64,000 bases of DNA from Gemmatimonadota bacterium (GTDB lineage Bacteria > Gemmatimonadota > Gemmatimonadetes > Gemmatimonadales > GWC2-71-9): the NCBI GenBank assembly GCA_003222195.1, contig QHVB01000029.1, positions 62,001-126,000 on the forward strand. Direction: 5' to 3'. A program made the position numbers and the translations under genes. The notes beneath the pieces were generated by a model. The model did no database searches. It was not told the DNA's origin and was given only the letters and a program-made list of their open reading frames with translations. Positions 1-64,000 of this stretch are shown piece by piece; the stretch's first letter is position 1; each line of letters opens with the position of its first letter.

Positions 1-2048
1 TCCTGTTGGCCAATCTCGATATCTTCGGGCGCCGAACGGGCGGGTTCGCCATTGGGCTCGTAGAGGCGCACCGTGGCCTGCTGGGTCTGCGAATCAGACA
101 GCGTGACGGTCGCTCGCAGCGTGGCATCGTCTTGCGGGACCCGCAGGAAATAGCGCTGCACACTCCCTGGGGCCACGGCGCGCCGCTCGTCGAACAGGGC
201 TTTCGTGCTGAGATCCATCGGAACAATCACCGTGTTCACCAGCGTAAACAGCGGCCCGGCGACAGGATCGCGGGGATTGATTGCGGTCACGGTCCCGACG
301 TACAGCCCTGGAGCCGTCAACGCGCTCCGCTGGTACGTCACAGGGATCTGTGTCGCGCGCGGCGCGGCATCTACCGCCTCGTCCACGCTGAGCCACGGCA
401 CGTCGGAGCGCAGCGCAAACTCCGCGGCGCGCAATCCCGCGAGGTGGCGCACGGTGAACGTTTCGACGCTATCGGGTCCCGCGAACCCGTTCCGCAAGAA
501 GGCGGCCGTCACGCCATGTGCGGCTTGCACGCCGTAGATCGAGCCCTGATGTCCGCCTTCGAGCCACCGGTAGGCACCCTCGAGCGCCGGCATCCCCGCC
601 CCGTCGTCGATGGTGCGCGCGCCGGCGAACGGGCGTGCGGATATGCGGAGCGCCTGGATGATGTCCGCGGCCACGCCGCGTCTGCCTTCCTGTGTCAACG
701 CCGATACGAGACAGGCGGCGAGTCCGGCGGCGTGCGGCGACGCCATGCTCGTCCCGCCTTTGATCTCATTCCCCGTGTCCCAGCGCGGGACGCTCGAGAA
801 CGCGACCCCGGGCGTGACGACATCGGGTTTGGCGAGCTCACCGCCGCGCGAGCTGAACCACGCCAGCACATCGCGCGCCGGTGGCACGCCCGGCTGCGGC
901 GCCCGCTGAAATGCTCCGGGATAAGCGGCGCCGACCGACAACGCCAGGTCCGCCGACCCCGGGAAGCCGACGGTCGACAGGCCGGGTCCGTCGTTGCCGG
1001 CGCTGATCGCGAAGACCGCCTCGGGATGGCTGACGAGAAAGGCGTCGACGATCGAATCGATGACCGCGCGTCCCTCATGCTCGTTGCCGACGCCGAAACT
1101 CATGTTGAGCACCAGCGGCAGGCCGCGCTGCGCCGCGTAGCGCGCGGCATAGTCGATCGCGCGCATCATGCTGCCGTGGACCGTGACGCCGCCGCGCGCA
1201 TTGTTCGCGATCTTCAGGCCGATGATCTGCGCGCCCGGGGCCACCCCGTTGAATCCCGCCACATCGAACAGGTTGTAACCGGCCGCGATGCCGGCCACGT
1301 GGGTGCCGTGGCCAGAGGTGTCGAAGAACAAGTCGAGGACGGGCGCGCTGTCCGCCGTCTGGCTGAAGTTCGCGACGATCGTGAGCGGCTTCTTGCCGAG
1401 TGCGATGGTCTCGTGGCCCTGGCGGAAGTCGTGCAGCGGCATTTCGTCCTCGAACGAGCCGTCGAGGTTCGTGTCGAGGAATGCGACCCACCCGTCTGAG
1501 GCTTTCACGACCACGACCGGGAATTCGTCGGTGTTGCGGCCGTTGCCGTTGATGTCGCCCGCCGGCGGACGGCCCAGCGGCAGCTCTCTGAATACGCCTC
1601 GATACCACGTCGTCGCCGCCGTCAGGCGCCCGATGCGCGCCGCGCCTTTCATCTCGGTGCCGGTGGGCGCCGGGAATGCGGCCAGCGCCACACGGCCTTC
1701 CCCCGAGAAATCCCGCAGCTCGACGATCTTGGGTGCGCCGGTGCTGGTCGCGATCAGTCCGGGGACGCCGGGATCGATGCCGCTGTCGAGAATGGCGATG
1801 AGCACGCCACGGCCGTCGTAGGTCGGATGCAGTGAGCGAAACAGGTCCACGCCGGTACTCTTGAGCGGCATGAGCCCGAGCATGTAGGCCACGGCCGGCT
1901 CGACCGCCGGCTGCGGTGTGGACGCTCGGCTGCCATCCGATGGAGTCGGGGCGGGAGCCGCGGGCGCGGGCTTGATGGGTTTGGTCACGGCTTTGGAGCT
2001 CGCGCACGCGACGCCCAAAAGAAGGAACGCTGTTGCAAGAGGCTTCAC
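1..2048 (-). CDS. Subtilisin-like serine protease (S8), lipoprotein, 3' end outside window
   Basis: Exported endopeptidase or tripeptidyl-peptidase-like enzyme of the subtilase clan. The N-terminus reads [18 protein letters not shown], a signal peptide ending in a lipobox (GVAC), then a Pro/Ala-rich linker. The catalytic triad is complete: Asp88 in AILDSGID, His247 in HGTHVAG and Ser434 in GGTSMASPH. The long Asp-to-His spacing (159 residues against about 30-40 in ordinary subtilisins) resembles tripeptidyl peptidase II, which carries an insertion there. At least 682 residues lie in the window and the C-terminus is missing. The GTG start overlaps the stop of the upstream carboxylase gene as GTGA, so it is the last visible gene of the long minus-strand chain. 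The substrate is unknown. Confidence 0.9.
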   Translation of the reverse strand, partial: MKPLATAFLLLGVACASSKAVTKPIKPAPAAPAPTPSDGSRASTPQPAVEPAVAYMLGLMPLKSTGVDLFRSLHPTYDGRGVLIAILDSGIDPGVPGLIATSTGAPKIVELRDFSGEGRVALAAFPAPTGTEMKGAARIGRLTAATTWYRGVFRELPLGRPPAGDINGNGRNTDEFPVVVVKASDGWVAFLDTNLDGSFEDEMPLHDFRQGHETIALGKKPLTIVANFSQTADSAPVLDLFFDTSGHGTHVAGIAAGYNLFDVAGFNGVAPGAQIIGLKIANNARGGVTVHGSMMRAIDYAARYAAQRGLPLVLNMSFGVGNEHEGRAVIDSIVDAFLVSHPEAVFAISAGNDGPGLSTVGFPGSADLALSVGAAYPGAFQRAPQPGVPPARDVLAWFSSRGGELAKPDVVTPGVAFSSVPRWDTGNEIKGGTSMASPHAAGLAACLVSALTQEGRRGVAADIIQALRISARPFAGARTIDDGAGMPALEGAYRWLEGGHQGSIYGVQAAHGVTAAFLRNGFAGPDSVETFTVRHLAGLRAAEFALRSDVPWLSVDEAVDAAPRATQIPVTYQRSALTAPGLYVGTVTAINPRDPVAGPLFTLVNTVIVPMDLSTKALFDERRAVAPGSVQRYFLRVPQDDATLRATVTLSDSQTQQATVRLYEPNGEPARSAPEDIEIGQQ

Positions 2049-3609
2049 GAGAGACTCGGCAGGGCAAAGGCCCCCAGATGCGGGCCGGTGAATTCGCTGG
2101 ACACCTCGAGCAGAAACGCGAGCGTATCACGCGTCTCTTCGGGTGTGAGAATCGCATCGACAAACCCGCGCGCGCCCGCGAATTTGGCGTCTAACTGGTG
2201 CTCATAGTCGGCGCGCATGGCATCGACCGCGACGGCGTTGTGCGGCTTGGCGGCGTCGGCGCCGTACACCGCCTGCACGGCGGACTCGCCTTCCATCACG
2301 CCCATGCGGCCGGTCGGCCAGGACACGATGAAGTCGGGATCGAACCCCTGTCCCGCCATTGCGTAGTAGCCCGCGCCGGACGCGTGATTGACGGTGAGGA
2401 CGAGCTTGGGAACGGTCGCCGTCGCCATCGCTTCGACGAACCGCGCACCTGCCCGGATGATACCGGTGTGTTCCGCCTCCGTCCCGACCATGAAGCCGGA
2501 AACATCCTGAATGAACAACAGCGGTACACGCTCGCGGTCGGCGTTCTCGATGAAATAGGCCACCTTCTCGGCGCTTTCCGTGTAGATGATGCCCCCGATG
2601 CGGGGCGCTTCAGTCTTCTTCCTGCCCTTGATCACGCCGCGGGAGTTGGCGATCACCGCCACCTGCCGTCCCTCGACGGCTCCGTGCCCGCAGATCATCT
2701 CGGGTGCGACGTCGGGCTGGAACTCGTCGAACCGTCCGGCATCGAGCAGACATTCGAACAGCGCGCGCACGTCGTAGCTCATCCGATGATCGACGGGAAT
2801 CAGCTCGTACAATTCCTTGGTATCCCGCATGGGTGCAGGATACGTGCGGCGCGACGTCGTGTGTGGCAAGCGGCCCAGGTACTCGCGGATCCTGGCCAGG
2901 CATTCCTTGTCATCTTTGGTGCGGTAGTGCGCGACGGCACTGATCGTAGTGTGGGTCGTGGCACCGCCCAAGGTTTCTGCGTCGACCACCTGCCCTGTGG
3001 CCCCTTTGACGAGATTGGGCCCGCCCAACCCCATGAACGATGTCCCCTCGACCATGAAGATCACGTCCGACAACGCCGGCAAGTACGCCCCACCCGCGAT
3101 GCAGGGACCCATCACGGCGGCGATCTGCGGCACTTTGAGATAACGCCGCATGATCGAGTTGTAGTAGAAGATGCGCGCGGCACCATACTGTCCGGGAAAG
3201 ACCCCGCCCTGATAGGGAAGGTTTACACCGGCCGAGTCGACCAGATAGACGATCGGGATGCGTTGGCGCATCGCGATCTCCTGCGCGCGCAGGATCTTCT
3301 TGATCGTCTCCGGCCACCACGAGCCCGCTTTGACCGTCGCATCGTTGGCTACGACCACCACCGGCCGGCCGCCCACCCGGCCTACTCCTGTCACGACCCC
3401 CGCCGCCGGCGCCTGGCCATCGTACTGGTCATAGGCCACGAGCAACCCGAGTTCGAACCAGGGGCCGTCTTTATCGAGCAGCGCCGCGACGCGCTCCCGG
3501 GCGGTCAGTTTGCCCTGATCGTGCTGGCGCTTGATGCGCTCCGCGCCGCCTCCCTGTTCGAGGCGCGTGCGGAGCTGCTGGTATTCGTCGCTGAGCGTCT
3601 TGAGGCGAC

Positions 3610-3613
<4 letters not shown>
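2045..3613 (-). CDS. Acyl-CoA carboxylase carboxyltransferase (beta) subunit, probably propionyl-CoA
   Basis: Transfers CO2 from carboxybiotin to an acyl-CoA. It is about 522 residues with the two crotonase-like halves of the family. The acyl-CoA oxyanion loop [15 protein letters not shown] lies near residues 169-182 and the biotin-side loop [15 protein letters not shown] near 410-422. The adjacent methylmalonyl-CoA mutase genes point to propionyl-CoA as substrate (product methylmalonyl-CoA). Sequence style also allows a methylcrotonyl-CoA-type enzyme, and no biotin carboxylase alpha subunit is in the window. I chose the GTG that forms a GTGA overlap with the B12-subunit stop, because the protein then begins [10 protein letters not shown]. 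An ATG 24 bases upstream is the alternative. Confidence 0.9.
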
Positions 3614-4025
<412 letters not shown>

Positions 4026-4026
<1 letters not shown>

Positions 4027-5156
4027 CAAGCGCGGAAACGCAGCAGCGCCGCGAGGCCGTCCACGACACGCCGAGCTTTGTCGTCGTAGAGGACGTCCAC
4101 TTGCGCGCGCTGCCTCAGCGCTTCTTCGACCGCCTCGTCGATGCGGGGATCATCGTCCTGCCCGTCGGCCAGCAGCGTACGGACTTGGCCCCGGCTGAGT
4201 GCTTTCAAGGTCGGATCCGCGCCGTTGACCGCCCAGCCGCGCGGCACGCCGTCCTTCACCGCGTCCGCGTGGGCGCGCTCCCACGCGCGCTCGCGCTCCT
4301 CCCGCAGGGCGAGCGCGGCGTCGCGCACCTGCGCCGGCGTCGCCTGCTTGGGGCTGAGCTTCACCACGCCGAAGACCAGATCGTGCACATAGGTGTGAAG
4401 GTGCGGGACGACGGCGCCGGCGTCCACACCGACGCTTCCCAGCACGATGCCACTGAGCGGCTTCTCACGGTTGATCTGGAAGACGCGGTCGGCGATCTGC
4501 GCGTAGAGCCGCTGTTTCTCCGTCCGAATGCGCATGTGGTAGTTGTGTTCGCCCGCGCTGCCGGACGGCGTCCCCCCGCGGGCCATCACCTGCCGCTGGT
4601 TGCCGCCATGGAATTTCGCCGCGCGCGAGGATTCGATCCCAGCCAGGCCCGGTCGCTCCACGCAGTCGTACGCGGTGACCTCGAAGAAGCGCGCCGCGGT
4701 CCGGTCGTAGACGACGACAAGGATCGTGCCGAACTCCTCGTCGAGCGCGACGAGCTCGCGCACCAGCGGCTCGTGCTCGACGGCCAGGCGGGAGCGATGC
4801 ACATGAGGCAGCGGCAGCGCCTCGAACAAATCGAGGCCTTGCGACGCGAAGATCGCGATGGCGTGCGTGTGCGGCAGGTGATTCGGCTCCTCGAGATAGT
4901 CCAGCACGCGCTGCAGATCAGCCGCGATCGCCTCGCGGTCCGCATGCGACACCGACTGCCGGGACAGGCCGCTCGCCGCCTCCTTCACGCGGTTCTTCAT
5001 CTTGATGAGGTACTTGCCGCGCATGCGGTCGCGCGGCTCGAGCTTGAGATAGCAGGTCACCACCCAGTATGGGCCAGGCTCGATCGCTGCTAGCCGCTGC
5101 ACCGCGGCGTGAACGCCCTGCTCGCTCACGACACCCGTGAATGGCGGGGCGCTCAT
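4026..5156 (-). CDS. eRF1-like protein, baeRF family (probably family 10)
   Basis: A 376-aa protein resembling the bacterial archaeo-eukaryotic release-factor-like (baeRF) families: a mixed alpha/beta N-terminal part with [16 protein letters not shown] near 145-160, a basic segment [11 protein letters not shown] at about 179-189, and a C-terminal part with [16 protein letters not shown]. The GGNQ at 184-187 sits where eRF1/Dom34 relatives carry the GGQ-type tip loop. Homologues are predicted to act on ribosomes, in peptide release or rescue, but the biochemical role is not established. It lies between the large and small subunit genes of methylmalonyl-CoA mutase, 3 bp after one and overlapping the other by one base, so it must be co-transcribed. 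Family number is from memory and less certain than the superfamily. Confidence 0.75.
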
Positions 5157-5159
5157 CGA

Positions 5160-6722
5160 CTAGAAGAAGACGGGTTCACGGTATGCCCCCCACACGCGCT
5201 CCAGCGCGTGCCGGATCTCGTAGAGCGTGGCGTACGCCCGCGCGCAGTCGAGCATCGGTCCGATCACGTTCTGGTCCGACTCCGCCGCGTGGCGCAATGT
5301 CTCGAGCCGCTGTTCGACCACGGTGTTGTCTCGCTCGGCGCGCACGCGCGCCAGGCGGCGCCGCTGCTCGTCTTCGGCGTCATTGGAAACCTTGAGGATC
5401 TCCACCGGGTGATCGTCGTCGGACAGGAATTCGTTGACGCCGACGATGACTTGTTCGCCCAGCTCCACCTGACGCTGGAACGCGGCGGCCGATAGGGCAA
5501 TCTGGCGCTGGAACCAGCCGGTCTCGATCCCGCGGACGACTCCGCCAATCGAATTGATCTCGGCAAACAGCGCTTCGGCTTCGCGCTCGAGCTGGTCGGT
5601 CATGGCTTCGATGTAATAGGAGCCGCCCAATGGATCGATCACTTTCGCCGCACCCGTCTCGTGCGCCAGAATTTGCTGCGTCCGGAGCGCCACCTGGACG
5701 GACTGCTCGGTCGGCAGCGCGAGCGTCTCGTCGAGGGAGTTCGTATGCAGCGATTGCGTGCCGCCGAGGATGGCGGCGAGAGCCTGGTAGGCGACACGAA
5801 CGATGTTGTTCAGCGGCTGCTGCGCGGTCAGCGTGACGCCGGCCGTCTGGCTGTGGAAACGCATCATCCAGGAGCGGGCCTGCCTGGCTTTGTAGCGCTC
5901 GCGCATGTGTCGCGCCCAGATCCGCCGAGCGGCCCGGAGCTTGGCGATCTCTTCGAAGAAGTCGTTGTGGATGTCCCAGAAGAAGGAGAGACGCGCCGCG
6001 AAGCTGTCGATATCGAGACCGCGAGCCACCCCGCGCTCCACGTAGGTGAAGCCGTTCGCGAGCGTGAAGGCGAGCTCCTGTGCCGCGGTCGCGCCCGCTT
6101 CGCGGATGTGGTAGCCGGAGATCGAGATCGTATTCCACAGCGGCGTGTGCTTCGCGCCCCACTCGAACATGTCAACGATGACTTTCAGCGCGGGCTCGAC
6201 CGGATAGACCCACGCGTGCTGGGCCATGTACTCCTTGAGGATGTCGTTTTGGACCGTGCCGCGCAGCTTCGCGAGCGGCACGCCTTGCTTCTCGGCGGCC
6301 GCCACGTAGAAGCAGAACAGGATCGCCGCCGGGCCGTTGATCGTCATCGACGTCGAGACCTGATCGAGTGGAATGCCGGCGAACAGCGTCTCCATATCGG
6401 CCAGCGACGAGATCGCGACGCCGCATTTCCCCACTTCTCCCTCTGCGCGCGGATGATCCGAGTCGTAACCCATCAGCGTGGGAAAGTCGAACGCGACGGA
6501 GAGGCCGGTCTGACCGTGCTCGAGCAGGAACTTGTACCGCTGGTTGGTATCGGCCGCGCTGCCGAAGCCAGCAAACTGCCGCATCGTCCACAGCTTGCCG
6601 CGGTACATCGTGGGATGAATCCCGCGGGTAAAGGGGTACTCGCCGGGGCGGCCGAGCTGGCGCTCGGCGTCGAAGCCGTTGAGGTCGGCGGCCGTGTACA
6701 CCGGCTTCTTCTGGATGGTCAT
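5160..6722 (-). CDS. Methylmalonyl-CoA mutase, catalytic (large) subunit
   Basis: Isomerises methylmalonyl-CoA and succinyl-CoA by a B12 radical mechanism. It has 520 aa and covers only the TIM-barrel substrate domain. Family landmarks are [14 protein letters not shown] near residue 29, [11 protein letters not shown] near 125, [11 protein letters not shown], and [13 protein letters not shown] near 203-215. The cobalamin domain is a separate gene downstream, so the active enzyme is expected to be a two-polypeptide complex. The start overlaps the meaB stop as ATGA, linking mutase and its chaperone translationally. The C-terminus [18 protein letters not shown] and later residues match the linker normally joining to the B12 domain. 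Confidence 0.96.
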
Positions 6723-7810
6723 GTCCCGTTCCTCACCTGAGCGAGGACCTCCGCGGCGACGTCGTACGGCGTACGCGTTCCGGCGGCCACGTCATCGAGA
6801 CGCCGGGCGAGGAGAGCTTCGGCCTCTGTCTCATCCCATACCCATTGGCGGATCGCCCGATTCACAACCGCGCGCGTGCGGGCGGCGAGCCTGCGCTTCC
6901 GTCGCTCGACCAGCTTCCCCGTGCGCGCGAGGAACTCGTGGTGCTGGTCGAGTGCGGCGATGAGGTCTGCGATCCCGTCGCCTTTTGAGGCGACCGTAGT
7001 CAGCACCGGGGCCTCCCAATCGTTGGAATGTTGGACGGTTGGAAGCTTTTTCCGTCCAACCTTCTCACCTTCCAACCTTCCGTGATGAGGCCGCACATGC
7101 GCAAACGCATTCCCGCGGCGTATCCCCAGCATCACTTCCACTTCATGCTTCAGCTTGTCCGCCCCCGGCCGGTCGCTCTTGTTGATCACGTACAGCTCGG
7201 CGATCTCCATGACGCCGGCCTTGAGAGTCTGGATGCCGTCGCCCGATTCGGGCACGAGGACTAGCACCGTCGTTTCGGCCGTCGCCGCGACGTCGAGCTC
7301 GGTTTGACCCACGCCGACCGTCTCGATGAGGATACGATCGAATCCAAACGCCTCGAGAACGTCGGCGACCTCTTCGGTCGTGGTCGCGAGGCCGCCTTGC
7401 GCGCCGCGCGTCGCCATGGACCGAATGAAGACGCCGGGATCGAGACTCACCGCCTCCATGCGAATGCGGTCGCCAAGCAGCGCGCCGCCGGTAAAGGGAC
7501 TCGTGGGGTCGACGGCGATCACTGCGACCTTGAGCCCCCGCTCGCGGTAGACACGAACCAGCTGCTCGGTCAATGTGCTCTTGCCGGCTCCGGGCGGTCC
7601 GGTGACGCCGATGCGTTGCGTGGTGGGCTTGCCAATCCGCTTGTGGATTTCCGACAACACACGCTCGAACCCTTCGCGCTGGTTCTCGACCAGGCTGATG
7701 GCACGCGCGAGTGCCGCGGTATCGCCCCGCGCCAGGCCTTCGAGCACTGCATCGAGTCGCATACGCTCTAAGGATAACGCGGGGGGGGGCGGAGGGGGCG
7801 TGGCGTTCAT
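6719..7810 (-). CDS. meaB: Methylmalonyl-CoA mutase-associated GTPase (MeaB/ArgK type)
   Basis: G3E-family P-loop GTPase that gates cofactor loading and protects B12 mutases. Motifs: Walker [37 protein letters not shown] (switch II) and NKSD (base recognition). It is 363 aa from the ATG that overlaps the mgtE stop (ATGA). A second in-frame ATG lies at 7762-7760. Between the two starts is a run of nine C (G on the plus strand, 7781-7789) that encodes a poly-proline stretch. Around residues 244-262 the coding sequence holds a low-complexity repeat tract ([18 protein letters not shown]) that looks inserted compared with what I recall of family members. It is encoded directly before the mutase. 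Confidence 0.93.
7030..7077. repeat. Nested inverted-repeat tract inside meaB
   Basis: Plus-strand GTTGGACGG (7030-7038) pairs with CCGTCCAAC (7052-7060), and GGTTGGAAG (7037-7045) pairs with CTTCCAACC (7069-7077). The arms interleave, giving two mutually exclusive 9-bp stems within 48 bases. The tract is rich in GGTTGGA/TCCAACC words and noticeably lower in G+C than its surroundings, yet it keeps the meaB frame open. It resembles short palindromic elements that insert into coding regions, though origin by transfer is an inference. Confidence 0.6.
7781..7789. repeat. Nine-base G/C homopolymer tract near the meaB start
   Basis: Nine consecutive G on the plus strand (C in the coding strand) just after the meaB start codon, encoding consecutive prolines. 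A one-base slip would abolish translation from the first ATG but not from the in-frame ATG at 7762. Confidence 0.8.
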
Positions 7811-9129
7811 AGGAGGGTTCCGCGGAGGATCACGCTCGCGACCGTGAAGTAAATAACGAGGCCGGTCACGTCCACCAGCGTTGCGACGAAAGGCGCGGAC
7901 GCGCTCGCCGGGTCGAAGCCGAGACGGCGCAGAATGAACGGCAGGAACGATCCAGCCATCGTCCCGAATGTCACGACGCCGATGAGACTCCCGAACACCG
8001 TTACGGCGACCAACATATAGTGCTCGCCGTAGATCCCCGTGATTGCGTGCCACAACGTGATGCGCAAGAACCCGATGGTTCCCAACACCGTGCCAAGCAC
8101 AGCGCCGGCGGCGATTTCGCGCCGGATGACGCGCCACCAGTCGCGCAACCGGACTTCGCCCAGTGCCATCGCACGGATCACGAGCGTCGAGGCTTGGGAC
8201 CCGGAGTTACCACCGCTGGAGATGATGAGCGGGACGAACAACGCGAGGATGACCGCTTTGGCGATCTCCTCCTCGAAGAACGCCATCGCCGTCGCGGTGA
8301 GCATTTCCCCCAAGAACAGCGCGGAGAGCCACCCCGCGCGCTTCCGCACCATGCGGCCGAACGCGATCTTGAGATACGGCGCATCGAGTGCCTCGGAACC
8401 GCCGAGTTTCTGGATGTCCTCGGTCGCCTCCTCTTCGACGACCGCGACGACGTCATCAGCGGTGACGACACCCTTCATCCGGCCCGTCGCGTCGACGACG
8501 GGAGCGGCGGCCAGACCGTGTTCGGCGAAGAGGCGAGCCACCGTTTCCTGATCGGCCTCCTCGGGGATGGTGATAATGTTGGTGTGCATGAGGTGCCCGA
8601 CATTCGCCGCCGGGTCCCCGGCAATCAGGTCGGTCAGCGTTATCTGGCCGCTGAGCTTCCCCTGGCTGTCGAGAATGTAGGCGTAGGTCGGAATGTCCCG
8701 AGCGGCCCGTTGCTGCGCCTGGCGCCGGAAGTATCCCAAAGCCTCGGCCACCGTCATGTCAGGTCGCACGCGCATGTACCGCGGATTCATGAGGCCGCCC
8801 GCCTCATCCTCGGCGTACGCGAGCAGAGCGGCGACCTCGGCCCGGGTCGGCTCGTCGAGCAGCGACAACAACCCGCCCCGTTGATCGTCGGGTGCGGCTT
8901 GGATGACGTCGGCGACGTCATCGGGGGCAAGGAGCCGAATCCAATGCCGGCGCTCGCCAGGCGGCAGGGCGAGCAACACGCCGGTCTGGTCAGCAGCGCC
9001 TAAGTCGAAAAAGAACTCGTGTCCTGCCTCATGCGGGAGGCGCTGGAGGCGGCGCGCCCGCTCCGCGGAAGACAGCGTGGGCCATTCCTCGGCAACGCTG
9101 AGATACGTGATTGCGCGCTTGGTAGGCAC
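7807..9129 (-). CDS. mgtE: MgtE-family Mg2+ transporter/channel
   Basis: Inner-membrane Mg2+ channel of 440 aa with the full MgtE layout: an MgtE-N superhelical domain (about residues 1-130), a CBS pair (about 135-255, e.g. EDEAGGLMNPRYMRVRP and GLAAAPVVDATGRMKGVVTADDV), then five transmembrane helices. Signature pore sequences are PLIISSGGNSGSQAST and ATLVDVTGLVIYF, whose Asp is the Mg2+-site residue of the family. The CBS and N domains normally sense cytosolic Mg2+. It follows two CBS/CorC-type proteins after a 3-bp gap, so three Mg2+/CBS proteins are made together. Its stop overlaps the meaB start. Confidence 0.96.
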   Translation of the reverse strand: MPTKRAITYLSVAEEWPTLSSAERARRLQRLPHEAGHEFFFDLGAADQTGVLLALPPGERRHWIRLLAPDDVADVIQAAPDDQRGGLLSLLDEPTRAEVAALLAYAEDEAGGLMNPRYMRVRPDMTVAEALGYFRRQAQQRAARDIPTYAYILDSQGKLSGQITLTDLIAGDPAANVGHLMHTNIITIPEEADQETVARLFAEHGLAAAPVVDATGRMKGVVTADDVVAVVEEEATEDIQKLGGSEALDAPYLKIAFGRMVRKRAGWLSALFLGEMLTATAMAFFEEEIAKAVILALFVPLIISSGGNSGSQASTLVIRAMALGEVRLRDWWRVIRREIAAGAVLGTVLGTIGFLRITLWHAITGIYGEHYMLVAVTVFGSLIGVVTFGTMAGSFLPFILRRLGFDPASASAPFVATLVDVTGLVIYFTVASVILRGTLL

Positions 9130-9132
9130 CGG

Positions 9133-10347
9133 TTACTCCGGGCGGTCGAGTGGTTGCACGCGGCTCGGTCCAGGTCGTACGGCCACCCGCTCCACGCGCG
9201 TTGCACTGGCGGCGAGGATGTCGAACTCGAGACCCTTGAGCGTGAATCGCTCGCCCGGGTGAGGGATCCGGCCCAGCGCTTGAATCAGCAATCCGCCCAC
9301 AGACTGGGCGCCCCCGCCTCCGCCCCCGCCCCCACCCTCGCCTCCGCGCCCGCCGAGCGTCACACCGAGCTTTTCCGCTAGCTCGGTCGTGGCCGTGTTC
9401 CCGCTGACTTCCACGATGCGCGTCGCATGGTGCGTCGGCGCGGTCGGTTCGAACAGCTCGCTCACGAGGTCGTTGAGCAGATCCCCGAACGTGACGAGCC
9501 CCGCGGTCCCGCCGAACTCGTCCAACACCACCGCGAGGTGCTGCCCACCACGCTGCATCTCGAGCATCAGGTCCGCGGCCCGCATGGTGCCGGGAACGGT
9601 CAGCGGCGGGCGCACCTGAATCGGATCCTCGGGCTGGCGGCCCAGGAGATCCAGCGTGTGCGCGACGCCCACCACCTCGTCGAGCGAGCCGCGATAGACC
9701 GGATAGCGACTGTATCCCGACTGCTGCAGGACGTGCGCAGCTTCGGCGGTCAGGATCCCTTCGGGGAACGCGACGATCGCGGTGCGCGGGGTCATCAGCT
9801 CGCGCAGCGGGCGATCCGAGAACGCGAGGACCCCCGAGACGACCGCCATTTCGTCGGTCGCTGCCAACGTTTCGGTGCCGCCGGTCGACAACAATGCCTC
9901 GAGAGTCGTGCGCGTCGAACGCTCGCGGCGTGGAATGAACGGTGACAGCACCACACCCAGCTGGTCCATCCACGGCACGGCGCGCCCGACGAGTCCTTCT
10001 GCCCAACGGCGGCCCACGACGCGCGGCACGAGATAGGCCGCGCTGATGAACAGCGGCACCCCGACGGTGATCGTGAATATCCCCAAAAACGTCGGGGTCG
10101 TCGCCGCGAGCAACGCGGGCATCGCGCCCGCCGCGAGGAGGACGCCAAGGGTGGTGAGCATGTTCGCCGCGGCAATCGTCCGACCGGGGTTTTGAAGGAC
10201 GCCCGCCGTCGCCGGCGAGCCTCGCAACTTGTACGCCACCCAGCGAGTCAGCTCATGTTGGCTGACGGTCGCGGCCGCGACGCCGACCGCCGCCGATACA
10301 CCGGCGAGGATGAGCCCGATGAGCAGCACGACGAGCGCGACGCTCAT
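9133..10347 (-). CDS. CNNM/CorC-HlyC-type membrane protein with CBS pair (second of two)
   Basis: 404 aa. A hydrophobic N-terminus with about four membrane segments (residues 1-110, diverged DUF21-like) is followed by a CBS pair (RPLRELMTPRTAIVAFP through GGQHLAVVLDEFGGTAGLVTFGDLL) and a C-terminal CorC_HlyC domain. The family is linked to Mg2+/Co2+ efflux or its control. The linker before the CorC_HlyC domain carries an unusual glycine tract with nine consecutive Gly, encoded by a C-rich run at about 9305-9355. It is a tandem paralogue of the next gene upstream, overlapping it as ATGA, and may form a heteromer with it. Confidence 0.85.
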   Translation of the reverse strand: MSVALVVLLIGLILAGVSAAVGVAAATVSQHELTRWVAYKLRGSPATAGVLQNPGRTIAAANMLTTLGVLLAAGAMPALLAATTPTFLGIFTITVGVPLFISAAYLVPRVVGRRWAEGLVGRAVPWMDQLGVVLSPFIPRRERSTRTTLEALLSTGGTETLAATDEMAVVSGVLAFSDRPLRELMTPRTAIVAFPEGILTAEAAHVLQQSGYSRYPVYRGSLDEVVGVAHTLDLLGRQPEDPIQVRPPLTVPGTMRAADLMLEMQRGGQHLAVVLDEFGGTAGLVTFGDLLNDLVSELFEPTAPTHHATRIVEVSGNTATTELAEKLGVTLGGRGGEGGGGGGGGGAQSVGGLLIQALGRIPHPGERFTLKGLEFDILAASATRVERVAVRPGPSRVQPLDRPE

Positions 10348-11519
10348 TGCTTTTCGAAGGAGACCTGCGTGACGCGACGCTGCTCCACCCGCTCTACCAC
10401 CACGCGATAACCGTCGAGCGTCAGCTCGTCGCCGGGCCGGGGCACGCGCCCGAGGACCGAATAGACGAGCCCGCCAACCGTGGAGACCTCGGCGTGGGCG
10501 ATCGTCGTGCCAAGCGCGGCGGACAGCTCATCGAGGCTGGTCCGCCCGTCCACCCAGAGCCGACTTCCATCCTGACGGATTGTCGGCGCAGTCTCGGTAT
10601 CGTGTTCGTCGCGGATCTCGCCGACGATCTCCTCGAGGACATCTTCGCGGGTGATGAGCCCGGAGGTGCCGCCGAACTCATCGACGACGATCGCGATATG
10701 CGCTGGTGTGCCCTGAAAGTCGCGCAGCTGATTGTCGAGGGTCTTCGTCTCGGGAACGAACGCGGCCGGCCGCACCAGCGATTGCCAGCGCATGCCGGGC
10801 TCGGCGAGGCCCATCGCGATGGGCACGAGATCCTTCGCGAACACCACCCCCGCAACGTTGTCGGGAGTGCCGTCCACGACCGGCAACCGGCTGTGCTGGC
10901 TCTGGCGCAAGGCGTCCAGCACTTCGGCAGTGGATGCGGAGATATCGACGCCGGTCATGTCGAGGCGTGGCGTCATCACTTCGTCGACCGTGGTGTCCGC
11001 GAGCGTGAAGACGCCCAGCAGCATGTCGCGCTGCGCGATGCCGAGATCGGGTTGCAGCGGGCGCGGCGTGTGTACGACCGCATGCAGGCCGCGGTCCGCC
11101 CACGCGAGCAGCCAGAGCAGCGGGCCAAAGGGCGCGAGTGTCCGGCGGGTGAGCGGGAGGGCCGCGTCCGACAGCTCCGGCGCGATGCGCGCCACGCTGC
11201 GCGGCAACGCGTCGCCGACGATGAACAGCAGGAGCGTGCCGACGCTCAGCGTCACGAGCGCCTCCGCCCAGGGGCGCGTCCACCACGCCACGGCGTTCGC
11301 GGTCGCGACGGCACCGAGCACGAGGAGCGCCAGACGCGCGATGTGCAACGCGCGATGCAGCGGGACTCTGCGCTCCGCCGCGATGGGCGGCGCATCACCG
11401 AGCGTGTGGAGGGCCTCGCCGACCGCCGCTTCCTCGCCGAGCGTCAGGAGGGCCGCCCAGACGCCGGCGCTGATGCCGACGACGAGCCCGATAAGCCGCA
11501 GAGCCGCTGCGGTGAGCAT
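10344..11519 (-). CDS. CNNM/CorC-HlyC-type membrane protein with CBS pair (first of two)
   Basis: 391 aa. Hydrophobic segments cover about residues 1-150 (e.g. LALLVLGAVATANAVAWW, VGTLLLFIVGDALPR), followed by the CBS pair (DTTVDEVMTPRLDMTGVDI through HIAIVVDEFGGTSGLITREDVLEEIVGEI) and a complete CorC_HlyC domain ending in VVVERVEQRRVTQVSF. The membrane part is only weakly DUF21-like. The ATG shares a base with the ybeY stop (TGATG), matching the common bacterial order phoH, ybeY, corC. A role in Mg2+/Co2+ handling is by family inference. Confidence 0.88.
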   Translation of the reverse strand: MLTAAALRLIGLVVGISAGVWAALLTLGEEAAVGEALHTLGDAPPIAAERRVPLHRALHIARLALLVLGAVATANAVAWWTRPWAEALVTLSVGTLLLFIVGDALPRSVARIAPELSDAALPLTRRTLAPFGPLLWLLAWADRGLHAVVHTPRPLQPDLGIAQRDMLLGVFTLADTTVDEVMTPRLDMTGVDISASTAEVLDALRQSQHSRLPVVDGTPDNVAGVVFAKDLVPIAMGLAEPGMRWQSLVRPAAFVPETKTLDNQLRDFQGTPAHIAIVVDEFGGTSGLITREDVLEEIVGEIRDEHDTETAPTIRQDGSRLWVDGRTSLDELSAALGTTIAHAEVSTVGGLVYSVLGRVPRPGDELTLDGYRVVVERVEQRRVTQVSFEKQ

Positions 11520-11965
11520 CAGCGGAGGATTCGTTTGACGTAGCGTTCTTGCAGCCGCCACATCCGCGATCGGGTGCGGCCTGAGCCCTCGGGATGGTCG
11601 TAGCCGAGCACATGCAGCGTGCCATGTACCGCCAGCCGCACGAGCTCTTCACGCAATCCGGCGCGCGTGCCGTTGCGTGGGGCCTGGGGGCGGGCGCGGG
11701 GGGGAGGGGCTGCGGCCGTTGGGCAGATGTACACGTCGCCCACCACGCGGCCGTCTGGTTGCGGCAACGAGTAGGCGATCACATCGGTGAGCCCGCGGCG
11801 GCCCGTGGCTCGGGCATTGGTCCGGTGCATGGCGGCCGCGGACAAGAGCGTAATGTCCACGTGCGACGCCCTAGGCGCCCGCTCCCACGCCAGCACTCGC
11901 TGCGCGATCCGCATCAACTGGTCAGCGCGCGGTTGCCGGTTGCCAGGCCGCACTGATGCCGCCAC
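11519..11965 (-). CDS. ybeY: Endoribonuclease YbeY (rRNA maturation factor)
   Basis: Zinc-dependent RNase needed for 16S rRNA 3' maturation and ribosome quality control. The metal motif HGTLHVLGYDH (H-x3-H-x5-H) is intact and GLTDVIAYSL matches the family's TDVLSF block. Between the conserved GDVYICP and the metal motif is a Pro/Arg-rich stretch (AAAPPPRARPQAP) encoded by a G-run-rich tract, which looks longer than in relatives. The start is uncertain: the ATG used gives 148 aa with a normal N-terminal length but overlaps the upstream gene by 44 bp. A GTG at 11953 or an ATG at 11914 are alternatives. Confidence 0.92.
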   Translation of the reverse strand: MAASVRPGNRQPRADQLMRIAQRVLAWERAPRASHVDITLLSAAAMHRTNARATGRRGLTDVIAYSLPQPDGRVVGDVYICPTAAAPPPRARPQAPRNGTRAGLREELVRLAVHGTLHVLGYDHPEGSGRTRSRMWRLQERYVKRILR

Positions 11966-14096
11966 TGGACTCCGGATAATCGATGCGATTGTGGTACATC
12001 CCGCTCAACACCACGAGGAACGCCGACTTCACCTGCTCCATCTGTTGCAGCGTGAGCGGGGCTTGGTCCAGCTGGCCGGCGTTGACCTTGGTACGGACGA
12101 TGTGATTGATCGCCTCCTCGATTTTCTGCGGCGTCAGATCTTCGAGCACGCGCAGCGCCGCCTCCACGGAATCGGCGATCATCGAGATGGCGGTTTCCAT
12201 CGAGCGCGGCTTGGGGCCGGGATAGGTGAAGTCCTCGATGTTCTTGGGCTGCCCGCCATCGATCTTTTTGGCCTTGTCGAGGAAGTACGTGATTTCGGTC
12301 GTCCCATGATGCTCGGGGATGAAGGCGGCGACCGCGTCCGGCAAATCGGCCTCGGCGGCGAGCGCCAGGCCGTCGGTGACGTGCGCCTTGATGATCTGCG
12401 CCGACTGCAGCGGCTTCAGCCGATCGTGCGGGTTGTTGCCCGGGATCTGATTCTCGACGAAGTACTGCGGGTTCTTGACCTTCCCGATGTCGTGGTAATA
12501 GCACCCCACGCGTCCCAGCAGCCCGTTCGCCCCGATGCGGTTGCACGCCGCTTCGACCAGGTTCGCCATCGCAACACTGTGCGCGTATGTGCCCGGCGCC
12601 TCGACCGACAGCCGCCGGAGCAGAGGCCGGCTCGGGTCCGACAGCTCGAGCAGCGTGAGATCGGTCGTGATGTGCGTGACCGACTCCGCCACGGGCAGCA
12701 GGAAGAACGTGAGACCGGCCGACACCAGCCCGTTCAGGGCGCCCCAGAAGCCGCGCAGACCGATCTCTTCTATGGACCACCCGCTCGCGAGGCCGAGGGC
12801 GAGCGCCCCGGTCAGGTACCCCGCCGCGATAATGAGCACCGGCGCGTAGAAATTGCTGCGGCTGCGTAGCGTCTTCACCGACAGGGCGGCCGTGACGCCG
12901 CCCACGACGCACAGGAATGTCGCGGGCACGTCGTGGAAGACCGGTTGCAGCCCGACCACTACCGCCAGAATCATCGCTGCGATCATCGAGACGCGCCCGT
13001 TGAACAGCACCGTCATCATCATGGCCAGGAACGGCATGAAGAGGATCTCCGGGTGCGCCGGATAGGACCTCGCGACCAACCCCGCCTGGGTCAGCAAAAT
13101 CGCGAAGAGCGCGCCGATCAGGCCGACTTGCCGGAGGTCGCGGTAGGTCTCGCGGCGATAGAAGACCATCAGGACCCAGAAGATCGCAATGATGAGCGAA
13201 TCACGAAGGAGCGGGCCCACGACGCCACGAATCGAATAGGTGGTCGCGGCGCCGCGTCGCAGCAGCTCCTGATGCAGGGTGACGAGCCGCTCGTGCGCCT
13301 CGTTCGTCACGACCTCGTTCGCCGCGACGATCCGGTCGCCGGCACGCACGATGTATTTGCTCGGATCGACGCTCCCCCGCAGCTCGTTGCGGCGCCGCTC
13401 CGTTTCGAGCGGTTTCGGAATCAGGGTTGGCCGGAAAAACTGCCGCACGAGCTTGAGGTACAGCACGTCACCGACGCTCGAGCCGGCGTCGGGATGGAGC
13501 TGTTTGGCGCGGTTCAGGTACTGAGCGAAGGTGAGCACTTGATCCCGCAGCACCGATGACTCGGTCGAGCCCCGCCGCACGATCAGCTCGCGCGATTGCT
13601 CTCCCTGCAGGACGCCGGGGCCGGTGACGCCCTGCGCCAGCGTGCGGTCGAAGAGCCGCACCAGCGCCTGTTGCATCGCCCGCCGCTTGCCACCCTTGCT
13701 GAGGTACGCCGCTTCCTGTGGGGTAAGGGGAACGCCGTAGTCTCTGGCAGCGCGAATGATCGCCTGGGGACCCTGGTCGCCGGCCGCATCCACCGAGCTG
13801 AAGAAGGCCGCTAGCGTCGTCACGGTGCTGTCATACGCGCGCTGCCGGAACTCGTAGATCGGCTTGGCCGATGCCGCGAGCTCTTCGGCCTCGCGCTGCA
13901 GCTCATCTTCCGACTTGTTCACGACGAAGTTGAAAGGCGCGACGATTTCCTTGTCGGACCGGGCGCCGGGCTCGAGCAGCGGCGCGACGTCGGCGCTGCC
14001 CGACGGGAACGCGACATGCGCGACCAGCGCGAGCGCCGGGACCCACACCCAGCGCACCAGGTGATAGCGCACCTTCTCCTGCGTGGGGAGTTTCAT
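11922..14096 (-). CDS. 7TMR-HDED / 7TM / HD-domain phosphodiesterase (PgpH-like)
   Basis: 724-aa membrane protein. One N-terminal TM helix is followed by a large extracytoplasmic 7TMR-HDED region (about residues 35-270), a seven-helix membrane block (about 285-480) and a cytoplasmic HD hydrolase domain with CYYHDIGKVKNPQYF and AAFIPEHHGTTEITYF. Listeria PgpH with this architecture hydrolyses c-di-AMP, and the substrate here is inferred. ATG begins one base after the phoH stop. It lies in the conserved phoH / 7TM-HD / ybeY arrangement, tying it to RNA and ribosome maintenance genes. Confidence 0.9.
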   Translation of the reverse strand: MKLPTQEKVRYHLVRWVWVPALALVAHVAFPSGSADVAPLLEPGARSDKEIVAPFNFVVNKSEDELQREAEELAASAKPIYEFRQRAYDSTVTTLAAFFSSVDAAGDQGPQAIIRAARDYGVPLTPQEAAYLSKGGKRRAMQQALVRLFDRTLAQGVTGPGVLQGEQSRELIVRRGSTESSVLRDQVLTFAQYLNRAKQLHPDAGSSVGDVLYLKLVRQFFRPTLIPKPLETERRRNELRGSVDPSKYIVRAGDRIVAANEVVTNEAHERLVTLHQELLRRGAATTYSIRGVVGPLLRDSLIIAIFWVLMVFYRRETYRDLRQVGLIGALFAILLTQAGLVARSYPAHPEILFMPFLAMMMTVLFNGRVSMIAAMILAVVVGLQPVFHDVPATFLCVVGGVTAALSVKTLRSRSNFYAPVLIIAAGYLTGALALGLASGWSIEEIGLRGFWGALNGLVSAGLTFFLLPVAESVTHITTDLTLLELSDPSRPLLRRLSVEAPGTYAHSVAMANLVEAACNRIGANGLLGRVGCYYHDIGKVKNPQYFVENQIPGNNPHDRLKPLQSAQIIKAHVTDGLALAAEADLPDAVAAFIPEHHGTTEITYFLDKAKKIDGGQPKNIEDFTYPGPKPRSMETAISMIADSVEAALRVLEDLTPQKIEEAINHIVRTKVNAGQLDQAPLTLQQMEQVKSAFLVVLSGMYHNRIDYPESSGGISAAWQPATAR

Positions 14097-14097
14097 C

Positions 14098-15052
<955 letters not shown>

Positions 15053-15060
<8 letters not shown>

Positions 15061-16825
15061 GAGGGGGCACCACCTTGATGTGAAGGGCCGCGAGATCCTC
15101 GGGGCGCGCCGGAGCCGGCGCGCCTTCGAACAACGCCCGCGCGGCGGTCGTCTTGGGAAATGCGATGACGTCGCGCATCGAGGCGGCGCCCACGATGAGC
15201 ATCACCGTGCGGTCGAATCCGATCGCAAAGCCACCATGGGGCGGAGCGCCGGCCGCGAGCGCGTTCAGCAAGAAGCCGAAGCGTGTTTCGATTTCCTCGG
15301 GGGACAGGCCGAGATGGCGGAACACGGTGCGCTGCACGGCGGGATCCGTGATCCGGATCGAGCCCGAACCGAGCTCGTTACCGTTGTAGACCGCGTCGTA
15401 ATGCAGCGCCCGGCACGCGAACGGGTCGCTGTCGAGTTTGCTCACATCCTCGGGACGCGGCGACGTGAACGGGTGATGCGCGAATACGGGCCTCCCCGTC
15501 TCCGGATCCGGTTCGAAGAGCGGGAAGTCGACTACCCAGCAGAGCGCATGCGCAACCTTCGGTTGCGGCGCGAGTCGCCGGATAACCTCCCGCCGCACCT
15601 TGTCGAGCGCGGGTGACGTCACACGGTCGGGGCCCACCGTTATGAAAGCCACATCGCCATCGCCCACGCCGATCTTGCCGAGCGCTTCGGCGGTGAAATG
15701 TTTGCCGACGGAGCCCGAGAGTTGCTCGCCCTGCCGCTTGACCCAGGCGAGTCCCGGCGCCCCGACCGTCTTGGCCGCTTCGGTGAATTGGTCCACGTCT
15801 TTTCGCGACAGGCTGCCGCCGCCCGGCACCGCGATGCCGCGCACGCGCGAACCGTTGGTCGCGCTCTGAAAGAACGGCACACCGAGTGGCTGGACCTGCG
15901 TGGTCCAGTCCGCGATAGGAAAATCGAACCGCAGGTCGGGCTTGTCCGTCCCGTAGCGCTCCATCGCTTCGCGCCACGTGAGCCGCGGGAATGGACGTGC
16001 AATCTTGTGTCCCGCTTCGTCCCACAGGGCGACAAGCACCTGCTCGACGAAGCCGATGACGTCCTCCTGGGTGACGAAAGACGCCTCGATGTCGATCTGC
16101 GAGAACTCGGGCTGGCGATCGAACCGGAGATCCTCGTCGCGGAAGCAGCGGGCGATCTGGAAGTACCGATCGAAGCCGGAGACCATGAGCAGCTGCTTGT
16201 AGATCTGCGGCGACTGCGGCAACGCGTAGAACTCGCCGGGATGGACGCGGGATGGCACGAGGTAGTCGCGCGCGCCCTCGGGCGTGGGTTTGGTGAGGAT
16301 CGGCGTTTCCAGCTCGAGAAAATCGAGCTCGCTCAACACGCGCCGCGCGCGCTGCAGCAACCGATGGCGCAGGATCAGATTGGCCTGGAGCTCCGGGCGC
16401 CGCAGATCGAGGTGGCGGTACTTGAGGCGCAGCTCTTCGGCCGCGAGCTCTTCCCCCTTCGCGCGCGCGACTTGAATCGCCGGTGTCTCGGCAGGCCCCA
16501 CGACCTGGAGCGCCGTCGCGTGGACCTCGACATCGCCGGTCGCCAGCTCGGGATTGCGGCCCTGCGGCGGGCGGGCGACGACCTCGCCTTCGATCGTGAC
16601 GACCGATTCGCTCTTGAGCGCGTGGGTTTGCGCGATGAGCTCGGCCGGTGCCCAGGCCGGCCCGATGCAGACCTGCACGATGCCGTCCCGATCCCGCAGA
16701 TCGATGAAGACGATTCCGCCGAGGTCGCGGCTCCGGTGGACCCAGCCTCCCAAGCGCACTCGCTGTCCCGCGTGCTCCTTGCGAAGCTGGCCGCAGCGAT
16801 GGGTTCGGAGTGATGTCCGAGTCAC
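15053..16825 (-). CDS. aspS: Aspartyl-tRNA synthetase
   Basis: Charges tRNA-Asp (class II synthetase, 590 aa). An OB-fold anticodon domain (GWVHRSRDLGGIVFIDLRD near 30-48) is followed by class II motif 2 (FRDEDLRFDRQPEFSQID), a bacterial GAD insertion and motif 3 (GFAIGFDRTVMLI). In the anticodon loop region Leu follows RD where non-discriminating enzymes often carry His, but the second diagnostic position is not informative, so specificity is open. The start is a GTG 8 bp downstream of the PTS-IIA gene stop. Confidence 0.97.
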
Positions 16826-16833
16826 ACTGGCGT

Positions 16834-17298
16834 TTATGCGCTCCCCCCCCCTCCCTCTGCTTCGACGAGAATCCGGTAGAACTCTTCTGCATCACTGGCC
16901 GCCAGCAGGCGCGCGCGAATCGGTTCGCGCCGGACGAGCCGCGAGATCCGGCTCAATGCTTTGACGTGGGCACCCGCCTGCGACTCCGGACCGGCGAGCA
17001 AAAAAAACAGCCGGACCGGCTCCCCATCGACGGTTTCATACGGCACCGGCGTCCGCGCCGTGCCGGCAACCGCTATGAGATTGGCGAGGGCTGGGGTCTT
17101 TCCGTGTGGAACCGCGACACCGTAGCCAATGCCAGTCGGGAACTGCCGCTCTCGCTCCATGACCGCTTGGAGGACGTCGGGAGCGGCCCCGTTGCCTCCG
17201 ACCAGGAGCTCGACCAATTCCCGCAGCACGCCCTCCTTACTCTGGGCCCGAATGGGGACCCGGATCCGGTCGGGCGTCAGCAGTTCGGAGAGCCGCAA
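16834..17298 (-). CDS. PTS EIIA (fructose/Ntr-type) domain protein, copy 1
   Basis: 154-aa single EIIA-2 domain, the PtsN type used for regulation rather than sugar uptake. The phosphoacceptor His65 lies in TGIGYGVAVPHGKT. I chose the TTG that begins MRLSELLTPDRI because it aligns with the start of the second copy at 52.4 kb (MRLREFFSEDAI). The open frame extends much further upstream without a sensible start. The last codons (EGGGGSA) contain a nine-base G tract. It is the first gene of the aspS-to-mutase chain, facing a divergent plus-strand gene. No EI, HPr or EIIBC genes are in view. Confidence 0.85.
   Translation of the reverse strand: MRLSELLTPDRIRVPIRAQSKEGVLRELVELLVGGNGAAPDVLQAVMERERQFPTGIGYGVAVPHGKTPALANLIAVAGTARTPVPYETVDGEPVRLFFLLAGPESQAGAHVKALSRISRLVRREPIRARLLAASDAEEFYRILVEAEGGGGSA
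16843..16851. repeat. Nine-base C/G homopolymer tract at the 3' end of EIIA copy 1
   Basis: Nine consecutive C on the plus strand, nine G in the coding strand, four codons before the stop. A frame slip here would replace the C-terminus and carry the reading frame into the aspS start region. Confidence 0.8.
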
Positions 17299-17379
17299 TG
17301 GAGTATGTCCAAGTGCCGTAACCGGTTGAAGATAGTTGACTTGAGTTGACGGCGCCACAGCCGTGAGTAAACGTTCGGC

Positions 17380-18288
17380 ATGCAACGCATTGGCCTGCTG
17401 GTTGTTGGACTGCTCGCGCTGGGCGGGCCGCGCGCGACGGCCCAGCAGGCAACCGGGACGACCCTGTGGCGCGTCGCGGCGACGACCCTGGCCACGCCCC
17501 CGGCCCTCGCGCTCGGGCCGTCCGCGGCAATCTGGAATCCCGCGCAAACCGAAGACGGTGCCCGCCTCCAGTTTGGCATCGACGCCATTCAGACGCCGTC
17601 CGCCGTCGACGCCACGGGCGTCATCGCGACGGTGCGAGTGCCGGCCGGCTCGTTGGGGCAACTCGGTGTGCTGTTCGGGCGCGTGGGCTTGAGCAACATC
17701 TCGCAAACCATCGATAGCCCCGATCCCACGGGCGCGGTGATTCCGGTGTACACGTTCGCGGCCGGCGCGACGTGGTCGCGGATCGTCGCCCGGACGAGCG
17801 TCGGCGCTACCTTGGCCTTCCACGAGACCCGCCTCGATGCGAGCCGCGCTGATCGCTGGACGATGGATGTCGGCGCGAGCCGCACGTTCGGAGTCGACAG
17901 ACTGCGCGTTGCCGCAGCCACGCACTTCTTTTCGTCGCTCAAGGCCAACGACCCCGCGCAGGATATCTTCGCCGGCATCGAAGGCCGCATTTGGAGCGGC
18001 GCGCTCTCGGGTGATCGCGTGGTGGTGCGAGGACGGTATGGGATTTCGTTCGCACATGGGTTCCCGGCCGATCACCAGTTCGGCGCGGGGGCGGAATTCT
18101 CGAAGACAGTCGCGCTCGACCTGATGCTGGCGCGCGAGGGGGCCTATGGCGATCGCGGCGCGAACTGGCGACCCGTTGCCGGCGTGCGAATCGTCATCGG
18201 CAAGTATCGCATCACGCTCGCGCGCGATACCGGCGTGAACGACCTTGGCTCGGCATATCGCGTCGGGGTGGACGCCCGGTTTCGATGA
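17380..18288 (+). CDS. Secreted, probably outer-membrane beta-barrel protein
   Basis: 302 aa with a clear N-terminal signal peptide (MQRIGLLVVGLLALGG, cleavage likely after ATA). The mature part is rich in alternating hydrophobic/polar strands with Gly and aromatic turns (e.g. VVRGRYGISFAHGF, RYGVDARFR-like end GVDARFR), resembling PorV/UPF0164-type barrels. ALALGPSAAIWNPAQ matches the 'GAGRAALGGADAASWNPAGL'-style start of such barrels only loosely. No enzyme motif is visible. It is followed by rlmN with an ATGA overlap and is divergent from the EIIA gene. The function is unknown and the barrel assignment is an inference. Confidence 0.7.
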   Translation: MQRIGLLVVGLLALGGPRATAQQATGTTLWRVAATTLATPPALALGPSAAIWNPAQTEDGARLQFGIDAIQTPSAVDATGVIATVRVPAGSLGQLGVLFGRVGLSNISQTIDSPDPTGAVIPVYTFAAGATWSRIVARTSVGATLAFHETRLDASRADRWTMDVGASRTFGVDRLRVAAATHFFSSLKANDPAQDIFAGIEGRIWSGALSGDRVVVRGRYGISFAHGFPADHQFGAGAEFSKTVALDLMLAREGAYGDRGANWRPVAGVRIVIGKYRITLARDTGVNDLGSAYRVGVDARFR

Positions 18289-19364
18289 GCCTGGACCTGC
18301 TCAGCCTCACTCCGGAAGCCGCGAAGCTCGTCCTGGAAGACTGGCTCGCCCAGCGCGGCGAGGCGCCGTATCGAGTGCGGCAAGTCTTCCCGCGCCTCTG
18401 GCAGCGTCCTGTGGCGCGCTGGGCCGAGGCCACAGACCTCGCTGCCGCCCTGCGAACCGCGCTCGCTGAAGCCTTTCCGCTACGCAGCATGTCGCTGAAA
18501 ACACATCAGGTTTCCGGCGACGGTACCGAGAAATTCTTGTGGGCGCTGGAAGACGGCGAAGCGATCGAATCGGTGCTGATTCCCGAGGGAAAGCGCCGCA
18601 CGCTCTGTATCTCGTCGCAGGCGGGTTGTGCTTTGGGGTGCGTCTTCTGCGCGACCGGGCGCATGGGATTTCGGCGCAATCTCTCGGCCGGAGAGATCGC
18701 CGGGCAGGTGCGCGAGCTGATGCTGCGGGATCCCACTCTCAAGCCGACGAACGTCGTCTTCATGGGAATGGGCGAACCCCTGCTGAATTGGGACGCCGTG
18801 GACACGACTCTCACGATCCTCAATCGGGCGGACGGGCTCGGCATCGGCGCACGCCACATCACCGTGTCGACCGTCGGTATTCTCCCCAATCTGGCGAGGT
18901 TCGCCCGGCGTCCCGAGCAGTTCCGCTTGGCCGTGTCGTTACACGCGCCCAGCTCCACGCTGCGTCGTGAGCTGATGCCGATCGAAAAGAAGTACTCGCT
19001 CGCCGAGGTGATGGACGCGCTGAAGCACTTTCGGCGTCGTGTGACGCTGGAGTATGTGCTCATCGGCGGGAAGAACGACTCGGTCGAGACGGCGGATCAG
19101 CTGGCAGTGCTGGCGCAGCCGCTCGAAGCATTGGTGAATCTGCTGCCGCTGCATCCCGGCGGCGCCCCCGATCTCACACCGAGCAGCCGGGCGCAGATGC
19201 TCGCGTTCGAGCGGCGCCTGAAGCACCGCGGCGTCGAGGCGGTGCTGCGGCGCAGCCGTGGCCTCGATATCAGCGCGGCCTGTGGTCAGCTACGGGTGGA
19301 ACTCGAGGGGGGGGCGCCCAGCCGTCGCAAAGTCCGCGCCGAGGAGCACGCTCACATCGAGTAG
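18285..19364 (+). CDS. rlmN: 23S rRNA/tRNA (adenine-C2) methyltransferase RlmN
   Basis: Radical-SAM methyltransferase for A2503 of 23S rRNA and A37 of some tRNAs. It is 359 aa with the cluster motif CALGCVFCATGRMGF (Cys-x3-Cys-x2-Cys), GMGEPLLNWDAV, and a C-terminal cysteine in SAACGQL that serves as the methylated/resolving Cys. An N-terminal helical domain (about 1-95) is present. The 3' end overlaps the convergent LytR_C gene by 75 bp and contains an eight-base G run. Confidence 0.97.
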   Translation: MSLDLLSLTPEAAKLVLEDWLAQRGEAPYRVRQVFPRLWQRPVARWAEATDLAAALRTALAEAFPLRSMSLKTHQVSGDGTEKFLWALEDGEAIESVLIPEGKRRTLCISSQAGCALGCVFCATGRMGFRRNLSAGEIAGQVRELMLRDPTLKPTNVVFMGMGEPLLNWDAVDTTLTILNRADGLGIGARHITVSTVGILPNLARFARRPEQFRLAVSLHAPSSTLRRELMPIEKKYSLAEVMDALKHFRRRVTLEYVLIGGKNDSVETADQLAVLAQPLEALVNLLPLHPGGAPDLTPSSRAQMLAFERRLKHRGVEAVLRRSRGLDISAACGQLRVELEGGAPSRRKVRAEEHAHIE

Positions 19365-19679
19365 CTTGGAGCTGTCGAGTTCCACTTCGATTCGTCCCTG
19401 CCCCAGCGCCGCCCGCACGCGCTCGCCGACCTTCGTCGTCCCGCGTCGGACGATGATGCGTGTCGAGTCGAGCCCGCTTTCCGTTGCGTTGCCGAAGTAC
19501 ACCACGTCGATGCCGGCGTGACGCAGCAGCCGCGTGCCGATCCGCGCGTTACCGGACCGCCCGCTGGCGTTGAGCACTTCGACGGTGATCGTGCCAACCT
19601 TGTCGCCGGGAATGGGATGGTTTTGCGTCGAGCCGCCGCTGCAGGCGGCAAGCGCGAGCACCACAACGAGGAGCCTCAT
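19290..19679 (-). CDS. LytR C-terminal-domain lipoprotein
   Basis: 129 aa. MRLLVVVLALAACSGGS is a short lipoprotein signal (lipobox LAAC). The rest matches the LytR_C domain: ITVEVLNASGRSGNARIGTRLLRHAGIDVVYFGN, then a D/N-rich strand and VRAALGQGRIEVELDSS. The LytR-CpsA-Psr catalytic domain, usually joined to it, is absent. ATG overlaps the yqeK stop (ATGA). Operons with yqeK followed by LytR-type genes are common, which fits. The cellular role is unknown. Its 3' end is antisense to the end of rlmN. Confidence 0.8.
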   Translation of the reverse strand: MRLLVVVLALAACSGGSTQNHPIPGDKVGTITVEVLNASGRSGNARIGTRLLRHAGIDVVYFGNATESGLDSTRIIVRRGTTKVGERVRAALGQGRIEVELDSSKLLDVSVLLGADFATAGRPPLEFHP

Positions 19680-20188
19680 CTGCCGGGCCGCCCGACCAGG
19701 GAGTTCCAGAACCCGACCGTCTCGTCCGGAAGCATCCACGCCGAGCGGAGCATCCACTCGATCCGGCGGCGCGCAACCTCTCGCAAGACCGCAGCGCGCT
19801 CTTTCGGTACGCGTTGGGCTAACTGCGTGTGATCGGCCGTCGCGGCCGTGGGTTTTCGCGCGGGTTCGAGGAAGTCGGCGAGATATAGCATCCGCCCTAC
19901 CTCATCCCATCCCGCGAATCCGACCGTGTGGTAACGGACCGCATCGAGGACGCCTCGATCCGTTTCGCCGTCGGTTGCCGCCCGGGCGGCAGCCAGTGGG
20001 CCGTGCGCCAGCGGATCTCCGAGCGGCGCGTCACGCAGCGCATCGTGCAGCCAGCCCGCGCGAAGCCAGCGCTCCCGCTCCTGCGGCGAGACGTGCATCG
20101 CCGTCGCCCATTGATCGAGCAGCGCGACCACCCGGTCGATGTGCGCCCGGCGCGCGGGAGACACCTCCGCCCACGCCGGCAGGCTCAC
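19676..20188 (-). CDS. yqeK: HD-domain nucleotide hydrolase YqeK-like
   Basis: 170-aa HD hydrolase. YqeK enzymes cleave diadenosine tetraphosphate symmetrically. Visible motifs: VARAHIDRV-type first His (RRAHIDRVVALL), WLRAGWLHDALRD (the HD pair), AVRYHTVG and YLADFLEPAR. The usual neighbour gene rsfS is not present. The GTG start overlaps the panC stop (GTGA). Confidence 0.85.
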   Translation of the reverse strand: MSLPAWAEVSPARRAHIDRVVALLDQWATAMHVSPQERERWLRAGWLHDALRDAPLGDPLAHGPLAAARAATDGETDRGVLDAVRYHTVGFAGWDEVGRMLYLADFLEPARKPTAATADHTQLAQRVPKERAAVLREVARRRIEWMLRSAWMLPDETVGFWNSLVGRPGR

Positions 20189-21054
20189 GGCGTGACCCGC
20201 GGATCGGTGCCGATGCCCTCGCCCAGCACGACGTTGTCGAGTAACCGCGTCTTCCCAACCCGAGCCGCGACCACCACGACCGTTCGCGCCGTCACACGGC
20301 TCACGGGCTGGACGTCTTCGTCCACGAGGGCGCAGTACTCGGGCACGACGTCGGGCACACGCATGGCCTCGAGGCCGGCACGCTGGAGTCTGGCGGGATC
20401 GGCTTCGCCGCCGCGCCAGGTCTGTTCCAGCGTCCGGAGCGCGCGTGAGAGTGCGAGCGCGGATCGCCGTTCGTCGGAATTCAGATAGGTGTTGCGCGAC
20501 GACAGCGCGAGTCCGTCCAGCTCGCGAACCGTCGGCGCCACGTCGATCGTCAGCGGAAAGTCGAGGTCCTGCACCAGACGTTTGACCAGCATCGCCTGCT
20601 GGAAATCTTTGCGGCCGAATACGGCGACGTCGGGCTCGACAATGTGAAACAGCTTGGCTACGACCGTGAGCACGCCCGTGAAGTGGCCCGGCCGGGCAGC
20701 GCCCTCGAGCGTGTCGGCCACCGGTCCGGGGATGACGCGGGCGAGCGGCTCACCCGGGTACATGGCGGTGGCGTCGGGCACGAAGAGACAGTCCACCTCG
20801 CGCGCCAGCGCGAGCTGGCGGTCGCGCGGGAGGTCACGCGGGTACCGGTTGAGGTCCTCGGCCGGCCCGAACTGGAGCGGGTTGACGAAGATGCTGACGA
20901 CGACGCGCTCGGCGAGCTCGCGCGCGCGATCCACGAGGCGCAGGTGCCCCTCGTGGAGATATCCCATGGTAGGAACGAAACCGATCGTGTGGCGGCGAGA
21001 GCGCTCGGCGCGAGACCACGAGCGCATCTCGGAAATGGTGGAGAGCTCGCGCAA
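20185..21054 (-). CDS. panC: Pantothenate synthetase
   Basis: Condenses pantoate and beta-alanine with ATP (289 aa). Nucleotidyltransferase HIGH-like motif HEGH in VPTMGYLHEGHLRLV, then SIFVNPLQFGPAEDLNRYPRD and FGRKDFQQAMLVKRLV. TTG is the likely start, as it gives the normal distance to VPTMG, and an ATG nine codons in is the alternative. It follows the small basic gene directly, and panB is just beyond that gene, so both pantothenate-committed steps are in one operon. Confidence 0.96.
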   Translation of the reverse strand: MRELSTISEMRSWSRAERSRRHTIGFVPTMGYLHEGHLRLVDRARELAERVVVSIFVNPLQFGPAEDLNRYPRDLPRDRQLALAREVDCLFVPDATAMYPGEPLARVIPGPVADTLEGAARPGHFTGVLTVVAKLFHIVEPDVAVFGRKDFQQAMLVKRLVQDLDFPLTIDVAPTVRELDGLALSSRNTYLNSDERRSALALSRALRTLEQTWRGGEADPARLQRAGLEAMRVPDVVPEYCALVDEDVQPVSRVTARTVVVVAARVGKTRLLDNVVLGEGIGTDPRVTP

Positions 21055-21231
21055 CTAGAACTCGCGCTTCTTCATCTCCGAAAAGAAGTCACGACGCTCG
21101 ATGTCATCGTCCGTGCTGTCCGGCGGTAGCGTCGGGTCATAGCGCTTGCGCGCCTTAGGCTTGGCCTTCGCGGCCTTCGCCATGTTTTTCTTGATCAGCT
21201 TGGCGAGCTTTTCGTCGTCCGTCTTCGACAC
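21055..21231 (-). CDS. Small highly charged protein of unknown function
   Basis: 58 aa, lysine-rich N-terminal half (KLAKLIKKNMAKAAKAKPKARKRYD) and acidic middle (DSTDDDIERRDFFSEMKKREF). No known domain recognised. GTG start chosen because a strong GGAGG lies 6 bases before it. An upstream ATG would put the start in the AT-rich repeat. It is encoded between panB and panC, abutting panC. The charge pattern would suit a nucleic-acid- or ribosome-associated peptide, but that is speculation. Confidence 0.6.
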   Translation of the reverse strand: MSKTDDEKLAKLIKKNMAKAAKAKPKARKRYDPTLPPDSTDDDIERRDFFSEMKKREF

Positions 21232-21248
21232 GGCTTCCCTCCGGTCAG

Positions 21249-21315
21249 AATGATCAATAATCAATAATCAATGATCAATTTTCAATGATCATTGGACATT
21301 GATCATTGATCATTT
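21249..21315. repeat. AT-rich palindromic TGATCA repeat cluster
   Basis: An island of about 70% A+T in very GC-rich DNA, built from repeated words TGATCA / AATCAAT. ATCAATGATCAA (21267-21278) pairs with TTGATCATTGAT (21299-21310), enclosing the perfect palindrome CAATGATCATTG (21283-21294). It fills the gap between panB and the small basic gene, and the panB stop codon (21312-21310) lies inside the right arm. It may act as a hairpin or terminator-like element, or be a mobile palindromic repeat. Confidence 0.85.
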
Positions 21316-22113
21316 CCCAAAGGAGTGCTCCGGTCCCGGGTAGCGGCCCTCCCGTACCTCGGCCGTGAACAACCGCGCCGCCTCACGGACGTCCTCCGCC
21401 AGCGCCGCATACTTCTTGACGAACTTGGCTGAGAACTGGTCGTTCAGGCCGAGCATGTCGTGCAGCACGAGGACCTGGCCGTCGCACGCCGGACCCGCAC
21501 CGATGCCGATCGTCGGGACCAACAGCGACTTCGTGATCTGCGAGGCGAGCGGCGCGGGGACCAGCTCGAGCACGATCGCGAACGCACCGGCTTCCTGCAG
21601 CGCGGTCGCGTCGGCTTTGAGACGGTCCGCGGCGGCATCGTCGCGGCCCTGCACGCGATACCCGCCGAGCGCGTGCACCGACTGCGGCGTGAGACCGATG
21701 TGGCCCATGACGGGGATGCCGACGTCGACGAGCCGGCGCACCGTCGCGGCCATCGGCTGGCCGCCCTCGATCTTCACCGCGTTGCAACCCGTTTCCTTCA
21801 TCGCCCGGCCGCAGTTTCGCAGCGCATCTTCGGGCGAGATCTGGTAGCTCAGGAACGGCATGTCGCAGACGACCATGGCGCGCTCCGTTCCGCGCCGCAC
21901 CATCTTCGTGTGATAGATCATCTGATCGAGCGTCGCCGACAGGGTGGACGGCGCGCCCGCAAGCACCTGATTGAGCGAGTCACCGACGAGCAGGATGTCG
22001 ACGCCACTGGCATCGAGCAGGCGCGCGAACAACGCATCGTAGCACGTGAGTGCCACGATGCGCTCGCCCTTCTCCTTCATCTCGAGCAACGTCAGCGTCG
22101 TGATGCTAGACAT
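21310..22113 (-). CDS. panB: 3-methyl-2-oxobutanoate hydroxymethyltransferase
   Basis: First committed step of pantothenate synthesis: adds a hydroxymethyl group from methylene-THF to alpha-ketoisovalerate. It is 267 aa, a complete TIM barrel. Landmarks: VALTCYDALFARLLDASGVDILLVGDSL, GGYRVQGR, GIGAGPACDGQVLVLHDMLGL. ATG lies 8 bp inside folK. The folate gene next door is a plausible functional link because the enzyme uses a folate cofactor. Confidence 0.97.
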   Translation of the reverse strand: MSSITTLTLLEMKEKGERIVALTCYDALFARLLDASGVDILLVGDSLNQVLAGAPSTLSATLDQMIYHTKMVRRGTERAMVVCDMPFLSYQISPEDALRNCGRAMKETGCNAVKIEGGQPMAATVRRLVDVGIPVMGHIGLTPQSVHALGGYRVQGRDDAAADRLKADATALQEAGAFAIVLELVPAPLASQITKSLLVPTIGIGAGPACDGQVLVLHDMLGLNDQFSAKFVKKYAALAEDVREAARLFTAEVREGRYPGPEHSFGK

Positions 22114-22528
22114 GTTTCCCTTCCAGCTCGGCGATTTCCCGCTGCCAGAAATCGCGGTTGGGCAGCTCGGGATGGGGGATCGTCAGCCCCGGCTCCCGCA
22201 CGGAGCGCTTGCCGTAGCGAACGATGTCGAGATCGAGGGTCCGCGGTCCCCACCGCTCGCCGCGTTCCCTGCCCCGCTCCGCCTCGATCGCGAGACAATA
22301 CGCCAGCAGCTCGGCCGGGCTCAACGACGTTTCGAGCACCACCATCTGGTTCAAATAGGGCGGCTGCGCAATCGGTCCGATCGGGGCCGTCTCCTCGACG
22401 CGCGATGCGGCGACGAGCCGCGTGCCGGGGAGCGCGCCGAGCCGGGACCGCGCGTGAGCCAGGTGCGCCGCGCGATCGCCTACGTTGGACCCGAGCGCCA
22501 CGTAGGCTCTTTCAATTGACGTTGGCAA
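22106..22528 (-). CDS. folK: 6-hydroxymethyl-dihydropterin pyrophosphokinase
   Basis: HPPK of folate synthesis, 140 aa. Motifs: [15 protein letters not shown] at the start, the pterin/ATP signature [15 protein letters not shown] and [12 protein letters not shown]. It starts 17 bp within the 3' end of the chemoreceptor-like gene and overlaps panB at its end. Confidence 0.96.
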
Positions 22529-24599
22529 AACCTCGCGTCAAGTCGCGCAACATCGTCGCCACCTGCTCCAGGTCACGCGTCGCGCGCTCGAGATCGGTGA
22601 GCCCTTCGGCGGCCTGCACGGCGCGGGTCGCCACGTCGTCGGCCTGGGCGCGGTTCTGCCCGGCGATGCTGGCCACCGCGTTGATGCGCTCGCGCAGGCG
22701 CGCGAACGCCTGATTCTGCTCGCCCGCGGCGGCGGTGATGCGTCCCGCGTGGGCGGTCGCTTCCGCCGTCGCGACGACGATAGCGTCCAGGGCTTCGAGT
22801 GCCGCGGCCGACAGCTCCTCCACGTCGCCGACGTTCACTTGGCCGCGGCGCATTTGCTCCACGACTTCGCCGACTTGGGTGTGAATGTCCTGAACCAGCT
22901 CACCGGCCTCGGCCGCGGCGTTGGCGCTCTGCTCGGCCAGCCGGCGCACCTCGTCGGCGACGACGGCGAATCCCTTGCCGTGCTTGCCGGCGCGTGCGGC
23001 CTCGATCGCCGCGTTCAGCGAGAGGAGATTGGTCATGTCGGCGAGCTCGCGGATCGACGCAATGAACCCCGTAATCCGCCGGCTCGTCTGACCGAGCTGC
23101 TGCACCTTGCTCGAGCTTTCCCCCACGAACGCCTTGAGCGCGACCAGACGCTCGATGGCTTCGCGAATCTGCGTGCGGTTGCGGCTGGCGACGTCGCTCG
23201 CCGCCGTCGAAGCACGGGCCGCGCCGGCGCCGTCATCGGACACGCGGCGCGAGACCTGGGACAGGCTTTCGGTCGCCTCGAGGCCGCCGGAGACCTCGCC
23301 TTCCTCGCGACGCACCCCTTCCCGAATGACCCCGGTCGATTGCGCCACCGCCGCCGCCATGCGTTTCAACGCCTCGGCCGTCTGGGCGATGGTGGCGAGC
23401 TGGCGGGTCATGCGCTCGACCGTTTCGACGAGCGGCCGGCGCAAGTCCGTGATGTGCACGGCGGTGGCGAGCTGGCTCGCGAAGGTCGTGATCGTGAGGA
23501 TGTCCTGGCGCCGGTAGCAGTGCTTCTTGTGATGTTCCAGCTCCAACGTCCCGATGATCTGATCGCCGAACTTGAGCGGGACGATCACGAGGCTCTGCAC
23601 GTCGAGCGGCGCGTCCGCGACGCGCTTGTCACGTGTGACATCGTCGATCACAACGGTCTCGCCGTGTGTCGCCACCTCGTTGCGGAGGTGCTTCGTGTCT
23701 GGCGAGGGTTCACCGCGCCCCTCCCGCCCCCGTGCCGAGCGGTGCACGAGGGTCAGTTGGCCATCGTGGAGGCGGTAGATACGGAAGTCGCCCCAATCCA
23801 CGAGGCGGTTGGCGAGGCGCTCGATTCGCTGGAACGAGTCTTCGAGGCTGATGTTGGCTGTGATGACGGCTTCCACGGCGTGGATCTTGTTCAGCTCTTC
23901 GGCGGAGATCGCCTCTTCGATCATCTGCTTCAGCAGCAGGCCGAGGAACGTGAGCACGAGGCCCACGAGGAGCCAGGCGCCCAACGACCACGCGACCACC
24001 GCGCCGACGAAAATGGTCGCGGCGAGGAGCGTCGCGGCGTACGCGATCACCTCGTAGCGCACGATCATCAGCCGTTCAGCCGGCTCGAGCTTCGCGCGGA
24101 TGATGAGCGTGAAGTAGAAGAGCACGCGGCCGAACATGAAATACGCCAGCGCGTACCCCGCAAGCGCTGGCAGGAGCTCGATGCTCAGAACCGGCGCGCC
24201 GTTCGGCATGTCGAGCCAGCTCAATGACGCGGCGTACACGCCGTAGGCCGCGACCAGCGTGATGACTTCACGGCCGAGATTGATCCAGGCAACGCGCAGC
24301 GGCTTGCGTTGCCACACCGAATCGGTGACGATCGTGGCCCCGGCGATGGCCAGCGCAGTCGCGGGCACGCCGACGAGCAGGCTGCCGGCGAGCCCCACGA
24401 GGGCGGTCTGGGTGAGATAGGAGTACTTGCTCAGAGGGACTGACAAGCCGCGCAGCGCCACGGCGGCGCCGAACAGCACGATGATCTCGGGGATCTGCCC
24501 CAACCAGCGGTGATCGGCGCCGAGGACGGCGATGAGCAGCGCAATGCCGGCCCACGCAAGGGCCCGGCTGTAGACCCCGACGGAGCGCGCGACCGTCAT
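22512..24599 (-). CDS. Methyl-accepting chemotaxis-like protein: membrane region, GAF, MCP signalling domain
   Basis: 695 aa. The N-terminal 230 residues hold about six or seven hydrophobic helices (MASE-like, no periplasmic sensor domain). A GAF domain follows (about 250-400, e.g. [43 protein letters not shown]), then a cytoplasmic MCP coiled coil (about 410-690). The hairpin tip is recognisable: [19 protein letters not shown] then [17 protein letters not shown]. No HAMP domain is evident. The start overlaps the trpA stop as ATGA. No CheA, CheW, CheR or flagellar genes are in the window, so it may signal to a non-flagellar pathway. Confidence 0.9.
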
Positions 24600-25378
24600 C
24601 CGTGCACCGCCGCAGCCAGCTCCCGGGTCAACTGCTGCACACCCGAGAGGCCGTCCCTCGCCAGCGCATCCATCAATGCGCTTCCCACCACCACCCCGTC
24701 TGCTGAACGCGCGGCCGCGGCCGCCTGCGCCGGCGTGCCGATCCCGAATCCAACGGCAACCGGGAGTCGCGTGGTGGCGCGAACGCGCTGCACCTGCGCG
24801 TCAAGGTCGGGTGGCACCGTGTCGCGTGCGCCCGTGACGCCGAGTCGGGAGATCAGGTACACGAAGCCGCTGGCGCCGGCCAGGGCGCCCCTGAGCCGGG
24901 CATCGTCGGTGGTGGGAGCGACCAGGCGAATGAGCGCCAGCGAACTGCCCGTGACCGCCTGTTCGACGGCAGGATCGGCGCCGGCGGGGAGGTCGGTGAG
25001 CAACACGCCGGCTGCCCCTGCCTCGCGCGCGTCCTGCGCAAAGCGCTGCGCACCGTAGGAGAGCACCGGATTCAGATACGTCATGATGATGACGGGCACG
25101 GGAGCGTCGGCCTTGCGGACCAATTCCAGCACGCGCGGGACGGTCATTCCGTGCTCCAGCGCCGTCTGCGTCGTGCGTTGAATCGTAGGACCGTCGGCCA
25201 ACGGATCCGAAAACGGTACACCCACTTCGATGAAGTCCGCGCCGGCGCTCGCGACGGACTGGATCGCGTCGAGCGACGCAGCGAAGGTGGGAAAACCGGC
25301 GGTCAGGTACGGAATCAGCGCTCGCGATTTGCCGAGCGCCCGCCACCGCGCCGCAATGGGGGACGCATTCTCAGACAA
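24596..25378 (-). CDS. trpA: Tryptophan synthase alpha subunit
   Basis: Cleaves indole-3-glycerol phosphate to indole and GAP. It is a 260-aa TIM barrel. Catalytic Glu and Asp are in [19 protein letters not shown], with [26 protein letters not shown] for phosphate binding. The likely start is TTG, overlapping the HD-GYP-like gene by 8 bp. It is separated from trpB by two signalling-type genes, an unusual order since trpBA are normally adjacent. Confidence 0.97.
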
Positions 25379-26843
25379 AGTAGTCGCTAACGTTGATCCC
25401 GTATTTGACAGGGTCGGTGACCTTGACGATGGTGCGAGGATAACTCCCGTTCGCGTCCTTCTCCGAGAGATCGACGATCGTTCCGGGGGTCAGCAGCGCG
25501 CCGTCCGGCGTCGTGACCAGGCGCACCACCGGCCGGTGGACGTGAGCAACGTCGGGGTTCGCGGTGTGCACGAGCGCCACTTCGTAGGTGTCGAGAATGA
25601 CGCAGGTGCCTACCGGGTAAATCCCGATCAGGTTGATAAAGGCCTTCACCACGACCGCGTCATACCCGCGTCGCGGATTCTCCCACATCTCTTTGAGCAC
25701 TTGATCCGGCTGGATCGGCACGGTCTGATACACACGGCGGCTCGTCGCCGCGTCGAACCCGTCGGCCACCGCGATGACCTTGGAGTAGATCGAGAGTTGC
25801 CGGTTGCGGATCGACTTCGGATAACCGGTCAGGTCGATTTTCATGTGGTGCTCGTAGGCCACGACCATGCCGCGGTACGGGATTTCGCCATAGCCGCGCA
25901 GCCCAAACAGCGTCAACACCCCCAGCCAGGGATGGGCCTGCATGATCCGCCATTCCTCCTCGGTCAGGCCCCCTTCCTTATTGAGGACTTCCAGCGGCAC
26001 CCGTGACTTCCCGACGTCGTGAAACAGCGCCGCCATGCCGAGGTCGTAGAGCTGCAGCTTGGTGAGCCCCAGCTTGCGTCCCAGCGCCACGGAGAAGATG
26101 CAGACGTTCACCGAGTGCGTGAACGTGTATTCGTCGTAATCGCGCAGCGTGGTCAGCCCGACCAGCGACGATTCGTTGTTCAACACCTGATCCACGATCG
26201 CCTGCACCGCGCGCTTCACCTTCTTCACGTTGGCGGTCCGACCCATGCGGATGCTGTTGATGACCTCCTTGGTCACCGCCACGGAGCGCGCGTACGTCCG
26301 CTTCGCCGCTTCCTTCTGCCGTTCTTCCTCCTCGACATCCTCTTCGACTTCGAGCGGTGGCTCGACGCTGATGTGCGACACGCCACCATCGCTCAGCTTC
26401 TGCGACAGCTCGAACAGCTTGTTGGGGTTGGCTTCTTTCGCGGCGTACGCGAGGAGGAGCGAGACGAACACCTGCAGCTGCTTGCGATCCACCCCCTCGT
26501 CGAGCCGCATCGCGCCGATGCCGCACTGCTGCAGGACGTTCAGGATGTGCGAGAAGGAGGCGTAGTTGTCGAGGTCGAGCCGCAGCCGCGTCGAGTTGAC
26601 GAAAATGAATTCGCCCTGGAGCCGGACTTCGAGCTCGCGTTCGACGTCCAGGAGCTGCTTCGTCGTCGCGGCGAGGTCGTCCAGCGCCTTCTGCACCTGC
26701 TGGTTCTCGATCGGATAGAGTTTGAGCGACCGGAACGCCGTGTAGAGGACGACGAGGAAGTCGCGGCCGGCGTGGCGTAGGAAGCCGTCCGTCGTCTGGA
26801 CGGTTTCCAGCATCGAGGGCCGTTTGTCGCCGGGCGCGGTCAC
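25371..26843 (-). CDS. Divergent HD-GYP-domain protein with a shared N-terminal domain
   Basis: 490 aa. Residues about 30-135 form an N-terminal domain (LYPIENQQVQKALDDL, LQGEFIFVNSTRLRLD, GVDRKQLQVFVSLL) that resembles the N-terminus of the HEAT gene just upstream. An acidic linker (EVEEDVEEEERQKE) follows, then an HD-GYP-like domain: THSVNV, FHDVGK (His275-Asp276), AHPWLG (His304), EHHMKIDLTGYP (331-342) and ADGFDAATSRRVY. The signature HHExxDGxGYP is altered to HHMKIDLTGYP, so c-di-GMP hydrolysis is uncertain. The C-terminus VKAFINLIGIYPVGTCV is typical of the subfamily. GTG start overlaps the HEAT gene stop (GTGA). Confidence 0.85.
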   Translation of the reverse strand: MTAPGDKRPSMLETVQTTDGFLRHAGRDFLVVLYTAFRSLKLYPIENQQVQKALDDLAATTKQLLDVERELEVRLQGEFIFVNSTRLRLDLDNYASFSHILNVLQQCGIGAMRLDEGVDRKQLQVFVSLLLAYAAKEANPNKLFELSQKLSDGGVSHISVEPPLEVEEDVEEEERQKEAAKRTYARSVAVTKEVINSIRMGRTANVKKVKRAVQAIVDQVLNNESSLVGLTTLRDYDEYTFTHSVNVCIFSVALGRKLGLTKLQLYDLGMAALFHDVGKSRVPLEVLNKEGGLTEEEWRIMQAHPWLGVLTLFGLRGYGEIPYRGMVVAYEHHMKIDLTGYPKSIRNRQLSIYSKVIAVADGFDAATSRRVYQTVPIQPDQVLKEMWENPRRGYDAVVVKAFINLIGIYPVGTCVILDTYEVALVHTANPDVAHVHRPVVRLVTTPDGALLTPGTIVDLSEKDANGSYPRTIVKVTDPVKYGINVSDYFV

Positions 26844-28579
26844 GATCCCGCTCCCACATCGCGCAGCGCGCGGCTCACGGCGTTGCGCACGAGTGGTTCC
26901 TTATCCTGCGTCACCTTCTGCAAAACCTCGCGCGCCGCGGGTGTCCGAATCTTGCCAAGTGCCATCGCCGCGCAGGCGCGTGTCTCGGGATGCCCCTTGC
27001 GGCCGAGGAGACCGCCCTTCGCGAGGAGCAGCTTCTCGAGCGTAGGAATCCCCGCCTCGCCCGCCAGGGCGCCATACGCCTCGAAGAACGCCATCTTCTC
27101 CGTGAGATCGGCGTCCTTGAGCTTGTTGCCCGTCACCGCCGCCTCGATGCGCGGAAAGGCGTTGCGATGGCCGCGTTGGCCGAGGAACTTGACCGCCGCA
27201 ATGCGGACGTCGCGTTCCTGATCGTCAATCGCCTTCTCCAGCAGCCGCATTGCGCTGGGGCTTCCGATCGTCGTAAGCGCTTCCACGACAGCCAGCTTCA
27301 GCTCCCGTTCACCGCGCTCGAGCAGCGGACCCATGCCGTCCGGTGCACCCGGCAGCTTGAGCCGGCCGGCGAGCCGCACCATCTCCAGCTGCACGGCCGG
27401 ATCGGTGCTTGCCAGTGCCTTGAGTACTTCCGCCGCGTTGGCCTGCGCCAGTCGTTCCGCGGCGTTCTGCACGAGGCTCTTGACGCGCTCGTTCGTCAGC
27501 TTCGGCAACCATCCCATCAGCGTCCCGAGCGCGTCCGCTCGCAGCTCGCCGAACAGGTCGCTCAGCTCTTCCTCGGTCGGGTGGCTGGTCGCCTCATCGA
27601 GCGACTGCAGCAGCTGCGCCAGCGCGTCGGGCTGGGACAGTCGCGCCGGCAGCGCTTCGAGGATCTGCCGATGTTCCGGAATCAGCTCGCGCGCCCGCTG
27701 CAGGACGACTTTGCAGTCCCGCAGGATCAATGCGACGGAGCGGAAGTCGCCGGCGCCCAGCAGATACGGAATGAAGTTTTCGACGATGGAGATCAACTCG
27801 GCGCGGACCGTGCCGTAGGTCTGCAGTTCGAGCAGATCGAACAACATCGCAAGCACGTTGCCGCGCAGGTCCTGCGCGTATTCGCGCTCGACTTCCTTGT
27901 GGAGATACTCGATCTCCTTGTCGTCGAGGAAATACAGTGTCGTATCGAAGTCGTCGATCGACACCAGTCCTTCGCGCTTGGGCGGCGCTTCTTCCTCTAC
28001 CTGTCGGCGGACCGTCGTGGTATCAGGGGAGCCGCCATCGCCGCCCGGGGTCCCGCCGCCGCCGCCGCCGAGCGTGGGCGCGCCCTTCTCGGTGCGCTCG
28101 ATCGGCACCGCGTTCTCGCTCGCGAGCTCGCGGAAGGTATAGGTGACGAACTGGAAGTCTTCCGCCCAGAGCAACGTCAGCAGGTCATCGGGCGCGTCGG
28201 CCTGCAGGTTCTTCGCCTGCTGCAACACCGACAGAAAGCGCACGATCTCGGCGTCCTCGATGCCGGGCTTGAACGTGAGCGAGCGCACGCCGTCCTTGTA
28301 CAGCGTCCACGCAATGCTCTCGTTGCGCTGATCCTGGCTGTAGATCGCGTTATCCTCCCAGCGAATGTCCGTTTCGCCGATGTCGAAGATCAGATCGTCC
28401 GTCGCCTGCCAGATCTGACGGAAGGCGGTGCGGATGTTGTCGACGGCGCGCTGGTAAACGGGATTGTTCGGCAGGTACAACTGCGTCGCCCGCATCCCCT
28501 TGCTGATGACTTGCATCAGCTCCTCCACCTGCGACGGCGGGAGGGCCAGCTCGGGGATTTGCGAAGCGGGATTCGTCAG
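26840..28579 (-). CDS. HEAT-repeat protein with N-terminal domain shared with HD-GYP neighbour
   Basis: About 579 aa if it begins at a CTG that overlaps the trpB stop as CTGA (start [20 protein letters not shown]). The first ATG/GTG/TTG in frame is a GTG at 28528, which removes 17 residues. The N-terminal domain ([49 protein letters not shown]) parallels that of the downstream HD-GYP-like protein. A Gly-rich linker ([13 protein letters not shown]) leads into alpha-helical HEAT/armadillo repeats in the last 220 residues (e.g. [38 protein letters not shown]). No enzymatic motif is seen. It is likely a scaffold or partner of the HD-GYP-like protein. Confidence 0.8.
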
Positions 28580-29754
28580 AGCGTTGCTCCCGTAAGCTCG
28601 GCGACCATGGCGACGTCCTTGTCGCCACGGCCGCTCAGGTTGATCAGGATGAGTTCGTCAGAGGCTCGCTTCGCCTGCATGACCCAGGCGATCGCGTGGG
28701 CGCTCTCGAGCGCCGGGAGGATGCCTTCCAAACGCGAGAGGGCGGCGAAGGCGTCCAGAGCCTCCCGGTCCGTCACGGCTTCATACAATACGCGACCCGT
28801 GTCCTTCAGGTAAGCGTGTTCGGGGCCCACACCGGGATAATCGAGACCGGCCGAGACGCTATGCGCCGGTTGCACCTGTCCATCGGCATTCTGCAACAGG
28901 TAGCTCATGCTGCCGTGAAACACGCCGGGACGACCGGCGCCAAGCGTGGCGGCATGCTTCTGTGTCTGCATTCCCTCCCCCGCCGCTTCGACACCCACGA
29001 GCTTCACCGATTTGTCGTTCAGAAACGCGGTGAAGATGCCCATCGCGTTCGACCCGCCGCCGACGCATGCGACCACCATGCTCGGCAGCCGGCCAACCTG
29101 CTCCAGCATCTGGGCGCGCGCCTCCCGCCCGATCACTGATTGGAAGTCGCGGACCAGGCGCGGGAACGGGTCGGGTCCCACGACGGAGCCGATGATATAG
29201 TGCGTCGACGTGACGTTCGAGACCCAGTCGCGCAGCGCCTCGTTCGTGGCGTCCTTCAAAGTGCGCGTGCCGGACGTGACGGGCACGACCGTCGCCCCCA
29301 TGAGCTCCATGCGGTAGACGTTGAGCCGCTGCCGCCGCATGTCCTCCTCGCCCATGTACACCACGCACTCGAGCCCAAACCGCGCACAAACCGTGGCGGT
29401 CGCGACGCCGTGCTGGCCGGCACCGGTTTCCGCGATAATGCGCCGCTTGCTCATCCGCTGGGCGAGCAGCACCTGCCCCAAGGTGTTGTTGATCTTGTGG
29501 GCGCCGGTATGGTTCAAGTCTTCTCGTTTCAGCAGGATTTGGGCGCCTACCTGCGCGGAAAGGCGCGGAACGGCGCTGATGGGCGTGGGCCGCCCGACAT
29601 AGTTCTTGAGGAGCGCTTCGAGCTCGGCCCAGAATCGCGGATCGTTGCGAGCCGCGTCGTAGACGCTGGCCAGCTCCTCGAGCGCGTGCATCAGCGTCTC
29701 GGGGACATACCGGCCACCGTAGGGACCGAACCGACCGAGCTGCGTCGCGGTCAT
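28576..29754 (-). CDS. trpB: Tryptophan synthase beta subunit
   Basis: PLP enzyme joining indole and serine, 392 aa. The PLP lysine lies in [13 protein letters not shown], the phosphate loop is [10 protein letters not shown], and [12 protein letters not shown] is conserved. ATG overlaps the trpC stop (ATGA). It is followed by the HEAT gene rather than trpA. Confidence 0.98.
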
Positions 29755-30551
29755 CGTCTGGCTCGCCGCTCCACCCCGGTGAGTGCCTTGACGGCCTTCT
29801 CAGGATCGCGCTGTCGCGCCACGCTCGTCCCCACGAGGACGAAATCGGCTCCCGCGTTTGCGAGCCGCTCCACATCCTCGCGCGTCTCGATCCCGCTCTC
29901 AGCCACGACGGTCACCTCCGGCGGTATGCGTCGCAGGGTTTCCTCGGCGGCGCGTAGATCAACGACAAAGGTGTCGAGATCGCGCGCGTTCACGCCGACA
30001 ACGCCGGGGCCGGCAGCGAGCGCGGCGTCGAGCTCACGAGGCGCATGGACTTCGATCAGCGGCATCATCCCTCGCTGCCGTACCGCGCCGGCGAGCCCCT
30101 CGAGCTGTGCGGGCGTCAGGATACGAGCAATCAGCAACACCGCGCTCGCTCCAGCTGCCCGAGCCTCGGAAATCTGGAGCTCGTCGATCACAAAGTCCTT
30201 TCGGAGGACCGGGAGGGCGATGCTGGCTGCGACGCGCCTGAGGTCCTCAATCGATCCTCCAAAGTGCGCTTCGTCCGTAAGCACCGATACCGCGACGGCG
30301 CCACCGCGCTCGTATGCGGCGGCGTGAGCGACGGGGTCGAGGTCCTCCCGAATCGCGCCCTGGGACGGGGAGCGGCGTTTGACCTCGGCGATCACACCGA
30401 CGCTCGCTCCAGGTGTCGGAAATGGGTGGGGCGCCGGAGCCGCAGAGGCCGCCCGCTCCAACTCGGCCGCCCTCCTACCAAGAGTCGCGACGCGCGCCCG
30501 AGTTACGCCCAGGATAGCATCCAGCGAGGCGGCAGGCGGGTTATCTGGCAT
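29751..30551 (-). CDS. trpC: Indole-3-glycerol phosphate synthase
   Basis: Ring-closing decarboxylase of tryptophan synthesis, 266 aa. Landmarks: [13 protein letters not shown] (catalytic Lys), [35 protein letters not shown] and [12 protein letters not shown]. It is the first gene of the minus-strand trp/pan operon and diverges from lexA across 58 bp. The upstream-most trp gene, trpD, lies beyond lexA. Confidence 0.97.
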
Positions 30552-30557
30552 CCTTGC

Positions 30558-30602
30558 GTTCGGTCGTTATTCGGGTAGATTATGGTTCGGTAAATCTTCG
30601 GG
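30558..30602 (+). promoter_or_regulatory. Tandem direct-repeat operator candidate before lexA
   Basis: Two copies of an 18-base element, GTTCGGT-N5-TTCGGG, at 30558-30575 and 30585-30602. Each contains GTTC-N7-NTTC, one base off the GTTC-N7-GTTC LexA box of Alphaproteobacteria. The copies are 27 bp apart in the lexA/trpC gap, and the second ends 7 bases before the lexA ATG and overlaps its GGGAG ribosome site. TTGCGT (30554) and TAGATT (30576) could serve as -35 and -10. Autoregulation by LexA is the natural inference. Confidence 0.5.
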
Positions 30603-30609
30603 AGCCAGT

Positions 30610-31218
30610 ATGCCGGTCACGCGGCGCCAGCGCGAGATCCTCGATTACATCTCGAAACACCTCGAGGAAAAGGGGTACGCCCCGAGCTTCGAGGAGATCG
30701 CCCGCCAGTTCGGGTTCCAATCGCTGGCCACGGTCCACGAACACCTCACCAATCTCGAGCGCAAAGGGTACATCCGGCGAACTCACAACGAGAGCCGGGC
30801 GATCGAAATCGTGCCGCCCAAAGGTCAGACTGGCGCCACAGAGCTGCCGCTGCTGGGCCTGGTCGCGGCCGGGACGCCGATCGAGGCGGTGACGGGTGAC
30901 GAGACGATCGCGGTCCCGGACGAGCTGCTGCCGCGGCGCGGACGCAGCTACGTCCTCAAGGTGCGTGGTGACTCGATGATCGACGAGCACATCAAGGATG
31001 GCGATTACGTCGTCGTTCAGGAGCGTAATCAGGCCGACCCCGGCCAGACCGTGATCGCACTGGTCCATGGAGAGGGCGCCACGGTGAAACGCTTCTACCG
31101 CGAACCCGGTGGGTGGATCAGGCTGCAGCCGGCCAACGATGCGCTCCAGCCGCTGCGTCTCAACGAGCGGGATGTCATCGTCCAGGGAGTGGTGGTCGGG
31201 GTCATCCGGAAATACTAG
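30610..31218 (+). CDS. lexA: LexA SOS repressor
   Basis: 202-aa repressor and self-cleaving S24 protease. Winged helix at the N-terminus (TRRQREILDYISKHLEEKGYAPSFEEIARQFGF), an Ala-Gly cleavage site in LVAAGTPIEA, catalytic Ser in RGDSMIDEHIKDGD and catalytic Lys in ATVKRFYRE. ATG chosen with GGGAG upstream. The frame is open further but non-coding before it. Its 3' end overlaps the end of trpD by 17 bp. It sits between trpD and trpC in opposite orientation. Confidence 0.97.
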   Translation: MPVTRRQREILDYISKHLEEKGYAPSFEEIARQFGFQSLATVHEHLTNLERKGYIRRTHNESRAIEIVPPKGQTGATELPLLGLVAAGTPIEAVTGDETIAVPDELLPRRGRSYVLKVRGDSMIDEHIKDGDYVVVQERNQADPGQTVIALVHGEGATVKRFYREPGGWIRLQPANDALQPLRLNERDVIVQGVVVGVIRKY

Positions 31219-32248
31219 CCGTCGCTTTCCGCAGCCGATCGAGGGCCGCGCGCGCGGCGCCCGACGCCACAACTTCACGCGCGCGGCCGATCCCTTCGGC
31301 GAGGGACGCGGCGACTCCCGCCACGTAAAGGGCCGCCCCGGCGTTGAGCAGCACCGCCGCGAGCCCCGCAGGATCAGGCTCGTTACCTGCCGCACCGTTT
31401 CCAAGAATCCGTTCGAGCCGCTCGGCATTCGCCGCCGGTTCCCCACCCTGTAAATGGCCTACGTCCTTGATGCCCAGCCGGAAGCGCTCGGGATCGATCT
31501 CCCAGCTGCGTACCGCTCCGTCCTTCACTTCCCAGACGTCGGTCACGCCGTGCGGAGAGATCTCGTCCATGCCGACGCGACCGTGCACCACGAGCGCGTG
31601 CTCGGCGCCAAGTCTCACCAGCGCCTCGGCGACGATGGGCGCCCGCTCGGGCTCGGCGACACCGATCACTTGGCGCTTGACCCCGGCGGGGTTCGCCAGG
31701 GGGCCAACCAGGTTCATCAGCGTGGGCGTACCAAGCTCGCGCCGGACAGGCCCCACATGTTTCATCGCGGGATGAAAGCTCGGGGCAAACAGAAAGACGA
31801 CGCGTGCTTCCTCCAACACGCGACTCGCGTTGGCGGCGTCCAGTACGATGCGAATGCCGAGTGCTTCCAGGACATCAGCGGAGCCGCAGCGCGATGTGTA
31901 GGAGCGATTGCCATGCTTGGGAACCACTGCGCCGGCGCCGCTGGCGACGAATGCGGCCACCGTGGAGATGTTGAACGTCGATACGGAGCCACCGCCGGTG
32001 CCGCACGTATCCACCAGGTGTTGATGCGCGGCATTGACTCGCACCATCGCGTGCCGCAGCGCCCGCGCGGCCCCGGCGAGTTCGTCGGCAGTCTCGCCTT
32101 TCGCCCGTAGGCCCATCAGCAGCCCGCCGATTTGCGCGGGCGTCGCGTCGCCGCTCATCACCACGGCGAACACCTCCGCGGTCTGCTCCTCGGAGAGCGA
32201 TTGCCGGTTCGCGAGGGCGGTCAGGGCGCGGCGCAGGGGAGAGTCCAT
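31202..32248 (-). CDS. trpD: Anthranilate phosphoribosyltransferase
   Basis: Transfers phosphoribose from PRPP to anthranilate, 348 aa. PRPP loop VDTCGTGGGSVSTFNIST, then KHGNRSYTSRCGSADVLEALG and RVGMDEISPHG. Its 3' end converges with lexA by 17 bp and the rest of the trp genes continue on the same strand beyond lexA. Confidence 0.97.
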   Translation of the reverse strand: MDSPLRRALTALANRQSLSEEQTAEVFAVVMSGDATPAQIGGLLMGLRAKGETADELAGAARALRHAMVRVNAAHQHLVDTCGTGGGSVSTFNISTVAAFVASGAGAVVPKHGNRSYTSRCGSADVLEALGIRIVLDAANASRVLEEARVVFLFAPSFHPAMKHVGPVRRELGTPTLMNLVGPLANPAGVKRQVIGVAEPERAPIVAEALVRLGAEHALVVHGRVGMDEISPHGVTDVWEVKDGAVRSWEIDPERFRLGIKDVGHLQGGEPAANAERLERILGNGAAGNEPDPAGLAAVLLNAGAALYVAGVAASLAEGIGRAREVVASGAARAALDRLRKATASISG

Positions 32249-32269
32249 GAAGGATTAAGCCTATCACCC

Positions 32270-32286
32270 TTGTCAAATAGTGACAA
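32270..32286. promoter_or_regulatory. Inverted repeat in the trpD/truA divergent gap
   Basis: TTGTCA (32270-32275) and TGACAA (32281-32286), separated by AATAG, form a perfect 6-5-6 inverted repeat midway between two divergent genes, suggestive of an operator. On the minus strand TTGACA occurs within it and could be a -35 hexamer for trpD, but I see no convincing -10 at the right distance. Confidence 0.35.
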
Positions 32287-32306
32287 CGAGTTGCATCTTT
32301 CCCCGC

Positions 32307-33089
32307 GTGACAAGCCGCCCCTTTCTCGCGGTGATCCAATACGACGGGGGTGGCTTCGCAGGGTGGCAGCGGCAGCCGGTCGACCGCACGGTTCAGGCTG
32401 AGTTTGAAGCCGTGCTCGAGCGCCTGATGGGTCGGAAGACGCCCGCAACGGCCGCCGGTCGGACCGACACCGGCGTCCACGCGCTCGGCCAGGCTGTCAG
32501 CTTCGCGGGGGGCGACCGGTGGCAATCAGTGGATCTGCGCCGTGCGCTCAATGGGCTGCTGCCGCGCGAGATGTGGGTTCAGCAGGTGCATCTGATGAAC
32601 CCGGGCTTTGATGCGCGCCGCAGCGCCATGGCGAGGCGGTATCGGTACCTGATCGGCACGGATGAAGCCGCATCGTCGCCGTTCCGCCGGCCCTACGAAT
32701 GGGCGCTCAGCCAGGCGCTCGACGTCAACGCGTTGCAGGGCGCGGCGGCGGCACTCGTCGGCGAGCACAGTTTTCGCGGCCTGGCCGCGGCCGGTGCGAA
32801 CACCACCCACTACCGATGCCGCGTGGCGCTTGCGCAATGGGCGCCGCGAGCGGACGGAGTAGGGATGGCGTTCACGGTCGAGGCCGATCGATTCCTGCAT
32901 CACATGGTGCGATTCATCGTGGGCACCATGGTCGACATCGCCCTTGGCCGGCGCCCGCCGGCGGATTTCCCCCGTCAGCTCGCTGCGAACGACAATCTGG
33001 CGGCCAGCCCGCCCGCTCCGCCCCAGGGCTTGTATCTGGAGGCGGTGCAGTATTCCCCGGACCTCTACGCCGAGGAGTCTACATCATGA
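32307..33089 (+). CDS. truA: tRNA pseudouridine(38-40) synthase TruA
   Basis: Modifies uridines 38-40 of the tRNA anticodon arm, about 260 aa. Catalytic Asp in AAGRTDTGVHALGQ, and VIQYDGGGFAGWQRQ at the N-terminus matches the family opening. The GTG at 32307 gives TSRPFLAVIQYDG as normal relatives begin. A GTG at 32280 would start within the inverted repeat. Neither has a clear ribosome site. Its stop overlaps the next start (ATGA). Confidence 0.95.
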   Translation: MTSRPFLAVIQYDGGGFAGWQRQPVDRTVQAEFEAVLERLMGRKTPATAAGRTDTGVHALGQAVSFAGGDRWQSVDLRRALNGLLPREMWVQQVHLMNPGFDARRSAMARRYRYLIGTDEAASSPFRRPYEWALSQALDVNALQGAAAALVGEHSFRGLAAAGANTTHYRCRVALAQWAPRADGVGMAFTVEADRFLHHMVRFIVGTMVDIALGRRPPADFPRQLAANDNLAASPPAPPQGLYLEAVQYSPDLYAEESTS

Positions 33090-33754
33090 AGTTTTTCCTC
33101 GACACGGCGAGTCTCAAAGACATCAGCTGGGCCGCGCAGGCCGGCTTGATCGATGGCATTACCACCAATCCCTCGTTGCTCTCCAAGCAAGCCGGCGACC
33201 TCGATCCCCGCGACGTGCTGAAAGAGATCTGCTCGCTCGTCGACGGTCCGGTGTCGGCCGAAGTCGTGACGGTGGACGCCGAGGGGATGGTCAAAGAAGG
33301 CACGGAGCTTGCGAAAATCGCCGAGAACATCGTGGTCAAGATTCCGATGATCGAGGCGGGCATGATCGCGGTACGCCGGCTCGCGGCCGCGGGGATTCGC
33401 ACGAACGTGACGCTGTGCTTCTCGAGCGTGCAGTGCCTCATCGCAGCGAAGGCGGGTGCATCGTACGTGAGCCCGTTCATCGGCCGGCTGGATGATGTGG
33501 GGCAGGAAGGCATGGACGTCATCCGCGAAGCCCGCACGATCTTCGACAACTACAATATCGAGACCGAAATTCTCGCCGCGTCGATCCGCCATCCGCGCCA
33601 CGTTGTGGAAGCGGCGATGATCGGCGCCGACGTCGCGACATTGCCGCCCGATGTCCTGAAGAAGCTACTGCTGCATCCGCTCACCGACCGCGGCCTCGAT
33701 CAGTTCCTCGCCGACTGGAACAAACTGGTCGCGCGGGCCAAGGCCGCAGTTTGA
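33086..33754 (+). CDS. Transaldolase / fructose-6-phosphate aldolase family protein
   Basis: 222-aa short transaldolase (TalC/Fsa subfamily). Opening MKFFLDTASLKDI, GITTNPSLLSK, Schiff-base Lys in VVKIPMIEAGM, SPFIGRLDD. The small size fits decameric Fsa or TalC enzymes, and sequence alone does not separate transaldolase from F6P aldolase. GAGGAG lies 9 bases upstream of the ATG. Making pentose phosphate precursors would fit the purine genes that follow, purB overlapping as TTGA. Confidence 0.93.
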   Translation: MKFFLDTASLKDISWAAQAGLIDGITTNPSLLSKQAGDLDPRDVLKEICSLVDGPVSAEVVTVDAEGMVKEGTELAKIAENIVVKIPMIEAGMIAVRRLAAAGIRTNVTLCFSSVQCLIAAKAGASYVSPFIGRLDDVGQEGMDVIREARTIFDNYNIETEILAASIRHPRHVVEAAMIGADVATLPPDVLKKLLLHPLTDRGLDQFLADWNKLVARAKAAV

Positions 33755-35157
33755 GCTGGGTCTCGCCGCTCTCGGCGCGCTACGCCTCACCAGCGATGCA
33801 GGCGCTGTGGGGCGAGCGCCGCCGCATCGGTTTATGGCGCCGGCTCTGGCTCGCGCTGATGGAAGCCGAAAAAGACCTGGGCCTGGCGATCCCTGAGGCC
33901 GCGGTGACGCAGCTGCGCGCCCACCTCGACGACGTGGATCTCGAGAAGGCCGCTGAATACGAGCGCCGGTTACGGCACGATGTGATGGCGCACATTCACC
34001 AGCTCGGCGACCAGGCTCCCGCCGCCCGTCCCTTCATCCATCTCGGCGCCACCAGTGCATTCGTAACCGACAATGCGGACCTCGTGTTGATGCGCGAGGC
34101 CATGCAGCTCCTCTTGGGCCGGATCGGCGCGTTGCTCGTGGCGATGGGGAAAGTCGCTCGCCGCCATCGCGCACTCCCCTGCCTCGCCTATACGCATTTC
34201 CAGGCTGCGCAGCTCACCACCGTGGGCAAGCGCATGACGCTGTGGATGCAGGATTTCGCGCTGGACGCCGAGGAATTGTTGAACCGGATCGCGACGCTGC
34301 GCTTCCGCGGCGTGAAGGGGACGACGGGCACCCAGGCCAGCTTCCTGGAGCTGTTCGACGGCGATCACGCGAAGGTCGCCGAGCTCGACACTCGCGTCTC
34401 ACGCGCGCTGGGATTCGATCGTGTGCTTCCGATCACCGGGCAGACCTACACCCGCAAGCTGGACGGGCAGGTGCTCGCCGTCCTGTCCGGCGTTGCGCAA
34501 TCGGCTGCGAAGTTCGCGACCGACCTGCGGCTGTTGCAACATGAGAGCGAGCTGCTCGAGCCGTTCGAGAGCGAGCAGGTCGGCTCGTCCGCTATGCCGT
34601 ATAAGCGCAACCCGATGCGCGCCGAGCGGATCACGAGCCTGGCGAGGTTCGTGATCGAGCTTGAGGGCAACGCCTGGCATACCGCCGCCGCGCAGTGGCT
34701 CGAGCGCACGCTCGACGACAGCGCGAATCGCCGCCTTGTGATTCCGGAAGCCTTCCTCGCGACCGACGCGATTCTCGTCCTGGCCATCAACGTCGCCGCC
34801 GGCCTCGAGGTGCGCGAAGAGACGATCACCCAGCACGTCACGGCGGCAATGCCGTACCTGGCGACTGAACGGCTCTTGATGCGGGGCGTGAAGGCGGGCG
34901 GAGACCGCCAGCAGCTGCACGAGGTGATCCGCGCGCAGAGTCTCCAGGGGTCGCAGGGGCTGCTCGACCGGCTGGCCCGGACACCTGAGTTCAAACAGCT
35001 GGGCGTTCGTGCGACGGCGGAGGAGCTGGATCCCGCGGCCTACGTCGGCCGTGCGCCCCAGCAGGTCGATGAGTTTCTCGATCGGGTGCTGCCAGACTTG
35101 ATGCGTTCCATTCAAACCGCTGCCCCCGCGGCTGCCGCGGCGGAGGTTCAGGTATGA
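33751..35157 (+). CDS. purB: Adenylosuccinate lyase
   Basis: Acts twice in purine synthesis, on SAICAR and adenylosuccinate. It is 468 aa, fumarase/aspartase superfamily. Signature VGSSAMPYKRNPMRAE carries the mobile catalytic Ser loop, with HLGATSAFVTDNAD for substrate binding. The TTG start overlaps the transaldolase stop and begins SWVSPLSARYAS, as expected for the family. Confidence 0.97.
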   Translation: MSWVSPLSARYASPAMQALWGERRRIGLWRRLWLALMEAEKDLGLAIPEAAVTQLRAHLDDVDLEKAAEYERRLRHDVMAHIHQLGDQAPAARPFIHLGATSAFVTDNADLVLMREAMQLLLGRIGALLVAMGKVARRHRALPCLAYTHFQAAQLTTVGKRMTLWMQDFALDAEELLNRIATLRFRGVKGTTGTQASFLELFDGDHAKVAELDTRVSRALGFDRVLPITGQTYTRKLDGQVLAVLSGVAQSAAKFATDLRLLQHESELLEPFESEQVGSSAMPYKRNPMRAERITSLARFVIELEGNAWHTAAAQWLERTLDDSANRRLVIPEAFLATDAILVLAINVAAGLEVREETITQHVTAAMPYLATERLLMRGVKAGGDRQQLHEVIRAQSLQGSQGLLDRLARTPEFKQLGVRATAEELDPAAYVGRAPQQVDEFLDRVLPDLMRSIQTAAPAAAAAEVQV

Positions 35158-36068
35158 CCGGAGTGCTGGTGCAGAGCAAATTGCCGCTGCCGCTCCTGCG
35201 TCGCGGCAAGGTGCGCGAAGTCTACGAGGTGGACGACGCCACGCTGCTGCTTGTGGCGAGCGATCGCGTGAGCGCCTTCGATGTGGTCATGCGGGACGCG
35301 GTGCCCCACAAGGGCGCGGTGTTGACCCAGCTGAGCGCATTCTGGTTCGAGCGGCTGAAGGCCGTGATGCCGCACCACCTGCTCACCGCCGAGTTCGATG
35401 AGATCGTCGCTCGCGTTCCCACGCTCGCTCCACACCGCGATGAGTTACAGGGGCGCACGATGCTGACGCGCCGCGCCACCACTGTGCCGTTCGAATGCGT
35501 CGTGCGCGGTTACATCTCCGGCTCCGCCTGGGCCGAGTACAAACAGGCCGGTACTCTCGCGGGCGAACCGTTGCCCACGGGGCTGGTCGAAAGCGCTCAG
35601 CTCGATCCTCCGATCTTCTCGCCGGCCACCAAGGCCGAACAGGGACACGACGAGAACGTCACCTTTGATCACGTCGTGCGTGGTCTCGGCCGGCTCCCGG
35701 CCGAGCGGTTACGCGGCGCCAGCCTCGCGTTGTATGAGGCAGGCCGTGATTATGCCGCGAAGCGCGGCATCATCATCGCCGATACGAAATTCGAATTCGG
35801 GACCACACCAAAGGGCGAATTGATCGTCATCGATGAGATCCTGACGCCCGACTCATCGCGTTTCTGGCCGGCCGACCGGTACCAGCCGGGCAAGAGCCAA
35901 CCCAGCTTCGACAAGCAGCCGTTGCGGGATTATCTGGCCGACCTGAAGCAGCAGGGCAAATGGAACGGCGAAGCCCCACCGCCCCCGCTCCCAGCCGAGG
36001 TCGTCCAGGCGACGAGTGGCCGGTATCGGGACGCGTATCGCCGTATCACTGGAACCGATCTGGAGTGA
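35154..36068 (+). CDS. purC: Phosphoribosylaminoimidazole-succinocarboxamide synthase
   Basis: SAICAR synthetase, 304 aa (the longer yeast-like form rather than the 240-aa E. coli form). Landmarks: RRGKVREVYEVDD, LLLVASDRVSAFDVVM, ECVVRGYISGSAW, IADTKFEFG and IDEILTPDSSRFWPAD. Overlaps purB as ATGA and the decarboxylase gene as GTGA. Confidence 0.97.
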   Translation: MTGVLVQSKLPLPLLRRGKVREVYEVDDATLLLVASDRVSAFDVVMRDAVPHKGAVLTQLSAFWFERLKAVMPHHLLTAEFDEIVARVPTLAPHRDELQGRTMLTRRATTVPFECVVRGYISGSAWAEYKQAGTLAGEPLPTGLVESAQLDPPIFSPATKAEQGHDENVTFDHVVRGLGRLPAERLRGASLALYEAGRDYAAKRGIIIADTKFEFGTTPKGELIVIDEILTPDSSRFWPADRYQPGKSQPSFDKQPLRDYLADLKQQGKWNGEAPPPPLPAEVVQATSGRYRDAYRRITGTDLE

Positions 36069-36694
36069 GGATCGCGCCCGAGGGATGGCCATTCATCGCA
36101 GCGGCGTGGGTCCTGGCACTGGTAGCCGGGTGGCTGTGGTGGCCGCTCGGCATATTGCTGGGGATCGTGGCGGCCTGGGTCGTCGCCTTTTTCCGCGACC
36201 CGATTCGACCGGGGCCGCGCGGTGAGCGTTACGTCCTGGCCGCGGCCGAGGGGCACGTGGTGCAGGTGATCGAAACCGACGAGCCGCTCTACGTGAAAGA
36301 ACGCGTCGTGCGGGTTTCGATCTTTCTGTCGGTTTTCGACGTGCACGTGAATCGTTATCCCGTGGACGGCACGGTCGAGCTGGTCCACTACAACAAAGGA
36401 AAGTTTCTGCACGCTGGCCACGAGAAGGCGAGTCTCGACAACGAGCAGTCCTCGATCGGGTTGCGTGGCCCGCGGGGGCGCGTGCTGGTGCGCCAGATCG
36501 CCGGGCTGATCGCTCGGCGCATCGTGACCGACGCAAGGCCGGGCGATCGTGTGACCCAGGGCGACCGTTTGGGACTGATCCGCTTCGGCTCGCGCACTGA
36601 CGTCTTTCTTCCCCTCTCGGCGCGCCCGGTCGTCAAAGTCAAACTTGGCGACCGCGTCCGGGTCGGTGGCACCGTCCTGGCGGAGTACGCATGA
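36065..36694 (+). CDS. psd: Phosphatidylserine decarboxylase proenzyme
   Basis: Converts phosphatidylserine to phosphatidylethanolamine at the inner membrane. It is 209 aa, the short family. The N-terminus has two hydrophobic stretches (AAWVLALVAGWLWWPLGILL). Self-cleavage to form the pyruvoyl group is expected at Gly-Ser in LIRFGSRTDVFLP. SIFLSVFDVHVNRYPVDG is a family hallmark. GTG start overlaps purC (GTGA). Confidence 0.94.
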   Translation: MRIAPEGWPFIAAAWVLALVAGWLWWPLGILLGIVAAWVVAFFRDPIRPGPRGERYVLAAAEGHVVQVIETDEPLYVKERVVRVSIFLSVFDVHVNRYPVDGTVELVHYNKGKFLHAGHEKASLDNEQSSIGLRGPRGRVLVRQIAGLIARRIVTDARPGDRVTQGDRLGLIRFGSRTDVFLPLSARPVVKVKLGDRVRVGGTVLAEYA

Positions 36695-37548
36695 GACCAC
36701 CGCCACTGCCGCTGCGTCGCGTCGTGATCGTGGTGCCGAGTCTCTTCACGCTGTTCAATCTGTTCTTCGGCATCTGGGCGATGGTGCTCGCCACGCGCGG
36801 CGAGTTCTACCGCGCCGGGTGGTTTATCGTCTTCGCCGGCATTCTCGATACGCTGGATGGCCGGGTCGCCCGCATCTCGGGCACGGGGACGCGGTTCGGC
36901 GCCGAGCTCGACAGCCTGGTCGACATTGTGAGCTTCGGCGTCGCCCCCGCCTTCCTTATGTATCAGGTCGAGTTTGCCGCTGGCAGCGCGGGTGGAGGGA
37001 GCGGCGGCGCGTCCTGGATCTTCTGCTACTTCTACGTGATGGCTGCGGCAATCCGGCTGGCCCGCTTCAACGTGACGCAGGCGGGTCGCGCCAAGGCGTA
37101 CTTCATCGGGTTGCCCTCGCCGGCGGCGGGGATGACGCTGGCCACCTATTTCCCGTTTACGCAAACCTCGCTGTACGCGTCCTTGCACACCCTCCCGTGG
37201 CATCTGGTGCTCACCTTCCTGATGATCGCCCTGACGATCTTGATGGTGAGCAACGTCCACTATCCGACGCTGCCCCGGGCCGGCTTCCGCACCGCCAGCG
37301 GACTATTGGGGCTCACGCTCATTGTTGTTATCCTGGTGTTCGGGATCTGGAAGCACGACGTGTTCCTGTTCCCGCTGGGAATCGCCTACATGATCTACGG
37401 CGTGAGCCGGGCCATTCTGCTCGGTTTCTTCAAGGCCCCCGCTGAAGATGAGGAGGCAGAGATCGCAGGTCCGATCGTCATCGACGAGAGTGAGCAGAAC
37501 TTCCGCGGACCCAGGCGTCCGGGCACGGGCGCGGGAGGGGTGGCGTGA
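36691..37548 (+). CDS. pssA: CDP-diacylglycerol-serine O-phosphatidyltransferase
   Basis: Integral membrane enzyme making phosphatidylserine, 285 aa with about seven helices. The CDP-alcohol phosphotransferase motif is complete: DTLDGRVARISG followed by GAELDSLVD (D-G-x2-A-R-x8-G-x3-D-x3-D). A charged C-terminal tail (EDEEAEIAGPIVIDESEQN) extends into the cytoplasm. Directly follows psd (ATGA), so both PE-forming steps are co-expressed, and it overlaps purS (GTGA). Confidence 0.95.
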   Translation: MRPPPLPLRRVVIVVPSLFTLFNLFFGIWAMVLATRGEFYRAGWFIVFAGILDTLDGRVARISGTGTRFGAELDSLVDIVSFGVAPAFLMYQVEFAAGSAGGGSGGASWIFCYFYVMAAAIRLARFNVTQAGRAKAYFIGLPSPAAGMTLATYFPFTQTSLYASLHTLPWHLVLTFLMIALTILMVSNVHYPTLPRAGFRTASGLLGLTLIVVILVFGIWKHDVFLFPLGIAYMIYGVSRAILLGFFKAPAEDEEAEIAGPIVIDESEQNFRGPRRPGTGAGGVA

Positions 37549-37802
37549 GCGGAGGAGCCTACACGGTCGAGATCCGCGTAATGCCGCGTGCCTCGCTCCT
37601 CGACCCGCAGGGCCAGGCCGTCCAACACGCGCTCCAGGCGCTCGGCTTCGGCGAGGTCGCCAGCGTCCGCGCCGGCAAACACCTGGTGGTGCAGGTGCAG
37701 GCGGCGACGCGCGAAGAAGCCGCCGCGAAGGCCCGCACCATGTGTGACCGGCTCCTCGCCAACCCCGTGACCGAGGATTACGAATGCAGCGTGTCGCCGT
37801 AG
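37545..37802 (+). CDS. purS: FGAM synthase subunit PurS
   Basis: 85-aa small subunit that couples PurQ glutaminase to Pur[22 protein letters not shown] and [10 protein letters not shown] are typical, as is the C-terminal [14 protein letters not shown]. The presence of purS with separate purQ and small purL shows a three-part FGAM synthase. GTG start, and it overlaps purQ by 19 bp. Confidence 0.96.
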
Positions 37803-38500
37803 TCGTCTTCCCCGGCTCGAACTGCGACGCGGACACGCTCGACGCGGCCCGCGCGGCGGGATCGGATGCCTACTACGTCTGGCACAAGGACACCGATTTG
37901 CAACGGGCGGACGCGGTGATCCTGCCGGGGGGCTTCAGCTACGGCGATTATCTTCGATCTGGTGCGATCGCGCGCTTTTCACCGGTGCTGCGCGCGGTGA
38001 CGGCGCACGCGCGCGCCGGCGGCGCGGTGCTCGGGATCTGCAACGGCTTCCAGATTCTGTGCGAGGCGGGCCTGTTGCCCGGCGCGTTGATGCGCAATGC
38101 GCGCCTCAAGTTTCTCTCGCGGCCGGTGCGGGTGCGCGTCGAGGCGACCGACACACCGTTTACCGCGAGCTACGAGCGCGGCGCGGAGCTGACGCTGCCC
38201 ATCGCGCACGGCGACGGCCGCTATGTCGCCGATTCGCAGACGGCGGCCGAGCTCGAAGCCAATGGCCAGGTGGTCTTGCGCTATGTCACGGAGAATCCGA
38301 ACGGATCGCTGCACGATATTTCCGGTGTTTGCAACGCCGGTCGCAACGTGGTTGGGATCATGCCGCATCCGGAGCGCCGCAACGCGCAGGTCCTAGGCGG
38401 TCAGGATGGCGCCCGCGTCTTCCTCTCTCTGGAGGCTCGTAATGCGACGCAGCACGTTGGCGATTTGCGCGCTGTTGACGGTCGCCATCTTAGGGTGTGA
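37784..38500 (+). CDS. purQ: FGAM synthase glutaminase subunit PurQ
   Basis: Class I glutamine amidotransferase, 238 aa. The nucleophile Cys lies in [11 protein letters not shown], the His/Glu pair in IMPHPERR, and the start [15 protein letters not shown] is canonical. The C-terminal tail after [10 protein letters not shown] is longer than usual and runs 59 bp into the next gene. Confidence 0.96.
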
Positions 38501-39059
38501 TCAGGTCAACACCCAGGTCAACACCGCGAAGGCGAAGCTGAAGCTGGCGTGGGACAAACTCCGGGGTCGCTCGACCGCGCCGGCACCGCCACCGCCGCCG
38601 GTTCGCCCGGCGACTGATACCGCAGCAACACGGGTGACGGCGGTGGAGCGGCAGCAGGCGGCGTCGCAGCGTCCACGCCCCCCGGCGGCGCCACAAGGCC
38701 ACGCCCTGACGCGCGACGTGCCCTATGTGTCGGACGACACGGGCACCATCAATCCCGGGACGTCCGAGCGTGAGATCTATGAGTTGTGGGCCGCGCCGGC
38801 CGCAGTGCGGCGCGTGGGCAAATACACTTATCTGTTCTTCCGCAACGGCTGCGAATACACCTGCGGGACCATGGACGTGGTGACGCTCGAGAACGGCCAC
38901 GTCGTCGATGCAATCTTGCGTTGGGACGGCCACCGCTACTCCGGCGAATCGTCGTCACCTCCCGGCCGGGTTCCAATCGCCAATCCGGGCGGGGACACCT
39001 TGCACATTGCGCCCCCTCCTGCGCCGCCGCCAGCACCGGCGAGTCATGACGCACAATAA
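38442..39059 (+). CDS. Lipoprotein of unknown function in the purine operon
   Basis: 205 aa. [22 protein letters not shown] is a lipoprotein signal with lipobox AILGC. GGAGG 6 bases before the ATG supports this start, which lies inside the 3' end of purQ. A Pro-rich linker follows, then a globular part with [18 protein letters not shown] [50 protein letters not shown]; this resembles SmpA/BamE-like folds in which 'E..LG.P' is followed by strands, but the match is weak. Pro-rich C-terminus. It is translated between purQ and purL. Confidence 0.75.
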
Positions 39060-39351
39060 GAACGAGGACGAATACTTCGCGCGCCGCGACGCCGAGCTGC
39101 TGCGACAGCAACGTGCGGCGGCGCAGCAGGCGGCGGCCGAGAGCGAGCGGAAGAAGCATCACATGAAGTGTCCCAAATGCGGCTACGACCTCATCACCCA
39201 CGATTGGGACGGCATCCAGATCGACCAGTGCACGCATTGTCATGGCGTCTGGTTCGACGCCGGCGAGGCTGAAGCATTGATGAAGACGTCGGTGCCGAAC
39301 ATCCTGGCGCGTGTATTCCGCGCGGTCGCGAAGGGCGTGACCCGGAAGTGA
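39046..39351 (+). CDS. TFIIB-type zinc-ribbon protein
   Basis: 101 aa. A charged N-terminal helix ([22 protein letters not shown]) precedes a zf-TFIIB ribbon: [10 protein letters not shown] and [18 protein letters not shown] supply two CxxC pairs, and GVWFDAGE is the family hallmark. The ligand is zinc by family. The function is unknown. It overlaps the lipoprotein by 14 bp and purL by GTGA, so it is firmly within the operon. Confidence 0.85.
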
Positions 39352-41588
39352 CCGATCCGAAGATCACCCCGGAGCTGGTGCAGGAACACAATCTCACATC
39401 CGAAGAGTACGCGCGCATCGTAGCGATGCTGGGGCGCACGCCCACATTCCCCGAGCTCGGCATCTTCTCCGCGTTGTGGAGCGAGCACTGCTCCTACAAG
39501 CACTCCCGGCCTATTCTCAAGACGTTTCCCACCACCGGTCCCCAGGTGGTGCAAGGACCCGGCGAAAATGCCGGCGTCTTGCGGCTCCCCGGCGGCTGGG
39601 CGGTCGCGTTCAAGATCGAATCCCATAACCATCCCTCCGCGGTCGAGCCATACCAGGGCGCGGCAACCGGCGCGGGCGGCATTCTGCGGGATGTATTCAC
39701 GATGGGCGCGCGTCCCGTCGCGCTGCTCAACAGCCTGCGGTTCGGACCGCTCGACGATGGGCGCAACCGCTATCTGTTCGCCGGCGTCGTGCGTGGCATC
39801 GGTGACTACGGCAATTGCGTCGGCGTGCCGACGCTGGGCGGCGAAGTCGACTTCGCGCCGGGCTACGCGGGCAATCCGTTGGTCAACGCGATGTGCGTCG
39901 GCGTCTTGAAGGAGAAGGACCTGATCAAGGCCGCCGCGCATGGCGTCGGCAATGTGCTCCTCACCATCGGATCCCGGACGGGACGCGATGGCATCCACGG
40001 GGCCTCGTTCGCCTCCGAAGAGCTGACGCACGAGAGCGACAAGCGGCGCCCGCAGGTGCAGGTCGGTGATCCGTTCACGGAAAAGCTGCTCCTGGAAGCC
40101 AGCCTCGAGTTGATCGCATCGGACCACATCGTGGCGATTCAAGACATGGGCGCGGCGGGGCTCACCTCGTCGTCGGCCGAGATGGCGGCGCGGGGCGGTG
40201 TGGGCGTCGAGATCGATCTGTCCAAGGTGCCGACGCGCGAACCCGGCATGACGCCGTACGAGATTCTGCTGTCGGAGTCGCAGGAACGGATGCTCGTCGT
40301 GGCGAAGGCCGATCGCGTGAAGGAAGTCCGGGCGATCGCGGCCAAATGGGATCTCGACGCGACGCCGATCGGCAAGGTCACGGACGACGGGATGTATCGC
40401 TGCACCTGGCAGGGGAAAGTGGTCGTCGAGATTCCGGGACGTCAGCTCGTCGAGGACTGCCCAGTCTATTATCCAGAAGCGAAAGAAGATCCGGCCGTCG
40501 CGAAGCTACGCGCATCCACGCCGCACGCCGCACGCAGTTACGCGCCTTCAGACGCCTTACTCGCGCTTTTGGATTCTGCGTCAGTTGCCAGCAAGAAGTG
40601 GGTCTTCGAACAGTACGACTCCACTGTCCAGGCCAGCACCGTGATTCCGCCCGGCGGCGACGCCGGCGTGTTGCGTGTTCGGCACGAAGATTTTGGAATC
40701 GCCGTGAAGACCGACTGCAACAGTCGCTACGTACGCCTCGATCCGTATGAAGGCGGCAAGGCGACGGTCGCCGAGGCGGCACGCAATGTCGCCTGCACCG
40801 GCGCGCGGCCCCTCGGGATCACCGACTGTCTGAATTTCGGTAGCCCCGAACGTGCCGCGGTCTTTTACCAGTTCCGCGAAGCATGCCGTGGCATCGCCGA
40901 CGCCTGCCGCGCGCTCGGGACGCCCGTGACGGGCGGGAACGTGTCGTTCTACAATGAGAGCCCGACGGGCGCTGTCGATCCGACACCGGTGGTGGGGATG
41001 ATCGGACTGCTCACGCGGGCCGATCGCGCCGTGCCGAGTCACGCGCGATCCCCCGGCGACGCCGTGTTCGTGTTCGGTGACACGCGGGCCGAGCTGGGCG
41101 GCTCGGCGTACTGGGAAGTCTGTGCCGATTTCGTCGGCGGTCAGCCGCCGCGCGTGAATCTCGAGGACGAGAAGCGACTCGTCGACCTCCTCGTGACGGG
41201 AGCCGAGCGCAGCCTGTTTCGATCGGCGCACGACTGCTCTCACGGCGGATTAGGCGTCGCGTTGGCGGAAGTCGCGATGGGTGGTCCGTATCAAGAACTC
41301 GGATTCGGCCTCGACGTCGATTTGACCGCGTACAGCGCACCGCTCACCGCGCACCAGGTGTTGTTCAGCGAATCCCATGGGCGCGCCGTGATCACCTGTT
41401 CGCCGGAGCGTGCGGCGGCGATCCAAGCGCTGGCCGGTGAGCTTGGTATCCCGGTCCTGCGGGCGGGTACGGTAGGTCCCGTGAACGGCGGCTTCCGCGT
41501 CACGCTGCGAGACGGACAGATCGAGGAGCCTGTCGCCCGGCTCAGAGACGTATATTTCAGCGCCATTCCTCGACGCATGGGAGACTGA
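39348..41588 (+). CDS. purL: FGAM synthase subunit PurL (small type)
   Basis: ATP-dependent amidotransferase half of FGAM synthase, 746 aa, the short form that works with PurQ and PurS. Landmarks: [11 protein letters not shown] near residue 44, [21 protein letters not shown], and a second AIR-synthase-like half with [16 protein letters not shown]-type sequence ([14 protein letters not shown]). GTG start in a GTGA overlap. Confidence 0.98.
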
Positions 41589-41595
41589 TCGGCGC

Positions 41596-43002
41596 ATGTG
41601 CGGCATCATCGGTGTAGCGGGCGTCTCCGACGCATCGCGCGTCACGTATCTGGGGCTCTACAGCCTGCAGCATCGCGGCCAGGAGTCGGCTGGCATGGTC
41701 GCGGTGGATGGCGCAGGCGTGGCGCGCTCACACCGCGGCATGGGACTGGTGTCCGATGTCTTCGGTGAAAGCGTGCTCGCGGGGCTCCCCGGTGACGTGG
41801 CGATCGGTCATACGCGCTACTCGACTGCCGGCTCGTCGGTCCTTGCCAACGCGCAGCCGATTCTCGCGGGCTACCGCGAAGGCCCGCTCGCGCTCGCGCA
41901 CAACGGCAACCTCACCAACGCCGACGCGCTGCGCTCCGATCTGGTCGCCAAGGGCTCGATCTTCCAGACGTCATCGGACAGCGAAGTCCTGATTCACCTG
42001 ATTGCGCGCTCCGAAGCCCGCGAGCCAGAGGATCAGCTGCTCGACGCCCTCGAGCGCGTCGAGGGCGCGTATTCGCTGGTCGTGACGATCGGGCGGACGC
42101 TCTACGCGATCGTCGATCCGCGCGGGTTCCGCCCGCTCTGGCTCGGCAAGCTGGGCACTGGCTACGTCCTCGCGTCGGAGACCTGCGCGCTCGACCTCAT
42201 CGGTGCCACAACCGTCCGCGAGCTCCAGCCGGGCGAGTTCCTGCGAATTCAGGGGTCCCCTCCGGAGATCGATCGCCTGCCCGCGCTGCCGCCGAAGCCA
42301 CACCAGCGTTGCATCTTCGAGCTGGTGTACTTCTCGCGGCCCGACAGCACGATCTTCGGACGCTCGGTCGACCGCGTGCGGCGCGCGCTCGGTCGCGAGC
42401 TGGCGCGCGAGCACCCCGCCGAGGGCGCCGATTGCGTCTTCTCCGTGCCGGACTCGTCCAACGCGATGGCGCTCGGCTTTGCGGAGCGATCCGGTCTGAA
42501 GCTCGAGCACGCGTTGATTCGCAACCACTACGTCGGCCGCACCTTCATCAATCCCACGCAGGCGGCGCGCAACGCGAAAGTGAAGATCAAGTTCAATCCG
42601 GTGCGCGAGGTGCTGCAGGGGAAGAGAGTCGTCGTGGTGGACGACTCGCTCGTCCGCGGTACGACGAGCCGTGAGCTGGTCCAGATGATCCGTCAGGCGG
42701 GTGCCAAGGAAGTGCATTTCCGTGTCGCCTCGGCGCCCATCACCGGCCCCTGCTATTACGGCATCGATACGCCGACCAAGTCAGAGCTCATCGCGTCGAG
42801 CCATTCGCTCGAGGAGATTCGCCAGCATCTGGGCGTCGAGACGCTCGGCTATTTGTCGCTGGATGGGATGTTGCGGGCCGCCGGCGGCGATGCGACAGAA
42901 TTCTGCCATGCGTGCTTTTCGGGTGAATATCCCACGGAAATCCCCGACGATACGCAGAAGGCCACAAATGCCGCGCCTGTACAGGTGACGATTGCCGTTT
43001 GA
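41596..43002 (+). CDS. purF: Amidophosphoribosyltransferase
   Basis: First committed purine step, PRPP to phosphoribosylamine, 468 aa. The N-terminus MCGIIGVAG exposes the catalytic Cys after Met removal, with no propeptide. PRPP site VVVDDSLVRGTTSRELV. Cysteines in EFCHACFSGEYPTEIP suggest a Bacillus-type Fe-S enzyme. It ends the purine cluster, and a 28-bp palindrome follows 5 bp after the stop. Confidence 0.98.
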   Translation: MCGIIGVAGVSDASRVTYLGLYSLQHRGQESAGMVAVDGAGVARSHRGMGLVSDVFGESVLAGLPGDVAIGHTRYSTAGSSVLANAQPILAGYREGPLALAHNGNLTNADALRSDLVAKGSIFQTSSDSEVLIHLIARSEAREPEDQLLDALERVEGAYSLVVTIGRTLYAIVDPRGFRPLWLGKLGTGYVLASETCALDLIGATTVRELQPGEFLRIQGSPPEIDRLPALPPKPHQRCIFELVYFSRPDSTIFGRSVDRVRRALGRELAREHPAEGADCVFSVPDSSNAMALGFAERSGLKLEHALIRNHYVGRTFINPTQAARNAKVKIKFNPVREVLQGKRVVVVDDSLVRGTTSRELVQMIRQAGAKEVHFRVASAPITGPCYYGIDTPTKSELIASSHSLEEIRQHLGVETLGYLSLDGMLRAAGGDATEFCHACFSGEYPTEIPDDTQKATNAAPVQVTIAV

Positions 43003-43007
43003 TGGGT

Positions 43008-43035
43008 GTAGGGGCGCAGCATGCTGCGCCCCTAC
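43008..43035. repeat. Perfect 28-bp palindrome between purF and ppdK
   Basis: GTAGGGGCGCAGCA (43008-43021) followed directly by its exact reverse complement (to 43035), centred on CATG, and extended by TGGG/CCCA outside with one unpaired base. It would form a very stable hairpin without a U-run. It could be a transcription stop for the purine operon or a REP-like dispersed element, as similar GTAGGGGCG palindromes are familiar in other GC-rich genomes. Confidence 0.85.
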
Positions 43036-43068
43036 CCACGTGACGTTTTGGGCGCCATAATCGCCCGT

Positions 43069-45729
<2,661 letters not shown>

Positions 45730-46440
45730 TCAGCCGCCAAAGGCCGCCGACAGCGCAGCCCCGATCAACAGCAGGATCACAAACGCGGCCACGGCCGCTG
45801 TGTAGCCATTGCCTTTCGACGTCCGCTGCGTCGTCGACACGCCGATCGCCATGAGCACCAGTCCCCAGATGCTGAACGGGTTGATCCCTTTCAACACCGC
45901 GCCCACGAAGCCTTTGGCGCCGGACACGAGAAGGTCCAAGCCGAGCGCTGGCTGCATGTCTTGAGGCGAGGTGATCTGTCCGGCTCCCTTCAGATAGAGC
46001 ACAATCGTGCCGACAACCGAGAGAAGAATCGCGGAAGGAACTGCCGAATACGCCGCGACACTCAGCATCGTGCTGAACTTGGCTTCGCCTCCGCCCAACA
46101 CCGAGGCGAGCACCCACAGAATCAGACCGGTCAGCATGAAAATGATTCCTAGGACGACGATCAAACCGATCAAGCCGAATGCGGCGAGTGCCCCCGTGCC
46201 GGGTGCCGGTCGACCTGCTGCCGCAGCCTGCGCTGCTACCGCGATCTTGAGATACGACAGATTGACGAAGAACAAGACGCATTGCACCGCGATGATCGCG
46301 AGGAACGGCGCGAAGAAGCTCGGGCGCGCGCGCACGCGCTCAAAGACCGCGGTGGGCTCGAACAGGACTTTGACGACGTCGACGAACGCGTTGCCTTCGC
46401 TCCCCTGCGCTACGGTGGGTGGCTGAATCCCTGCGCCCAT
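45730..46440 (-). CDS. Yip1-domain membrane protein
   Basis: 236 aa. A short cytoplasmic N-terminus (VDVVKVLFEPTAVFERVRARPSFFAPFLAII) leads into five or so hydrophobic helices, the layout of bacterial Yip1/DUF1282 proteins. The ATG has GGAGG 4 bases upstream. Function in bacteria is unknown. It converges tail-to-tail with ppdK, the two stop codons being adjacent. Confidence 0.8.
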   Translation of the reverse strand: MGAGIQPPTVAQGSEGNAFVDVVKVLFEPTAVFERVRARPSFFAPFLAIIAVQCVLFFVNLSYLKIAVAAQAAAAGRPAPGTGALAAFGLIGLIVVLGIIFMLTGLILWVLASVLGGGEAKFSTMLSVAAYSAVPSAILLSVVGTIVLYLKGAGQITSPQDMQPALGLDLLVSGAKGFVGAVLKGINPFSIWGLVLMAIGVSTTQRTSKGNGYTAAVAAFVILLLIGAALSAAFGG

Positions 46441-46549
46441 GCGGCCTCCGGTGAGGGTCGGCGCAGAATATAGACCGTGAAACGAGAAGGGGATACGGTG
46501 GGGACTTCCCAGCACTCCGAAGGCGTTGTAGGGTAGAAGGAACGAACCC

Positions 46550-47437
46550 ATGCTCCCCTTTCTCGCGGTGACGGTCGGTTTGTTGGTGCAGTCAGCCGGG
46601 AATCCACACCCCGCGCGCGCTACGCGCGCCCCCGCCCCAGATCCCGTCCGCGTCTGGCGCACCGACTCCACGGTCTACGTCGCGCTGCGCCAGCCAGGGC
46701 ACCTCCTGGTCCTGCACGTGGACGCGATTGGCCGCATCCAGGTGCTGTTCCCATTGGCTCCCGACGACAGCACGGCGATGTCCGACGACGCGCCCGTGGC
46801 GCTCGCCTTGCCGCCGACTGGCGAAGGCAACCCGGCGACGTTCGTCGCGGTCCGGTCGCGCTGGCCATTTGAGTTCGCGGCCCTGCGCGCCGGAGCAAGT
46901 TGGAATTACTACGATGCGTTACTGCTCCAGCCGACCGCGGGCGATCCGCTTGGCGCGCTGCTCGACATCGCTGACCGGGTGACGGACGGGCGTCCCTACG
47001 ACTACGGGGTTGTGACGTACTCGCGGGAGGGGACCGTCGTGGCGCGTGGGCCGCTGGTCCCGCCGGATGTGTGCCTCAGCTGCGTCCGCCACGTGGCCGC
47101 CGTCGACGCAGCTCCCGCGGCCGCTGCAACCAACGCGGTCGACTGTACGAACGCGTCGCTCACCAATTCGTTCTGCGGCGTGAATAGCGGCAGCGTCTCG
47201 ATCACGAGTATGCCGCCGCAGGCGGCCTACCAGCCCCCGGCCCCGGCGCCCCAGCCCGTCTACGTTCCGTACTATCTGCCGATCGTGGTCCACGGCGCCC
47301 GCCGTTTCCCGGACCGCCAATTCCCGCCGCCCGCGCCTCCGGCCCCGCGGTCCATGGGCGTCGCGTTCCCGATCGCGCCACGCCTGGTTGTGCCCTCCAG
47401 TGCAGAGCTGCGGACGTATACTGGCCGGCGGCATTGA
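46550..47437 (+). CDS. Secreted protein with DUF4384-like region
   Basis: 295 aa with an N-terminal signal sequence (MLPFLAVTVGLLVQSAG). Residues about 34-110 (VWRTDSTVYVALRQPGHLLVLHVDAIGRIQVLFPL) resemble the DUF4384 pattern in which an extracytoplasmic domain shows '.G.i.vLfP'. The rest is Ala/Pro-rich, with four cysteines that may form disulphides and a proline-rich stretch (YQPPAPAPQPVYVPYY). AAGGA lies upstream of the ATG. It is followed 23 bp later by the BTAD gene. The function is unknown. Confidence 0.65.
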   Translation: MLPFLAVTVGLLVQSAGNPHPARATRAPAPDPVRVWRTDSTVYVALRQPGHLLVLHVDAIGRIQVLFPLAPDDSTAMSDDAPVALALPPTGEGNPATFVAVRSRWPFEFAALRAGASWNYYDALLLQPTAGDPLGALLDIADRVTDGRPYDYGVVTYSREGTVVARGPLVPPDVCLSCVRHVAAVDAAPAAAATNAVDCTNASLTNSFCGVNSGSVSITSMPPQAAYQPPAPAPQPVYVPYYLPIVVHGARRFPDRQFPPPAPPAPRSMGVAFPIAPRLVVPSSAELRTYTGRRH

Positions 47438-47460
47438 GCTGACAAGAACGGGAAACGTCG

Positions 47461-48171
47461 ATGGAGCAGCTTCGCCTGCTGACGTTTGGCGGCCTGAACC
47501 TTCTCGTCGGCGATGCCACGATGACTGGGGCGGCGACCGGACGCCGGCGGCTGGCCCTCCTTGTGCTGCTTGCCGTCGCGCGTGACAGGGGGCTGAACCG
47601 CGAGAAAGTCCAAGCCTATCTCTGGCCCGAGAGCGACACCGAGCAGGCGCGTCACGGGTTGAACCAGATGGTCTATTTCCAGCGACGTCACCTCGACAGC
47701 GAAAACCTGTTCCTCGGCAAAAAGACCCTTCGTCTCAATCGGGCAATGATCACGAGTGATGTGTGGGATTTTGAGGACGCCCTCGACGCGGGCGCCCACG
47801 AGGTGGCGGTACGGTTATACGCGGGCTCGTTTCTCGACGGCTTCTTTCTGCGGGAGGCGCCCGGGTTCGAGCGGTGGGTTGACGACCAGCGCAGGCGCCT
47901 TGCGGAACGATGCGCGCAGGCGTTTGGCTTGCTCGCGGCGGCTGCGGCGACACAACGGCAGGCGGTGGAGTGGTGGCGCCGCGCCGTCGATTTGAATCCC
48001 TACCATACCGACACGGTGCTGCACCTGGCCAATGCGTGGGTGGCGATCGGTGATCGGGCGGCGGCGGTTCGATGCGCCCAGCAGCATGCGGATCTGCTGC
48101 GGAGCGAGCTCGGTCTTCCTCCGGACTCCAACGTGGTGAGAATGATCGAGCAGCTGCGGGGCGGCGCGTAA
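47461..48171 (+). CDS. BTAD/SARP-type transcriptional regulator, stand-alone
   Basis: 236 aa. An N-terminal winged-helix DNA-binding domain (LRLLTFGGLNLLVGD, GRRRLALLVLLAVARDRGLNREKVQAYLWPESDTEQARHGLNQMVYFQRR) is joined to a BTAD helical repeat domain (VDDQRRRLAERCAQAFGLLA to VVRMIEQLRG). Such N-termini usually precede kinase, TPR or adenylyl-cyclase modules, whereas here the protein ends after BTAD. Likely a local transcription activator with an unknown signal. Targets are not evident. Confidence 0.85.
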   Translation: MEQLRLLTFGGLNLLVGDATMTGAATGRRRLALLVLLAVARDRGLNREKVQAYLWPESDTEQARHGLNQMVYFQRRHLDSENLFLGKKTLRLNRAMITSDVWDFEDALDAGAHEVAVRLYAGSFLDGFFLREAPGFERWVDDQRRRLAERCAQAFGLLAAAAATQRQAVEWWRRAVDLNPYHTDTVLHLANAWVAIGDRAAAVRCAQQHADLLRSELGLPPDSNVVRMIEQLRGGA

Positions 48172-48249
48172 CGAGGCACGCTGCGGACGAATCTCCGGAC
48201 ACGGGGCCCGCGGTTTCGTGCCGACGGACCCCGGTCGCGGAATGGCACA

Positions 48250-48642
48250 TCACCGGCGACATCCACCAATGCAATTGCTCACGCTGAGGCTCTGAACCCT
48301 GCTCTGATCGCCGGACGTCACTGTCAACCTCAACACCAGGTCTCCGTCAGTATCCGTGACGAGGAGCGACAACTTTCGCCCAGTATTTGTGGTGATCTGT
48401 TGTCCCGGGCGCGTTACCTCCCACAGGTATTGGTATTCGCCGGATCCCCCGAAGGCGATAGCCTCCCAGCTGAAGGACCCGCTGGCATCGATCTGGGACG
48501 GACCGCTGATCTCAAACGAGAGCGACTGCGCTGGCGGCGGTGGCGGCGTTGGCTGAACGGGTGCGACCGCGGACTGGCAGCCGATCAGCAGCACGGCGCA
48601 TGCGGTGCAGGCGTGGAGCGCGGCGAGCGGAAAGTGACGCAT
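48250..48642 (-). CDS. Small lipoprotein with Ig/PKD-like domain
   Basis: 130 aa. MRHFPLAALHACTACAVLLIGCQS is a lipoprotein signal with lipobox LIGC. A Pro-rich spacer (QPTPPPPPAQ) is followed by one beta-sandwich repeat (FEISGPSQIDASGSFSWEAIAFGGSGEYQYLWEV to LRLTVTSGDQSRVQSLSV), reminiscent of PKD/bacterial Ig-like domains. AGAGG lies before the ATG. No neighbours suggest a role. Cell-surface or periplasmic location is expected. Confidence 0.7.
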   Translation of the reverse strand: MRHFPLAALHACTACAVLLIGCQSAVAPVQPTPPPPPAQSLSFEISGPSQIDASGSFSWEAIAFGGSGEYQYLWEVTRPGQQITTNTGRKLSLLVTDTDGDLVLRLTVTSGDQSRVQSLSVSNCIGGCRR

Positions 48643-48747
48643 AGAACCTCTTGGGTGAAGGGGACTCGACTCGAAAGCCACGTTACGAAGGGCCGGTCAG
48701 TCCGCGGTCACGCGAAAGTCATCGAGGAGTCATCTGGCGGGAAAAGC

Positions 48748-48796
48748 GAGGGGAGAAGGGCGCCGGGGAATTCTTTCCCCTCACCCTTCTCCCCTC
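48748..48796 (-). terminator. Double-stem terminator after tmRNA
   Basis: Thirteen-base perfect arms GAGGGGAGAAGGG (48748-48760) and CCCTTCTCCCCTC (48784-48796) enclose a second stem GGGGAA (48765-48770) / TTCCCC (48775-48780) with a 4-base loop. Read on the minus strand, the stem is followed by GCTTTTCCC. It lies just beyond the tmRNA 3' end and is the obvious stop for that transcript. Confidence 0.7.
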
Positions 48797-48807
48797 AATC
48801 TGTCAAT

Positions 48808-49163
48808 GATGGAGGCGCGGGGAATCGAACCCCGGTCCGAGCATGACTCCGATACCGCTCCTACGTGCGTAGACAGAGCTTTGTGGTCTCGCTACCTCGG
48901 CGCTCCGTCAGCCCTGGTAGCAACAAGCCTCTTTAATCTCTTACGGCACTCGTTGAGGCCCCAAGCGCCGCCAGCCCGACTTTGCGATACGTGAGCGCCG
49001 CCTCAGGCGGGCTGCCACTCACGCAGGTGCGTGAAGCCGAAGCTTACGCAGCCAGAGCCAGTTCAGAGTTGGCTTGTGTATAGTCCCAGTTGATTTACCA
49101 GGTGACTGAGAACCTGGGCACGCAACAGTACCCTCGCCAAACCCGTCGAAGCCTGTCGCCCCC
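48808..49163 (-). ncRNA. ssrA: tmRNA (transfer-messenger RNA)
   Basis: Rescues stalled ribosomes by trans-translation. The 5' end GGGGGCGACAGGCTTCGACGGG and 3' end GGACCGGGGTTCGATTCC...CGCCTCC form the tRNA-like acceptor (GGGGGCG with CGCCTCC) and T arm. The genome encodes ATCA after the stem, so CCA is probably added afterwards. The tag reading frame starts at GCC (49073) and reads ANSELALAA then TAA (49044), nine residues with the usual hydrophobic LALAA degradation tail. It is one-piece, about 355 nt. A promoter and a strong terminator flank it. Confidence 0.95.
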
Positions 49164-49172
49164 TCGCGGCGC

Positions 49173-49201
49173 AAGGTAATCGGTGCGAAGCCCCTATTCA
49201 A
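49173..49201 (-). promoter_or_regulatory. tmRNA promoter
   Basis: On the minus strand TTGAAT (49201-49196) and TACCTT (49178-49173) are separated by 17 bp. The -10 element ends 9 bases before the predicted first base of tmRNA (49163). This is the best sigma-70-type promoter in the window and is set by the independent RNA 5' end. Confidence 0.7.
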
Positions 49202-49212
49202 TGCTTACGCCC

Positions 49213-50760
49213 TCACGCGCGCTCCACGCGGTTGCGGCCGCCCTGCTTGGCGCGATACAACGCCGCATCCGCAGCGGCGGGGAGATTCAATAGATCGCCG
49301 ATGGGTTGTGGATAGCACGCAAGGCCACACGACGTCGTGAGCGGATACACCGTACCAGTCCACGTCAGCGGCTTCTCCGCGACCGAGCGCCGAATCCGAT
49401 CGGCTACCTCCATCCCCTCTCGCAGCGGGGTGCCGGGCAGCCACACCGCGAATTCCTCGCCACCGATGCGCGCCACCAGGTCGCCATCACGGACGGCGGT
49501 CTCGAGCAATCGCGCGACGTGCCGCAGCGCCGCGTCACCGGCCGGATGTCCCAGCGTGTCGTTGAGCCGCTTGAAGTGATCGAGATCGACGTAAACGAGC
49601 GTCGCCGGTTCGGACGCCCGCGGCCCATAGGCCGCCATCGCTCGCTCCAACTCGCGGCGATTGCGCAGCCCGGTGAGGGGATCCACGACGGCACGCCGTT
49701 CCGCATCGTGCACGGCGCGCAAGGCAGCGAGCCGCGGGCCGAGGTCGGTGAGCAGCGCGCCAAGATCCTCGAGCGCGGCGACGTCGGGACCCAGCGGTGG
49801 GCCAAGCAACACCAGCGCTCCGACCACAATATCCCCGTCGAGCAACGGATAGGCGATCCCCGCCCGCTCGCTGCGACGCCGCCCGGGCACACCGAGACCG
49901 AACAGGTCCTCCGGTCCGCGGGTGGCGACGGGAAGCCCGGTTGCGATCGCGTGCGCGACTGGTGACTCCGGTGACAACTCGAGCCCGCTCAGCCGCCGAT
50001 CCGCGGCGGCTGAGACTGCCATGATCTGCGCGCGATCGCCGGTCGTGACGACGAGGGCCACGGCGCGATGCGTGAGCTGCTCACCCAGCTCGACCGCCGC
50101 CCGCGCAATCCCCTCGAGCGTGACCGCGCCGGCCACGAGGCGCGAGACCCGGCCCGCGACGATCCGCGCACGGGATACCGCGTTCTCCTCCTCGGCGACC
50201 CTCATCCCGGCGACAAACCGTCGCAGCGCGCCGGCGATCTCATCGATCACCGTGGTCGGATGGCGGGCCCCGGGCAGCGCAAGGCCTGCCGCGTACGGAA
50301 AGTCGCCGACCGCCACGAACGTGGCTTCGGGATCGCGAACGACGTGCAAGCGACCATCTACGGACGCCAGTTGCACGAGCGCTGCGCCGCGGCGGCGGCG
50401 ATCGGGGTCCATTTCTTGAGTGCCCGTTTCAAGGTGGCCCACCGCGCCGCCTACCCCCCACCCCGCAGTCGCGCTGTAGGCCTGGCGGAGCAGGTCGAGT
50501 ACCTCGCCCACCCCGAGCGGGGGCGGCCCACGGCGACGCAGGCGCCCAGGCCGCCAGCGAATCGTCCAGCCAAACGCGAGCGCCGCCCCGCCGGCAGCCG
50601 CGAGCATCGCCCAAAGCGCACCCCGCCAGGCTCCGACGACGGCAGCGCTGAGACCCGCGACCTGCAGCGCGAGCGCGATCCAACGTCGCGCCCCGCCCTG
50701 CGTGCGTTTACGAATGGTTGATGCGACTCGCGGCTGCAGCCGCGCCGAATCCGTTGTCAA
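49213..50760 (-). CDS. Membrane GAF-GGDEF diguanylate cyclase
   Basis: About 515 aa if it begins at TTG 50760. The start is uncertain because there is no good ATG or GTG before the first helix. Two hydrophobic helices (VAGLSAAVVGAWRGALWAMLAAAGGAALAFG) precede a long linker, a GAF-like domain (VSRLVAGAVTLEGIARAAVELGEQLTHRAV...) and a C-terminal GGDEF domain with an intact active site ARIGGEEFAVWLP and an upstream RDGD I-site five residues before it. It should synthesise c-di-GMP and be product-inhibited. The gene precedes tmRNA and overlaps the 3' end of larB. Confidence 0.88.
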   Translation of the reverse strand: MTTDSARLQPRVASTIRKRTQGGARRWIALALQVAGLSAAVVGAWRGALWAMLAAAGGAALAFGWTIRWRPGRLRRRGPPPLGVGEVLDLLRQAYSATAGWGVGGAVGHLETGTQEMDPDRRRRGAALVQLASVDGRLHVVRDPEATFVAVGDFPYAAGLALPGARHPTTVIDEIAGALRRFVAGMRVAEEENAVSRARIVAGRVSRLVAGAVTLEGIARAAVELGEQLTHRAVALVVTTGDRAQIMAVSAAADRRLSGLELSPESPVAHAIATGLPVATRGPEDLFGLGVPGRRRSERAGIAYPLLDGDIVVGALVLLGPPLGPDVAALEDLGALLTDLGPRLAALRAVHDAERRAVVDPLTGLRNRRELERAMAAYGPRASEPATLVYVDLDHFKRLNDTLGHPAGDAALRHVARLLETAVRDGDLVARIGGEEFAVWLPGTPLREGMEVADRIRRSVAEKPLTWTGTVYPLTTSCGLACYPQPIGDLLNLPAAADAALYRAKQGGRNRVERA

Positions 50761-51373
50761 TGTTGACCACGGTGACGCCTGAGGCGCAGGAATTGAGCAT
50801 GGCGAGCAACGCCGCGAGGCCACCGAAGGACGCGCCATATCCCACGCTCGTCGGTACGGCGATCACTGGCACTTTCACCAAGCCGCCCACGACACTGGGC
50901 AGCGCGCCCTCCATCCCGGCCACTACGATGATCACGCTGGCGGCTCGCAGCACATCAGTCTGCGTCAGCAGGCGATGAATGCCCGCCACGCCGACATCCG
51001 TAAGTCTCTCCACCGCATTCTTGAGGGCGCGAGCACTGACGGCCGCTTCCTCGGCCACGGCGAGATCGCTCGTGCCGGCGGTGCACACGAGAATGGTGCC
51101 CCGCCCCGTCGGCGGCGGCTCAGGATCGGGCGGGAGGTAGACCGTGCGGCCGAGCTCGTTCACTTCGGCGCGCGGGAACCGTGCCGCGAGCGCCTCCCAC
51201 TGCGACGGGTCGGCGCGTGTCGCGAGAAAGCTGCCGCCAGCCGCCTCGAGCCGTTCGGCGATCGCGACCACCTGGCCGACTGTTTTGCCTGGAGCAAAAA
51301 TCACCTCCTGATGGCCCTGGGTGATGGGCCTGAGGTGATCGATGGTCGCGAACGGCAGCCGCTCGAGGTTCAC
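50708..51373 (-). CDS. larB: Nickel-pincer cofactor biosynthesis protein LarB
   Basis: 221-aa PurE-like enzyme that carboxylates nicotinic acid adenine dinucleotide in the pathway to the nickel-pincer nucleotide cofactor. Landmarks: GHQEVIFAPGKTVGQVVAIAERL, VCTAGTSDLAVAEEA, VVAGMEGALPSVVGGLVKVPVIAVPTSVGYG and INIDNGFGAAAAA-type end (VVNIDNGFGAAAAA). GTG start overlaps dus as GTGA. larC, larE and lactate racemase larA are not in the window. The N-terminal segment is a little shorter than in L. plantarum LarB, as I recall it. Confidence 0.92.
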   Translation of the reverse strand: MNLERLPFATIDHLRPITQGHQEVIFAPGKTVGQVVAIAERLEAAGGSFLATRADPSQWEALAARFPRAEVNELGRTVYLPPDPEPPPTGRGTILVCTAGTSDLAVAEEAAVSARALKNAVERLTDVGVAGIHRLLTQTDVLRAASVIIVVAGMEGALPSVVGGLVKVPVIAVPTSVGYGASFGGLAALLAMLNSCASGVTVVNIDNGFGAAAAASRINHS

Positions 51374-52356
51374 GCGGCGATCAACGCGGGTCGCGCGAGA
51401 TATTCGGCGAAGATCTTCGCCGCTTCCGCCATCGATTCGATGGCGAAGAGTCGCTGGCGCAGCTCGGAGCCGTCCCGCAGCCCCTTGGTGTACCAGCCGA
51501 AGTGCTTGCGAAACTCGAGCGCGGTCTTGCGGGTGTCGCCCTGCAGCCTGAGCGCGAGGCGCGCGTGCTCGAGCGCCGTCGCGAACCGCTCTTCGGGTGT
51601 CGGATCCGATCGCTTGGCCCGGCCCTCCAGGACGTCGCGCGCCTGCGCGAAGAGCCACGGATTGCCGAACGACCCCCGGGCGATCATGATGCCCGCGCAG
51701 CCGGTGTGATCTCGCATCGCCGCGACGTCCTCGGGCGTGCGGATGTCGCCGTTCCCGATCACGGGGATCGTGAGCGCGCGGGCGACCGCGGCGATCTCAT
51801 CCCAATTCGCCGCGCCCTGATACATCTGCGTCCGCGTTCGCGGATGCAACGTGAGTGCCTGAGCGCCCGCTTCCTGACACCGCAGGGCGATGTCCACCGG
51901 ATCGCGCTGATTCTCGTCCCAACCGCTGCGGATCTTCACTGTCACCGGCAGCTGCGTGGCATCCCGGACGGCTCGAATGATGCCCTGGACCAGGCCCATG
52001 TCCTTGAGGCACCCCGATCCACCATTGTTCCGGACGACTTTCTTGACCGGACACCCAAAGTTGATGTCGACGAAATCTGGCTCGAAGAGCTCCGTCACCA
52101 TGCCCGCCGCTTTGGCCATGATCGCTGCGTCGGCGCCATAGATCTGGATGCCGATGGGCCGTTCGACGGGCTCGAAACGCATCTCGGCGAGCACGCGTTC
52201 GATGCCGAGCGAGATGCCGACCGAGGAAATGAACTCAGACACGACCACGTCCGCCCCGTAGCGGCGGCAGATCTGCCGGAACGGAGACTCCGACACGCCC
52301 GCCATGGGGGCGAGGAAGAGCGGGAAGGTGCGCTGGACGGAGTATGGGAAGTCCAT
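51370..52356 (-). CDS. tRNA-dihydrouridine synthase (DusB-like)
   Basis: FMN-dependent reductase that makes dihydrouridine in tRNA, about 328 aa. FLAPMAGVSESPFRQICRRYGAD, DINFGCPVKKVVRNNGGSGCL with the catalytic Cys, VKIRSGWDE, HPRTRTQMYQG and GNGDIRTPEDV are canonical. DusB subfamily by length and motifs, and the position specificity is inferred. The ATG chosen begins DFPYSVQRTFPLFLAPM. It diverges from the second EIIA gene. Confidence 0.95.
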   Translation of the reverse strand: MDFPYSVQRTFPLFLAPMAGVSESPFRQICRRYGADVVVSEFISSVGISLGIERVLAEMRFEPVERPIGIQIYGADAAIMAKAAGMVTELFEPDFVDINFGCPVKKVVRNNGGSGCLKDMGLVQGIIRAVRDATQLPVTVKIRSGWDENQRDPVDIALRCQEAGAQALTLHPRTRTQMYQGAANWDEIAAVARALTIPVIGNGDIRTPEDVAAMRDHTGCAGIMIARGSFGNPWLFAQARDVLEGRAKRSDPTPEERFATALEHARLALRLQGDTRKTALEFRKHFGWYTKGLRDGSELRQRLFAIESMAEAAKIFAEYLARPALIAA

Positions 52357-52377
52357 GCGCTGGAACGTAATAACGCG

Positions 52378-52406
52378 TTGCGTACGGAGCAACCAAGTTT
52401 TACCTT
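52378..52406 (+). promoter_or_regulatory. Promoter candidate for EIIA copy 2
   Basis: TTGCGT (52378-52383) and TACCTT (52401-52406) with a 17-bp spacer, ending 12 bases before the ATG. The -10 hexamer is identical to that of the well-placed tmRNA promoter, which raises confidence. The short leader leaves little room for a ribosome site. Confidence 0.4.
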
Positions 52407-52418
52407 TCGCCCGCGAAA

Positions 52419-52871
52419 ATGCGCCTGCGCGAGTTCTTTTCCGAAGACGCGATCAAGCTCGATCTCGAGAGCACCGCCAAGGACGCGGTGCTCAAGGAGC
52501 TCGTCGGGCTCCTCAAACTCGATGACAAAGCGCAGGGGCTGCTGTTCAAGATGCTGAAGCGCCGCGAGACGCTCGGTTCGACCGGCATCGGACAGCATAT
52601 CTCGATTCCGCACTGCCGGTCACTGGTTGTGACGCGGCTGCGGTGTGCGTTCGGTCGGAGTGCCAAGGGAGTCGACTTCAAGGCCATCGACGATCAGCCG
52701 GTCAACTACTTCTTCCTGATCGTTGCCCCACCGCTCGAAGTGTCCAACCAGTATTTGCCGGTGCTTGGGAAGATCGCCCAGTTCGCCAAGGAATCCGATG
52801 TACCCGCCCGCCTGGCCAAGCTCAACACGCCTGCCGAGTTTCTGTCGCTCTTAGAAGAAAAGAACATTTAG
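52419..52871 (+). CDS. PTS EIIA (Ntr-type) domain protein, copy 2
   Basis: 150-aa single EIIA-2 domain. Phosphoacceptor His65 in TGIGQHISIPHCRSL. The residue after His is Cys rather than the usual Gly. Like copy 1 it stands alone, without sugar-specific PTS partners nearby, so a regulatory role (PtsN-like) is likely. Single plus-strand gene between two minus-strand clusters. Both copies begin with the same MRL-x-E motif. Confidence 0.9.
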   Translation: MRLREFFSEDAIKLDLESTAKDAVLKELVGLLKLDDKAQGLLFKMLKRRETLGSTGIGQHISIPHCRSLVVTRLRCAFGRSAKGVDFKAIDDQPVNYFFLIVAPPLEVSNQYLPVLGKIAQFAKESDVPARLAKLNTPAEFLSLLEEKNI

Positions 52872-54337
52872 CGGACAGTGTCGCCGGCGGCTTGCAGCGC
52901 CCGGCGCAGCGCGTCGCGCGCGGGCTCGAACGCACTGTCGACTGCCACCGCCGCTTGTAATTGCTGAATGGCGGGTTGCCAGAGTTTAGCCCGCATGTAG
53001 AACGTGCCGAGGTCGTAGCGCGGCCCCGCGAGTGACGGAGCGAACGCGATTGACTGGCGCAACAGCTGCTCGCCGCTGCCCCAGTGCCCCGCCGCGAATT
53101 CGTCTTTCCCTTCGAGCCACAGCGTACGATAGGAGCGCGGCGCTTCGCGCTTGAGCGCTTGATAGTGCGTCTCATCGTCGTGCCAGGCCGGAATCCGGGC
53201 GATGCTGCGCGCTGCACCGGCCGCCACGAGGGCGGCGACGACGCCAATTCGCAGCCTGGGCGCCCGAATCGCGAGTACCGCCCACGCCAGTGCGAACACG
53301 ATGCCGAACGAGGCGAGATACAGCGTGCGTTCGGCGATCAGGAACTCCGTCGGAAAGACGATGTTGGCGACGGGGGAGATTGTTATCACCATCCAGGCAA
53401 GCCCGATCGCGATGCCGGGAACGGTCCGCCGGGTGCGCCACGCCAACACGCCGGCCGCGATCCAGATCAGCAGGCCGACCAGGTGCCAGAATGTGAGGGC
53501 GGTGGATACGGTGAGCTCACCCGGCGAGTAGTCGGCGGACAGATGTGCCGGCAACAGGAACAGCCGCCACCACTCCAGGGACAGGCGCACCATCGCCCAC
53601 GCTCGCGCGAGGAACCCGACGTGCTCGAGGCCGACGGCCAGTCCACCGGCGTAGAGCGTCCTGATGCCGACGAGTCCCTGGATGATGAAGTAGGCCACAA
53701 TGGGCACCGTGGCTGCCACAACCGCTCGCCAAGCGAGTCGAAGGTCAGCCCGCCGCGCCCATAAGATCAACAAGACCGCGGCCGGAAGCGTCACGGCGAT
53801 CTCCTTCGACGTAATCGCAGACGCGGCGCCCGCCGCCACTCCGGCGAGATAGGCTGGCTTTCGCTCCGCCCGTACGACGCACAGGAGCGCCGCGGCATAG
53901 CCCGCCGCGGCCATCATCTCGGCGCGGCCCACGACGTTGGCGACCGCCTCGACGTGTACCGGGTGCACCGCGAAGAACAGACCAGTGACCAGCCCCACGC
54001 CCGGGCCCGCGAGCTCGCAGGCCAGGAGCGCGAACAACGCCGTCGTCAGGACGGCCCAAAGCACATTGATTGCGTGGAACCAGTGCGGGCTACTCGAGAC
54101 GCGATAATCCAGCGCAAACGACGAGATCACCGCGGGGCGCCACATCACGCCCCCGAATGACGCGGGCCAATAGGGCTCCTTGAGGACGGCGCCGACGGAG
54201 GGCGGGTGTTCGAGCACCTCGCGGTTCGCGACGACCCATTGATCGTCGGCGACGAAATCGTTGCGGATCGATGGCGCCGCGACGGCGGCAGCGACGAGCC
54301 CGGCAATGAGGACAGCCTGTCGAGTCGTTACTCCCAC
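52868..54337 (-). CDS. TMTC-like O-mannosyltransferase-family membrane protein with TPR tail
   Basis: 489 aa with about ten or eleven transmembrane helices. [38 protein letters not shown] and [24 protein letters not shown] match the pattern of the TMTC (tetratricopeptide O-mannosyltransferase) / GT-C family. The last 90 residues ([26 protein letters not shown]...) are tetratricopeptide-like. The donor (polyprenyl-phosphate-mannose) and acceptor are inferred from family. It ends tail-to-tail with the second EIIA gene (4-bp overlap) and overlaps guaA by 10 bp. Confidence 0.75.
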
Positions 54338-55881
54338 TCGATCGTCGCGGGCGGCTTGGAGCTGACGTCGTAGGCGACGCGATTGACGCCGCGCACTTCG
54401 TTGATGATGCGGTTGGAGATCCGACCGAGCACCTCGGGCGGGAACGGATACCAGTCGGCGGTCATGCCGTCGCGACTCGTTACTGCTCGCAGCGCGACGA
54501 CGTGATCGTAGGTCCGCCCGTCTCCCATCACGCCGACCGATTTGATGGGAAGCAGCACGGCGAAGGCTTGCCAGATCTGGTCGTACAAGCCGGCGGCGCG
54601 GATCTCTTCCAGATAGATCGCGTCCACGCGGCGCAGCAAATCGAGGCGGTCTTCGTTCACGGGCCCGAGGACACGAATCGCGAGCCCGGGACCCGGGAAC
54701 GGGTGCCGTCCCACGATCTCATCGGGCAGTGCCAGCTCACGGCCCACCTGGCGGACCTCGTCCTTGAACAACTCGCGGAGCGGCTCGATCAACTTCCACG
54801 GCAGATTGGGACGCAGGCCACCCACATTGTGGTGTGTTTTGATCGTCGCGGACGGGCCGCCTTTCGCTGACGTCGACTCGATGACGTCGGGATAGAGCGT
54901 GCCCTGGACCAGGAATCCGACGTTGCCCTCGACGTGCCGGGCGGCGTCCTCGAACACATCGATGAACGTGTGGCCAATGCGCCGGCGCTTTTCCTCGGGA
55001 TCCTCGATGTCCTTCAGCTCTTTGAGAAATCGATGCGTGGCATCCACGACGCGCAGGTCCATGCCGAGGTGCGCGCGGAACGTGTGCTCGACCTGCTCGC
55101 GCTCGCCGCGGCGCAATAGCCCGTGGTCGACGAAGACGCAGGTCAAGCGATTCCCGATCGCGCGGTGCACCAGCGCCGCGGCGACGGTGGAATCGACCCC
55201 CCCCGACAGCCCGCAGATGGCGCGGCCTTCCGGACCGACGAGCGTGCGAATGCGACCAATCTCCTGATCGATAAAGTGCCCGGGCGTCCAGTCGGGGGTG
55301 CAGCCGCAAATATCGAACAGGAAATTGTGGAGGATCTCGCCGCCGCGCGGCGTATGTGCGACCTCGGGGTGGAACAGCACCCCATAGATCGGCTTCGTGT
55401 CGTGCTGCATTCCCGCGACGGGAGCGTTTCCACTGGTGGCCGTGACGCGGAAATGCGGTGGCGGCGTCTCGAGGCGGTCGCCGTGACTTGCCCACACGAT
55501 CACACGGGAGTCGGGCTCAAATCCCGCAAACAGTCCGTCGTTCTTCTTGACCGAGAGCTCGGCGCGGCCGTACTCGCGCTCCTGTGCCGGCGTCGCCTTG
55601 CCGCCCGACAACTGCGCGATGAGCTGCATCCCGTAACAGATGCCGAAGACCGGGGGGCCCAGGTCGAGAATCTTGGGGTCGACCGTGGGCGCGCCGGGCT
55701 CGAATACCGAATTCGGACCACCGGACAGGATGATCCCCTTCGGATCGAACGACCGAATGAAATCGAGATCCGTTCCCCGCGCGGCGGGGTGGATCTCACA
55801 GTAGACGCTGGCCTCGCGGATCCGCCGCGCGATCAGCTGGGTAAACTGAGAGCCGCAATCGAGAATGAGGATGCGGTTCAC
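54328..55881 (-). CDS. guaA: GMP synthase (glutamine-hydrolysing)
   Basis: Last step of guanylate synthesis, 517 aa. Class I glutaminase (GICYGMQ, then His/Glu in FHPEVAHT), ATP-pyrophosphatase loop [10 protein letters not shown], and a C-terminal dimerisation domain ending [21 protein letters not shown] start overlaps lysA stop (GTGA). Confidence 0.98.
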
Positions 55882-57131
55882 GCCTTATACCAGGTCGTCG
55901 GCTCGGCGGTCTCGCCGCGGAGCAGATCGTCGAGCGTCTCGCGCTGCCGAGCCACGTAATAGCGGTCCCCATCGACGACGACTTCCGGAGGACGCGGTCG
56001 CTGATTGTAAGTCGAGCTCATCACAAAGCCGTAGGCGCCGGTCCCCAGCACCGCGAGCACATCGCCCGGCCCCACGGCGACCAGCTTGCGGTCGAGCGCG
56101 AGGAAGTCCCCGGACTCGCAGATCGGTCCCACCACGTTCACGACTTCCTCGGGGCGCTTCCCGTCGCGCAGCGGAATGATCTCATGGTGGGCATTGTAAT
56201 GACTCGGCCGGACGAAGTCGGACATACCTGCGTCCACGATGACGTATTCCTTGCCACCCGCGTGCTTGCGGTACAGCACGCGGGTGAGCAACACGCCGGC
56301 GTTGGCCACGAGGTAGCGCCCGGGCTCGCACAGCAACCCCAGGCCCGCCGCTCCGACCACCGGCACGACCGCGTCCGCGAACGCCTTGGGGGACGGCGCC
56401 TTCTCGTTGTGATATCGCACGCCGAGCCCGCCGCCAACGTCGAGCGCCTCGAGCGTGTTGACACCCGACGCGCGGATCGCGGTGACCAGCTCGACCAGCT
56501 TGATGGCGCCGCGGTGATAGGGGGTCACGTCGGTGATCTGCGAGCCGATGTGCATCGCCAGTCCCCGCAGCACGAGTCTCGGCTCAGCCGCGATCCGCTG
56601 TGCGACCGTCACGACCTCATCGAACGGGATCCCGAACTTGGCGGTCTTCTCGCCGGTCTTGGTGTACGGATGGGATTCGATGGCCACATCAGGATTCACC
56701 CGAATGCCGACGCGCGCCGGCATCTTCAGGTCGGTCGCGACCGCGGTGAGCGTGGCCAGCTCGCTCGTGGACTCGATATTGATGAAACCCACGCCGCTGC
56801 GAACCGCCTCTTCGATCTCCGCCGCCGTCTTTCCCACTCCGGAAAACACGATCCCGTCAGGATCGAACCCCGCCATGCGCGCGCGGCGCAGCTCGCCGAC
56901 CGAGACGATGTCGGCGCCGGCGCCGAGCTGTTTCAGCACGCGGAGCACGCCGAGGTTGCCGTTGGCCTTCACGGAGTAGCAGATGCGGTGCCGGATCCCG
57001 TGCAGCGCGTCGTCGAGCGCGTGGTACTGCGCGCGAATCAGGTTGGTGCTGTAGACATAGGTCGGCGTCCTGACGCGATCCGCGATTGCCTGCAGCAACC
57101 CCGGATCGAACCCTAGTACGCCTGTGCCCAC
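55878..57131 (-). CDS. lysA: Diaminopimelate decarboxylase
   Basis: Final lysine step, fold-type III PLP enzyme, about 417 aa. PLP Lys in [30 protein letters not shown] and [11 protein letters not shown]. The GTG start is favoured by GGAGG 4 bases upstream, which lies in the 3' end of proS. An ATG 33 bases further up exists. Confidence 0.97.
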
Positions 57132-58606
57132 ACGGCCTCCGCCAGGCTGGGCGCGCCACACCATATGCAGTTCCGTGGCGCTTCCTTGCTGCGGAACTCG
57201 GGATCAGGGAGCACGCGAATGGTCGCGTTGGTCTGCTGCTTGATTTCCGCCTCGCACGACGGACTCCCGCAGAAGCCGCCGTACGCAAACCCTCCCGGAC
57301 CTTTGATGAACTCGATGAACTGCGCCTTGGTGGCACCCCGGATCGAGTTCTGCTCGCGCCGCTCCCGCGCCGCCGCGAACAATGCCGCCTGGATCCCGTC
57401 GAGCGCCTTCGTGACTGCTCCCACCACGCTCTGGATTGGGGCGGGAGCCTTCCCACCGGTCCGACGTGCCAGCACCACCTGCCCGCTCGCGAGATCGCGG
57501 GGGCCGATCTCCAACCGCACTGGGACGCCGAGGCCTTCCCATTCGAAGTATTTCGCACCTGGCTTCATCGTGTCCCGTAGATCGAGCTCCACGCGCACCC
57601 CGGCCTTTTCGAGGTCGGTTTTTACCTGAGACCCGACACCCGACACCTGCTGTTTCTCCTCATCCGTTTTCCAAATCGGCACGATCGCGACCTGGACCGG
57701 TGCCAGTTTCGGTGGCGCGACGAGCCCGTTGTCGTCCGAGTGCGTCATGATCAGGCCACCGATGAGCCGCGTGGACACGCCCCACGACGTGTTCCAGACG
57801 TACTCGAGCCCGCCCGCCGCGGTCTGATACTGCACGGTGAACGCCTTGGCGAAGTTCTGGCCGAGGTTGTGCGACGTGCCCGCCTGCAGCGCCTTGTTGT
57901 CCTGCATCAGGGCTTCGATCGCGTACGTACGCAGTGCGCCGGCAAATTTCTCACTCTCGGTCTTCACGCCTGTGATGACGGGCATCGCCATCCAGGTCTC
58001 CGCGAAGTCGCGATAAATCTCCAGTATGAGCCGTGCCTCGCTCTCCGCATCGGCTTCATCGGTGTGCGCGGTATGTCCTTCCTGCCACAGGAACTCCGTC
58101 GTCCGCAGGAACAGGCGCGTGCGCAGCTCCCAGCGGACGACATTGGCCCACTGGTTGAGCTTCAGCGGGAGGTCGCGATAGCTCTGGATCCACTTCGCGA
58201 ACATCGCGTAGATGATCGTCTCGGACGTGGGTCGGACGACCAGGGGCTCCTCGAGTGCGGACGTGGGATCGACCGCGATGGCATCCTTCCCCTCTTTGCC
58301 GGTCGCGCGCAGACGCGTGTGGGTTACGACCGCGACTTCCTTCGCGAACCCCTCGACGTGCTCGGCTTCCCTGGCAAGGAAGCTCATCGGAATGAACAGC
58401 GGGAAGTAGGCGTTACGGTGCCCGCTCGCGCGGAACATGTCGTCGAGCGCGCGCTGCATGAGCTCCCAGATCCGATAGCCGTGCGGGCGGATGACCATGC
58501 AGCCGCGGACCGGTGAGTAGTCGGCGAGCTGCGCTTGCGCAATCACGTCCCCGTACCACTCGCTGAAGTCCTTGGCGCGTGGCGTGATTTTCTGGGCTTG
58601 GGCCAT
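57113..58606 (-). CDS. proS: Prolyl-tRNA synthetase (archaeal/eukaryal type)
   Basis: Charges tRNA-Pro, 497 aa. The type 3 enzyme: it lacks the bacterial editing insertion and has a C-terminal zinc-binding-like region ([31 protein letters not shown]). Class II motifs include RPTSETIIYAMF and FLRTTEFLWQEGHTAH. Residues about 319-327 (QVSGVGSQV) are encoded by tandem ACCCGAC repeats on the plus strand. ATG overlaps the hisS stop (TAATG). Confidence 0.97.
   Translation of the reverse strand: MAQAQKITPRAKDFSEWYGDVIAQAQLADYSPVRGCMVIRPHGYRIWELMQRALDDMFRASGHRNAYFPLFIPMSFLAREAEHVEGFAKEVAVVTHTRLRATGKEGKDAIAVDPTSALEEPLVVRPTSETIIYAMFAKWIQSYRDLPLKLNQWANVVRWELRTRLFLRTTEFLWQEGHTAHTDEADAESEARLILEIYRDFAETWMAMPVITGVKTESEKFAGALRTYAIEALMQDNKALQAGTSHNLGQNFAKAFTVQYQTAAGGLEYVWNTSWGVSTRLIGGLIMTHSDDNGLVAPPKLAPVQVAIVPIWKTDEEKQQVSGVGSQVKTDLEKAGVRVELDLRDTMKPGAKYFEWEGLGVPVRLEIGPRDLASGQVVLARRTGGKAPAPIQSVVGAVTKALDGIQAALFAAARERREQNSIRGATKAQFIEFIKGPGGFAYGGFCGSPSCEAEIKQQTNATIRVLPDPEFRSKEAPRNCIWCGAPSLAEAVWAQAY
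57631..57647. repeat. Tandem ACCCGAC repeat within proS
   Basis: Two exact head-to-tail ACCCGAC units (57631-57637, 57638-57644) plus ACC, flanked by CCTGAG / CACCTG. Kept in frame in the anticodon-binding domain of proS, where it encodes VSGVGS. Confidence 0.6.
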
Positions 58607-59853
58607 TAATCGAAATATCCGTTGAGAAGCTTGTCGAGCGGTACCTTGGCTTCGGTGCCGGCTTTCAAATCTCGCACAACCGCGAGGCCCGCCTGGCGTT
58701 CCTCGGGCCCGATGATCACGGCTCGGGGAGCGGCGCGCGCCGCAGCCAGCTCGAGCTGCTTGCGGACACCGGTGTGCCGCAGCCCGTATTCGACGGCGAT
58801 TCCGCGCTCCCGCAGGGCATGGGCGAGTTTGAGCACCCAGGGCATGTCCTCCCCGCCCACCGCTATCAAAAAGGCGCCGAGCTCGATCGACGCCTTGGGA
58901 GTTACGCCGCGCTCCTTAAGGAGCTCGCCGAGGACAACATCTCCCATGCCGAACCCCAAGGCTGGCAGGTTGAGCAGGGCGTCGTAGCGACCGCCACCCG
59001 CGATCGCTCGGAGCGCTTTCTGCGCGTCGAACAGCTCCCAGACGATCCCTGTGTAGTAGGCTAACCCTCGCACGACCGTCAGGTCGATCGACACGAACTC
59101 GCCGAGACCCATCGCTTCGAGTGCCGCGACCGCCTGCCGCAGCGGCTCGGCCGCTTCGCCACCGGCTCCCAGCGCGCCCTCTCCGGGGAGCGACGCGACC
59201 TGAAACACCGCGTCCATTTCGCGTTTCCCGTATCCCGCGTCCCGCAGCATCTCCTCAAGCACGTTCTTCGGGACGCGCTCGCTGCGATCGAGCACCGCGA
59301 AGGCGACAGGAAGCTGTGTCTCCGTGATGCCCCGAGTTGCAAGCAGCGCCTTGAGGAGGCGCCGATCCGACACCCGCAACCGGACGTCTTGCGGGCCGAG
59401 CCCCAGGGCGCGCATGATGTCGACGGCGGCCGCCATCAGCTCGGCATCAGCCAGGGGACTGGCCTCGCCGATGATGTCCATGTTGAGCTGGAAATGCTCC
59501 CGGAGCCGTCCCCGTTGCTGTCGCTCGTAGCGAAACAGCTGGGGGATGGAGAACCATCGGATCGGCTTCTTGAGCGCCTGAACCCGCGCCGCGACCATGC
59601 GTGCCAGCGTCGGCGTCATTTCCGGGCGGAGCGCGACTTCCCGGTCGCCTTTGTCTCGAAATGAGTAGAGTTGCTGGACGATTTCCTCGCCGCTTTTCTG
59701 CGTGTACATCTCGAGCGATTCGAGCGGTGGCCCGTCGTATTCCTCGAACCCGTATCGGGCGGCGACGCTGCGCCAGGTTGCGAAGATGTGGTTGCGAAGG
59801 GTCAGGTCTTCAGGGTAGAAATCGCGGAAGCCGGGGAGCGCTTTCCCTTGCAT
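58606..59853 (-). CDS. hisS: Histidyl-tRNA synthetase
   Basis: Charges tRNA-His, 415 aa, class II. GFRDFYPEDLTLRNHIF at the start, RPEMTPTLARMVAARVQ and IPQLFRYERQQRGRLREHFQLNMDI (motif 2), VRGLAYYTGIVWELFD and AIAGGGRYDAL. C-terminal anticodon domain present. It follows folC after 18 bp and is directly upstream of proS. Confidence 0.97.
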   Translation of the reverse strand: MQGKALPGFRDFYPEDLTLRNHIFATWRSVAARYGFEEYDGPPLESLEMYTQKSGEEIVQQLYSFRDKGDREVALRPEMTPTLARMVAARVQALKKPIRWFSIPQLFRYERQQRGRLREHFQLNMDIIGEASPLADAELMAAAVDIMRALGLGPQDVRLRVSDRRLLKALLATRGITETQLPVAFAVLDRSERVPKNVLEEMLRDAGYGKREMDAVFQVASLPGEGALGAGGEAAEPLRQAVAALEAMGLGEFVSIDLTVVRGLAYYTGIVWELFDAQKALRAIAGGGRYDALLNLPALGFGMGDVVLGELLKERGVTPKASIELGAFLIAVGGEDMPWVLKLAHALRERGIAVEYGLRHTGVRKQLELAAARAAPRAVIIGPEERQAGLAVVRDLKAGTEAKVPLDKLLNGYFD

Positions 59854-59871
59854 CGCAAGAATTTAGCCCCC

Positions 59872-61074
59872 CTACCCCACCGGCGCAAAACCGGGCAGTC
59901 GCTCGAACGCATCGCCGACCGTATGAAACGATCCGGTGACGAGTACCGTCCCCGCGCCGCCTTGAATGTCCTCGAGCGCCCGCGGGAAATCGGGATCGAA
60001 ATGCGAGAGCGCATCCAGGTCTTCGAGCGACCACCGTTGCATCACCGGAATCGACGGCGGCACAGTCAGGATCAATTTGTCCACGACCGGACGCAGAATC
60101 GCGAGCATGGCCTGCCAGTCCTTGTCGTTACGAATTCCGACGAGCGCATGCAAAGGCCGGCGGATCGGCGGATCAGCGGATTGGATCGCATCGACGACCA
60201 CCTTCATGCCGTCCGGATTGTGCGCAACGTCGAAGATCCACTTGCCCCGCACCTCGAAGCGTCCGGGGATGTAGGCGTACGCGAAGCTCGCGGGCAGGTT
60301 CTTCCTCGCGGGTGCGAACGGCTGCGGCAACTCGTTCAGCACCGCGTGCGCCACGAGGGCGTTGGCGATCTGGTGCCGCCCACGCAGCCCCAACCGTGTG
60401 TCCTTTCGCGGCCTGAGCGTGGTATCGACGCTGATGATCGGCGCCGCGCCACGGCGCTTTGCCTCCTTCACGAGCTCGGCGCGAATCGCGTGGTCGGCTT
60501 CGCCCGTGACGAACGGCACTTTCGGCTTCGCGATCCCGGCCTTCTCGCGGGCGATGCCCTTCAAATCAGATCCCAGGTAATCGACATGCTCGAGCGCGAT
60601 CTTCGTGACCGCGGTGACCAGCGGCGTGAGCACGTTCGTGGCGTCAAGTCGGCCGCCCAGTCCCACCTCGATCACCGCAATGTCCACGTTTCGCGCCGCG
60701 AGGTCGGCGAACGCGATGGCGGTGGTCGCTTCGAAGAAACTGGCGTCGAGGCGCTCGATATGCGGCTTGAGCTGGGACGTCCACTCGGCGAAGGCCTCCT
60801 CGCCGATCGGTACACCGTCCACGGTGATGCGCTCGCACGGCGAGACGAGATGGGGCGAGGTGTACAGACCGACGCGCCACCCTTGCGCCCGCAGCTCGTT
60901 CGCGACGAATGCGCAGGTCGAGCCTTTCCCGTTCGTCCCACCGATGTGGATGGTCGGGAAATGACGCTCTGGATGACCGAGCACGTCGAGGAGACCCTCG
61001 GTCGGACCGAGGCTCCACTTGATGCGACCCGCTTGTCGTGCGAAGAGAAACTGGCAGGCGTCTTCGAAGGTCAG
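59872..61074 (-). CDS. folC: Folylpolyglutamate / dihydrofolate synthase
   Basis: Adds glutamate to folates, Mur-ligase-like. The P-loop is HIGGTNGKGSTCAFVA, with KIALEHVDYLG and IFDVAHNPDGMKV typical. The conserved N-terminal helix (LTFEDACQFLFARQAG, IKWSLGPTEGLLDVLG) is only included if translation begins at a CTG whose bases overlap the accD stop as CTGA, giving 400 aa. The next usable start, a GTG at 60984, would remove this helix and leave 370 aa. An in-frame TGA lies just upstream of the CTG, so no earlier start is possible. Confidence 0.93.
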   Translation of the reverse strand: MTFEDACQFLFARQAGRIKWSLGPTEGLLDVLGHPERHFPTIHIGGTNGKGSTCAFVANELRAQGWRVGLYTSPHLVSPCERITVDGVPIGEEAFAEWTSQLKPHIERLDASFFEATTAIAFADLAARNVDIAVIEVGLGGRLDATNVLTPLVTAVTKIALEHVDYLGSDLKGIAREKAGIAKPKVPFVTGEADHAIRAELVKEAKRRGAAPIISVDTTLRPRKDTRLGLRGRHQIANALVAHAVLNELPQPFAPARKNLPASFAYAYIPGRFEVRGKWIFDVAHNPDGMKVVVDAIQSADPPIRRPLHALVGIRNDKDWQAMLAILRPVVDKLILTVPPSIPVMQRWSLEDLDALSHFDPDFPRALEDIQGGAGTVLVTGSFHTVGDAFERLPGFAPVG

Positions 61075-61928
61075 TCAGCAGCCTCGGCCGGCCAGGCGCC
61101 GGTCATGTGACGCAACAACTGCGCGGCCGTGTCTCGCAGCTCGCCACGGGGGACCACGGCGTCGATCATTCCGTGGTCGAGCAGGAATTCAGCAGTCTGG
61201 AACCCTTCCGGCAGGTCCTGACCGATCGTCTGTTTGATCACGCGGGGCCCCGCAAAGCCGATGACTGCACCGGGCTCGGCGAGAATCACGTCGCCTTGCA
61301 TCGCGTACGACGCGGAGACGCCGCCCGTCGTCGGGTTGGTGAGCACCGACATGAACGGCACACCCGCGCCTTGCAGCTCGGCGATCACGACCGACGTTTT
61401 CGCCATCTGCATGAGCGACAGGACGCCCTCCTGCATGCGCGCCCCGCCCGAGGCCGAGACCAGAATGAGCGGCGCGCGCTTGTCGATCGCGTGGCGAGTC
61501 AGCCGGGCGATCTTCTCTCCCACGACCGATCCCATCGAGCCGCCCATGAAGGCGAAATCCATGACGCCCAGATTCACCGCCATCCCGTGAAGCCGTGCAT
61601 AGCCGGTGCGGATGGCGTCGAGCGGCCCCGCCTTCTTGACGGCGGCCTGCACGCGGTCGGCGTAGTTCTCGAATTTCAGGGGATCGGCGGACTTCAGGGT
61701 GAAGAACAACTCGTGCCACGACCCTTCGTCCACCAGCAGGTCGATGTATTCCTGCGCGCTGATGCGACGATGGTAGCCACAATTTGGGCACACGTTGAGC
61801 GCGCGAACAAAGCGTTCGCGAATATCGACGTGCCCACATTGATCACATTTTTCCCAGGCGTCTGCCGGAATCTCGAGCTTTACACGCTCGGATGTGCGCG
61901 GCTTACGTTCCTTTTTGAACCAGGCCAT
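61071..61928 (-). CDS. accD: Acetyl-CoA carboxylase carboxyltransferase subunit beta
   Basis: Fatty acid initiation step, 285 aa. N-terminal zinc ribbon with CDQCGHVDI and CPNCGYHRR, then the crotonase-like core (SASGGARMQEGVLSLMQMAK, LTNPTTGGVSASYAMQGD). ATG giving MAWFKKERKPR chosen. An ATG 9 bases earlier is possible. accA is not in the window. The stop overlaps the folC CTG. Confidence 0.97.
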   Translation of the reverse strand: MAWFKKERKPRTSERVKLEIPADAWEKCDQCGHVDIRERFVRALNVCPNCGYHRRISAQEYIDLLVDEGSWHELFFTLKSADPLKFENYADRVQAAVKKAGPLDAIRTGYARLHGMAVNLGVMDFAFMGGSMGSVVGEKIARLTRHAIDKRAPLILVSASGGARMQEGVLSLMQMAKTSVVIAELQGAGVPFMSVLTNPTTGGVSASYAMQGDVILAEPGAVIGFAGPRVIKQTIGQDLPEGFQTAEFLLDHGMIDAVVPRGELRDTAAQLLRHMTGAWPAEAAD

Positions 61929-62001
61929 TCGCGCCATATGTAGTGACGAAGCGCACAATTTGGCCTGGGTGCCCGGTCGCCGCCAGTCCCGCCGAGCTAA
62001 C

Positions 62002-63255
62002 CTATTGCCCTAGCTCGGCATAGCCAGACTGGCGAGACTCCCACGCCACACGCAGCGCAATACCGACGCCAAGCGAGCACACGAGGAGGAATGAGCCGCC
62101 ATACGAGAAGAACGGCAGGGGAATACCGGTAATGGGCATGAGATTGATCGTCATCCCCACGTTTTCGACGATGTGGGTGAAATAGAGGCCGGCGATCCCG
62201 AACACGCACAGGCTGGAGAAGGGATCGGTCGCCTTGCGCGCGACGCGCAGCAGGCTGAACAGCATCCAGGCGAACAGCGCGAGCCCGACCAGCACGCCGA
62301 CGAACCCCAGCTCCTCGCCGACGATCGAGAATATGAAGTCGGTATGCTGGGCTGGGAGAAACGCCAGGCGTTTTTGCGTGCCCTCCGTGAACCCCTTCCC
62401 GAGGAGGCCGCCTGAGCCCACCGCCACCTTCGACTGAATGACGTGCCACCCCGCGGCCCGGGGATCCACGTCGGGGTTGAGGAAAGCCAGTAACCGGTTC
62501 TGCTGGTATGGTGCGAGGCGGTTCCAGAAGGGAATCGCCAGCACGCCACCCATGACGTTGGCCGCCATGATCATGATGCTTTCCCAGACATACGGACGCC
62601 ACCACAGCAGCAAGACCGCCAGCGTCGCGATCCACACGCCCCAAGCCACCGTCGAGAACGCGAGCGTGAGCCCAATGACGGGGGAGGCGGCCAGGAGCAG
62701 CAGCGACGGCTTGGTCCCTGCCCAGAACAGCATGAAAAACAGAATCGCCAGGAAGACGATGGCGCTGCCCAGGTCCGGCTGCTTGAGCACCAGCAGGCAG
62801 GGAATCCCAGCGATGAGTCCGGGAATGATCAGATCGCGCAGCGTGGCGGGCGGTTCGCGCATGGCGGCGAGGTGGCGCGACAGCATCAAGATCACCGCGA
62901 GCTTCGCGAGCTCGGCAGGCTGGCCGAAGCGATGGCCCCCGATCGCCAGCCATGACTTGCTGCCCGCTGCCGTTCCTGCGCCGGTGCCGATGAAGAGTGT
63001 GAGCACCAGGAGAAAGAGCGCGATCCCGTACACGAACGGCGTCGCCCATTCCAGCATGCGGGGCGACGTGCGAAAGGTCAGCCCCGCGACGATCAAGCTG
63101 AGACCCAGCCACACCAGCTGGCGGTGCCAGATCGTTGCGACAAACGTCGGCACGTCCGTTTGGCCCGCCGAGTAGAGCGTGGCCAGCCCGAACAGGGCCA
63201 GCGCCGCCACGGAGATGACGAGCGCCTTATCGAGTTGGCGGACGCGAGATAGCAC
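62002..63255 (-). CDS. rodA: RodA, SEDS peptidoglycan glycosyltransferase
   Basis: Polymerises lipid II for cell elongation with PBP2. It is 417 aa with ten transmembrane helices. SEDS motifs: GQPAELAKLAVIL, LKQPDLGSAIVF, PYQQNRLLAFLNPDVDP, PAQHTDFIFSIVGEELGF and TGIPLPFFSYGGS. It overlaps the PBP2 gene by 29 bp, so the pair is co-translated. Confidence 0.97.
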   Translation of the reverse strand: MLSRVRQLDKALVISVAALALFGLATLYSAGQTDVPTFVATIWHRQLVWLGLSLIVAGLTFRTSPRMLEWATPFVYGIALFLLVLTLFIGTGAGTAAGSKSWLAIGGHRFGQPAELAKLAVILMLSRHLAAMREPPATLRDLIIPGLIAGIPCLLVLKQPDLGSAIVFLAILFFMLFWAGTKPSLLLLAASPVIGLTLAFSTVAWGVWIATLAVLLLWWRPYVWESIMIMAANVMGGVLAIPFWNRLAPYQQNRLLAFLNPDVDPRAAGWHVIQSKVAVGSGGLLGKGFTEGTQKRLAFLPAQHTDFIFSIVGEELGFVGVLVGLALFAWMLFSLLRVARKATDPFSSLCVFGIAGLYFTHIVENVGMTINLMPITGIPLPFFSYGGSFLLVCSLGVGIALRVAWESRQSGYAELGQ

Positions 63256-64000
63256 TGTCTATCCGAATGGACGGACGAGTCGTATCCGGAATGACCGGAC
63301 GAATGGTGTCGGGCACCAGGGGGATCCGGAAGGGCGCCGGCGCGGAGTCGTTCGGGACGGTGACCTGCAGTTGCGCCGCGGTGCGCTCATCGATCCCGAG
63401 ATAATGCGCGATGGCGCGGGAGACGAGCGGCGCGACCGCGGTGCCGTGCCGCGCGAACTCGATGATGGCGCCGATCACGATCTCCGGCTTGTCGGCCGGC
63501 GCGAAGCCGATGAACCAGCCATGATCGAGCCCGTGCGGATTCTGCGCCGTCCCCGTCTTTCCCGCGATGGTGAGATTGGCGAGGCGCGAGCCGCGTGCGG
63601 TGCCTTGCTCCACGACCGCGATCATCGCCCGGCGCAAAGTGGCGAGCTGGTCGGCGGTGAGATCGAGCGAAGCACGCGTCGCCTCTGTCGAGGCGCGCAC
63701 GACGAATGGTGTGCGCATGCGCCCATCGCTGGCCAGCTGTTGATACAGCCGCACCATCTGAATGAGGGTCTGCGCATTTTCCCCCTGCCCGATGGCGAGG
63801 TTCAGCGCCACCGCCGACGTCCAGCGCCGCGGGCCGTAGAGGCGGTCATAGTACTCCGGGCCGGTCGGGAATTCCGAGGGGATTTCGCCGGGGAGATCGA
63901 TACCGGTGCGCCCGCGAAAGCCCCACTCGTTGGCGTCTTCCAACAGCGACGTGACGCCCAACTTGATGCCCAACTGATAGAAGTAGACGTCGCAGCTCTG
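63227..64000 (-). CDS. mrdA: Penicillin-binding protein 2 (elongation transpeptidase), 5' part outside window
   Basis: The last 258 codons of PBP2, cross-linking partner of RodA. SCDVYFYQLG at the window edge is the SxN-type motif, and AGKTGTAQNPHG carries the KTGT motif. The catalytic SxxK motif lies beyond the edge. The C-terminal tail contains imperfect Pro-Asp-Thr repeats (VPDTIRP, IPDTTRP). The frame is open to the last base of the window. Confidence 0.96.
   Translation of the reverse strand, partial: QSCDVYFYQLGIKLGVTSLLEDANEWGFRGRTGIDLPGEIPSEFPTGPEYYDRLYGPRRWTSAVALNLAIGQGENAQTLIQMVRLYQQLASDGRMRTPFVVRASTEATRASLDLTADQLATLRRAMIAVVEQGTARGSRLANLTIAGKTGTAQNPHGLDHGWFIGFAPADKPEIVIGAIIEFARHGTAVAPLVSRAIAHYLGIDERTAAQLQVTVPNDSAPAPFRIPLVPDTIRPVIPDTTRPSIRIDSAISRPPTR

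Follow-up and report, generated by a model that had tools for sequence, protein, structure and literature searches.

Two consecutive, overlapping genes in the window (the whole 64,000-nucleotide stretch of Gemmatimonadota DNA that was analysed) encode a HEAT-repeat protein and an HD-GYP protein that start with homologous N-terminal domains, which we call the N-domain. At about even confidence, we read the two proteins as a two-subunit signalling module, in which a cyclic-dinucleotide phosphodiesterase would be held by a scaffold partner through pairing of the N-domains. The contact between the subunits by heteromerisation of these domains, the substrate, the direction of regulation and the input signal are the parts of this reading that we infer. 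The features of the module and its two neighbours are as follows.

28576..29754, minus strand: trpB, upstream neighbour (context, outside the module).
26840..28579, minus strand: HEAT-repeat partner gene, 579 aa from CTG at 28579 or 562 aa from GTG at 28528, stop at 26840.
28130..28540, minus strand: N-domain of the HEAT protein, approximately residues 14-150 (profile-profile match to the HD N-terminus, unified profile, predicted element order).
27548..27967, minus strand: helical middle region of the HEAT protein, approximately residues 205-344 (helices in the AF2 model).
26843..27547, minus strand: HEAT-repeat alpha-solenoid, approximately residues 345-579 (Pfam HEAT_2 and AF2 model).
25371..26843, minus strand: HD-GYP protein gene, 490 aa, GTG start at 26843, stop at 25371.
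26361..26780, minus strand: N-domain of the HD protein, approximately residues 22-161 (profile-profile match, unified profile).
25623..26306, minus strand: HD-GYP catalytic domain, approximately residues 180-407 (Pfam HD_5, PDB fold matches, motif residues).
25371..25622, minus strand: strand-rich C-terminal tail of the HD protein, approximately residues 408-490 (DSSP of the AF2 model).
24596..25378, minus strand: trpA, downstream neighbour (context, outside the module).

The initial annotation had described two overlapping genes between trpB and trpA with different output halves, and both are present as described. The gene order is trpC, trpB, the HEAT and HD pair, and trpA (Pfam IGPS, PALP and Trp_syntA). 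The CTG start of the HEAT gene overlaps the trpB stop as CTGA, the HEAT and HD genes overlap by 4 bp, and the HD gene shares 8 bp with trpA; the 4-bp HEAT/HD overlap is found at 42 of 72 family loci when starts are assigned by script. The HEAT protein matches Pfam HEAT_2 with 86.8 bits (cut-off 27.7, E 1.3e-24) and the HD protein matches HD_5 with 75.8 bits (cut-off 27.2, E 4.3e-21).

In order to compare the two N-termini, we used profiles of 73 sequences each, consisting of the window and 72 of the 73 fetched loci with paralogous loci included. The profile-profile match had a probability of 97.1% (E 6.3e-11, 107 aligned columns) and the reverse run 96.7% (E 4.3e-10), while none of eight controls, in which other domains of the HEAT and HD proteins were compared, exceeded 1.3%. 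The duplicated N-terminal domain proposed earlier is thus supported by the type of comparison that had been suggested for it, and the profile alignment recovers the register in which the first ~100 residues had been aligned by eye. Single-sequence BLASTP gives only a weak match (19% identity, E 0.042 in one comparison) and would by itself have missed the homology. The domain has approximately 130 residues with a predicted order of helix-helix-strands-helix-strand-helix-helix-strand, and different folds for the two N-termini, which would have spoken against a common origin, are not what the models suggest when folds are compared as predicted element order only. The N-domain corresponds to no named family, as no Pfam or NCBIfam model matched more than 2 of the 38 sequences of the unified profile. 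A PDB sequence search with this profile returned below 1e-5 only 9l08 ('Cytochrome c555 trimer') and 4zv6/5bop ('Octarellin V.1') over 34-35 positions, which we read as chance or composition; fold searches of the full models returned HD-domain matches for the HD model and solenoids for the HEAT model. Given their common first domain, the HEAT and HD proteins probably form one complex.

The C-terminal half of the HEAT protein resembles known HEAT scaffolds (HEAT_2; the solenoids of alphaRep and the PP2A A-subunit) both by sequence and by predicted fold, the fold search giving HEAT/ARM solenoids with a best Z of 18.2. Unlike these scaffolds, the HEAT protein starts with the unnamed N-domain, and its gene comes first in a pair with HD-GYP. 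Its scores against NCBIfam HEAT families, NblB and CpcE among them, do not reach the cut-offs. Anti-phage defence was considered and rejected, the PADLOC matches being only weak and falling on the stretches of HEAT or HD (the best to a HEAT-ARM model, E 6e-8).

HD-GYP enzymes are common, and most of the inputs known for them are receiver, PAS or GAF domains. The HD protein gave no Response_reg match at E up to 1 and is therefore not of the RpfG type, and its HDOD score (12.9 bits) is below the cut-off of 22.9. It shares the catalytic domain of PmGH (4mcw; fold match Z 18.7) and keeps 7 of the 8 PmGH metal ligands as well as the equivalents of D183, K225 and GYP; it differs from PmGH-type proteins in having Tyr at the E185 position and the N-domain as input instead of GAF, PAS or receiver. 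H243, H275, D276, K279, H304, H332, H333 and GYP (G340-P342) are invariant in all 73 family members. D361 is found in 69 of them with Glu in the other 4, the remaining 6 of 7 metal ligands being invariant, and the E185 position holds Tyr, in place of a carboxylate, in the window protein and in 67 of 73 members. The protein thus belongs to the Y/F subgroup defined by Bellini et al. (PMC4159591) and not to the trinuclear E/D-T-G subgroup; Y/F at this position marks, as described there, the half of all HD-GYP proteins that is predicted to be binuclear. Among 35 HD sequences from distant loci, the equivalents of H189, HD, Lys, H250 and HH are all present in 33; L272 lost several catalytic residues, L270 differs at several sites, and L264 has no GYP. 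The term divergent HD-GYP used in the initial annotation does not hold in the sense of degenerate, since metal-binding and catalytic residues are kept and the change at the third-metal glutamate is that of a published subfamily. Judging from these residues, we expect the HD protein to be a hydrolase of a cyclic dinucleotide, with c-di-GMP as the most likely substrate.

Of 200 genomes in the phylum, 142 have matches to the HEAT protein. In the contig scan, 139 loci were confirmed and the 80 best of them retained. Counting the best 140 of the 150 HD matches listed, we found that 136 of 140 HD places have the HEAT gene immediately upstream in the same orientation, a lasting two-gene partnership; the opposite outcome, homologues that are not neighbours in related genomes, is not what these matches show. 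In G182, the HD gene without a counted HEAT neighbour starts 44 bases from the contig end, and the two HD places of G054 have a divergent upstream partner found by profile. The real exception is G194:C50, where the contig extends 0.9 kb upstream of the HD gene and this stretch gave no HEAT match. As to whether the two always occur together, the HEAT neighbour of the HD gene is nearly constant in Gemmatimonadota, with this one HD gene standing alone. The 10 weakest matches, excluded from the count, comprise 8 whose match begins at residue 164 or beyond (HD only) and two pairs (G139:C26 and G078:C11). HEAT matches without an HD match consist of HSP fragments, contig-edge cases, two remnants (L150, L152) and other HEAT proteins. 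Over 55 loci, HEAT and HD tree distances correlate with r 0.94 and with a partial correlation of 0.86 when controlling for trpB, a value reached by 0 of 999 permutations; the two proteins co-evolve beyond the trpB background. Because paralogous loci form no clean common clade in the midpoint-rooted trees, we do not claim pair-wise duplication and used the distance correlation with the trpB control instead.

The same arrangement, an N-domain partner followed by an N-domain HD-GYP gene, is also found in records of Acidobacteria, Deltaproteobacteria, Nitrospirae, Omnitrophota, Phycisphaerales and Eisenbacteria. Three surveys gave 51 pairs among 140 N-domain matches (118 genomes), 25 among 72 (99 genomes) and 15 among 85 (99 genomes), using a profile that was derived from pair members and may be biased towards finding pairs. 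A further set counted by eye has 17 pairs among 36 matches in 10 genomes, of which G201, G202 and G206 overlap the surveys. In 20 hand-picked pairs, the N-domain and HD-GYP were found in 20 of 20 downstream genes, the N-domain in 20 of 20 upstream genes and HEAT, by profile, in 18 of 20; the profile of the HD C-terminal tail also matches 14 of these 20 HD partners and that of the HEAT middle region 6 of the 20 upstream partners. Ten further pairs have HD-GYP in 8 downstream and HEAT in 4 upstream frames. Over all 30 hand-read pairs, 28 downstream genes thus carry HD-GYP themselves and 22 upstream genes carry HEAT. By profile or Pfam, the other 8 upstream partners have no HEAT (L264, L271, L278, L282, two at L283, L285 and L286), which does not support HEAT as the universal upstream partner; they are mostly from the phylum of the Phycisphaerales records. 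The Omnitrophota partners L161, L163 and L166, together with L159, are below the Pfam HEAT cut-off.

N-domains are also found outside pairs, in 38 of 140, 22 of 72 and 55 of 85 matches of the three surveys, some of these being tandem copies in one frame. When we scanned 21 of the 33 unpaired proteins fetched, GGDEF was above the Pfam cut-off in 8 and PilZ in 3, and the architectures included GGDEF-AAA-N-domain-HEAT and N-domain-HEAT-cNMP-PilZ. Two N-domains occur within several single chains, and L295 encodes one chain of 1305 aa with profile matches to HD, N-domain and HEAT.

In the mechanism that we propose, the ~130-residue N-domains at the start of both subunits would most likely pair, joining the upstream subunit to the HD subunit. 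The downstream subunit, with its intact HD-GYP domain, would cleave the cyclic dinucleotide. The HEAT solenoid of the upstream subunit should serve as scaffold and targeting arm, although in some other phyla the C-terminal half of this subunit is unrecognisable as HEAT. Through the pairing of the N-domains, the partner would place or switch the phosphodiesterase locally.

A rather unlikely alternative is that the two proteins are co-regulated without forming a single complex, the N-domain being a ligand-binding or homodimerising input used separately by each and the HEAT protein having its own targets. The other outputs on unpaired N-domain proteins (GGDEF-AAA, cNMP-PilZ, receiver-SpoIIE) are consistent with this, as are 8 of 20 fetched unpaired loci (L245-L248 and L250-L253) that have the N-domain with HEAT and whose fetched stretch contains no HD-GYP gene of the pair's kind. 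However, the pair is kept over several phyla in fixed order and with tight spacing, its members co-evolve beyond the trpB background, and several single chains contain the N-domain twice. An input domain that was purely independent would have no use for any of these features, and they count against this alternative. It is less probable still that the HD protein is a degenerate receptor. The precedent is DvhD, a Desulfovibrio PAS/HD-GYP c-di-GMP receptor (9rbz) with the same HD-GYP fold (Z 19.2), which is described as dimerising through a helical stalk, having lost the HD and HH metal ligands (to SQ, and to Met/Asn) and showing no hydrolysis (PMC13090378). The structure closest to the HD part, Bd1817 of Bdellovibrio (3tm8/3tmb; Z 25.0, rmsd 3.0, 224 aligned residues), is likewise called inactive, with a closed lid (Bellini et al., PMC4159591), and the HD protein lacks the third-metal glutamate. 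The Bd1817 match spans only residues 171-407 of the HD model, and the N-domain is thus outside it. Although these points favour a receptor, the HD and HH motifs that DvhD lost are retained in 73 of 73 family members, the catalytic equivalents are kept in 33 of the 35 distant sequences, and the loss of the glutamate is the mark of the Y/F half of the family, with PmGH E185A reported to retain reduced hydrolysis (PMC4159591). Since the metal ligands are kept, we do not favour a DvhD-like receptor.

The substrate of the same complex may also be another one (3',3'-cGAMP, c-di-AMP, a linear dinucleotide or another phosphoester) outside c-di-GMP signalling, which we find improbable. Solved HD relatives include V-cGAP3 (5z7c, named 3'3'-cGAMP-specific) and PgpH (with c-di-AMP), and the residues around GYP are EHHMKxDLTGYP here versus EHHERWDGTGYP in PmGH. 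GGDEF is the usual c-di-GMP synthase and PilZ the usual c-di-GMP receptor, and their presence in 8 and 3 of the 21 unpaired proteins argues against a substrate of this kind. A tryptophan- or indole-linked regulator, with the pair functionally part of the trp operon, is very improbable and largely refuted, although the pair lies between trpB and trpA at 53 of 73 Gemmatimonadota loci across many families of the phylum. At 13 of 73 loci the fetched stretch has the pair next to lexA or fol/pan, its customary neighbours, and contains no trp gene. In eight genomes with the pair, a separate contig carries a different trpB (56-62% identity); 6 of these genomes were mapped, and none of the 6 has trp genes where the pair lies. 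G027, G049 and G096 have the pair and no proper trpB match, and genomes with good trpB lacking the pair include G016, G044, G052 and G057. The metabolic meaning suggested by the initial annotation is therefore not supported for tryptophan, and we reject a functional link in view of the Gemmatimonadota loci where trp has gone and the pair is still in place. The link is only positional, and in Gemmatimonadota the location of the pair between trpB and trpA seems to be an ancestral accident of operon structure.

What distinguishes this family from other HD-GYP phosphodiesterases is its nearly constant HEAT neighbour in Gemmatimonadota, and the pair is not described in any title or abstract opening among the open PMC papers listed for HD-GYP, HEAT repeat and c-di-GMP. 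More tentatively, the N-domain could be a dedicated pairing code of bacterial c-di-GMP networks that acts in twos, as a heterodimer of partner and HD-GYP or in tandem, and wires synthesis, breakdown and reception to HEAT scaffolds. If true, this would be a local c-di-GMP signalling complex common to several bacterial phyla and so far unnamed. Genomes with several pairs (G202, G203 and G209, with three each) would lead to testable predictions on partner choice. A domain without a Pfam or NCBIfam model that links HD-GYP to a scaffold-like partner within a fixed unit of two genes and recurs beside GGDEF and PilZ would give a handle on local c-di-GMP signalling in the little-studied phyla concerned, namely Gemmatimonadota, Acidobacteria, Planctomycetes and Omnitrophota.

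The analysis shows the HEAT-repeat and HD-GYP genes between trpB and trpA to be a paired module, and also shows how far it is spread, that its catalytic residues are kept and in what network it sits. The genes of the region are as follows.

Genes around the pair in the window.
30379-31218 (+), lexA (Pfam LexA_DNA_bind and Peptidase_S24), between trpD and trpC on the opposite strand
29751-30551 (-), trpC, directly upstream of trpB
28576-29754 (-), trpB, directly upstream of the HEAT gene
26840-28579 (-), HEAT-repeat gene (HEAT), between trpB and the HD-GYP gene
25371-26843 (-), HD-GYP gene (HD), between the HEAT gene and trpA
24596-25378 (-), trpA, directly downstream of the HD gene
22512-24599 (-), GAF/MCP-signal gene, downstream of trpA

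HEAT shares 4 bp with HD, and HD shares 8 bp with trpA; folK, panB and panC are the next minus-strand genes past the GAF/MCP-signal gene. The HEAT reading frame extends upstream to a CTG, which shares bases with the trpB stop (CTGA), and GTG at 28528 is the following candidate start. Since our start-picking script chose CTG in 5 of 73 HEAT genes, all from near relatives, a CTG start is possible. The opposite-strand placement of lexA recurs in all 48 mapped loci having both trpD and trpC.

In order to compare the N-terminal domains (N-domains, about 130 residues) of the two proteins, we used profiles of 73 sequences each, drawn from the window and from 72 of the 73 loci fetched, including 5 paralogous ones that lie outside trp. 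BLASTP of HEAT versus HD found little similarity (19% identity across 127 columns; E 0.042 in a single comparison). Hhalign of the N-domain profiles gave a probability of 97.1% (E 6.3e-11, 107 columns), with 96.7% (E 4.3e-10) in the reverse direction and 93.6% (E 2.1e-7) for the full-length profiles, while none of eight controls run against the pair's other domains exceeded 1.3%. The likeness that the initial annotation had seen in the N-termini is thus borne out, and the profile-profile alignment recovers the same blocks that had been aligned by eye. AF2 models of the HD protein (mean pLDDT 83.2, from 13 sequences) and the HEAT protein (75.5, from 11 sequences) have the same predicted order of elements, helix-helix-strands-helix-strand-helix-helix-strand, read over residues 18-161 and 15-149, respectively. 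Individual scans of the 38 N-domains in the unified alignment showed no Pfam or NCBIfam family matching more than 2 of them.

Within Gemmatimonadota, the HEAT protein has matches in 142 of 200 genomes and the HD protein in 156, generic HD-GYP included. Among the matches listed, we entered 140 HD places, omitting 10 weaker rows of which two (L144, L145) are divergent pairs. In 136 of the 140, from 131 genomes, a same-strand HEAT match immediately precedes the HD gene, and the two genes are lasting neighbours, as had been proposed. Among the remaining four, the HD place in genome G182 begins 44 bases from a contig end, and profiles detected a divergent N-domain and HEAT partner at G054:C10 and G054:C73 (L142, L143); G194:C50 (L149), with no HEAT match in 0.9 kb of upstream contig, is a real exception. 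The HEAT-HD gap, which rests on script-chosen starts, is -4 bp in 42 of 72 loci, another overlap in 14, 0-25 bp in 12 and larger in 4. Tree distances of the two proteins correlate with r 0.94 over 55 trp-linked loci, and with 0.86 after removing trpB distance, a value reached by 0 of 999 label permutations (maximum 0.43). The paralogous loci did not form one clean clade in rooted trees. In L150 (G164) and L152 (G133) a single open frame joins the HEAT-protein N-domain to the HD-protein C-terminus, lacking the bulk of the HEAT region and HD-GYP core; these are either deletion remnants or assembly artefacts. The window's own genome has a second N-domain and HD-GYP gene (G000:C95:136201-137392; L277, about 6226-7392), where the upstream stretch in which a partner would sit reads N.

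The order trpB-HEAT-HD-trpA is found in 53 of 73 fetched loci, the others being 2 cut by a contig edge, 13 free of trp and 5 paralogous pairs elsewhere. The 13 loci without trp genes in the fetched stretch retain lexA or fol/pan neighbours. Eight pair-bearing genomes (G036, G037, G040, G042, G103, G108, G118, G120) carry their pair and their trpB on separate contigs; this trpB, the best match in each genome, is a different and more distant version (56-62% identity), and no trp genes were seen at the pair in the six that were mapped. The native trp genes of these eight appear to have been replaced. A proper trpB match is absent from pair-bearing G027 (E 1.8e-5), G049 (E 1.6e-28, 35% identity) and G096 (E 1e-4), and G016, G044, G052 and G057, among others, have a good trpB with neither pair protein matched. 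We therefore rejected trp as the functional context of the pair, which occurs without trp in 13 of 73 loci as trpB occurs elsewhere without the pair. The insertion in trp is old and stable, and trp and the pair are each independent of the other. Among the 53 trp-linked loci, 22 have a GAF and MCP-signal gene directly after trpA, and 3 of the 13 trp-free loci (L087, L092, L093) have it directly after the HD gene; because it adjoins either gene, the protein at 22512-24599 may belong with the signalling pair rather than with trp.

Beyond the phylum, a linker-plus-HD query was run against named genome contigs and the best 80 of 139 loci were kept. Among these, 12 have the N-domain on an HD-GYP protein, 11 of them with an upstream partner and one, L167, without.

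Loci with an upstream partner, among the best 80 of 139.
L154, Eisenbacteria: upstream HEAT visible, partner N-terminus off the contig
L155, Gemmatimonadetes: partner HEAT divided between two frames
L157, Deltaproteobacteria: upstream partner present
L159, Acidobacteria: upstream partner present
L160, L178, Nitrospirae: upstream partner present
L161, L163, L164, L166, Omnitrophota: partner with N-domain; HEAT absent above Pfam's cut-off from the three partners scanned
L165, Phycisphaerales: partner with N-domain

A unified N-domain profile (A5) gave 36 matches in 10 of those genomes, 34 of which form 17 same-strand pairs (counted by eye). We then surveyed samples of three phyla, each named here after the title of its seed record, taking same-strand N-domain matches 0.9-3 kb apart as a pair; the profile derives from pair members and may be biased towards them. 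The Deltaproteobacteria-record phylum has 140 matches in 54 of 118 genomes (51 pairs in 41 genomes, 38 matches unpaired), the Acidobacteria-record phylum 72 in 31 of 99 (25 pairs in 18, 22 unpaired) and the Phycisphaerales-record phylum 85 in 36 of 99 (15 pairs in 10, 55 unpaired). The window's own phylum has N-domain matches in at least 68 of 101 genomes. Thirty of the 91 survey pairs, picked by hand, were inspected. By profile, the first 20 all have N-domain and HD-GYP downstream and N-domain upstream, with HEAT in 18 upstream members. For 10 more Phycisphaerales-phylum pairs, selected partly for long frames, HD-GYP lies in the downstream frame in 8 and in the next frame in 1, a contig end cuts 1, and HEAT is in the upstream member of only 4. 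The 8 upstream partners in which the profile shows no HEAT also have no Pfam HEAT match. Since HEAT is in 22 of the 30 partners and N-domain with HD-GYP is near constant, the constant core is an N-domain partner plus an N-domain-HD-GYP protein, and HEAT is common, not general. Upstream partners in L278, L282, L283, L285, L286, L264 and L271 have a C-terminal half below every Pfam cut-off, possibly a second, unrecognised partner type. Just past the HD gene, Deltaproteobacteria-record pairs L254-L257 and L261 have an opposite-strand HEAT-repeat frame (192-232 aa).

Of 33 unpaired N-domain frames fetched, 21 were scanned with Pfam. GGDEF is above cut-off in 8, all with HEAT_2 and 7 with AAA_16 above cut-offs; 3 combine HEAT, cNMP_binding and PilZ; 1 has receiver and SpoIIE; and 1 (L295) has the N-domain, FHA, DUF4388, HEAT by our profile and a borderline HD (21.9 bits versus a cut-off of 22; 3e-16 with our HD profile). 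The rest have HEAT only (3), sub-threshold GGDEF-like matches (3) or nothing (2). GGDEF is the usual synthase of c-di-GMP, HD-GYP the usual hydrolase and PilZ the usual receptor. The joining of the N-domain to all three places it within the c-di-GMP network. It also tends to come in twos, being in tandem in six GGDEF forms (L235, L236, L287, L289, L291, L292). Of the 20 unpaired loci from the first survey, 8 (L245-L248, L250-L253) speak against a strict rule of twos: they have N-domain and HEAT frames, and their fetched stretches have no HD-GYP of the pair type. At L289, a 1768-aa frame (9461-14764, +) has a protein kinase domain, GGDEF, AAA_16, two N-domains and HEAT, and each of two further long frames has two N-domains.

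The metal ligands of PmGH, an HD-GYP protein of solved structure, are given by Bellini et al. (PMC4159591), and their equivalents in the window's HD protein are H243, H275, D276, H304, H332, H333 and D361. All 73 family members share the ligand histidines, D276, K279 and G340-Y341-P342; at position 361, 69 have D and 4 have E, and D237 (PmGH D183) is kept in 70. Among 35 sequences from distant loci, 33 have all equivalents of H189, HD, K225, H250 and HH; L272 has lost several catalytic equivalents, the HD and Lys positions of L270 read differently in the alignment as it stands, and L264 retains these equivalents with GYP absent. The position of PmGH E185 is Tyr in 67 of 73 members, like the Y/F half of the HD-GYP family, for which Bellini et al. 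predict a binuclear centre; they also report weaker but persisting hydrolysis by PmGH E185A. In contrast to the receptor DvhD, described in PMC13090378 as having lost HD and HH, all 73 members retain both. Given the residues kept, the Y/F precedent and the difference from DvhD, we expect the HD-GYP protein to be an enzyme, although the best structural match of the HD model is Bd1817, called inactive in PMC4159591, which counts against this reading.

For the module as a whole, we infer physical contact of the subunits, a substrate and a signal. The HEAT and HD-GYP subunits most likely form a heteromer via their N-domains, in which the HEAT solenoid would attach to some target or site, where the HD-GYP domain would remove a cyclic dinucleotide.
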